Origin: a virus
IMG/VR virus record: IMGVR_UViG_3300046169_000011
Coordinates: 1-34,558 of that record
Length of the DNA: 34,558 bases
Direction: 5' to 3' (one strand)
The translations under genes and the position numbers were made by a program. Of this stretch, positions 1 through 34,558 are shown piece after piece (position 1 is the stretch's first letter; the number at the start of each line of letters is the position of its first letter). Below the pieces are notes generated by a model. That model worked only from the letters and a program-made list of their open reading frames with translations, did no database searches and was not told the origin of the DNA.

Positions 1-135
1 ACTACATAAGATTACACACGTACACGCGCCCCCCGCCCCCGCGGAAATAGTGGGATTGACATTTGCAAGCCTCGGGAATCCATAGGCAAACAAGCGGGCA
101 GGTACGCCTACGGGCAAGCGTGTGTATACGTGCGG
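1..135. repeat. Terminal redundancy, left copy (circular closure)
   Basis: These bases recur at the right end (34423-34558). The copies are identical except for a C homopolymer near position 28, six C here and seven in the right copy. The simplest reading is assembly overlap of a circular or terminally redundant phage genome of about 34,422 bp. A true short direct terminal repeat, as in T7, would look the same and cannot be excluded from sequence alone. Confidence 0.9.
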
Positions 136-230
136 GTACACACAGGCGTACACAGGCACACATACGCACACGATACGCACACACAGGCACACCTACGCGC
201 CTTACGCGCACAGACGCGCACACAGGCATT
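60..230. repeat. GC-rich CA/CG low-complexity repeat tract
   Basis: The tract consists of short irregular repeats. ACACAGGC occurs four times (140-147, 150-157, 181-188, 220-227), interspersed with ACGCRCAC units and long alternating purine-pyrimidine stretches. It also has an inverted repeat, GTGTGTA at 120-126 against TACACAC at 137-143. It is much more GC-rich than the AT-rich intergenic DNA on both sides. The open frames across it in several directions are products of the repeat and lack plausible start sites, so I do not call them genes. Its position between the two divergent promoters suggests a role in replication origin, packaging or transcription control; this is inference. Confidence 0.7.
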
Positions 231-285
231 GCAAAAAACTTTTACGGCTCAATCCCTTGCTATCACTGGGATACAGCGGTTTATG

Positions 286-346
286 CAAAAAAATATGAAA
301 AAAAATTCAAAAAGTTGTTGACAGTGGTTTGATGGGTCAGTATAGT
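286..346 (+). promoter_or_regulatory. Strong sigma70 promoter with UP-element-like A tracts
   Basis: TTGACA at 318-323 and TATAGT at 341-346 are separated by exactly 17 bases, near-consensus for host sigma70 RNA polymerase. Directly upstream (287-313) lie three phased A tracts that resemble a UP element contacting the RNA polymerase alpha subunit, so a strong promoter is expected. The predicted start is near 353, at the beginning of a structured leader. It is likely the main early rightward promoter. Confidence 0.8.
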
Positions 347-352
347 GGCAAC

Positions 353-703
353 CAATCGCTAGGAACAACGGCTGATTTGGGAGAAATACTTAGTGTCTAC
401 ACCGCGCCATAGGAGTGGTAGTTAGATAGACACCGAAAATCTACCGCCTAGCGACCTCGGATATAGCGTCAGGGTTTCGACCTGTAGAGATTTATTCTGT
501 ATGCCTATGGCTTAGAATACATCGAAGACATACTAGCCGAGCGAATAACCAAACGGGTTAATATGGGTTATCTGCTTGCGGTGATGGTGCTTCGGCACTG
601 GTGTTAAACAACGGCTACCAACCACTCAACATATCGACTTGTAAGGTTGTTCACCATAGGCAATCGCTGGTTGTTTATGGTGAATAACTTTAATGGTGAT
701 TTT
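353..703 (+). ncRNA. Candidate structured leader RNA or small RNA (about 350 nt)
   Basis: No reading frame stays open over this stretch, yet it is full of complementary segments. An 8-bp perfect long-range stem pairs 356-363 with 447-454 and encloses GTGTCT 393-398 / AGACAC 428-433. Other stems are CTCGG 456-460 / CCGAG 537-541, CAGG 470-473 / CCTG 481-484, TATTCT 493-498 / AGAATA 514-519 capped by GCC/GGC, ATAACC 545-550 / GGTTAT 566-571, and GTGC 587-590 / GCAC 595-598 closed by a UUCG tetraloop. Last comes a 13-bp stem with one G-U pair (646-658 / 676-688) just before the ribosome-binding site of the next gene. It lies directly downstream of the strong promoter. I do not recognise a known RNA family. 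It could be a regulatory 5' leader or an independent small RNA. Confidence 0.5.
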
Positions 704-1118
704 ATGAAACATTACAAACATAGCTATACAGAATTGGCTAAGATTGGTCGCAGGTACTACGGTGACTCTAATTTCTGCTCAGTGTTAGCGGTTGCGGTTG
801 TCGCAGATATTTCATACGGCAAGGCGTTTCCACGCTTACAAACGCGAGGGCAGACGTACTCGCACAGGTACTCGACAAATGATGCAACATCAGGTCTTAA
901 ATCAGTTTAAACTTGAAATCAGAACGCGATTACGACAAGACAGGCTATTTACTCAGGCAAGACACTAAACAACGTCTTAACGGCTTGCAAGCGTTGGTCT
1001 GGTAGATATCTGGTATACGTTCGAGGTCATGTGCTTGGCAGTGCGCGATGGTATATGCGAGGACTGGACTGCTGAGGGTTCAAGACGTAGAGTGATTGCA
1101 ATATACAAGGTGAGTTAA
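704..1118 (+). pseudogene. C39-like phage protein, reading frame broken three times
   Basis: ATG 704 follows a GGTGA ribosome-binding site. No single frame spans the gene, but joining frames gives a coherent protein of about 137 residues. Frame 1 encodes an N-terminal part with FCSVLAVAVVADISYGKAF; a +1 shift near 848 leads into GRRTRTGTRQMMQHQVL; a shift the other way between 917 and 960 leads into GRYLVYVRGHVL; a +1 shift at 1037 leads into AVRDGICEDW and RVIAIYKVS, ending TAA 1116-1118. This Cys, His, DW pattern matches small phage proteins with a papain/C39-like layout as I remember them, with putative catalytic Cys (776-778) and His (1028-1030). Function is unknown. The gene is either decayed or carries several sequencing indels. 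It is followed directly by a terminator. Confidence 0.5.
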
Positions 1119-1126
1119 TATATCAA

Positions 1127-1152
1127 GCCCCTTGAGGTGAGGGGGTTTTATT
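1127..1152 (+). terminator. Rho-independent terminator after the leader/704 unit
   Basis: CCCCT (1128-1132) pairs with AGGGG (1140-1144) around a 7-nt loop and is followed by TTTTATTA. It closes a transcription unit that begins at the 318-346 promoter, giving an RNA of about 800 nt. Read-through would be needed to reach the following small genes unless they have their own promoter. Confidence 0.7.
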
Positions 1153-1182
1153 ATACTAATTTAACTTTATGAGGTGATAAAA

Positions 1183-1554
1183 ATGTTTGAGATTAAATTT
1201 GATACTATGAAGCTGATTCTTGAGGAGGATATTAAAACAGAGACAGCTAAATTAGCCCTTGAAATGGATTACTTAGTAACTGGCGATATTCAGACCTTTA
1301 AGGAAGCCAAAGAGCAACACCAGATTTTGAAAGGCATTAAGCTTTTTTACGATAAAACTTTTACTGCGATGGATAAACACCATCTTGAATCGTTGGTATA
1401 TGACCACCCAGACTACAAACCACTGGCTAAGAAATACAGCGAAATCTGGAATCAACTTTTTGAAATGTCAGACGACTACTTTAACGAGTGGAATGAGTTG
1501 CAGTATAGATACAACTACAACGAAGAAGAGATGCTTGGATTTGTCATAGGTTAA
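1183..1554 (+). CDS. Hypothetical early protein, tandem paralogue 1 (C-terminus cut by TAA)
   Basis: This is a 123-residue charged protein of unknown function. I start at ATG 1183 because GAGGTGA (1171-1177) lies at ribosome-binding distance; the in-frame GTG 1174 overlaps that motif. Its last residues, MLGFVIG, match those of the next gene, where the sequence continues YNEAINNLE. Here the Tyr codon TAC is TAA, and the same frame continues NEAINNLE to a TAG at 1606-1608. The gene is therefore shortened by about 18 residues through a nonsense change, a sequence error, or a readthrough stop. The upstream ribosome-binding region also resembles that of the next gene, so the duplication includes the leader. 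Probably an early host-interaction protein (inference from position). Confidence 0.75.
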   Translation: MFEIKFDTMKLILEEDIKTETAKLALEMDYLVTGDIQTFKEAKEQHQILKGIKLFYDKTFTAMDKHHLESLVYDHPDYKPLAKKYSEIWNQLFEMSDDYFNEWNELQYRYNYNEEEMLGFVIG

Positions 1555-1617
1555 AATGAAGCTATCAATAACCTTGAATACTCTAAACAAGTTAAAAAGG
1601 TAGCATAGTTAATTTAT

Positions 1618-1645
1618 CGCGCCTATTGGCTAACAGTAGGCGTTA
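1618..1645 (+). terminator. Stem-loop between the two paralogues
   Basis: CGCCTA (1620-1625) pairs with TAGGCG (1637-1642), extended by a G-U pair, with an 11-nt loop and followed by TTATTAAATT. The U tract is weak, so it may be an attenuator or RNA-processing hairpin rather than a full terminator. Confidence 0.45.
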
Positions 1646-1676
1646 TTAAATTAATTAAACTTTTATAGGTGATAAC

Positions 1677-2036
1677 ATGAAAACAGACTACGAAATTGAA
1701 AAAGAAAACTTTGAAAAGCAAAGAGACCTTGAGTTAAAACAGGGCAGGGAAAAAATGACATTCTCCCTACGGGGCAACAATCGAGACTTCTACGCGTGGC
1801 AGTGTGTCAAGTTTGAAAATAGCCTAGCGCACTACGGCTTTGACCATGTAGCAACGAGGGAGCGTATACTTGAAGAAGGTTTAGTCTTCAATAAGCACAG
1901 TATCACGCTTGGGCATCAGTACGGTTATGACCTCAAGAACTTCAACAGTAAGGAGGAGATGCTTGGGTTTGTCATAGGCTACAACGAAGCCATCAACAAC
2001 CTTGAGCATGACAACCGAATCAAAAGCGCACAATAG
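1677..2036 (+). CDS. Hypothetical early protein, tandem paralogue 2
   Basis: This 119-residue protein has a charged, Lys/Glu-rich N-terminus (residues 1-25) that looks helical. The C-terminal segment MLGFVIGYNEAINNLE is shared with the gene just upstream, whose copy is interrupted by TAA. ATG 1677 has an AGGTGA site 5-6 bases upstream. No catalytic motif or membrane segment is visible and I do not recognise the family. It is likely an early gene of unknown function; the intact C-terminus makes it the reference copy of the pair. Confidence 0.75.
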   Translation: MKTDYEIEKENFEKQRDLELKQGREKMTFSLRGNNRDFYAWQCVKFENSLAHYGFDHVATRERILEEGLVFNKHSITLGHQYGYDLKNFNSKEEMLGFVIGYNEAINNLEHDNRIKSAQ

Positions 2037-2052
2037 GTAGTAAGCACCACAG

Positions 2053-2091
2053 AACGCCCTGTGTTCCCTTGTAGGGCGTTTTCTAGTGTTT
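2053..2091 (+). terminator. Rho-independent terminator after paralogue 2
   Basis: AACGCCCT (2053-2060) pairs perfectly with AGGGCGTT (2073-2080) around a 12-nt loop, followed by TTCTAGTGTTTATT. The run of T is interrupted but the 8-bp GC-rich stem is convincing. Confidence 0.7.
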
Positions 2092-2222
2092 ATTAGTAGG
2101 TATGTATAGGTTAGCCGTAAAATGGCTTAAAACGGCTTAGAATTAATTTAAAATAAAATGGAATAAAATTCCGTTTCAATTGTTTACTAGGGTACAATCA
2201 ATAAATTAATGGTGAATAAACA
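2092..2222 (+). promoter_or_regulatory. AT-rich intergenic region with hairpin and weak promoter
   Basis: The interval between the terminator and the next small gene holds an inverted repeat, GGAAT-AAA-ATTCC at 2160-2172, extendable with flanking A/T pairs and one G-U. A TACAAT hexamer lies near 2195 but no good -35 box stands 17 bases upstream. A promoter for the next gene cluster is expected here because a terminator precedes it, but the sequence support is weak. Confidence 0.3.
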
Positions 2223-2459
2223 GTGAATATTAAAACAGTGCAAAAGTGGTTGGGTAAACGTAGACTGGATAAAGTAGAGAATATATTTGTCTCCGAGTGG
2301 ATTGATGGCATAGGGATTGAGATATTCCTTAAAGAGGGTTATATAGTCGGGAGCGGTCATAACAACACTGTCATTGATTACGTCAAGCAGGACTATGATA
2401 CTTGGCAGGATATTAAAAGTAATATATTATATGAATTTAACTTGATAGAAGAGGTGTAA
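2223..2459 (+). CDS. Small hypothetical early protein (78 aa)
   Basis: The predicted start is GTG 2223. The nearby ATG 2210 is out of frame and stops after five codons, and its GGTGA neighbourhood can serve as ribosome-binding site for the GTG. The product has a basic N-terminus (VQKWLGKRRLDK) followed by an acidic half. No known motif is visible. It opens a run of small closely packed genes whose ends overlap, consistent with one polycistronic message. Confidence 0.6.
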   Translation: MNIKTVQKWLGKRRLDKVENIFVSEWIDGIGIEIFLKEGYIVGSGHNNTVIDYVKQDYDTWQDIKSNILYEFNLIEEV

Positions 2460-2460
2460 C

Positions 2461-2610
2461 ATGAATTATTCAGCGGAAAGATATTTAGCACTAAAACAGT
2501 TTGAACGGGAGCAACAACGCGATAAGATACGCGCGCTATTGTGGAATGTATCCGTTGGCGGGTTGTATGCTATGGTAGTGATTCAAGTATTTACAGGGGT
2601 TATATCATGA
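2461..2610 (+). CDS. Small membrane protein (49 aa)
   Basis: ATG 2461 is preceded by GAGGTGTAAC, a good ribosome-binding site overlapping the end of the previous gene. The N-terminal half is charged (residues 1-25, rich in Glu, Arg, Gln) and the C-terminal half is one hydrophobic segment, about residues 26-48 (LLWNVSVGGLYAMVVIQVF). It overlaps the next gene by ATGA. It is probably a single-pass inner-membrane peptide; function unknown. Confidence 0.6.
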   Translation: MNYSAERYLALKQFEREQQRDKIRALLWNVSVGGLYAMVVIQVFTGVIS

Positions 2611-2783
2611 AATATAAAGTAGGTTTCCATTACGTAGAAAATGCCACTATAGAAGTAGAGGCAAATAGTAAAGAGGAGGCGCAACTGTTGGTGCTAGATA
2701 TGCTAGATGATGAGGGCGTGCCTGATGATGCTGACCCGATACAGCGCGAGTGGTCGGTGGATATAATAGAGGAGGTGCTATAA
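2607..2783 (+). CDS. Small acidic hypothetical protein (58 aa)
   Basis: I chose ATG 2607 because it overlaps the upstream stop as ATGA, typical of translational coupling, although the frame is open further upstream. The product is strongly acidic with the segment DMLDDEGVPDDADP. The beta-strand-like N-terminus and EANSKEEAQ segment recall small phage proteins that carry a YxV..EVEA(N/D)S.EEA pattern, but I cannot assign a function. Acidic early proteins in phages sometimes mimic DNA; that is speculation here. Confidence 0.6.
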   Translation: MKYKVGFHYVENATIEVEANSKEEAQLLVLDMLDDEGVPDDADPIQREWSVDIIEEVL

Positions 2784-2923
2784 TGTTATATACAATATGG
2801 GTTGGTGGTGTAGAGGTAACAGCGCACCTAACGAATAGAGAGGAAGCCTATAGGATAGCTAGTAACTGGCGGAATGACGGCTATACTGACGTAATAGTAG
2901 AGAGGTATAAGCCCTATGCATAA
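2783..2923 (+). CDS. Small hypothetical protein (46 aa)
   Basis: The ATG at 2783 shares a base with the preceding TAA and sits behind GGAGGTG, an excellent ribosome-binding site. The peptide starts MLYTIWVGGVEV and contains LTNREEAYRIASNW, a beta-strand then helix layout similar to its upstream neighbour. No function is recognised. It overlaps the next gene by eight bases. Confidence 0.6.
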   Translation: MLYTIWVGGVEVTAHLTNREEAYRIASNWRNDGYTDVIVERYKPYA

Positions 2924-3083
2924 CGTTCTTAGATTGTGGCGTATATGGGCTAAGGCACTTGGTGAGAAGTCAGGTGCTAGTGACCGCGAGGCTGATTACA
3001 TTGCCATTGTGCGTAGTGTAATTGTAGGGTTGAATTTTATTACCTGTTTGTTTATAATTGCAGGTGTCATTCATAATTGGTAA
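2916..3083 (+). CDS. Small membrane protein (55 aa)
   Basis: ATG 2916 lies inside the end of the previous gene. The first 25 residues are basic and helical (RLWRIWAKALGEKSG), followed by one hydrophobic segment, about residues 31-53 (VRSVIVGLNFITCLFIIAGV), with a short tail. It is likely a single-pass membrane protein. Similar short proteins accompany early genes in other short-tailed phages as far as I remember; role unknown. The opposite strand also has an open frame here, but it lacks a gene context. Confidence 0.6.
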   Translation: MHNVLRLWRIWAKALGEKSGASDREADYIAIVRSVIVGLNFITCLFIIAGVIHNW

Positions 3084-3098
3084 AGAGAGGCTAAGACA

Positions 3099-3317
3099 AT
3101 GAGTAAAGACTATCAGGAACAAGCGCATCTTGAAGATGTAGCAGACAAACAGTACAATATGCAACAGTACTGGCAAGAGTTAACAGACTATGAGCGCGGA
3201 GAGTATGACGCGTTAAATGGATACAACTGTGACCCCGAAGAAAGCGACCAGTACAAACAAGGTTTCGCTCAGGGTTACGAATACGCACAACAAATGGGAG
3301 CAAATAGTAATGAGTAG
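3099..3317 (+). CDS. Hypothetical acidic protein with Tyr/Gly repeats (72 aa)
   Basis: ATG 3099 follows GAGAGG. The C-terminal half, with GEYDALNG, YKQGFAQGY and EYAQQ, has the spaced Gly/Tyr pattern seen in small RMF-like and related phage proteins (G-x-A-x-x-G...G-x-x-x-G-Y-x-x-A). A ribosome-modulation-factor relationship is only suggested by pattern and is weak. It overlaps the next gene by eight bases. Confidence 0.65.
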   Translation: MSKDYQEQAHLEDVADKQYNMQQYWQELTDYERGEYDALNGYNCDPEESDQYKQGFAQGYEYAQQMGANSNE

Positions 3318-3546
3318 ATATGATGATTGTGGGAGTTACGATTACAGTGATTACTGTGAGGGCAAGGGGTACTACGAGAGTTACGTAGAGAAACCTTTTG
3401 ACGAAGACGAGGCATCACTAAGACGAATTGAAGCAAGAGAGGAGGCAGAGAGAGAAGCAAAGCTATACCCGCCAATAGGCAAGCATGAGATGCAGAAAAT
3501 AATACAGGAAGTTAAAACAAGACTAGGAGCAAAAAGTAATGATTAA
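3310..3546 (+). CDS. Hypothetical Tyr/Asp-rich protein (78 aa)
   Basis: I start at ATG 3310, which overlaps the end of the preceding gene; the frame is open further upstream but runs inside that gene. The N-terminus is rich in Asp, Tyr, Ser and Gly (residues 1-30), followed by a charged helix rich in Arg and Glu (ASLRRIEAREEAEREAK). The layout suggests a disordered head and a helical tail. No known domain. Start and stop overlaps on both sides suggest coupled translation. Confidence 0.6.
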   Translation: MSRYDDCGSYDYSDYCEGKGYYESYVEKPFDEDEASLRRIEAREEAEREAKLYPPIGKHEMQKIIQEVKTRLGAKSND

Positions 3547-3751
3547 TGCAAGTATATTTAACAAACTATTAACAGTGGAACTAAGGAATGGCGTAGGTAT
3601 AGACTTGGAGTTTGTAGACTCAAGACCAGTATGGACTTACAACCACTTAACGGAGGAACACAGCACGATGCCCTTTGAGGGTGTCGTAGTGTTACTGCCA
3701 TTCCTAGTGATAACCTATGGAAGACCATACAAGGAAATTGAAGATGAGTAG
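3539..3751 (+). CDS. Hypothetical protein (70 aa)
   Basis: ATG 3539 overlaps the previous stop region. The product is mostly beta-like, with a hydrophobic patch, FEGVVVLLPFLVITYG, near residues 46-61 that could be a buried core or a short membrane contact. No recognised motif. It belongs to the same overlapping small-gene string. Confidence 0.55.
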   Translation: MINASIFNKLLTVELRNGVGIDLEFVDSRPVWTYNHLTEEHSTMPFEGVVVLLPFLVITYGRPYKEIEDE

Positions 3752-3920
3752 ATGCAAAGCCTGTGACGTTATACTGACCGAGGCTGAACTTAGGAAGCGT
3801 GATAGAGTGACAGACGAACACCTAGATTTATGTGCAGTTTGTCATTCAGCTTCAGACGAAGCGATAGAAGAGAACTGGGCAACAGCAGAGGAGAGAGAAA
3901 TAATTAGGAGTAATAATTAG
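3744..3920 (+). CDS. Small zinc-finger protein (58 aa)
   Basis: ATG 3744 lies within the end of the preceding gene. The protein has two CxxC pairs, CKAC at residues 4-7 and CAVC at about 30-33, spaced as in a single zinc-binding finger, followed by an acidic C-terminal helix (DEAIEENWATAEEREI). It probably binds zinc and may act as a small regulator or adaptor. This is the last gene before the replication promoter. Confidence 0.65.
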   Translation: MSRCKACDVILTEAELRKRDRVTDEHLDLCAVCHSASDEAIEENWATAEEREIIRSNN

Positions 3921-3926
3921 CTTATG

Positions 3927-3964
3927 GGTAATGGGGGACGTTTCTCTAGTATTCCTACATTACC
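3927..3964 (+). other. Inverted repeat at the end of the early gene string
   Basis: GGTAATG (3927-3933) pairs perfectly with CATTACC (3958-3964), with possible inner pairing of GGGGA with TTCC. No T tract follows, so this is not a classical terminator. It may be an operator or an RNA-processing hairpin between the early string and the replication promoter. Confidence 0.4.
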
Positions 3965-3994
3965 AGTACCTAATTCAAATTGACTATATAGGAG

Positions 3995-4023
3995 TTGCAA
4001 TCGGTAAACAAACATGATATACT
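3995..4023 (+). promoter_or_regulatory. Sigma70 promoter for the replication module
   Basis: TTGCAA (3995-4000) and TATACT (4018-4023) are separated by 17 bases. The predicted start near 4030 gives an AT-rich leader of about 85 nt before the SSB gene. The leader contains the palindrome AAGTATACTT (4067-4076) and the motif ATACTTAAGTAATCTT (4071-4086), which recur upstream of the packaging genes. Confidence 0.7.
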
Positions 4024-4064
4024 ATACATATGTACTTTAGTTTATAACCTTTAAAGATATATTC

Positions 4065-4086
4065 TAAAGTATACTTAAGTAATCTT
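4065..4086 (+). promoter_or_regulatory. Operator-like palindrome AAGTATACTT plus ATACTTAAGTAATCTT
   Basis: The palindrome AAGTATACTT (4067-4076) sits inside the leader of the SSB gene. The overlapping 16-base stretch ATACTTAAGTAATCTT differs by one base from a stretch in the - strand leader of the small terminase gene (34163-34148). Recurrence in two leaders driving different modules suggests a shared regulator site or leader function; the binding protein is unknown. Confidence 0.5.
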
Positions 4087-4113
4087 TAATTAATAACACA
4101 AAGGTAAATTACT

Positions 4114-4482
4114 ATGGCAGTACTAGAAGGTAACGTAGCGTTCGCAAACCTTGACGAACACGAAGAATATCAGGGTCAATCAACTGGTAAGTATTCACTG
4201 GTCTTATCCTTAGAACCAGAAGATGCAGATAAACTAGCCAGTAAGGGTGTCAAACTCCGAGAGTACGAAGGTACAGCACAACGTAAGTTTAGTACCAAGT
4301 ACGAAGTACCGATGTTTGATGCAGATGGTAAGGACTTTGTAGGTCGCTTGACCAGAGGCTCTAAGGTACGAGTCAAGTACGCAGAGGGTAAACCTCACCC
4401 AGTACACGGCACGTCAACGTATCTATCAGCCATCAAGGTGATTGAACTCGCAGAAGCTACCGAAGGAGGTGGTGACTTCTAA
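4114..4482 (+). CDS. Single-stranded DNA-binding protein (T7 gp2.5-like)
   Basis: The 122-residue protein begins the replication module and overlaps the primase-helicase start (TAATG). It has beta-rich spacing typical of an OB fold (residues 1-110) and ends in a short acidic, Gly-rich tail finishing in Phe (TEGGGDF). Such a tail is the hallmark by which phage SSBs contact polymerase and helicase. It likely coats ssDNA at the fork. It is much shorter than T7 gp2.5 (232 aa). ATG 4114 follows AAAGG at a loose distance. Identity rests on size, tail and position, so a related ssDNA-binding family is possible. Confidence 0.7.
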   Translation: MAVLEGNVAFANLDEHEEYQGQSTGKYSLVLSLEPEDADKLASKGVKLREYEGTAQRKFSTKYEVPMFDADGKDFVGRLTRGSKVRVKYAEGKPHPVHGTSTYLSAIKVIELAEATEGGGDF

Positions 4483-6103
4483 TGACTGACTCGCATTTTG
4501 TTAAACATGAGCCATGCCCTTCGTGTGGCTCTAAGAACAATCTCGCGAGGTACTCCGATGGTCATGCCGTCTGTTTTACAGGCGGTTGTGACCACTACGA
4601 GAGAGGCAACGGAGAGGTTGTAGAAAGTAAACCCAAAGCAAATAGGCGATTAGAGATGACAGGAGTAGTAGCATCAATACCCGATAGACGTATCTCAGAG
4701 GCAACGTGCAAGAAGTTTGGCGTTACAGTTGAGTACGATACAGAGGGTCAGATAAGCAAGCATCACTACCCATACTTTGACAAGGACACAGGCGCGCAGA
4801 CAGGGAACAAGTCACGCATAGTAAGCAGTAAATCATTCTATGCAAGCGGTACGTTCGACAACGTGGGTCTGTTTGGTCAGCAAGCGTTTAAAGGTGGTGG
4901 TAAATACATAACAGTAGTAGAGGGAGAAGCTGATGCCCTAGCGGTGTCAGAGAATGTTTGATGGTAAGTGGGCTGTAGTGTCAATACGCTCAGGAGCATC
5001 AGGCGCAGTGAAGGACATCAAGCAGAACTTGGAGTGGCTTGAATCATTCGAGAACGTAGTCATCTGTTTCGACAGTGACAATGCGGGTCAGGAAGCATCT
5101 CGTGCGGTGTTAGATTTATTTACACCCAACAAAGCGAAGAACGTAAAGTTACCTGTCAAGGATGCAGGTGAAATGCTGAAGGAACGCAACGTGCAAGGGT
5201 TCATCAGGGAGTGGTGGAACGCTAAGACGTATCAACCAGATGGTATCATCGCAGGACTAGATACTTGGGATTCAATCGTAGCACAGGAGGACGTTAAGTC
5301 CATTCCGTATCCTTGGACTTGCTTGAATGAGATGACCTATGGTTTCAGGGAGAAGGAACTAGTAACGATAACCAGTGGTTCTGGTATGGGTAAGTCACAG
5401 ATTGTCAGAGAGTTGGAGCACTACTTACTAGGCGCAACAGATGACAACATTGGCATACTCGCATTGGAAGAAGACATACCTAAGACTGCTCTAGGGATTA
5501 TGAGCATCGAGGCAAACCAGACTCTACATCTGAGCCGAGAGTTTAGCAGGGAAGACAAAAAGGTATTCTGGGACAACACGTTAGGTACAGGACGTATCTA
5601 TATGTTCGACCACTGGGGTTCTACCAATGAGGATAACTTACTAAGTCGCATTAGGTATATGGCGAAAGGTCTTGATTGTAAATGGATTATTCTCGACCAC
5701 TTGAGTATTGTTGTGTCAGACCAAGAGAATGGTGATGAACGTAAAGCCATTGACAGTATCATGACTAAGCTACGACAGTTGGTTCAGGAGACAGGTGTTG
5801 GTTTATTCTTGGTGTCACACCTACGTAGACCATCAGGGAAGGCACATGAAGATGGTGGACAGATTAGCTTGGCTGAGTTACGAGGTTCAGCGGCAATCGC
5901 ACAGCTATCGGACATGGTGATTGGTTTAGAACGTGACCAACAGAACCCAGATGCACAGGTAAGGAATACCAACTACAGTACGGATACTTAAGAACCGATA
6001 CGCAGGACTTACGGGGGCGGCTTGCTACCTCTACTATGACAAAGATACTGGGCGTATGATTGAAACAACTTGTCCAGTTAACGATGATAATCAGGAGTTC
6101 TAA
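4482..6103 (+). CDS. T7 gp4-like primase-helicase, frame broken twice
   Basis: Joined across two single-base extras, this gives about 539 residues (T7 gp4A is 566). A zinc finger with Cys12, Cys15, Cys31 and Cys36 (primer-site recognition) leads into a TOPRIM primase core (EGEADAL, CFDSDNAG) and then a RecA-like hexameric helicase with Walker A SGSGMGKS, Walker B WIILDHLSI and the SHLRRPSG motif. The first frame ends at TGA 4959-4961 (GTT TGA T) and continues +1 as DGKWAVVSIRSGA. The second ends at TAA 5989-5991; the conserved TTTVRILKNRYAG tail lies +1, with an extra A at 5971-5972. The true stop is TAA 6101-6103. The enzyme unwinds DNA and lays primers for the polymerase encoded next. Breaks are likely sequence errors, see findings. 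Confidence 0.85.
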
Positions 6104-7826
6104 GTGAAGCAGGTAGTATTTGATATAGAAGCTAACGGACTAAAGCCTACAAAGGTTTGGGTAATCGTTGCTTGTGACCTATCAAGCCAAGAGACAGTTA
6201 CGTTCTCAGGTGATACGTTGCAGGACTTCAATGCTTATATCAAAGATGCTGAGGTCATTGGTCACAACATCATTGGCTATGACGTACCAGTTCTTGAACG
6301 ATTGTTAGGGTACAGACTTTAGTAGTTGTAAGATTACAGATACATTAGTATTGTCACGACTCACTGACCCATCAAGGGAAGGTGGTCATTCATTGGACAG
6401 TTGGGGACAGCGTTTAGGTTTCCCGAAAGGAGAACATAATGATTGGGACACATTTTCTCAGGATATGGTGGACTACTGTAAGCAAGATGTGCTTGTTAAT
6501 GTCAAAGTGTACAACGCACTACGAGGTGTATTGGCAGGTTTCGGAAGCGAAAGCATTAGCCTTGAGCATCAAGTACAAAGCATTATTACAAAGCAGACAG
6601 AAAACGGTTGGTTGTTAGACCAAGAACACGCTTTCCTATTGCTTGCACAACTTAAGGAAAAGAAGTACGACCTTGAAGATAAGGTACATGAAACATTTAA
6701 ACCGTTACCTACATTCGTTAAGGAGATAACACCTAAGTACAAGAAGGACGGCACGATGTCCGTAGTTGGTCTTAAGTTTCTAGGAGACCAGTGGGAGAAC
6801 TATACAGCACCTTTCAGCCGTATTGATTACCCTGCGTTTAACTTAGGTTCACGTCAGCAGATAGGCAGATACTTGCAGTTCTTTGGTTGGAAGCCAGAGA
6901 AGTTTACAGAGAAGGGACACGTTATTGTAGACGAAGCTATACTGTCTAAGGTCACTGGTATACCCGAAGCTAATATGATTGCTGAATACCTAATGGTTCA
7001 GAAGCGTATCGCACAGGTACAGAGTTGGCTAGATGCTGTCGAAGATGATGGACGAGTGCATGGCTATGTAAATGCTAACGGTGCTGTAACGGGACGTATG
7101 ACACACTCTAGTCCCAATGTAGCACAAGTGCCTAGCTCAGGCGCACCCTACGGCAAGGACTGTAGAGCCTGTTGGACAGTACCCAAAGGCTACAAGGTTG
7201 TCGGTATGGACGCATCAGGGCTTGAGCTACGTATGCTTGCACATTATATGAACGATGAGGGATATACAAATGAAATACTCACTGGAGACATTCATACAGC
7301 AAACCAACTTGCTAGTGGTGTTGACACAAGAAGTCAAGCAAAGACTTTCATATATGCGTTCTTGTATGGAGCAGGGGACGCAAAAATCGGAAGTATCGTT
7401 GGAGGAACTGCTGTTGATGGTAGAAGACTTAAGGCGAAGTTCCTCTCAAACACGCCATCTCTTAAAGACTTACGAGAAAGAGTTAGCGTGGCATCTGGAA
7501 GAGGTTATGTTCACGGACTGGACAGGCGCAGAGTCGCTGTACGCTCAGAACACTCAGCACTAAACACTTTGCTACAATCGGCAGGGGCTATCGTTATGAA
7601 GAAGGCGTTATGTTTGCTAGACGAATACGCTAGTGCTTGGAATATTGACTACAAATTTATAGGTAATATACATGATGAAATTCAAACAGAAGTTAAGGAA
7701 CATGAAGCAGAGGTTTTTGGCAGACTTGCAGTGTCTTGTATCGAAGCCGCGGGCATTCATTACAAACTTAATTGTCCTCTTGCAGGAGAGTATCAAGTCG
7801 GTGACAACTGGTCGGAAACCCACTAA
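6104..7826 (+). CDS. Family A DNA polymerase (T7 gp5-like), one +1 frame break
   Basis: The start is GTG 6104, directly after the helicase stop, with AGGAG upstream. Residues FDIEANG carry the 3'-5' exonuclease Asp7/Glu9. The first frame stops at TAG 6320-6322 (CTT TAG T); the +1 frame continues SSCKITDTLVLSRL, the conserved T7 gp5 exonuclease region. The palm has motif A (VVGMDASGLELRM), motif B in the fingers (RSQAKTFIYAFLYGAG) and motif C (NIHDEIQTE). The fingers residue equivalent to E. coli Phe762 is Tyr, as in T7. Joined length is about 573 residues, shorter than T7 gp5 (704). It replicates the phage genome with the upstream primase-helicase and SSB. No thioredoxin-binding insertion could be confirmed by eye. 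Confidence 0.9.
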
Positions 7827-7968
7827 GCGTTGTATATCTTGTGGTGTCAAACTTAAGGAAGGTGTGAACTGGTGGAAATCCTTTGTAGGTAAGAACCACT
7901 ATAAATGTATGCTGTTACGCGATACGAAGAGAAGAGAACAAACGAAAAAAACTACAGAGAGAAGGTAA
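7801..7968 (+). CDS. Small zinc-finger protein after polymerase (55 aa)
   Basis: GTG 7801 overlaps the polymerase end in another frame; AGGAG is upstream but about 12 bases away, so the start is tentative. The peptide has a CISC pair near residues 11-14 and a later H-Y-K-C (about residues 34-37), separated by KEGVNWWKS, resembling a small zinc knuckle, and ends in a very basic tail rich in Lys, Arg and Thr. It likely binds nucleic acid. Similar Cys-rich peptides lie near replication genes in other phages; function unknown. Confidence 0.55.
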   Translation: MTTGRKPTKRCISCGVKLKEGVNWWKSFVGKNHYKCMLLRDTKRREQTKKTTERR

Positions 7969-7973
7969 ATAAT

Positions 7974-8387
7974 ATGAAGCCTTGTAAAGCAGATAGGAAG
8001 AAGTTTGACCTCGACTTGCAGTACGGAGAAGTCCGAGAGGATAAGGTAGCTGAGATGCTACAGGACAAGAAGATTGAGGTTAAGTCAGAGAAGGACTTAT
8101 GGCAGAAGACAGGTAACATCTGCATTGAGTATGAGTCTTGGGGCAAGCCGTCAGGCATTGAGGCTACCGAGTCAGACTACTGGTTTCATAACCTTTGCAT
8201 CGGTGATGATGAATACTGTACACTAGTGTTCAAGACACCTGTACTAAAGAAGATTGTTAATAAGTTAGATACGTTCAGGAGTGTATCAGGGGGAGACCAT
8301 AACGCAAGCCGTATGCACTTGGTCAATCTTAAAAAGTTATTCTCAAGCGATGTCATTAAGGCATTCAAGGATATAGACGATGAGTAA
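7974..8387 (+). CDS. PD-(D/E)XK-like nuclease (137 aa)
   Basis: ATG 7974 has GAGAGAAGG upstream. Residues GEVRED (18-23) and the strand KIEVKSE with Glu35 and Lys37 form a plausible PD-(D/E)XK active site, followed by CIEYES and DYWFHN as in small phage resolvase/nuclease relatives. The gene overlaps the next nuclease gene by eight bases. It may cut or process host or replicating phage DNA. Assignment to the superfamily is moderately supported; substrate is unknown. Confidence 0.6.
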   Translation: MKPCKADRKKFDLDLQYGEVREDKVAEMLQDKKIEVKSEKDLWQKTGNICIEYESWGKPSGIEATESDYWFHNLCIGDDEYCTLVFKTPVLKKIVNKLDTFRSVSGGDHNASRMHLVNLKKLFSSDVIKAFKDIDDE

Positions 8388-9255
8388 AACAATACACACA
8401 TTAGTAGATGACATATACCGATTGATGGAGACAAAAGAGGCAGAGGAATCCGTAGACGTAGAGGCTGAGATTGAACTGTTCGGTGAGAACATGAAGGCTC
8501 TAATGCGCACAGAGTTTGGACGTAAGCGTACAACGGATAGAAGAACATTGCGCCTGTCAAACATTGGTCGTGACGATAGGGTCTTATGGAATGTTGTTAA
8601 TGGTACTGAGAAGGAAGAGATTAAACCTGCTACCTACATTAAGTTTATGTATGGTCACTTGATTGAAGAGATGCTGTTGTTTATGACACGCATGGCAGGA
8701 CACGAAGTATCAGACGAGCAACGTGTATGTGAAGTAGAGGGTATCAAGGGACACATGGACTGTAAGATTGATGGTCTTGTTGTGGACGTTAAGTCAGCCA
8801 GTTCCTTTGGGTTCAAGAAGTTTAAGGACGGTACACTAGCTATGGACGATGCCTTTGGTTATGTTGACCAGATTAAAGCCTACGCCCATGCCTGTGGTGA
8901 GACTGAGTTCGGTTGGTTAGCTATGGACAAAGCCAATGGACATCTCGCGGTACTTAAGTACGACCTAGAGGATACCCAAGCCCCTATACACGAACACATC
9001 AAGGGAGACATCAGGGAGCGTATTAAGCACGTTAAGGAGATGGTTAAGGGAGATGAGCCCACTGAGTTATGTACCGAGACAGTACCAGATGGTAAGTCAG
9101 GTAACAAGAAGTTAGGCATCAAGTGTTCCTACTGTCAGTACAAGAAGCATTGCTATCCAGACCTAAGAGCCTTTGCCTATTCGTATGGTCCGAAGTTCCT
9201 AAGTGAGGTAGTCAACGAGCCTAGAGTACAGGAGATTAACCTTGAGCAAATATAA
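8380..9255 (+). CDS. RecB/Cas4-like exonuclease (291 aa)
   Basis: The protein has the RecB-type nuclease order: His93 in YGHLIEE, Asp127 in GHMDCKIDG, Asp136 and Lys138 in VVDVKSA, then Gln164 in YVDQIKAY. Four Cys at 231, 249, 252 and 258 (CSYCQYKKHC) resemble the C-terminal Fe-S or zinc cluster of AddB/Cas4-like exonucleases. It probably degrades or resects duplex DNA, in nucleotide recycling or recombination. It overlaps both neighbours, which are also nucleases. Confidence 0.75.
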   Translation: MSKTIHTLVDDIYRLMETKEAEESVDVEAEIELFGENMKALMRTEFGRKRTTDRRTLRLSNIGRDDRVLWNVVNGTEKEEIKPATYIKFMYGHLIEEMLLFMTRMAGHEVSDEQRVCEVEGIKGHMDCKIDGLVVDVKSASSFGFKKFKDGTLAMDDAFGYVDQIKAYAHACGETEFGWLAMDKANGHLAVLKYDLEDTQAPIHEHIKGDIRERIKHVKEMVKGDEPTELCTETVPDGKSGNKKLGIKCSYCQYKKHCYPDLRAFAYSYGPKFLSEVVNEPRVQEINLEQI

Positions 9256-9643
9256 GCCTAGAAAGACTAGCGGTAAGTTTAGGTCAGCACTAGAGAAGGA
9301 GTTTTCAAAGGAGGTTAAACGTAAAGGGTTTGACTACGAGCCATACGGTATGCCTTACACAGTGTTCAGAACTTATATGCCAGACTTTGTACATGAACCA
9401 AGTAAAACAGTAGTAGAAGTAAAAGGTTTCTTTCGTGTAGGTGACACCTTGAAATATAAGTCAATTCGTGATACAATATCAGTAGATGGTTACGAATTAG
9501 TATTCCTACTATCGAATGAACATAAGAAGGTACGGAAGGGCGGTAAGATTACAATGGGTCAGTGGTGTGAGAAGGAAGGTATGAAACACTACACCCTAAG
9601 TACCGCACAAGAACTTGTCAAATACGTTGAAGGGAAAGAATAA
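9242..9643 (+). CDS. T7 endonuclease I-like Holliday junction resolvase
   Basis: The 133-residue protein starts at TTG 9242, within the end of the previous gene. Glu20, Asp48, Glu59 and Lys61 (TYMPDFV ... VVEVKGFF) match the order of the catalytic residues of T7 endonuclease I (E20, D55, E65, K67). The C-terminal segment KVRKGGKITMGQWCEKEG is also typical. It should resolve branched replication intermediates and help break down host DNA. Length is close to T7 gp3 (149 aa). Confidence 0.88.
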   Translation: MSKYKPRKTSGKFRSALEKEFSKEVKRKGFDYEPYGMPYTVFRTYMPDFVHEPSKTVVEVKGFFRVGDTLKYKSIRDTISVDGYELVFLLSNEHKKVRKGGKITMGQWCEKEGMKHYTLSTAQELVKYVEGKE

Positions 9644-9807
9644 TGTCACATACATTAGAGGAACTCAAGGAAGCAGTAGCAAGGGACTACGATGCGGTAC
9701 TGGTTGTCGAAGCATTGGACATCTCAGTTGAGGACTTGCTAGAGGCTTTCGAGGATAGATTAATTAGGAACAGAGACTTATTTACGGAGGATGATTATGA
9801 GCATTGA
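9643..9807 (+). CDS. Small acidic hypothetical protein (54 aa)
   Basis: The ATG overlaps the endonuclease stop (TAATG). The product is helical and acidic (SHTLEELKEAVARDYDAV), with a Leu-rich middle, LDISVEDLLEAFEDRL, that resembles a short helix-turn-helix-like module but without a clear recognition helix. It overlaps the next gene by eleven bases and ends DDYEH. Confidence 0.6.
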   Translation: MSHTLEELKEAVARDYDAVLVVEALDISVEDLLEAFEDRLIRNRDLFTEDDYEH

Positions 9808-9973
9808 TGACGATATTAAAGAAAGAGATATGTACGACAACAATCCTGATTCACCTCATTATGGTGAGATAATAGGAATGGCTGATATTGTAGCTGAGAT
9901 TGAGGCATTGAGAAAGAAAGCTGATAAGGCGAGAAAAAGAAAGCTATTTAGGAGTTTAAACAATGAGCATTGA
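9797..9973 (+). CDS. Small hypothetical protein (58 aa)
   Basis: ATG 9797 is preferred over ATG 9791 because GGAGG (9786-9790) then has proper spacing. The N-terminus is acidic (MSIDDDIKERD) and the C-terminus a basic helix (LRKKADKARKRKLF). The first 16 bases of the gene are identical to those of the next gene at 9963, and both overlap the preceding gene in the same way. Confidence 0.6.
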   Translation: MSIDDDIKERDMYDNNPDSPHYGEIIGMADIVAEIEALRKKADKARKRKLFRSLNNEH

Positions 9974-10271
9974 TGACGCAACACCCGCTGACTGGGATGC
10001 ACTACGACAGAAGCACCCTGCTTTGATTAAGAAGTATGAAGACTTCGTGACCAAGAATGAAGATGTGGTCAACAGTCCTCAGCACTATAACTACGGTAAG
10101 ATAGAATGTATTGAAGCTATTGAAGAGTCTATGACACCAGACGCATTCAAGGGTTATCTCAAGGGCAATACTATGAAGTACCTGTGGCGTTATGAACGCA
10201 AGGGCAAAGCAGTAGAGGACTTAGAGAAAGCCCAGTGGTACTTGAATAGACTGATAGAGGAGGCTAAGTAA
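9963..10271 (+). CDS. DUF3310-family protein (102 aa)
   Basis: Residues 35-100, beginning VNSPQHYNYGKIECIEAIEE and including KGNTMKYLWRYERKGK and ALEKAQ-like AVEDLEKAQWYLNRL, are the classic DUF3310 domain found in many phages and described by some annotators as nucleotide-kinase-like. The real activity is unproven. It starts at ATG 9963 inside the previous gene. Being next to nucleotide metabolism (the reductase at 10405) fits a nucleotide-related role. Confidence 0.85.
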   Translation: MSIDDATPADWDALRQKHPALIKKYEDFVTKNEDVVNSPQHYNYGKIECIEAIEESMTPDAFKGYLKGNTMKYLWRYERKGKAVEDLEKAQWYLNRLIEEAK

Positions 10272-10408
10272 TGCAGGGACAGACACACGGAGGCAAGGGG
10301 TCAGGACAACGACCCACTGACTCCAAGAAGTATGCAGATAATTACGATGCCATCTTCGGTAAAGACAAACAGAAAACTAAAGACAAAAAGAAGGAAGTTA
10401 AAAAATGA
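10271..10408 (+). CDS. Small Lys-rich hypothetical protein (45 aa)
   Basis: The ATG overlaps the DUF3310 stop (TAATG), and the end overlaps the reductase start by four bases (ATGA). The peptide has a Gly-rich head (GGKGSGQRPTDSKKY), then DNYDAIFGKDK, a pattern common to tiny phage proteins of unknown role, and a Lys-rich tail. Confidence 0.6.
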   Translation: MQGQTHGGKGSGQRPTDSKKYADNYDAIFGKDKQKTKDKKKEVKK

Positions 10409-12282
10409 ATCAATACCAACAGTTTATACACAAGTCCCGCTACGCACGTTGGCTACCAGAGGAAGGCAGACGAGAGCGTTGGGATGAGACAGTCAATAGA
10501 TACGTAGACTTCTGGAAGGAACGTGGTCAGATAAACGATAAGACAGCACTACAGTTATTTAACGCTATCCATAACCTAGACGTAATGCCTAGTATGCGTT
10601 GTATGATGACAGCAGGGGAAGCACTGGACAAGGACAACGTAGCGGGTTTTAACTGTAGCTATCTACACATTGACTCACCACGTAGCTTTGATGAACTTAT
10701 GTACGTGCTTATGTGCGGTACAGGCGTAGGGTTCAGTGTGGAACGTAACTTCATCAACAAGCTACCTATAGTTGCTGAGTCATTCCATGAGACTGACAGT
10801 ACGATTGTAGTGGCTGACAGCAAGATTGGTTGGGCTAGTGCATTCAGAGAGTTAATCGCTATGCTGTACGCAGGTAAGATACCTAAGTGGGATACACATA
10901 AAGTACGTCCTGCGGGTGCTAGACTCAAGACCTTTGGTGGTCGTGCATCAGGCGCACAGCCTCTTGAGGATTTATTTAATTTCTGTGTAGGTATATTCCA
11001 AAAGGCAAAGGAACGTAGACTTACCAGTATTGAGTGTCACGACATCTGCTGTAAGATTGCTGAGGTTGTAGTCGTAGGTGGTGTACGTAGGTCAGCATTG
11101 ATTAGTCTATCTAACTTGTCAGACCCTCGTATGGCTAAGGCTAAGTCAGGTGACTGGTGGCGTAACGAAGGTCAACGTGCATTGGCTAACAACAGTGTAT
11201 CATACACAGAGAAGCCAGACTTTGAATCCTTCCTGTCCGAGATGCAAACCATGTATGAATCTAAGGCAGGGGAACGAGGTATCTTTAGTCGTGTGGCGGC
11301 ACAGAAGATAGCCGCTAAGAACGGACGGAGAGACCATGAGCAGGACTTTGGGACTAACCCTTGCTCTGAGATTATCCTACGCAGTAATCAGTTCTGTAAC
11401 CTATCTGAGGTCGTTATACGTGCAGACGATGACCTCGTTAGTCTTAAGAAGAAAGTTGAAGTAGCTTCCATTATCGGAACTCTACAGGCTACCTTGACTG
11501 ACTTCCGCTACCTACGCAATGTATGGAAAAGAAACACAGAAGAAGAAGCACTATTAGGTGTCAGTTTAACGGGTATATGTGACCACTATTTACTAGGTAA
11601 AGATTCACCAGACTTAGATAAGTGGCTAGGAGAGATGAAGGATGTTGCTATCAAAACTAATAAAGAATGGGCTGAGAAACTTGGCATTAATCAGTCTGCG
11701 GCTATTACTTGTGTTAAGCCAAGCGGTACTGTGTCTCAGCTTGTTGACTCTGCTAGTGGCATACATCCCCGTTTTTCTAAGCATTATATCCGTAGAGTAC
11801 GTTCAGATAAGAAAGACCCGCTTGCTCAATACATGACAGCCGCAGGTTTCCCTGTAGAAGATGACGTAATGAGTAAGTCTTCACTGGTCTTTGGCTTCCC
11901 AATCAAGTCACCTGACAGCAGTACTACAGTAGCTCAGGTGGGTGCGATGGAACAGCTAAGAGTTTGGAAGAAATACCAAGACCACTGGTGTGAGCATAAA
12001 CCAAGTATCACTGTTTACTATACAGATAATGAGTTCCTGCAAATAGCACAGTGGATATGGGAAAACTTTGATTCCGTTAGTGGTATTAGTTTGTTGCCTG
12101 TGAGTGACCATGTTTATCAGCAAGCTCCTTATGAGAACATAACCGTTGACAAGTATGAAGAGTTACTAGCGGCTATGCCAGTTGATATTAATTGGGAAGA
12201 CTTAGAACACTTTGAGAAGGAGGATAATACTACAGGTTCACAGGAACTAGCGTGTGTCGGAGGCGCGTGTGAAATAGCATAG
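10405..12282 (+). CDS. nrdJ: Class II (B12-dependent) ribonucleotide reductase, monomeric
   Basis: This 625-residue protein converts ribonucleotides to deoxyribonucleotides using adenosylcobalamin, feeding phage replication. Visible landmarks are Cys84 (GFNCSY) and Cys331 (FCNLSEV), a redox pair; Cys320 and Glu322 in NPCSEI, the thiyl-radical site; the phosphate-binding KPSGTVSQ loop; and the C-terminal pair CVGGAC that passes electrons. The pattern matches the monomeric class II enzymes (Lactobacillus RTPR type, 739 aa). It is the last gene of the replication arm, followed by a terminator. Dependence on host-derived B12 links the phage to B12-producing or B12-using hosts; host identity is inference. 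Confidence 0.92.
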   Translation: MNQYQQFIHKSRYARWLPEEGRRERWDETVNRYVDFWKERGQINDKTALQLFNAIHNLDVMPSMRCMMTAGEALDKDNVAGFNCSYLHIDSPRSFDELMYVLMCGTGVGFSVERNFINKLPIVAESFHETDSTIVVADSKIGWASAFRELIAMLYAGKIPKWDTHKVRPAGARLKTFGGRASGAQPLEDLFNFCVGIFQKAKERRLTSIECHDICCKIAEVVVVGGVRRSALISLSNLSDPRMAKAKSGDWWRNEGQRALANNSVSYTEKPDFESFLSEMQTMYESKAGERGIFSRVAAQKIAAKNGRRDHEQDFGTNPCSEIILRSNQFCNLSEVVIRADDDLVSLKKKVEVASIIGTLQATLTDFRYLRNVWKRNTEEEALLGVSLTGICDHYLLGKDSPDLDKWLGEMKDVAIKTNKEWAEKLGINQSAAITCVKPSGTVSQLVDSASGIHPRFSKHYIRRVRSDKKDPLAQYMTAAGFPVEDDVMSKSSLVFGFPIKSPDSSTTVAQVGAMEQLRVWKKYQDHWCEHKPSITVYYTDNEFLQIAQWIWENFDSVSGISLLPVSDHVYQQAPYENITVDKYEELLAAMPVDINWEDLEHFEKEDNTTGSQELACVGGACEIA

Positions 12283-12289
12283 GTAAAAC

Positions 12290-12314
12290 TAAGGGGGCGC
12301 AATGCCCCCTTTTG
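12290..12314. terminator. Bidirectional terminator between convergent arms
   Basis: GGGGGC-GCAAT-GCCCCC (about 12292-12308) forms a very stable hairpin, followed by TTTTG on the + strand and CTTAGTTTT on the - strand. It sits in the 32-base gap between the reductase (+) and the last structural gene (-) and likely stops transcription from both sides. Confidence 0.85.
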
Positions 12315-15300
12315 TTATTTCTCTGCTTCTTCTTCTTCTTGAACTTTCTCTACTACTTTTTCAGCACCACCGCCTAATAAATAATAGTAAGACCTACCCG
12401 CGATTGGAACTTTCTGAAGTGCTTTATTAAACGCCTCATAATCATTCTCTTGTTCAAACAATACATTGTTCATAGCCTCACCCATCGCATCTAGTATAGA
12501 AGGTGCGGCAGGAGTTAGTAGTTCCGTAACAAAAGTACCATATTGTCCTTGTGCTAAGTACTTCTCTCTACTATATTTACTAAGGAATAATATCTTAGCT
12601 AATGATTCATAGGTAACATCGTCTATGTCTCTAAGCGCGTCAGGGTCAAAACCAGAACGTAGGAAGTTTCTTGCATTTTCAATACTCCCATTAGCCATTC
12701 CTATCAGTAACGAATACTTGAGTGCTTCCTCAAAAGCACCTGTTACGTCACCTCTCTGCCCTCTCTTCACAATGTTTTGTCTAATAAGGTTTAACTGTTT
12801 AAGACCGAATGATTTAAGAGAGTACAGTATTCTTCCGTTAGTCATCTCCAAGTATAGCTGTGGCATCTCAGATAAAGCAATGGGCTGTACATCAGCTAGT
12901 TCATTCCACATCAACAGCTTAGTGTTGTCAGTGACACGCCCTGCCTGTAAGTCAGCAATTAAATCTGCTGTCTCATTCTCAAACACATCCCCATACTTCT
13001 TAGCAATAGCATCTGGATTTGCTCTAGCTAGTTTAGTATTCTTACGCCAAGATGCTTTAATAAAAGTATCCTTACCTAGTTTATCAATCTTCCTAAACCC
13101 AGAATAAGTCAAAGCAAAATCAAGAAACTTGGTCATACCATTAAGGTTCTGTAGTTCAGCAGATACTTGGTTGACCAAACCTAAATCATCAGCAGTTATC
13201 TTGGCTCGTTTGTTTCCTGTAGCTAGTGCTTTAGCTGTGTTCATTACACCATTCAAATATAACGAAGAACCAATATCACCTAGCTGAATCAACGCAGAGT
13301 CAAACTGACCCAGTAACGCGGCATACTGTAAGTCTCTAACACTAGCCATTGTCTTGCCCATAGCCTTATCAGCGGCTTCAAACCTAGCTTTAAGTAAAAG
13401 TCTTAGGTCATCCTGCTGTGCGTTGGTCAGGTCTTTACCACGTTTCTTCATGTCCAGAACGTGTTTACCTATGGTGTTGTTAATAGACTCGTCTAGTTCA
13501 ATCTTACCTGCTTTGTTATACGCAACGGACTTACCGAAGAACTCGTGTTTAGCTATCTCTCGTTCAGCCTTGTTGATGTATAACTGTAAAGCCGTAGGTG
13601 TGTCGTGGTAATACTTCTGTAAGTGCTGAGGTATAGTACGGATTGTACGCGCAGACTCTAAGCGTTTCTTGCCTGAAGGAGGCGTTTTACGTGTAATAGA
13701 CTTAGTAATTATGTCAGCCGCTATCTCATCATCTAGTTCAGACCAGTGTCCTAGTCCTCTTTTTTTAGCTTCTGTAGCAAGAGCCTCATCTATAACAGAG
13801 TTAGTTTTCTTACCAACAGCTTGACGTAAACCATCTAAGTCTTTAACGTAACGAGGCATATAGTTTGTTAGATAAGACATCTTAATACCTGCTTTGTTTG
13901 CTCTGGTATGAACGTCATCTAATAACTTATTTAAAGTCCGCATCTCATCTGCTAAGTTGGTTTCGTTTGCATTTTTAGATTTTTTAAACTTCAAATCACC
14001 AAAGTGTTTCTTAGCTATGTTACTTGCTTTAACGATTTGACCGTTGTTCAGTGCAAGTTCCATCTCATAGTACTTAGCCTTTAAAGCAGAGTCTTTAATC
14101 TTACCTGCCTGACCCATTAGGCTGTTAAATCCTTCGGCTTCTCTTAAGGTATTGGCTAATGCAACGCTTGTTCTCATGTCGTGGTTACGTACAGCACCTG
14201 CTAGTCTTTGGTCTACGTTACGCAGTACTTGAGATACTGGCGCACCTATGTAGTCCCAAGCCTTTCCTATCTTAGTTGTAGAAGCCGTGGGGTTGTCTAG
14301 GTTAGCCATAATTTTAGCGGCATTCTCTTTACTCAAGTACGAAGGTCTTTTGTCTTTACTAGCATACTTAAGAACATCTATTTTATTCTTAGCGTTAAGG
14401 CTTAAGTCTTTCTCTGCTAAAGCAACAGCTTGTTTATTTGTCACGCCCTTACCGCTAGACTGCTTAGTGTTAAACAGATGATAGGCTGTACGTTCTTGTA
14501 ACTTATCTGCTATCTTGTCAGCAGTTGCTTGAGAACCTTTAGTTGCTTTTGTGTTATTTACTAAGTTAAGTACTTTCTTACCACCCTTCTCTACAGTCTT
14601 AAGAGGCGCACGTACTGCTGTCTTATACGCTAAACCCGCTGTCTGTACTGGAGCAAAGGCGGCAGAGAATAACGTACCGTAAGCAAACGACTTAGCTAGT
14701 TCGTCTGCATTTAACTCGTCTTGAATCATCTGTCTACTGCCTTCACTAGCTAGACCATACACCCCGCCCGCAAGTAACATAGGAACAGTACCGACACTAC
14801 TGGCTACGACCGCAGGTATTAACAAGGGGTCAGCTATCTCAGACAAGATAGTAGCTGTGGCTTTCATTGTTTCATCTTCACCTGCTATATCTAAAACATC
14901 AGCAGTTATTTCATAGGCTTCTCTAGCCATCACTTCTTTATTCTTTAGCAGGATGTCTTCTCGTTGCTCAGGAGGTAGGTTTAGAAAATGTGCGCCACTC
15001 ATGCCTATACCCTTCAAAGCATCGTCATAATAAACCTCAGCGGTCACTTGCTCTAAACGACCTGTCTCAGGGTTTCTCATCATCTTGACGCGAGAAGGGC
15101 TGTACGCCTCTGCTGTGGTTAATAGACGAGCCGCGTTGTTACTTGCTTTTTTTAACTGATAACCTAACTCTTTGGCGCGTGTTGTTTCTCCTACCCCTTC
15201 AACAGTTTTCTTTTCACCGAACTCACCGAATCCCATGTATCTGAAGAAGTCAGTAGAACTTTGTACTAGATTTTTTGTAAGCGCACCACCACCTGCCGCC

Positions 15301-15524
15301 ATAGGATTAACGGATACAGGAGGGGCTTCAAGTCTTTCTTGTTCCTTTTGTTTCACATCTTCAGGAACTACATCTTCGTATTCTTTAACACCTTCAGGCG
15401 GTTTACTAGCCTCTGCTCTGTATTCACGTATAGCGTTAGCAAAGGCAAGAGCATCTTCAGTATTACCTGCGTCATCAGCTTTTATGAATGCTGACTCTAG
15501 CTGTTCAATAGTAATGTTAGACAT
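12315..15524 (-). CDS. Large internal virion (ejection) protein, 1069 aa
   Basis: The N-terminus TIEQLESAFIKADDAGNTED matches a short motif common at the start of phage ejection proteins. The rest is mostly helical and charged, with a hydrophobic stretch near residues 230-260 (LIPAVVASSVGTVPMLLAGG) that may insert into the membrane during ejection. As the largest and last structural gene after tail genes, it fits the place of T7 gp15/gp16. I see no clear lytic transglycosylase motif. It is expected inside the capsid at the portal and to form part of a DNA-ejection channel. ATG 15524 has AAGGTAAG upstream. Confidence 0.7.
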   Translation of the reverse strand: MSNITIEQLESAFIKADDAGNTEDALAFANAIREYRAEASKPPEGVKEYEDVVPEDVKQKEQERLEAPPVSVNPMAAGGGALTKNLVQSSTDFFRYMGFGEFGEKKTVEGVGETTRAKELGYQLKKASNNAARLLTTAEAYSPSRVKMMRNPETGRLEQVTAEVYYDDALKGIGMSGAHFLNLPPEQREDILLKNKEVMAREAYEITADVLDIAGEDETMKATATILSEIADPLLIPAVVASSVGTVPMLLAGGVYGLASEGSRQMIQDELNADELAKSFAYGTLFSAAFAPVQTAGLAYKTAVRAPLKTVEKGGKKVLNLVNNTKATKGSQATADKIADKLQERTAYHLFNTKQSSGKGVTNKQAVALAEKDLSLNAKNKIDVLKYASKDKRPSYLSKENAAKIMANLDNPTASTTKIGKAWDYIGAPVSQVLRNVDQRLAGAVRNHDMRTSVALANTLREAEGFNSLMGQAGKIKDSALKAKYYEMELALNNGQIVKASNIAKKHFGDLKFKKSKNANETNLADEMRTLNKLLDDVHTRANKAGIKMSYLTNYMPRYVKDLDGLRQAVGKKTNSVIDEALATEAKKRGLGHWSELDDEIAADIITKSITRKTPPSGKKRLESARTIRTIPQHLQKYYHDTPTALQLYINKAEREIAKHEFFGKSVAYNKAGKIELDESINNTIGKHVLDMKKRGKDLTNAQQDDLRLLLKARFEAADKAMGKTMASVRDLQYAALLGQFDSALIQLGDIGSSLYLNGVMNTAKALATGNKRAKITADDLGLVNQVSAELQNLNGMTKFLDFALTYSGFRKIDKLGKDTFIKASWRKNTKLARANPDAIAKKYGDVFENETADLIADLQAGRVTDNTKLLMWNELADVQPIALSEMPQLYLEMTNGRILYSLKSFGLKQLNLIRQNIVKRGQRGDVTGAFEEALKYSLLIGMANGSIENARNFLRSGFDPDALRDIDDVTYESLAKILFLSKYSREKYLAQGQYGTFVTELLTPAAPSILDAMGEAMNNVLFEQENDYEAFNKALQKVPIAGRSYYYLLGGGAEKVVEKVQEEEEAEK

Positions 15525-15538
15525 TTAACTTACCTTTA

Positions 15539-16276
15539 TTAATATTTATTTAATCTAGCTTTTAGGTCTTGTTTTTGTTTTTCTACTATTTCATCGGGAG
15601 TCATCATCCTTGACTCTCCTTTACCCCACTCAAACAAACCTGTTTCGGTCAGGTTATCAGTGTACATTTTTTGAATCGCTAGTTTTCTAGCCTCAGATAA
15701 ATCTAAACTCGCGGGTGGTTTAATTAACTTATTTGTAACTTCAGCTACTTGAGTAGCCAACAAGTCTTGTGCCGCCTCTGTTTGATTATTCCAAGCATCG
15801 TTCCAATCAGTGCCTAAAAAACCAAAGGCTTCTCCTCCTTTAGCCTCTTCACCTGCTAAACTTAATGCTTTCTTAGCGGCTTTGATGTCAGTCCCTGTAG
15901 GTTTTTCTCCTTTAGTCGGTTTAACTTCAGGTCTCTTTCTACCTAAAACTTCAAGAGCCTTAGGCAAAGCACCTTGCACCTCATTAAGAACACCTTGAGC
16001 TAAAGCAGAATACTCTGAAGGTAAGGCTTCTGCAACTCTTGCTATTTGTTCCTTTCTTTTAGCCTCATCTGCTTGCATCTTCTGACCTGCCGCTGTAACC
16101 AACTGCTCTTGTATCGAAGGAGCACCACCAAGCATACCACGGACAGCACCAGTTAAACCTTTAGCTCTTCTTGCTCCAAACTCCATACGTTGTTGGGCAG
16201 GAGTAAGTGCAGTCATAGGGTCAAGACCTTGACTTGAAACACCTGTCAATAATCCCATTATATCTGTTTTAGCCAT
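15539..16276 (-). CDS. Internal virion protein (245 aa)
   Basis: The protein is helical, rich in Ala, Lys, Glu and Gln, with an N-terminal Gly-rich region (LLTGVSSQGLDP, RMLGGAPS-like) and a Pro/Lys linker near residues 115-130. It lies between two other ejection-type genes and ends in a basic helix (KQKQDLKARLNKY). Position and composition match the T7 gp14/gp15 slot; sequence identity to a named family was not seen. AGGAG precedes ATG 16276 at good distance. Confidence 0.55.
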   Translation of the reverse strand: MAKTDIMGLLTGVSSQGLDPMTALTPAQQRMEFGARRAKGLTGAVRGMLGGAPSIQEQLVTAAGQKMQADEAKRKEQIARVAEALPSEYSALAQGVLNEVQGALPKALEVLGRKRPEVKPTKGEKPTGTDIKAAKKALSLAGEEAKGGEAFGFLGTDWNDAWNNQTEAAQDLLATQVAEVTNKLIKPPASLDLSEARKLAIQKMYTDNLTETGLFEWGKGESRMMTPDEIVEKQKQDLKARLNKY

Positions 16277-16288
16277 TAGTATATTCTC

Positions 16289-17341
16289 CTAGTTTATAGC
16301 TTCAAGCAAGGCAGAAATACCGCCTGTTGGTATTTGTGTTGAGCCTGTACCACTTTGTGCTGAATTAAATCCGCCTGTGCTACTTGAGCCACCACTGCCT
16401 AAACCAAAAAAGCTACCGATATAATCACCTGCGTCTTTAAGCCAATCTGGAGTAGGAGCATCGCCAAATCCAAGACCACTTAACAAACCACCAGAACTTA
16501 ATCCTTCTATTTGAGATGGAGTCATACCTACGTATTGCGCTAGTAACTTTTCTTGTAGCGTAGGTTCTTTACCTAGTACTGCTTCCAACATTCCTTCTTG
16601 TTGTTGTAGCTGAAGAGCATTAGCTAACTCAGTGCCTTGTAAGTAAGACTCTACACCCGCTAGTCCTGTTTGACCTAGTAACTGAGTACCCGCTAGTTGT
16701 CCTGCTTGTGCTATACCTGCAACTGGAGTACCTATTCTAAGTGCTTCCAATGCTTGTTGCTGTGGAGTATAACCTGCACCTAGTAAACCACTAGCCGCTG
16801 TAAGTGCTTGTTGTTGCTCAGCCATCGCTTGCTGACGAGCCGATAGGTTTGCTCTAGCCATAGCCTCTTGTCTAGCAGTCTCTTGTGCTAACAACTCTGG
16901 CGAAGCACCACCGTATGCCGCTGACTGTAAACCTAAGCGTCCTTGAGATAACAAACGCTCTTCTAAGGCTAGACGTTGACGCTCTTCTTCAGGTCGTTGT
17001 ACGGCTCTCATTTGCTCATACAGCGCACTTTGGGCTTCAGCGGGGGAGACACCTACTTGACCAAATAAACCTGTAGCTTGACCTATTAGTTGCTGTTGTA
17101 GAGCCTGTTGCTCTGGTGCTAAACCAATGTCAATACTACCTTCAGGAGTAGTAGCTGTAGTCCCTAGTCCTGTGGTCACAGTGAATGGTTTGAACTGAGC
17201 CTCTTGAGAAACACGTTCCCCTAGCTGTTCCAAAGCCTGTTGCCCTGCTAGACCTGCCTCCATAGCACCTTCTATATTTTCCTTGCCAAGAAAGTACTCA
17301 GCACCCCCTGTTAAAATGTTACCAAGTAAACCGTCAGCCAT
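16289..17341 (-). CDS. Gln/Ala-rich internal virion or tail protein (350 aa)
   Basis: The start overlaps the stop of the upstream tail gene (TAATG). The central part (about residues 85-250) is very rich in Gln, Ala, Leu and Glu, with many QQ pairs, and looks like long amphipathic helices; the C-terminal 60 residues are Gly/Ser-rich and flexible. N- and C-terminal hydrophobic Gly-rich patches (GLLGNILTGG, GGLLSGLGFG) could contact membrane. It is likely an ejection protein of the gp14 type. No catalytic motif seen. Confidence 0.55.
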   Translation of the reverse strand: MADGLLGNILTGGAEYFLGKENIEGAMEAGLAGQQALEQLGERVSQEAQFKPFTVTTGLGTTATTPEGSIDIGLAPEQQALQQQLIGQATGLFGQVGVSPAEAQSALYEQMRAVQRPEEERQRLALEERLLSQGRLGLQSAAYGGASPELLAQETARQEAMARANLSARQQAMAEQQQALTAASGLLGAGYTPQQQALEALRIGTPVAGIAQAGQLAGTQLLGQTGLAGVESYLQGTELANALQLQQQEGMLEAVLGKEPTLQEKLLAQYVGMTPSQIEGLSSGGLLSGLGFGDAPTPDWLKDAGDYIGSFFGLGSGGSSSTGGFNSAQSGTGSTQIPTGGISALLEAIN

Positions 17342-18873
17342 TATATTAATCTCCCCAATAATGCGTGTATATCTATTTTTTGAATTGAAAAAGTTGCGTC
17401 ATTAATCTGTGCTTCGATACCGATAGTGACAACCTCACCGCTACCACTAGTATTAACCTTTGGTGTATTAATTAAGATGCTTGCTGAATACTCTGCATCT
17501 GTATTGTATTCACTTATACCAAACTGTGCTAGATTACTTTCACCGAATGTAAATGCTTGTTTAGAATAACCCGATGAATAGTCATAAGCCCAGTTCAATG
17601 TAGTTGCTGTATTCTCACCACCAACAATAGTTAAGTTAAACTTCTTTAAAAACTTAAGATTAGAAGTATTACCAAAGTCCAAAGGATTACTGAAGTAACG
17701 CATCTGATACTGTGTTGTACCGTCTTTGTTACCAATGTACTTAACTATCCCTGAGTTTTTCCCTATGTAAATAGTACCATCTTCCAACCTAGCCAAAGAC
17801 AAAGGATTTAAGGATGACCAAGTGGTTGCTCTGTGTGAACCATCCTGTAGAGGTGCTCTCATGTCAAAGCAATACACTATGTTATTGTCAGGTAGTGTCA
17901 GCAAGTAGAATGCTTCCTCTGCACTGTACAACGACTTAATAGGATTAGTCTGTTGTGTAACTAAACTAAGTAAATCATTACGTACATTCTTGCTGATGTC
18001 ACGCATAGGCATAGACTTTTCTTGTATAGTCCTACCAAAGCTACGTACACCTGAGTCAGATAAAAACAATAAGTCTGTACCCGTTTGCTGTACTGAATCC
18101 CTAGCGATACAACCAACGCCCTCTACAGTGTCCGCAAGGGTCATTGTGGCGGGACTAGAAGCTCCTGAGTACACTAGTATAGACTTTCTACCAAAGATGA
18201 TTAGAAAGCCATTGTGAGCCGCTAGAGCCGTTATCTCATCGTGACCAGTAGGGAATACTGTAGTCACATCCAAAGAACCTGAAGTACCTCCCGTCCAATG
18301 GTGTCCGTTTAGTAAGTCAGACCAGTATACAGTGTGTTTGTTACCAGTCACATCAGCCGCCCATAAGCGACCATACGCGGCTAAAACTTCATTAGCCTGT
18401 GGCGGTACACCAGTGGCGTGACTGTGGTCTGAATGAGCCTCTAGTGTAGGAGAACCATCATGGTCTGTATAGATTAAAGGTTCATGTCCTCTTTGGTACA
18501 AATAAGCATGGTCATTTAAGTTAACTATCTTCCAGTTATTACCTGTAGGAGTATAACCCACAGGAGTAATATCAGTCAAAGTAGTAGTGCCAGAGAATAT
18601 CTTATTGTTACCTGCTGACAATACATACTTACTACCACTTTGGTCTACGTACTCATAGACAGTTTCAATGCCACGACTAGTTCCTAATAGTGAAGGAGCA
18701 TTGGTTGACACCTCATCGTAACCTTTCCTAGCGGCAATACGACCAGACTTATCAATAACACAGTTGTCTGCAATAGAGGCAAACGATGGGTCAAGCCCAA
18801 TGGGAGAATCTTGAGTATTTAACCCAAAAAATCCAGGGGCGGCTACTGTAATATTCTGTAATTGTTGAGCCAT
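17341..18873 (-). CDS. Tail nozzle / tail tubular protein B-like (510 aa)
   Basis: I start at ATG 18873, which overlaps the upstream stop (TAATG); an ATG 15 bases earlier lies inside the previous gene and has no good site. The first part (APGFFGLNTQDSPIGLDP, NCVIDKSGRIAARKGYD) is typical of T7 gp12/P22 gp10-like nozzle and tail needle-base proteins. Most of the chain is beta-rich, consistent with a propeller. It should sit at the tip of the short tail, attached to the adaptor encoded just upstream. Confidence 0.7.
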   Translation of the reverse strand: MAQQLQNITVAAPGFFGLNTQDSPIGLDPSFASIADNCVIDKSGRIAARKGYDEVSTNAPSLLGTSRGIETVYEYVDQSGSKYVLSAGNNKIFSGTTTLTDITPVGYTPTGNNWKIVNLNDHAYLYQRGHEPLIYTDHDGSPTLEAHSDHSHATGVPPQANEVLAAYGRLWAADVTGNKHTVYWSDLLNGHHWTGGTSGSLDVTTVFPTGHDEITALAAHNGFLIIFGRKSILVYSGASSPATMTLADTVEGVGCIARDSVQQTGTDLLFLSDSGVRSFGRTIQEKSMPMRDISKNVRNDLLSLVTQQTNPIKSLYSAEEAFYLLTLPDNNIVYCFDMRAPLQDGSHRATTWSSLNPLSLARLEDGTIYIGKNSGIVKYIGNKDGTTQYQMRYFSNPLDFGNTSNLKFLKKFNLTIVGGENTATTLNWAYDYSSGYSKQAFTFGESNLAQFGISEYNTDAEYSASILINTPKVNTSGSGEVVTIGIEAQINDATFSIQKIDIHALLGRLI

Positions 18874-19520
18874 TATACAACATTCCAAATAGTTTCTTCT
18901 GGGTGGTATGACGCATCTATTGCTATAGCGTCAGCTAGTGTTGTGTCCGCTAATGCAAACAGTTCAGCCGCACTTGTACCTCCAGTTTCCCCACGCTCCC
19001 TAGCACTCAGTGCAGTAGCTAATTGTATTACAGCTGACGGTGGTATTGCTAGTGTCTGTGCATCAGCAGTAAAGTCAGCAGTCCTTAGAACTACGTTAAA
19101 GTCAATAGAGTAAACACCATCAGGCTTAGGATACAAGTCAACCTTGTTGTCACCACTAGCGTCTACACCTTTAAATGTATAGTAAGTAGGTGTACCTTCA
19201 GGAGCAGTGTCTACTAAGTAAGCCTTGTCCATCGAGTTAGAACCACGGTAGGTCATAAAGGCATTGGACGTTTGGTTAATGACATTCAATACTTTAAAAC
19301 GATTCTGTGAATCAGTCAGTGTATAGTTATAGGAACTGTCGGAAGTAGTCAATGTGATTGTAGACCTAAGTGCTGTCCAATCCCAAGAATCTTCTATAGT
19401 ACGCTTTGCATCATTAACGTATTCACCGATAAGTTTTGAATAGGCATTCTCGTTTACAGTAGAGACTTCATTCTCTCTGAGTCTTCGCATTACATTGTTT
19501 ACAAGTTGTAAGTAAGTCAT
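18873..19520 (-). CDS. Head-tail adaptor / tail tubular protein A-like (215 aa)
   Basis: The N-terminal YLQLVNNVMRRLRENEVSTV and ESWDWTALRSTITL-like segments are typical of T7 gp11-type adaptors, which join the portal ring to the tail nozzle. Helical ends (residues 1-50 and 160-210) flank a beta middle, the normal adaptor layout, and length is close to T7 gp11 (196 aa). Start and stop overlap both neighbours by one base, suggesting coupled translation with the nozzle gene. Confidence 0.78.
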   Translation of the reverse strand: MTYLQLVNNVMRRLRENEVSTVNENAYSKLIGEYVNDAKRTIEDSWDWTALRSTITLTTSDSSYNYTLTDSQNRFKVLNVINQTSNAFMTYRGSNSMDKAYLVDTAPEGTPTYYTFKGVDASGDNKVDLYPKPDGVYSIDFNVVLRTADFTADAQTLAIPPSAVIQLATALSARERGETGGTSAAELFALADTTLADAIAIDASYHPEETIWNVV

Positions 19521-21604
19521 TAGAGTGAATAACTCCTTCTTTTTATTAAATCATTTAATATGTCGTTACGTTGTAGCCCTTCACCGCCAAACAAATCTAC
19601 AAACTGTTCTACGGGTGCTGTTGCTTGAGCGGCTTGCGTATACTCAGGCGATATACCTATCTCAGTTTTAAACTTAAATAGTTCTTTGTCAAACAAGTTC
19701 TCAACCTGTGTTGGTTGGGTTGCTACTGATGTAGGTGAAGCCATCATTCCTAAAGCACCGCCTATTCCTAAAGAACCTTTTACTAAGTTTTCCCAGTTGA
19801 CCAAATCATCTATCTTGCTTCCTGTTGCCTTGAGTATGTCCTCTCCTTCAGACAAGACATCTGAACCTGCTTGCAGTGCAGGGTCAACTACTTTTTCACC
19901 TAGTACATCTAAGGCTTCATCAAGAGTGTCTATTACGGGCTCACCTAAGTCAGCTACAGTTTCTACTGCTTTCTTTGCTGTTTCCTTAATAGGGTCAATT
20001 ACTATGTCTTCTACTATAGGAGCAACTTCCTCAACAGTCTTTATAGCGGGCTCAGTTACAGCTTGTATTGTTTCCTTTACGGGGTCTATAAAGATGTCCT
20101 CTACTACAGGAGCTTTCTCTTCTACAAACGCTATAACAGGCTCAACAAACTCTTCTACCTTTTCCTTTACAGGGTCTATAAAGATGTCTTCCACTACTGG
20201 AGCTTTCTCTTCTACAAACTCTATGACTGGCTCGGTAAGCTCTTGTACTTTATCTATTACAGGCTTGGCTACATCCTCTACTTTTTCTAATACAGGTTTA
20301 GCTAAGTCTACTATAGCATCACCAACCTTCTCTAGTATCTCAGGAGTATCGAAGTCTATATCAGGTAAGTCAATATCAACAGCATCCGCTACTGCCTTTA
20401 TTCCTTCTTTACCAAACTCTTTTAGTAAAGCATCGGAAGCACTACCGCCTTTAATAAGTGTCTCCTGTACATCCATCATGTTCTCTGAAAACTTAACATC
20501 ATCCATTCCGAACAAGTCAGCATCAACACCTAGAGTAGCAAATGTTTCCTCAAGGACTGGAGTAGTAATCTGACTCGCTACGTAGGACTTAACGATGTCC
20601 TCAAGGTCGCCACCTGATGCTACAGCACCTGCGGCTTTTATTATAGGATTGCCTGACAAAGCACCTAGAATAGTCAAAGGCTTACCTAAACCCTCTGGGT
20701 CTGGTCGTGTAAATACTTGAGTGTATGAACCTATTTCTGCATCAGGAGAAGACTGATACCGTTGCATTCTTTTGAGGCTTGAATCCCAATCAATGTGTGC
20801 ACCAGTACCTGTGTTTAAATAAATACCTTCACCACGAAAAGAGTCAGGTCTTTTAAAACCCTCTAGGTCTTCATACTTCTGGACTAATGGAATACCTGCG
20901 TCATCCAAAAAGTCCTTCATTACATCGGACTGTGCTTCTACAGCTTGACGTAACGGGTTGTCTTCATCTATCCAGTATTGTTTTTTTGTATATCGTCCCC
21001 CTGCAAGTGGAGGAGGTTTAATAAGCATCTTGTGCGTTTCTTCACTGGAAAAATCTAAAGGACCTGCTTTAATCCTATCTTGATATTCTTTGTACTCGTC
21101 ATAGCCTTTAGGTAACTGACGTACATCTTTATATATTGGTCTACCTTTCCCTTCGTTTACATCCTCTCTTTTATAAACAGGGTTAGCTATTAAGTTGTAA
21201 TCTTCACGTGTCCAATCTTTACTAATGTCGTTAGCTTTATCATACCAATACTGTAAGTATGTTTCATCAGCCGCTTTCTTAGCTTCAGCAAAAGTCGTGG
21301 GTTTACCTGCATCATACGACTCTCTATACTCAGGTGTCAAGTCTGCTATTCTTTCTTGTTCTTGTTGTACAGCAAGCATACCCTCACGTTTTTTATCTTG
21401 CTCTATTCTCCGTGTTACTCTGTCTATAGATTGTTGTAACTGAAAAGGATTTAACTCTTTTTCAATACTAGCTTTTGCTCTAGCTTGTGCTTCAGCACCA
21501 CCAACAAAACTATCTGGATTGACAAATAAAGATTCAACCAAAGCATCTTGTTTAGCTTGATTAGCGTAAAACTGTTGTTGTTTTTCTGCTTCAGTTAGAG
21601 CCAT
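19520..21604 (-). CDS. Virion protein with tandem 30-residue repeats (694 aa)
   Basis: The N-terminal 300 residues are charged and Gln/Glu-rich. Residues about 440-560 carry three 30-residue repeats of the type EPVIxFVEEKAPVVEDIFID, each 90 bp apart on the DNA (TTTCCTT at 19981, 20071 and 20161), flanked by degenerate copies. The repeats are acidic and amphipathic and probably form long helices, such as an elongated internal or tail component. The C-terminus FVDLFGGEGLQR... looks like a short anchoring motif. No family recognised; position between holin and tail adaptor genes suggests a structural role. Confidence 0.65.
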   Translation of the reverse strand: MALTEAEKQQQFYANQAKQDALVESLFVNPDSFVGGAEAQARAKASIEKELNPFQLQQSIDRVTRRIEQDKKREGMLAVQQEQERIADLTPEYRESYDAGKPTTFAEAKKAADETYLQYWYDKANDISKDWTREDYNLIANPVYKREDVNEGKGRPIYKDVRQLPKGYDEYKEYQDRIKAGPLDFSSEETHKMLIKPPPLAGGRYTKKQYWIDEDNPLRQAVEAQSDVMKDFLDDAGIPLVQKYEDLEGFKRPDSFRGEGIYLNTGTGAHIDWDSSLKRMQRYQSSPDAEIGSYTQVFTRPDPEGLGKPLTILGALSGNPIIKAAGAVASGGDLEDIVKSYVASQITTPVLEETFATLGVDADLFGMDDVKFSENMMDVQETLIKGGSASDALLKEFGKEGIKAVADAVDIDLPDIDFDTPEILEKVGDAIVDLAKPVLEKVEDVAKPVIDKVQELTEPVIEFVEEKAPVVEDIFIDPVKEKVEEFVEPVIAFVEEKAPVVEDIFIDPVKETIQAVTEPAIKTVEEVAPIVEDIVIDPIKETAKKAVETVADLGEPVIDTLDEALDVLGEKVVDPALQAGSDVLSEGEDILKATGSKIDDLVNWENLVKGSLGIGGALGMMASPTSVATQPTQVENLFDKELFKFKTEIGISPEYTQAAQATAPVEQFVDLFGGEGLQRNDILNDLIKRRSYSL
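19981..20240. repeat. Tandem 90-bp repeats inside the 694-aa virion gene
   Basis: Three units share the phase-locked start TTTCCTT at 19981, 20071 and 20161. The second and third are nearly identical over about 65 bases, including the shared segment TATAAAGATGTC; the first is diverged. Each encodes 30 residues, so expansion or contraction keeps the frame. Confidence 0.8.
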
Positions 21605-22002
21605 TATTTATTCCTCTCTACGCCTTTGGTTTTTTCTACAGTTCTCATAGCACCTAAACCAAGCATACCCATAAGTACTGGCATCATTGTAGCCATATCT
21701 AGAACAGGGATTTCAATGGTAGAATCGGCAAGAGCAAGCGCAAAATTTGCCATCGGGATAAGAATGTACTGACTCGCAAGTCCAATACAACAAGTCCAAC
21801 CAACAGCAGGTCTCCAACCCGACACAAAGAGGCTTCTATGTGACGCTTCTGTCTTATTAACTTCAAGTTGCGCTTTCGCAAGTTCCTGCGCGTGCTTCTC
21901 AGCCATTGTCGAAAGTTCAAACGCGATAGCATTCTTCTTGTCTTTATCCTCTATGAATTTGTCAAGTAGTCCCGTTACTGGTCCGATTAGCTGTTGTAAC
22001 AT
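21604..22002 (-). CDS. Holin of the 3-TM type (132 aa)
   Basis: A charged N-terminal helix (residues 1-50) is followed by KTEASHRSLFVSGWRPAVGW, a motif characteristic of GTA/phage 3-TM holins, then two hydrophobic segments, about 66-92 (TCCIGLASQYILIPMANFAL) and 104-122 (ATMMPVLMGMLGLGAM), and a basic tail. Holins open the inner membrane so that endolysin reaches the cell wall; the likely endolysin is the M15 peptidase at 33306-33662. It overlaps the downstream gene by one base. Confidence 0.82.
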   Translation of the reverse strand: MLQQLIGPVTGLLDKFIEDKDKKNAIAFELSTMAEKHAQELAKAQLEVNKTEASHRSLFVSGWRPAVGWTCCIGLASQYILIPMANFALALADSTIEIPVLDMATMMPVLMGMLGLGAMRTVEKTKGVERNK

Positions 22003-22008
22003 GATTAG

Positions 22009-22173
22009 TTACCTTTTGTGTACAATCTTCTGTACTGTATCAGATTCATAAATACGAATACCTAACCAAATAATAGTAAAGATACTAGCCACTGGCGGCA
22101 ACCAAGCGGCTACTGACATAATGCCAGTGGATGCCGCGGCTAGGTCTAGTACTTGTTTAGATTCATGTGTCAT
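22009..22173 (-). CDS. Small membrane protein, possible second holin or antiholin (54 aa)
   Basis: I choose ATG 22173 because AAAGGA lies seven bases upstream; the frame is open for six more codons. The peptide has a polar N-terminus (MTHESKQVLDLAAA) and one long hydrophobic segment, about residues 17-43 (GIMSVAAWLPPVASIFTIIW), then a basic end (KIVHKR). Size, topology and adjacency to the 3-TM holin suggest a holin, antiholin or pinholin-like role; direct evidence is lacking. Confidence 0.6.
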   Translation of the reverse strand: MTHESKQVLDLAAASTGIMSVAAWLPPVASIFTIIWLGIRIYESDTVQKIVHKR

Positions 22174-22184
22174 GACAATATCCT

Positions 22185-22472
22185 TTACCAAGGTGTACCC
22201 ACAGTTACAGACGGAGTAGCTTGTTCTGCTAGGTCAGCGTCTAGTGATGCTTCAAGAGCTTCAGTGTCTAATGACTCTTGTACCCAAGCGATTACGTCTG
22301 CTTCGGTTAAGCTGTCATAAGCTGTGTAACCTTCTGCATCTGCATCAGGGGTAAAGCCTACAGTGCCGTATGAAGTAGCTGTGTAGTCGCCTGAAGTCTT
22401 TGCTACCTGCCAGTGTGCAACAATAACGCCACCGTCTGTGTTGCTTTCTAAAGTTGAGATTGTAAAGTTCAT
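22185..22472 (-). CDS. Hypothetical acidic protein after the tail fibre (95 aa)
   Basis: The protein starts MNFTISTLESNTDGGVIVAH and has a beta-rich N-terminal half ending GTVGFTPDADAEGYTAYDSL, then an acidic helix (TEADVIAWVQESLDTEALEA) and a Pro/Thr tail. I recall very similar small proteins next to tail-fibre genes of marine short-tailed phages, without known function. GGAG is placed well before ATG 22472. It may be a tail-fibre accessory or assembly protein. Confidence 0.65.
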   Translation of the reverse strand: MNFTISTLESNTDGGVIVAHWQVAKTSGDYTATSYGTVGFTPDADAEGYTAYDSLTEADVIAWVQESLDTEALEASLDADLAEQATPSVTVGTPW

Positions 22473-22493
22473 TTAGTTATTCTCCAGTGAGAG

Positions 22494-25400
22494 TTAAATT
22501 GCTGAAATAATGAATGCTAGTAGCTCAGAGTAGCGTACACCCATACGACTACGCTCTTCACCAGTTTCTTCATCTGTCCAAGTTGTGTTAATAAACATTG
22601 CATAATCATCTGCGTCTAAACCTTCGGCAGTGAATGCGTCCTGTAAGTCCTGAGCTATGATACCAAAGTGTATTCTAGCTTCATCACTTTTTTCTTCTAC
22701 AGCAGACTTCCAACGGAACTTGCGTAGTAAACCTTTACAAGCTACAGCTACACGTTGTTCTGCATCAGAAAGTACTTCTATGTCTTGCTTTTCGTTACGG
22801 TCTGATGTTTGAATAGTGCCGTTAGTAGCATACACATCATCAAACCTTGAAGTAGCCTTACCTAAGTCAATTGAATTATCAAGAATAGCTCCTGAACCAT
22901 TACAAGGTATAACAGCACCTGAACCCTGTATGTTTTCAATTCGTAAGCCTTTAGCGTCTGTAGCCATGTAAACAGAGAAACCGTTGCCTACGTCTGCTGT
23001 ACCGATACTGCCTACGTTTGTGCCGTCTTTACGGAAGTCTATCAGCTTCCCATCGTTAGTAAGTCTATTAATAAATACTGGAGTATCACCTGAGCGTGTT
23101 GAACTTATTTGTCCATCTGCTCTTAACTCTGCCCCTGCTGTGGCTACGGACGCACCAGTCTTACCCACCAACAGGTTGCCTGATGAGTCTATGCGAGCGC
23201 GTTCTGCATTATTAGTGTAAATACCCATATGGTCTGTGTTGTGTTCATACTGAACTCGACCTGAGTTTACATCATCAGGGTCTCCAAAATGAATACCAGT
23301 GATACCTGTAGAGGATGTGCTAGAGATTTGTACTTTTGCACTGCTTGCGCCAGTAACGTGCAGTAATTCAGCAGGACTAGCAGTGCCTATACCTACTTTG
23401 CCTGATGAGTCTATGCGAGCGCGTTCTGAGCCGCCAGTTTCAAAAATAGTTGAACCGCTTTCTCTGTTTGTTAGATAAAACTCGCCTGATGTGTTTAAAG
23501 TTAAATCAACGCCATCTAAATTACCTGAACCAAGCGTACTGTTTGTGATTTTAAGCGCACCGTTACCGCTTCCATGTATTTGTAAGTTTCTCTGTGGACT
23601 AGTAGTACCAATACCTACGTTGCCAGATGAGTCTATGCGCATGCGTTCTGAGCCGCCAGCCCTCAAGTAAAGGTTGTCACCAATAGAACCTATTTGTACT
23701 TTATAGTCTGCTGTAGTTGCCGCATCTTGAAACTCTATGCCGCCAGTAGTTGTTCCTGAACCACCAATGACTCTCACTGGCAAAGTGTCTCCAGAACCAC
23801 CTTGAATTGTTAGCTTTCTGCTAGGCGAATTAGTACCTATACCCACATTCCCTGATGATATATGATTAGCTGTACCGTCAGTGTAGAATGCAATCTTCTC
23901 AACGCCACCGTCATACATATGAAATCTACCACCGTCAGTAGATTTTTCACCAATCGCAACTATTGTGTTTGTGTTGCTATTACCCTGCAATAATAAGCCA
24001 GAGGTTGAGCCGCTAGTTGAGTTAGATTTGACTGTTAAAGGCGCACTAGGACTACTAGTACCAATACCCACATTCCCTGATGAGTCTATGCGCATGCGTT
24101 CTGCGGCAGAGCCGCTACTACCCGATGAAGTTAAGAAGGTTAAAGCAGGGCTTGTACCATAAGTTCCTTCAGCAACAGCTTGTATTGCCGCGTTTCTGGT
24201 AGTTGCTTCTGCCGCTCTCAGGTTAAATCTAATTTCAGCGGCATGTCCTGCTACAGGAGCGTCTACCGTATTGTGCAAATACAATGTTGGACCTACACCA
24301 CCCGACTGAGATTTTGCAATTTCTGTACTGTACTGAGGCGAACTAGTACCAATACCCACATTCCCTAATGAGTCTATGCGCATACGTTCTGTTGAAGCCG
24401 TTGAAAACCCTAAGTTACTGCCAGAGTCATAAACTATACGACCACCATCAGGGTCAGAAGCATCGCCTAAGTCTAAGAAAGCTCCGTTGCCATCAGCAGA
24501 TGTAATCCTTGCTATGGTGTCGCCTGAAGATGAAACGTGAAGGTTAGAACTAGGACTAGCAGTACCAATACCAACATTCCCTGATGAGTCTATGCGCATA
24601 CGTTCTGTGCTGTTGGTTTCATCGTAAAACTGAAATGCACCGTTACCACCAATTAAGGTAAAGTCTGGATTACTATCTGTATCTACAAACTCAATCTTTG
24701 GGTAAGTACCTTGTACTCTTATATTGCCGTTTACATCTAGTTTTTGAGCAGGACTATTAGTACCAATACCCAATCTCTCAGCAGACGCATCCCAGAAGAA
24801 CTTAGGCGTTGTGCCTGTGTCCTCGTAGAAGCTGATGTCGTTACTGTCTCTGCCTATAGAGATAGCGGTGTTTTTAGTTCCGTTAGTTTGACCACCAATG
24901 CTGACCACTGTATTCGCATCGTCATAGCTAAAGTGTGCGCCATAAGCAGTTGCGGTTGGGTCACGTACAACTAAACCTGCGTTTGAATTAGCGGCTCCTG
25001 TTAGTTCTACATTGCCTGAACTAGACAAATCAACTTCAAGTCCATCTGAAGATACTTTGCCAGTAACGTCTACGCCTGTGGAGGTTGTGGCTAACTTGCT
25101 ACTATTATCATGATATAAAGTTACAGCACCATCTTCATCAAGTTTAATTGAAGACTCTGGAGTTCCTGCACCGTTGTCATTTTTAATTTGAAAATCACCA
25201 CCAGAACGATAAAACCCTGTTATATTCCCTGAGTTATATGCTACTTGCAATTGTGGTTGCGTAGTGCTTTGAATATAAGCAGTACCTTCTAAAGAAAGTC
25301 CATCTGCTCCTACTGTACCAGTAACGTCTATGCCTGTGGATGTTGTGGCTAGTTTAGTTGCGTTGTCATATTTTAGTCTTGCCTGTCCGTCTTGAATAAA

Positions 25401-26597
25401 CTGCGCGCTAATCTCAGTTCCCGATGCGTTCATAATTCGAACATCGTCTCCGAGTATTCGTATTTGCCCAGTGCCAGCATCTTGGATAAAGCTATTAGAA
25501 CCATCATGATAAATCTGTAGGTCAGAACCTAGACCGAAGATAGCCTTGTCGTTGTCTCCAAAGCTAATGTCAGCACCACCAGTAGTATTACCGATAGCCA
25601 AAGTCTGTGCTAATGTCTCACCACCACCCGCTGTACTAGAGACAGTAAAGTTAGGGTATGTACCTGAAATAGTAGTACCACCTGCACCCGTAAGGGCTAC
25701 AGTCTGGTCAGGGGCTGTGTTAGCAATCTCACCACCTGCGGAAAGACTAATGCCTGTACCTGCGCTTAAAGCGGCTACTACATTGGCAGTGTCCGTTACG
25801 TCTGCACTTGCTTCAATACCGTTTAGCTTGCTGTGGTCAGCGTCTGTAAATACATTTGAATCTGTAGCACTCTCAACTAATGTTCTAATCTCTGCCGCTG
25901 TTTGGTCAGCAGTAGCACCTGATTCAATACCGTCTAGTTTAGAACCGTCAGTCGCAACGTCACGACCATCAATAGTACCGTCAGTAGTTAAGTTACCAGA
26001 GATTACAGGAGTAGTAAGAGTTTTGTTTGTAAGGGTCTGTGTACCTGTTAGAGTAGCTACTGTGCTATCAATGTTTAAGGTCACAGCGTTACCTGTAGCA
26101 CTAGAGTCTAAACCTGTGCCACCTGTAACAGTAAGTGTTTCTGAGTCTAAATCAATTGCTATCGTGCCTGAGTCAGTAGTAACGTCCAAGTCCTGTGCGG
26201 TTACTTGGGAATCTACATAGGCTTTAATGGATTGTTGAGTAGCAAGTTTAGTGGCACTGTTTGATGCCATATCGTCTTCGTCTTTAATACCAGTAACGGT
26301 TGCACCATCACCTGCGATATTAAGACTTGTGTTTGCTGTTAGAGTTGTACTTGTAACAGGGGCGGCTGTCGCACCACCAATAGTAGTTCCGTCAATAGCA
26401 CCACCATTAATATCCGCTGTAGGGATAGTTACAGTGCCAGTGAATACAGGGCTTTCTAGGTTTGACTTGGTAGCTACCGCAGTTGCGATGTTATCAAACT
26501 CTGTGTTGATTTCAGCCCCTTTAACTATTTTATTGGGGTCGCCAGACGGTAAGGAATCTTTAGTAGAAAAGTTCGTTGTTTTAGTATAATTAGACAT
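22494..26597 (-). CDS. Tail fibre with C-terminal S74 self-cleaving chaperone domain (1367 aa)
   Basis: The N-terminus (SNYTKTTNFSTKDSLPSGDP) is a common anchor of T7-like marine tail fibres. The middle is a long Ser/Thr/Gly-rich stalk with many GNVGIGTSSP-type repeats followed by SERMRIDSSG, a beta-helical trimer pattern. The last ~103 residues form a peptidase S74 intramolecular chaperone: SDRNEKQDI with catalytic Ser (about 1265) and Lys (about 1270), then HFGIIAQDLQ and the terminal GVRYSELLAF. The chaperone should trimerise and cleave itself off. The fibre binds the host surface. It is the largest gene of the window and follows the capsid gene. Confidence 0.9.
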   Translation of the reverse strand: MSNYTKTTNFSTKDSLPSGDPNKIVKGAEINTEFDNIATAVATKSNLESPVFTGTVTIPTADINGGAIDGTTIGGATAAPVTSTTLTANTSLNIAGDGATVTGIKDEDDMASNSATKLATQQSIKAYVDSQVTAQDLDVTTDSGTIAIDLDSETLTVTGGTGLDSSATGNAVTLNIDSTVATLTGTQTLTNKTLTTPVISGNLTTDGTIDGRDVATDGSKLDGIESGATADQTAAEIRTLVESATDSNVFTDADHSKLNGIEASADVTDTANVVAALSAGTGISLSAGGEIANTAPDQTVALTGAGGTTISGTYPNFTVSSTAGGGETLAQTLAIGNTTGGADISFGDNDKAIFGLGSDLQIYHDGSNSFIQDAGTGQIRILGDDVRIMNASGTEISAQFIQDGQARLKYDNATKLATTSTGIDVTGTVGADGLSLEGTAYIQSTTQPQLQVAYNSGNITGFYRSGGDFQIKNDNGAGTPESSIKLDEDGAVTLYHDNSSKLATTSTGVDVTGKVSSDGLEVDLSSSGNVELTGAANSNAGLVVRDPTATAYGAHFSYDDANTVVSIGGQTNGTKNTAISIGRDSNDISFYEDTGTTPKFFWDASAERLGIGTNSPAQKLDVNGNIRVQGTYPKIEFVDTDSNPDFTLIGGNGAFQFYDETNSTERMRIDSSGNVGIGTASPSSNLHVSSSGDTIARITSADGNGAFLDLGDASDPDGGRIVYDSGSNLGFSTASTERMRIDSLGNVGIGTSSPQYSTEIAKSQSGGVGPTLYLHNTVDAPVAGHAAEIRFNLRAAEATTRNAAIQAVAEGTYGTSPALTFLTSSGSSGSAAERMRIDSSGNVGIGTSSPSAPLTVKSNSTSGSTSGLLLQGNSNTNTIVAIGEKSTDGGRFHMYDGGVEKIAFYTDGTANHISSGNVGIGTNSPSRKLTIQGGSGDTLPVRVIGGSGTTTGGIEFQDAATTADYKVQIGSIGDNLYLRAGGSERMRIDSSGNVGIGTTSPQRNLQIHGSGNGALKITNSTLGSGNLDGVDLTLNTSGEFYLTNRESGSTIFETGGSERARIDSSGKVGIGTASPAELLHVTGASSAKVQISSTSSTGITGIHFGDPDDVNSGRVQYEHNTDHMGIYTNNAERARIDSSGNLLVGKTGASVATAGAELRADGQISSTRSGDTPVFINRLTNDGKLIDFRKDGTNVGSIGTADVGNGFSVYMATDAKGLRIENIQGSGAVIPCNGSGAILDNSIDLGKATSRFDDVYATNGTIQTSDRNEKQDIEVLSDAEQRVAVACKGLLRKFRWKSAVEEKSDEARIHFGIIAQDLQDAFTAEGLDADDYAMFINTTWTDEETGEERSRMGVRYSELLAFIISAI
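23179..24607. repeat. Six near-identical 28-bp repeats in the tail fibre gene
   Basis: CCTGATGAGTCTATGCG with the following ~11 bases occurs at 23179, 23401, 23623, 24076, 24364 and 24580, with one or two base changes per copy. The units encode the ERMRIDSSG / ERARIDSSG turns of the stalk. DNA-level conservation exceeds what the protein alone needs and offers sites for recombination between units or between phages. Confidence 0.8.
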
Positions 26598-26654
26598 TAA
26601 GACACCTGTTTAATTCTGGGAATAAATAATGAAAAAGAAGGCAAAGAAAAAGGA

Positions 26655-26681
26655 AAGGGACTCCCTATTGGAAGCCCCTTA
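26655..26681 (-). terminator. Terminator or attenuator after the major capsid gene
   Basis: On the - strand AAGGGG-CTTCC-AATA-GGGAG-TCCCTTT forms a stem with a small internal mismatch, followed by CCTTTTTCTTT. It lies in the 93-base gap between capsid and tail fibre genes. Partial termination here would give capsid protein in excess over tail proteins. Confidence 0.65.
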
Positions 26682-26690
26682 GTTTTACTA

Positions 26691-27641
26691 CTAGCCGTTT
26701 ACAGCGATGTTGAATGCCGCGTCTGGACGTAGAACAGCAGTGCCGTACAGAGTGTCAGCAGTGTAAAGAGTAGCAAGGAAGTCCTGCTTGTACTGAGTCT
26801 GTGAACGAACACCCATTTGCTCTGCAAGAACCATTGCGTCTTTGTGGAACAACATAGCTTGTTTAACGTCACCACCTGCGCTGTTAGCCGCGGCAGTTTC
26901 GATGATTGGGCAGTTAGAAGAAACAAAGATGTCAATACCGTACAAGTTACCGATTTGACCATTGTTTACAACTTTACCATCTACGAAGTCGCTAGAAGAG
27001 TAACGGTCGATACCCATGATAGCGTTACGTACTGATGGTGGTACTACTAGACAACGATTGTCCATTGGTACGTCAGCATCATCCATTTTTTGGATAAGCT
27101 CACGGAAACCTGCATCGTTGAATACGTCACCTGCCGCTACAGAGTCTACAGCATAAGCCTCAACACCAGTACCGCCAGAGAAGTTGTAAGTACCAGTACC
27201 AACGTAATCACCACCGTTGTCACCGAAAGACTTGCCTAGTTCAAACAAGCTAGTGTCTACTTGTTTAGCTAGAGCGTAACCTGCGTCACCTGTGTAGAAC
27301 TGACGAAGTGAAGACAATGCTTGAGTCTCAGTGATGTCTTCGATAAGACGTGAGTACTCGAAGTGCTTGTCTAAAGCGATTTGTACTTCGCCTTCGTTAG
27401 CGTTCTGTACAGTAACAGCTGTACCTTCTGCTTTAGCGTGAGCATCGCCACGAACAGGCTTAGGAATGTGAAGAGTATCACCTTTCTTGCCAGTCATAGA
27501 TAGCTTCTTAACTAAGTTAGCTAGTACTAGGTTAGATTGATAAGCGGCAACAACTTCGTCACTCCAGATTTCTGGGATGAAAGTAGCCGCGCTAGTGTTG
27601 TCTACGAAACCGCCATTTGCGGGATAAGTTGAATCAGTCAT
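26691..27641 (-). CDS. Major capsid protein (316 aa)
   Basis: This protein follows the scaffold gene and shows the sequence style of podovirus major capsid proteins: an N-terminal arm (SAATFIPEIWSDEVVAAYQSN), the LVKKLSM...GDTLHIPKP strand region, KHFEYSRLIEDI, and a late NCPIIET... and AVLRPDAAFNIAV end. The HK97 fold is expected. Assembly with the scaffold forms the procapsid, into which terminase packages DNA through the portal. It is encoded with an AT-rich gap upstream and a hairpin downstream. Confidence 0.88.
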   Translation of the reverse strand: MTDSTYPANGGFVDNTSAATFIPEIWSDEVVAAYQSNLVLANLVKKLSMTGKKGDTLHIPKPVRGDAHAKAEGTAVTVQNANEGEVQIALDKHFEYSRLIEDITETQALSSLRQFYTGDAGYALAKQVDTSLFELGKSFGDNGGDYVGTGTYNFSGGTGVEAYAVDSVAAGDVFNDAGFRELIQKMDDADVPMDNRCLVVPPSVRNAIMGIDRYSSSDFVDGKVVNNGQIGNLYGIDIFVSSNCPIIETAAANSAGGDVKQAMLFHKDAMVLAEQMGVRSQTQYKQDFLATLYTADTLYGTAVLRPDAAFNIAVNG

Positions 27642-27662
27642 TTTAAATTCTCCAAAATAATA

Positions 27663-28463
27663 TTAGTTTCGTACCCTCCCTTCTGAATACGCTTGCATAA
27701 TCTCATTTGATAATGCTTGGTATCTATCTGGGTCAGTACGCATTAGTTTAATAATGTCTGCGCGTCTATAAACCTTTTTAGCTGACTGTTCACCACTACC
27801 TCTGGCACTGCCTGTGGATGCGGATTTAACAGCACGTTTCCTTTCGTTCTTCTCGTTGACAGCAGTTTGTTTGACAACCTCTTGACGTTCCTTCCATAAA
27901 GAGAAAAGTTCATCAGCGGCTTCATAATCATACTGTGTGTCAGCCTGAGCGAATAGCTGTTGACGTATCTTTGAATCCTTAATCCAGTTTACAAACTTCT
28001 CATTCTGCAAAATCTCCTGCATATCAGGGTGTTTACCTTGCAGTTTGTTCAGTGCTGTAGACTGACGATACTGGTTGCTGATTTGTTCAGCTTCCTTAAT
28101 CTTAGGATGATTGTCAATAGCTCTAGCGACTGCCTTGTCGGGGTCACTAAAAAAGTCTACTTCTTCGTCAGAAGATTGTGTTACTTGTGTTTCTTGGGCG
28201 GAGAGTTGTGTCTGTATGTAGTCATCAACAACCTTTCTCAGTTCACCTACTTCAGAGCTTTGCTTACCTAAGAGTTTCTCAGCTTCTTGGTGCATCCTTA
28301 CAATATCTGCTGTGGACTTTCCTTGATACTTCTCAGGTACTTCTGCTTCGGTTTGTTCAAGAGTTCCCTCTTGTTCTGCTTGAGGCTCTTGCTCTACTTC
28401 TTGGTTATCAATGTCTTTCTCTTCTACGTCCTGCTCTAGACGCTCTTCTATTAGTCTTGCCAT
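27663..28463 (-). CDS. Capsid assembly scaffold protein (266 aa)
   Basis: I start at ATG 28463 (MARLIEERLEQD), with GGAG seven bases upstream; earlier ATGs at 28487 and 28466 lack a well-spaced site. The protein is highly charged and helical, with a Glu/Gln-rich N-terminal 70 residues and coiled-coil-like segments, and a basic C-terminus (KKVYRRADIIKLMRTDPDRY) typical of scaffolds that dock on the coat. It directly precedes the capsid gene, as in T7 (gp9-gp10). It should be transient in the procapsid. Confidence 0.8.
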   Translation of the reverse strand: MARLIEERLEQDVEEKDIDNQEVEQEPQAEQEGTLEQTEAEVPEKYQGKSTADIVRMHQEAEKLLGKQSSEVGELRKVVDDYIQTQLSAQETQVTQSSDEEVDFFSDPDKAVARAIDNHPKIKEAEQISNQYRQSTALNKLQGKHPDMQEILQNEKFVNWIKDSKIRQQLFAQADTQYDYEAADELFSLWKERQEVVKQTAVNEKNERKRAVKSASTGSARGSGEQSAKKVYRRADIIKLMRTDPDRYQALSNEIMQAYSEGRVRN

Positions 28464-28499
28464 CATTAAACTCCGTGATTTAATCATTATGGAGGTGTA

Positions 28500-28757
28500 T
28501 TAAAATGTAAGGGTTCTGATGTACGAGTTATCCTTACGGTTAAAAGTTACGCCATGTTTCCGTTCATGTTTGATTTGTGACTCTCTTTGTTTAGACCATC
28601 TACGAACTTCCTTCCAAGAGTTCTTCTCACGATTTACTTTAACAGGTGTAACGATTTTTCTAGCTTTAAGTTGACAATCAGGACAGTCTATCTCATTAGT
28701 TTCTGAATCTACAAACTTTTCGTTAGTATGTCCGTTGTCACAGCGGAAGTCAAACAT
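28500..28757 (-). CDS. FmdB-like zinc-ribbon protein (85 aa)
   Basis: I favour ATG 28757 (MFDFRCDNGH); GTG 28766, three codons upstream, is an alternative overlapping the preceding stop. The N-terminal FRCDNGH...CPDC pattern (residues 5-31) resembles the FmdB-type zinc ribbon with a His-containing knuckle, followed by a basic region rich in Arg, Lys and Trp. Such zinc-ribbon proteins occur in the head operons of several marine phages. Role unknown, perhaps regulatory or nucleic-acid binding. Confidence 0.7.
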   Translation of the reverse strand: MFDFRCDNGHTNEKFVDSETNEIDCPDCQLKARKIVTPVKVNREKNSWKEVRRWSKQRESQIKHERKHGVTFNRKDNSYIRTLTF

Positions 28758-28762
28758 TGCTC

Positions 28763-29020
28763 TCACGAGTCTAGTTCTACTTCTGGTTCTTCATTTTGCT
28801 GTTGTTTAGCTGTTTCTATCTGTGCTTCAAGATTCAGCATATTAGCCATGACTGCAAGTTGTCCCTTACGATAGTAAAGGTCTTTGTCGTCTTGACAGGC
28901 TTCTACTGAGTTGACGTTCAATGCACTTCCTCTTAGGTCTTCCGTTAAGTTTTTCCAACCATCTGAACGGAACATTTCCTCAAAGGAACGATAGTACTTC
29001 TCAAGTTCTATATCTGTCAT
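28763..29020 (-). CDS. Hypothetical acidic protein in head operon (85 aa)
   Basis: AAGGAG is correctly spaced before ATG 29020. Residues 1-40 carry aromatic and acidic residues (YYRSFEEMFRSDGW), and 50-75 a helix (LAVMANMLNLEAQIETAKQ). It is the first gene after a consensus promoter on the - strand, so it may be made in large amount with scaffold and capsid. The layout resembles small head-completion or minor proteins of marine podoviruses; function not assigned. Confidence 0.65.
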   Translation of the reverse strand: MTDIELEKYYRSFEEMFRSDGWKNLTEDLRGSALNVNSVEACQDDKDLYYRKGQLAVMANMLNLEAQIETAKQQQNEEPEVELDS

Positions 29021-29091
29021 AAACTGTTTCTCCTTAATGGACAGCTTTAATTATTAATTTATATAATATACTTAATGTATACTATAGGAAT

Positions 29092-29120
29092 ATTATACCA
29101 TATTTGGTCACAAAAGTCAA
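29092..29120 (-). promoter_or_regulatory. Consensus sigma70 promoter inside the structural arm
   Basis: On the - strand TTGACT (29120-29115) and TATAAT (29097-29092) are 17 bases apart, a near-perfect sigma70 promoter. It lies in the 103-base gap upstream of the 85-aa gene, scaffold and capsid, and is followed by an AT-rich leader. It likely boosts capsid-protein production relative to the packaging genes. Confidence 0.85.
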
Positions 29121-29123
29121 GAA

Positions 29124-29378
29124 CTATTTTCTATGTCTTGCTGTTTTCTTTGCAATCTTTTTAGGTTGTTTACTAAATTGTTTACCTGCTTTGGTGTCAG
29201 CACGTTTCTTACGTGACGTAGCGGCATATTCCTTTTTACTTAAAGCCTGACGAGCCTTCTTAGGTAGATAGCGTTCACCTGTAGCTTTCTTACCCTGAGT
29301 GCTTGGTTTACCAGACTTAGTACCCCACTCTTCCTTAGTCCACTTCTTGAGGCTTTTCTGTGACTTCTTTAGTGGCAT
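29124..29378 (-). CDS. Small highly basic protein (84 aa)
   Basis: This Lys/Arg-rich protein starts MPLKKSQKSLKKWTKEEWGT and contains GKPSTQGKKATGERYLPKKA and several KK pairs; I recall close relatives in marine phage head operons. It lacks membrane segments and Cys. Its ATG overlaps the stop of the next upstream small gene. Strong positive charge suggests binding to DNA or to negatively charged capsid interior, but this is inference. Confidence 0.7.
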   Translation of the reverse strand: MPLKKSQKSLKKWTKEEWGTKSGKPSTQGKKATGERYLPKKARQALSKKEYAATSRKKRADTKAGKQFSKQPKKIAKKTARHRK

Positions 29379-29563
29379 TACCTGTATCCTCCACCTTTAG
29401 CTTTGTACTCTTTGGCGAGCATTTGTGCTTTCCTAGCAGACCACTGTCCTGCCTTACCACCCTTAGAACCCGCCTTAATCTTATTAAACAAGTTCTTACG
29501 CATAGTAGGCTTGGTGTAGTTACCCGCCTTGTTTACTGTGGATTTCTTTTTAGCCGTAGGCAT
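29378..29563 (-). CDS. Small highly basic protein (61 aa)
   Basis: The protein (MPTAKKKSTVNKAGNYTKPT ... GGKAGQWSARKAQMLAKEYK) is rich in Lys and Gly and has a typical end GGGYR. It occurs, as far as I remember, in many marine phages as a conserved hypothetical. It overlaps its downstream neighbour and lies two bases from the next upstream small gene. It likely acts with the other basic peptides of this cluster, for instance with packaged DNA. Confidence 0.7.
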   Translation of the reverse strand: MPTAKKKSTVNKAGNYTKPTMRKNLFNKIKAGSKGGKAGQWSARKAQMLAKEYKAKGGGYR

Positions 29564-29564
29564 A

Positions 29565-29675
29565 CTAGTAACCTTTTTTCTTAACTACTTTCTTACCAGT
29601 CTTCTTAGCGGCTTTCTTAGCGGCAGTCTTACCTGCTTTAGTGTATGGGTATTTCTTTTTTCCTACCATTGGCAT
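29565..29675 (-). CDS. Tiny Lys-rich peptide (36 aa)
   Basis: ATG 29675 follows GAGAGG with good spacing. The product MPMVGKKKYPYTKAG... continues as AAKKAAKKTGKKVVKKK, nearly half Lys. It fits tightly between two other basic genes, which supports that it is a real gene despite its length. Histone-tail-like composition suggests DNA contact; function unknown. Confidence 0.6.
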   Translation of the reverse strand: MPMVGKKKYPYTKAGKTAAKKAAKKTGKKVVKKKGY

Positions 29676-29688
29676 AACAATTACCTCT

Positions 29689-29973
29689 CTACCATTTTGA
29701 TTTATTTGCCCAATAAGCCGCAGACATTTTGCCTTTGGCTATGTTCTTGGCGTGTCTTGCTTTAAAAGATTTACGTCTTGCTTTCTCAGATGCAGTCTTA
29801 GGATTCTTACCTGCACCTGAAACTCCCTGTTGTCCATAGCGTATGGTCTTAATCTTGTCACCTTCCTTTGCCACAACTACGTGAGACTTGGTTGGGTGAT
29901 TAGGTGTACGCTTTGGTTTGTTGTATCCAGAAACTCCTGCTCTAGCTAGTCTTGGGTCTTTTTTTGCGGGCAT
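29689..29973 (-). CDS. Small basic conserved phage protein (94 aa)
   Basis: The sequence MPAKKDPRLARAGVSGYNKP, then TPNHPTKSHVVVAKEGDKIK and KSFKARHAKNIAKGK, is a pattern I remember from many marine phage genomes as a conserved protein near the portal. The ATG overlaps the portal stop (TAATG), so it is coupled to portal translation. Basic and without membrane segments, it could be a minor head or DNA-associated protein. Confidence 0.72.
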   Translation of the reverse strand: MPAKKDPRLARAGVSGYNKPKRTPNHPTKSHVVVAKEGDKIKTIRYGQQGVSGAGKNPKTASEKARRKSFKARHAKNIAKGKMSAAYWANKSKW

Positions 29974-32050
29974 TAGGCTTCTCCTTGAGGGATTCCTTGA
30001 GGTCTTGGACCTTGACTTCCAATTCCGCCAGTCTCTTCAGAGTTTCTGAGAAGGCTTGGTTGACTTGCTCCATTGCTTCGTTGAATTGACGCTGTGTTAT
30101 CATTTTGTTTGCCTTGTTCTTTAACAGCTACTTCACGTTCTTTTAGTAACTGCTCTGATATTTTAAGACGCTTCTGAAACTCTTTGTCATCAGCATCTCC
30201 TGCTTTAAGATTAGCCGTAACTGCTTTAATACGGTCAATCTCAAGTTCCTGTGGTACAGCCTGAGCCTCTGTAGTAAGTTTCTGCGCTCTAGCTTGTGAT
30301 TCAATAGCCTGACCTTGTAGTGCCGCAGTCTGTGACTTCTGGAACTCAATCTGTGCTTGTTGAGCCGCCATAGCCATTTGCTGTGCTTCTGGGTTAGGCT
30401 GATTAGCTTGTTGTAGAGCCGCTACTAGTTCCTCACGGTTAGCCAAGTTCATGTTATCAACGATTGACATAATCAACTGTGAGTACATTGGGCTGTCTGG
30501 CTTCATAGTCTGTAGTAACTGTACAAGCTGTGTAACCTCATACTCACGGGCAATGATACCTAGACTGCTAGAAGTATGGAACTTGTAGTCCGCAACAGGA
30601 TAACGCTCAGGGTTAAACTGCATATAACGGTGTGCGGCTTTAGTTACGAATGGAATAAGGAATGATTCTTGGAAGTTAATTAGGGTACGCTTGTGACGCT
30701 TAATGATAGCACCGAGGCTCATAGAGATACCTGCGGCAGTAGCATCACCGTTGATTGAACCAGAGATACCCGCAGAGTCAATAGCACCTGTAGCTGTCTG
30801 TACCATCTTCTGTAGTTCATTAGCTTGTGCAAACGTAACCTGACTAACATTACCAAAGTTAAGAGGCTGTAGTACTTCTCTAGGTGAACCATTGGTTAGG
30901 ATAGTCTTACCTGCACGTACTTCTGGTCTAGCACCTCTAGGCATACGTGTAGCGTCCATAGCCATCATTGGGTGTATGGTCAATGCAAGAGCATCAATTC
31001 TAGGCTCGTATTTCAGCGTCTAACGCCTTTTGTGAGTTATACCCTTTCTCACATACCCCTCTGCCCCAGAAACGGCTAGGAACGACATCCCACGGGAATG
31101 TAACGACAGGTCTGTCACCCATCATGTATGGATTAGCTTCAGCCTTTAGTAGAGTACCGTCATTAGCAATAACAACGATAGCTTCTACGTAGTATGAATC
31201 ATCCTCTTCATTAGCGACTAGTTCTTCTACTTCTTCTGATTCTTCTTCTTCTGCTTGTGCCGCTTTTAATAAATGACGAGGTACTAATCCGTAGTATTTA
31301 GTCAAGCGTACTTTATCATCTTCATACACTGCTAAATCTTTATCTGGCTCAATGTCAAAGTCAGGAGCGGCTAGACCGACAACAACGTCACGGTAGACAC
31401 CCTGCTCTTGTAACTGCTCCACTAGGTGCGTAGGTACAAACTCATCTACTGCACAGCCTAGTGCTTCCTCTACTGATGTAGCTAGTGGGTCGATAAGGAA
31501 GTTCTGTGGCATTACTGGTCGTAGTTTAACACAGGTCTTGTCTACGATGTTTACACCCACTGCCGTTAAGTCTCCACCCATTACAGGTTGAGTAGCAGGT
31601 TGAAACTCTTTCTCTTCCTCTAGGACTACCTCAGCAATACCTGTACCAAATACAGCCGCATTGATAAGGCACTCAGCTACGCTCTTACGTACTTTATTCT
31701 TTTTGAAGTCTTTGTATAGAGTTTCACGTAGAAGGGCTATATCACGCTTCTCGTTGTCCGCTACGTCATCCTCAATGTCAAACCACTTACCACGACCAAA
31801 GGTTGCTTCCTCTAGTTCCGCAACGGATGACTCAACTGCTTGTTGTAGAGCAGGGGAGATAATCTTGGAGCGTTCGGACTGTCTAGTCTTGTCCTCTGCC
31901 GCCCACTGTCCACGCCAAAGGCGGTAGTACTCATCAAACTTATCTGCGTAGTTGGATTCAAAGTGATTACGCCAACCTTGACATTTATCAACGACCCATC
32001 CTTCAAGGTCCTTGTTCCAACGTAAACTCTTCTCTATCTTCTAGTAACAT
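29973..32050 (-). CDS. Portal (head-tail connector) protein, two +1 frame breaks
   Basis: Joined over two extra bases this is about 691 residues. The start ATG 32050 reads MLL, then needs a +1 shift at 32041 to reach the frame KSLRWNKDLEGWVVDKCQGW, which runs through SERSKIISPALQQAVESSVA and VMPQNFLIDP to KALDAEIRA. There TAG (31002-31000) interrupts; skipping one base continues RIDALALTIHPMMAMDATR and the rest. The C-terminal 150 residues are Gln/Ala-rich helical. Portals form the dodecameric ring through which terminase (encoded upstream) pumps DNA. Conserved sequence on both sides of each break argues that the protein is functional. Confidence 0.82.
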
Positions 32051-32051
32051 A

Positions 32052-33305
32052 TTAGTACCCTGTGTATGCGTCTAAAAATTCAAATTCTTCCTCTACATAA
32101 TCTGATGTGTAGGCTATGTTAGCCAGTTGGTCTATGTACGCCAACGAATCAATCAAGTCATCATGTACAAGCTGATTAGGGAATTGGAATAACTCATCTA
32201 AGAATGTAGCGTTCCATTCACCTTTGTTAAGTGTTATCTTACCGTGTTCAAACCTACCTTGTAAAGCCCAGACAACCCTGTCCGTTTTCTTTTTGTTACC
32301 GTGTGTAACTTCATCTATTCTAAAGAACCTATTGTTGGACTTCATTAAGTCTGAGATGTACGGAAGTACAGCGTTCTTTAACGCCCCTTTCTCAATCCCG
32401 ACAGCCACTGGACGATAGTCTCGTACAGCTTCAAAGATTTTTCTCGCAGTGGCTTCCACACCCCATCTACCATAAATGATGTCAGCGACCCACCAACCTT
32501 CTTCATTCGCTTTAACAACCGAGATGGCAGTTTGGTCAAGGCGTTTAGTCTTTGTCGTAGCTTTAGCCACATCAGCAAATCCTGCCAAGTCGACTGCAAT
32601 ATAGTAGCTACCTGCTTGAGGTTCTTCCTCACTAAATTTAACGTACTCTTCTTTGAATAACTCACTACCCTGCGCCTCAAATGATGCCATAAACTCCTGT
32701 CGGAAACTAAATGCGGACATAGAGTTCTTAGCCGCTTCAATCTCTTCAGGGTCTAGCAGTGGATTATCGTAGCTTGTAAAGTGATAACCTGCAAATGTTT
32801 TATCTTCACCGACACAAGCATACGTGTATAAATCATAAAAGTGATTACGTCCCATTGGCGTACCAATGAACAACGCATCACCCTTTTGGTCAGCCAGTGC
32901 AGGTCTAAGGATTTGTTCCCAGACCTCTGGCTTCATATCAGCGTACTCATCCATAACTAGGAACTTAAGACTGACACCACGCATGGTTTCTGGTCTATCT
33001 GCACCTTTGAGTGCTATGGTTGCACCGTTGACTAACTTTATCTGTAAATTATTAACATGACTAGAGGAGATTACAGGATGACCAATCTCTAGTAGGACTT
33101 GCCACATAATGTCCCTAGCCTGACCCTGAGTAGGGGCTACATAAAACACATGACCCTTCTCAGTTTGTAAAGCCCTGATGATTAACATCCAAGCGGCTAA
33201 CCTAGATTTACCTGTACGTCTACCTGCGGCTATGACCTTGAATCTAGTCTCATCTTCAAATACAGTTTGTTGCCACGGGAGTAACGAAACATTAAGTTCA
33301 GTCAC
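32052..33305 (-). CDS. Terminase large subunit (417 aa)
   Basis: Walker A GRRTGKS (residues 28-34) and Walker B FLVMDE (115-120, with catalytic Glu120) form the packaging ATPase. The C-terminal nuclease domain starts with YYIAVDLAGFAD and ends with HDDLIDSLAY. The protein docks on the portal, whose gene begins two bases downstream, and translocates and cuts DNA. It starts ATG 33305, immediately after the endolysin stop. Shorter than T7 gp19 (586 aa) but complete in motifs. Confidence 0.93.
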   Translation of the reverse strand: MTELNVSLLPWQQTVFEDETRFKVIAAGRRTGKSRLAAWMLIIRALQTEKGHVFYVAPTQGQARDIMWQVLLEIGHPVISSSHVNNLQIKLVNGATIALKGADRPETMRGVSLKFLVMDEYADMKPEVWEQILRPALADQKGDALFIGTPMGRNHFYDLYTYACVGEDKTFAGYHFTSYDNPLLDPEEIEAAKNSMSAFSFRQEFMASFEAQGSELFKEEYVKFSEEEPQAGSYYIAVDLAGFADVAKATTKTKRLDQTAISVVKANEEGWWVADIIYGRWGVEATARKIFEAVRDYRPVAVGIEKGALKNAVLPYISDLMKSNNRFFRIDEVTHGNKKKTDRVVWALQGRFEHGKITLNKGEWNATFLDELFQFPNQLVHDDLIDSLAYIDQLANIAYTSDYVEEEFEFLDAYTGY

Positions 33306-33662
33306 TTAGTAAGTCCACATTACAAAAGGGGTTGTATCGTCAGGATTGCGGATGTCAACATGGACAAAACTACGAGCAACTCCAATTCCCGTGAAACCCA
33401 ACTTGATAGCCTCCTCAACGATTTTGAAACGCTGTAGACCGTTGTTGACTTTAATATCCGCGGCAATGCCTTGTGCATGAGTTCCTGCTTTAGTTTTCTT
33501 GGCTTCAATAGGGTGTTCTGAATCTCTGTATCCTGACGTAATAATGAATGGGAAACCACAAGCCTCTCTCAGCTCATCTAATCTTTCAATGAACTCAGGC
33601 TTAATTTCGTTGTTACCTGTGTACTGACAAGCGAACTCTTGTCTAGTGAAGTACTTAGCCAT
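33306..33662 (-). CDS. M15-family peptidase, likely endolysin (118 aa)
   Basis: Residues SGYRDSEHP (43-51), His62 and Asp69 (GTHAQGIAAD) and His101 (FVHVDIR) form the zinc site of D-Ala-D-Ala carboxypeptidase / L-Ala-D-Glu endopeptidase-type M15 enzymes. No signal peptide is visible, so it would need the holins at 21604-22173 to reach the cell wall. It is placed between small and large terminase genes and overlaps the small one by eight bases. It likely cleaves peptidoglycan cross-bridges or stems at lysis. Confidence 0.88.
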   Translation of the reverse strand: MAKYFTRQEFACQYTGNNEIKPEFIERLDELREACGFPFIITSGYRDSEHPIEAKKTKAGTHAQGIAADIKVNNGLQRFKIVEEAIKLGFTGIGVARSFVHVDIRNPDDTTPFVMWTY

Positions 33663-34062
33663 CTATAGTTTCCCCTTCTAAGATGTCATCTTCTTCTTCG
33701 TTGTTTGACACCACCGTGGTCTCTCCACCAACTCCAGTAATGTTTATCTGTATTGCTGACTTCCCTGCGCCTTTGACAACATCCTTTTCAAATGCACCTA
33801 CAGGGACAATCCTATCAACAATTAGTTTCCAAGCGGCTGACTGATGCTTGTGGTCATCGTTAAGTGCCGCATCAAATATTGACTCCAACACTTTCCTTGA
33901 CTTAGGTGAGGTCAACATCCTACTCTTGTACTCGTTGATTATAGCCGCATCACCTTTGGGTCTACCTCTGGATAAACCAGTTGACCCTCTTTTTCTTGAC
34001 ACCACATCTGATTTCCGTGGTCTGCCCCTCCTCTTTTTAGGAGTAGCAGTATTATTGTCCAT
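33655..34062 (-). CDS. Terminase small subunit candidate with AT-hooks (135 aa)
   Basis: The first gene of the structural arm, with AAGGAGAG before ATG 34062. The N-terminal region has two AT-hook-like motifs, KKRRGRPRKS (residues 9-18) and SRGRPKG (about 31-37), which bind AT-rich minor groove, then helical segments (KSRKVLESIFDAALNDD, SAAWKLIVDRIVP) and an acidic tail. Position two genes upstream of the large terminase and DNA-binding character support a small terminase that recognises packaging DNA. Sequence family not otherwise confirmed. Confidence 0.72.
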   Translation of the reverse strand: MDNNTATPKKRRGRPRKSDVVSRKRGSTGLSRGRPKGDAAIINEYKSRMLTSPKSRKVLESIFDAALNDDHKHQSAAWKLIVDRIVPVGAFEKDVVKGAGKSAIQINITGVGGETTVVSNNEEEDDILEGETIDG

Positions 34063-34198
34063 AGGACTCTCCTTAAGTTATCTTAAGTATACTTAGGGAC
34101 GCGTTTAGTATTTAACTTTAAAGAATAATCATTAAAGAATAATATCTAAGACTACTTAAGTATCCTTAAGGCTTTAAATTAATCTATACTATAAGTAT
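34063..34198 (-). promoter_or_regulatory. AT-rich leader of the packaging genes with repeated operator-like motifs
   Basis: The ~130-nt leader between the promoter and the small terminase holds AAGTATACTT (34085-34094, palindrome), CTTAAGTATCCTTAAG (34155-34170) and, on the - strand, ATACTTAAGTAGTCTT (34163-34148), which matches the SSB leader with one mismatch. Another ATACTTAAGATAACTT copy lies at 34091-34076. The arrangement suggests repeated binding sites or a conserved leader element. Confidence 0.55.
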
Positions 34199-34227
34199 AT
34201 TATAGCATATTTAGAACTAAATGTCAA
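34199..34227 (-). promoter_or_regulatory. Perfect sigma70 promoter for the structural arm
   Basis: On the - strand TTGACA (34227-34222) and TATAAT (34204-34199) are 17 bases apart, an exact consensus match. The predicted start is near 34192, giving an AT-rich leader of about 130 nt before the small terminase gene. Confidence 0.9.
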
Positions 34228-34422
34228 GTACTTTATTAGCTTATTTAGACCCGCGGACTAACTTTTTAGTTCCATAACTAATAGTAATACTTTTGTCCTT
34301 TTGTATTAATAGTTGTCATACTTAAGTACCCGTCACAATACTTAAGGAAAACAATAACTTAGAGGATAAACCTCGGTTAATTCTTTTCTTTTAATTTTGG
34401 CTTTTATTGTATACAGGTGGAT
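34228..34422. other. Intergenic control region without genes
   Basis: I see no gene here. The region is AT-rich, with a bulged inverted repeat (GGACTA 34255-34260 / TAGTTCC 34267-34273), two CTTAAG sites 20 bases apart (34321-34326, 34341-34346) and T-rich tracts on the + strand. It continues across the circle closure into the GC-rich repeat tract at 60-230 and could include a replication origin. Confidence 0.5.
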
Positions 34423-34558
34423 ACTACATAAGATTACACACGTACACGCGCCCCCCCGCCCCCGCGGAAATAGTGGGATTGACATTTGCAAGCCTCGGGA
34501 ATCCATAGGCAAACAAGCGGGCAGGTACGCCTACGGGCAAGCGTGTGTATACGTGCGG
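34423..34558. repeat. Terminal redundancy, right copy
   Basis: This is the right copy of the first 135 bases, one base longer because its first C run is seven C instead of six. The run discrepancy shows that homopolymer length is uncertain in at least one copy, which matters when judging the frameshifts elsewhere in the window. Confidence 0.9.

Follow-up and report, generated by a model that had tools for sequence, protein, structure and literature searches.

What, if not a protein, is encoded in the 350 or so nucleotides that separate the first early promoter of a phage from its first early gene? The question arises at positions 353-703 of the IMG/VR virus record IMGVR_UViG_3300046169_000011, which was analyzed over its whole length of 34,558 bases (positions 1-34,558, hereafter the window). 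The rightward genes up to position 12,282 comprise early and replication genes (gp2.5-like SSB, primase/helicase, family A DNA polymerase, Cas4-like exonuclease, endonuclease, and ribonucleotide reductase), and the leftward genes from position 34,062 include head and terminase genes, among them the terminase large subunit. A T7-like RNA polymerase (PF00940) was found neither in the window nor in 6 related records by a search that matched the positive control, phage LUZ100.

The segment follows a sigma-70-type promoter on the + strand (318-346), which consists of TTGACA (318-323), a 17-bp spacer, and TATAGT (341-346), matches the consensus at 11 of 12 positions, and has a predicted start at ∼352-354. 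Its -35 box is abutted by an A-tract-rich, UP-element-like stretch (284-317, + strand), so the near-consensus promoter with upstream A tracts described in the initial annotation is present. This promoter ranks first among 22 promoter-like matches in positions 1-12400 of the window, where the number of such matches does not exceed that in shuffled sequences. In most relatives inspected, the RNA is preceded by a -10 box in the equivalent position. As judged from the sequence, positions 353-703 are the predicted 5' leader of the first early transcript of the phage. Two further features of the upstream regions were observed. A low-complexity, ACACRCG-rich tract (window 1-235) separates the genome end from the first promoter, with a similar tract before the promoter in L004. 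In a subset of relatives (L030 at ∼950-1020, and upstream of the RNA in L096, L115, L208, and L263), a conserved block, TTGTCGCAACCAGATATATCTATGTCGCAAATAGATAAGC, stands in place of the -35 box and carries a repeated TGTCGCAA, perhaps an activator site.

The + strand of the leader has a folding energy of -109.9 kcal/mol (z -3.5), which none of 100 dinucleotide shuffles equals. The - strand of the same segment does not surpass all of its shuffles (z -0.9), and eight coding stretches taken from the window for comparison give z values from +0.8 to -1.8. The open reading frames in 345-703 are only 24-39 amino acids long, barring an upstream-extended reading of the gene at 704, here called ORF1, which agrees with the earlier statement that the segment has no open frame. 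The possibility that read correction would reveal an intact coding frame across the leader had also been raised. Relatives with an intact ORF1 show the same non-coding leader, and since their ORF1 begins at the same ATG, there is no frame for read correction to reveal.

Relatives were gathered from IMG/VR contigs via the DNA polymerase and then via ORF1, and two short-motif pattern scans added more. The leader was found upstream of ORF1 in dozens of related uncultured phages, and all 35 distinct contigs that carry the class A motif have ORF1 adjoining. Matches to the class B pattern that lack ORF1 were judged on inspection to be chance; the one exception, L146, is a true copy truncated where its contig ends. 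A broader ORF1 search yielded 80 loci, including more distant classes. The 155 ORF1 loci with at least 330 nt upstream were reduced to 50 distinct upstream sequences, the count used below because the 155 include contigs reached by more than one route. None of the relatives' sequences inspected has a terminator between the RNA and ORF1. The scan of bacterial genome contigs for the class A motif gave no match, and in the cultured phages Limnohabitans DC31 and Acidovorax ACP17 an ORF1-type gene lies mid-operon with no gap before it.

Searches with blastn using three leaders found no match in 50,697 phage records. Rfam 15 contains no family that the window matches at the gathering score, and at E≤10 it returned only sub-threshold chance matches to miRNA and snoRNA families. 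The leader RNA is not described in the open-access literature searched, which is weak evidence, given that subscription papers fell mostly outside that scope. Large structured phage RNAs are already a known kind; as an RNA family, the leader appears to be new.

The core of the leader consists of two domains on the + strand. The first (356-454) contains helices P1 (356-363/447-454), P2 (374-378/437-441), P3 (393-398/428-433), and P4 (401-405/415-419), together with a CGG/CCG pairing (369-371/444-446), and has equivalents in class A. The second (456-541) is formed by P5 (456-460/537-541), P5b (468-470/527-529), and P6 (493-499/513-519). In the class A alignment of 18 sequences the core comprises eight nested helices and one loop-loop pair; standard pairs fill 97.8% of cells, and both partners have changed in 32 of 43 pairs. 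The class A covariation score is 0.565 compared with 0.216 in shuffles (none of 500 reaching it), and structures shifted by 1-3 columns pair at only 35-46%; in these comparisons the structures, being derived from the tested sequences themselves, are favored over slid versions, and the shuffles ignore relatedness. Within the window's own clade (6 sequences), 98.7% of cells are paired and 11 of 50 pairs have changed on both sides. For example, P6 changes from TATTCTG/TAGAATA to TGCACTG/TAGTGCA. P1, previously noted as an 8-bp long-range pairing, covaries from TCGCTAGG/CCTAGCGA to TCACTAGC/GCTAGTGA. In the 18-sequence alignment, a C-A combination at columns 21/76, beside P2, was seen by eye to alternate in step with U-G, the pattern expected of an isosteric non-standard pair.

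Two lines of evidence are free of the derivation and kinship biases, namely covariance model matches in other classes and the presence of the kissing pair there. A model built from class A alone matches members of other classes, L096 (8e-21), L082 (1.5e-9), and L086 (1.4e-5). With filters off, its alignment to window positions 365-546 scores 16.4 bits (E 7e-5 in a search of 701 bases); when 631 kb were searched with default settings, the window was not among the matches at E≤1.

The kissing pair, which had escaped the initial annotation, joins the P4 loop CCATAGG (407-413) to the P6 loop CCTATGG (504-510), both on the + strand, and covaries across classes. Among relatives the P4/P6 loops form 6-7 bp in many versions: CCAAGG/CCTTGG, CCACGG/CCGTGG, CCTAGG/CCTAGG, CCGAGG/CCTCGG, CCGCGG/CCGCGG, CCATGG/CCATGG, CTACGG/CCGTAG, and CCACAGG/CCTGTGG. 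An automatic search detected the pair in 45 of the 50 distinct ORF1-upstream sequences, compared with 4.6% when the searched sequence was shuffled; since the search accepts any qualifying loop, chance may account for a few of the 45. The five misses are L239, L244, and three cultured Pseudomonas phages; in L239 both halves are visible by eye and the stem fails the search rule. The window carries this hallmark of the family, complementary P4 and P6 loops at the expected place upstream of ORF1. The pair may form within one molecule or between two.

With abundant compensatory changes, no Rfam family, and no intact frame, the earlier suggestion that the leader is a structured RNA belonging to a new family has held up. 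The leader almost certainly belongs to a structured RNA family that is missing from Rfam 15.

Downstream of the core and just before ORF1 lies a 3' module composed of domain III and a 3' hairpin. Segment a, GAATAACC (543-550, + strand), is complementary to segment b, GGTTGTTC (645-652, + strand), with 8 of 8 pairs in the window and in nearly all relatives. In class A, a 12-bp helix nested in a:b has 88% of cells paired and changes on both sides in 4 of 12 pairs. Segment b is also complementary to segment c (679-688), and b:c forms the base of the 3' hairpin (646-658/676-688, + strand), with 10 of 10 pairs in the window. The hairpin covaries in class A and is followed by no U-run terminator; a few bases separate its end from TGGTGA (694-699, + strand), the ribosome-binding site of ORF1. 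Thus b has two conserved possible partners, which suggests an alternative fold. The pair evidence for a:b is weak because a:b hardly varies in the tested set; it consists of complementarity and two coordinated changes among distant sequences (C-G to U-A in L143/L172 and U-A to C-G in L121). The ribosome-binding site is exposed in both the a:b and b:c states. A further candidate pairing of segment a with the next GGTTAT-like segment shows no covariation in the tested set, and so was not counted as supported; a matching change was seen by eye in L128.

The initial annotation had already placed alternative folds just before the ribosome-binding site. Such folds look real, with different partners: the competitor that relatives conserve for 645-652 is 543-550, a pairing that had gone unnoticed, and not CCAACC (618-623), which is present in the window and is not kept in relatives (ATTACC in L151). 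The second copy of GGTTGTT (669-675) likewise exists in the window and is not kept in the relatives inspected, and the UUCG hairpin (∼584-600) has UUAU or UUAG at this place in those relatives. The 13-bp stem 646-658/676-688 fared better: its equivalents in relatives covary, so that the compensatory changes proposed as a check were found for both this stem and the 8-bp pairing.

ORF1 (704-1118, + strand) belongs to the family phrog_3754, annotated as of unknown function. Its frame is broken in the record, where two profile matches begin in different frames at 704 and 993; the frameshifts may reflect mutation or sequencing error, and relatives carry intact copies. An AlphaFold2 model of an intact relative (32 sequences, mean pLDDT 90.9) shows a papain-like arrangement. 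The best match among solved structures is the C39-type peptidase domain of a PCAT transporter (6mpz; E 0.03, probability 0.99, TM ∼0.5), and no solved structure was matched at E 0.001. Cys25, His108, and Asp119 are invariant. The model thus points to a papain/C39-like fold for ORF1. Terminator-like hairpins follow ORF1 and the third early gene on the + strand (window 1128-1144 and 2051-2082); they are kept in the window's class and absent in class A by the same rule. Elsewhere in the early region, a 53-bp stretch that encodes EEMLGFVIGYNEAINNLE occurs in two early genes (window 1525-1577 and 1953-2005) with 87% identity, so these genes look like partial duplicates.

Comparison of the core, the 3' module, and ORF1 between relatives points to modular exchange. 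L007, with a class C core, and L128, with a class A core, are only 61% alike in the core, which is about the level of other cross-class pairs measured, while their 3' modules are 97% and their ORF1 genes 90% alike. Similar patterns of core, 3' module, and ORF1 likeness are seen in L203/L208 (60/92/62%), L258/L254 (62/82/70%), and L263/L137 (62/80/67%), and the converse case is L128/L110, with 84% in the core, 63% in the 3' module, and 35% in ORF1. As read from these identities, the core (P1-P6) is exchanged between phages as a unit and the 3' module stays with ORF1. Because the core is exchanged independently of the 3' module and ORF1, we take it to serve something besides ORF1, and the 3' module to serve ORF1.

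How might such an RNA work? In the model that we favor, the host sigma-70 polymerase would start at ∼353, and the nascent RNA would fold into a compact core (P1-P6) locked by the 7-bp kissing pair of the P4 and P6 loops. The second module, domain III with the 3' hairpin, would then fold just before ORF1. The core would act in cis on some host factor that the transcript encounters during its synthesis, RNA polymerase being the likeliest, in a manner comparable to the HK022 put RNA, and the phage, for which no T7-like polymerase was found, would be efficiently read from its first promoter. The 3' module would set the expression or processing of ORF1 through the choice between a:b closure and the b:c hairpin. 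A cis-acting leader that aids the host polymerase is favored because of its position, its promoter, the missing T7-like polymerase, and the analogy to putL. We infer that action mainly in cis is reasonably probable. The complete explanation, a cis-acting leader of a new family with a put-like effect on a host factor and a 3' module controlling ORF1, is the best that we can offer, and is put forward tentatively as somewhat short of probable.

The putL site closely follows the early promoter PL and needs no protein for its action on polymerase; the put RNA is ∼70 nt long and forms two stem-loops (PMC9378689). The likeness is that of a folded RNA right behind an early phage promoter (here 318-346, with the RNA from ∼353), a layout repeated in relatives. 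In contrast to the two stem-loops of put, the leader has ∼300 nt, eight helices, a loop-loop lock, and a separate 3' module; its length of about four times that of put RNA and its unrelated fold count against a put-like reading. Binding of the β′ zinc-binding domain and suppression of pausing and termination are features of put, to which the leader is likened by position only. Counted in favor of antitermination are the strong terminator-like hairpins downstream in class B, the window's class, 13 on the + strand and 0 on the - strand. Since such hairpins were found only in this class, antitermination has no obvious need in class A. Altogether, a put-like action on polymerase is a doubtful part of the model.

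The alternative that survives best is a trans-acting noncoding RNA: cleavage at the long 3' hairpin by an enzyme such as RNase III would release the core from the ORF1 messenger, and the core would act separately. It may inhibit a host machine or serve as its decoy, or oligomerize via its complementary loops, whose pairing could be intermolecular, as in GOLLD and ROOL (PMC12286853). The size and complexity of the core, the long conserved 3' hairpin, and the exchange of the core independently of ORF1 all suit such an RNA; an exchangeable core fits it as well as it fits a cis-acting leader, and to that extent counts against the latter. On the other hand, the core always lies directly upstream of ORF1 without a terminator of its own, and the Rfam search of the window revealed no likeness to known free RNAs, so we consider a separate trans-acting RNA somewhat unlikely. 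In T7, the early RNase III sites include a long hairpin that lies after the first early promoter and ahead of the first early gene. The leader's hairpin occupies the same kind of place, as read from sequence alone, and we know of no comparable structured core upstream of it in T7.

Another possibility is a switch for ORF1, in which the core would sense a ligand, a protein, or temperature, and the choice of a:b or b:c would alter translation or stability of the ORF1 messenger. The two conserved partners of b, the 3' module that travels with ORF1, and the hairpin end a few bases before the ribosome-binding site would all fit this role. However, that site is hidden in neither state, the 3' hairpin lacks a U-run, the a:b pair has the weak evidence described above, and no riboswitch family was matched, which makes a switch distinctly unlikely.

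A packaging RNA like that of phi29 is very improbable. The leader resembles it as a phage RNA with pairing loops encoded near the genome end, and would lie beside the terminase genes if the genome ends meet; in L006 and L014, a terminase small-subunit-like gene is ∼600-700 nt away across the divergent region. However, the fold differs, the Rfam pRNA family was not matched, transcription runs away from the terminase together with an early gene, and the phage encodes a conventional terminase large subunit rather than a phi29-type ATPase. Finally, a decayed or misassembled coding region that merely looks structured, to which the frameshifts of ORF1 in the record might point, was ruled out by stem changes on both sides, the kissing pair, the cross-class model matches, the lack of a conserved frame, and the same non-coding leader in relatives with intact ORF1, and retains a negligible probability.

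Returning to the proposed cis-acting leader, its nearest counterparts in style are GOLLD and ROOL, which are large, strongly structured phage RNAs with kissing loops and without known function (PMC12286853); their covariance models give no match to the leader. GOLLD lies near tRNAs and is made late, whereas the leader is placed at the first early promoter. Type III toxin-antitoxin RNAs consist of tandem repeats with a terminator before the toxin, unlike the single unrepeated RNA described here, which has no terminator before ORF1 in the sequences inspected. Few phage RNAs so large and so strongly constrained are known. The leader adds a family lacking in Rfam 15 and would bear on how phages without an RNA polymerase of their own take over host transcription. 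In a bolder and equally tentative form of the proposal, which we would not yet call probable, the core represents a phage RNA machine of a new class, locked by a loop-loop pair, exchanged as a cassette among uncultured phages, and seizing a host function as soon as infection begins; it may be, for example, a protein-free antitermination RNA unrelated to put or an RNA that forms oligomers via complementary loops. The leader is directly testable because of its fixed place at the first early promoter, its predictable 5' end, its small partner gene, natural variants in which the modules are separated, and a loop-loop pair that small changes could disrupt and rebuild.

A similar arrangement was observed in the cultured Pseudomonas phages K8, COT4, and their relatives, where an operon containing an ORF1-like gene opens with a folded gap of 390-440 nt. 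Its sequence is unrelated to that of the leader, the class A model gives no convincing match, and the kissing pair is absent. The Pseudomonas-phage RNA is non-coding and strongly folded (L268 930-1290 in K8, L267 640-1060 in COT4, and L269 600-930 in Ep020), has no Rfam match, and contains stems that covary by eye. Similar sequence occurs in 150 records, some phages (COT4, KIL) carry a portion of it at a second locus, and in phage YS35 a 13-nt 'sRNA' is annotated at this locus.
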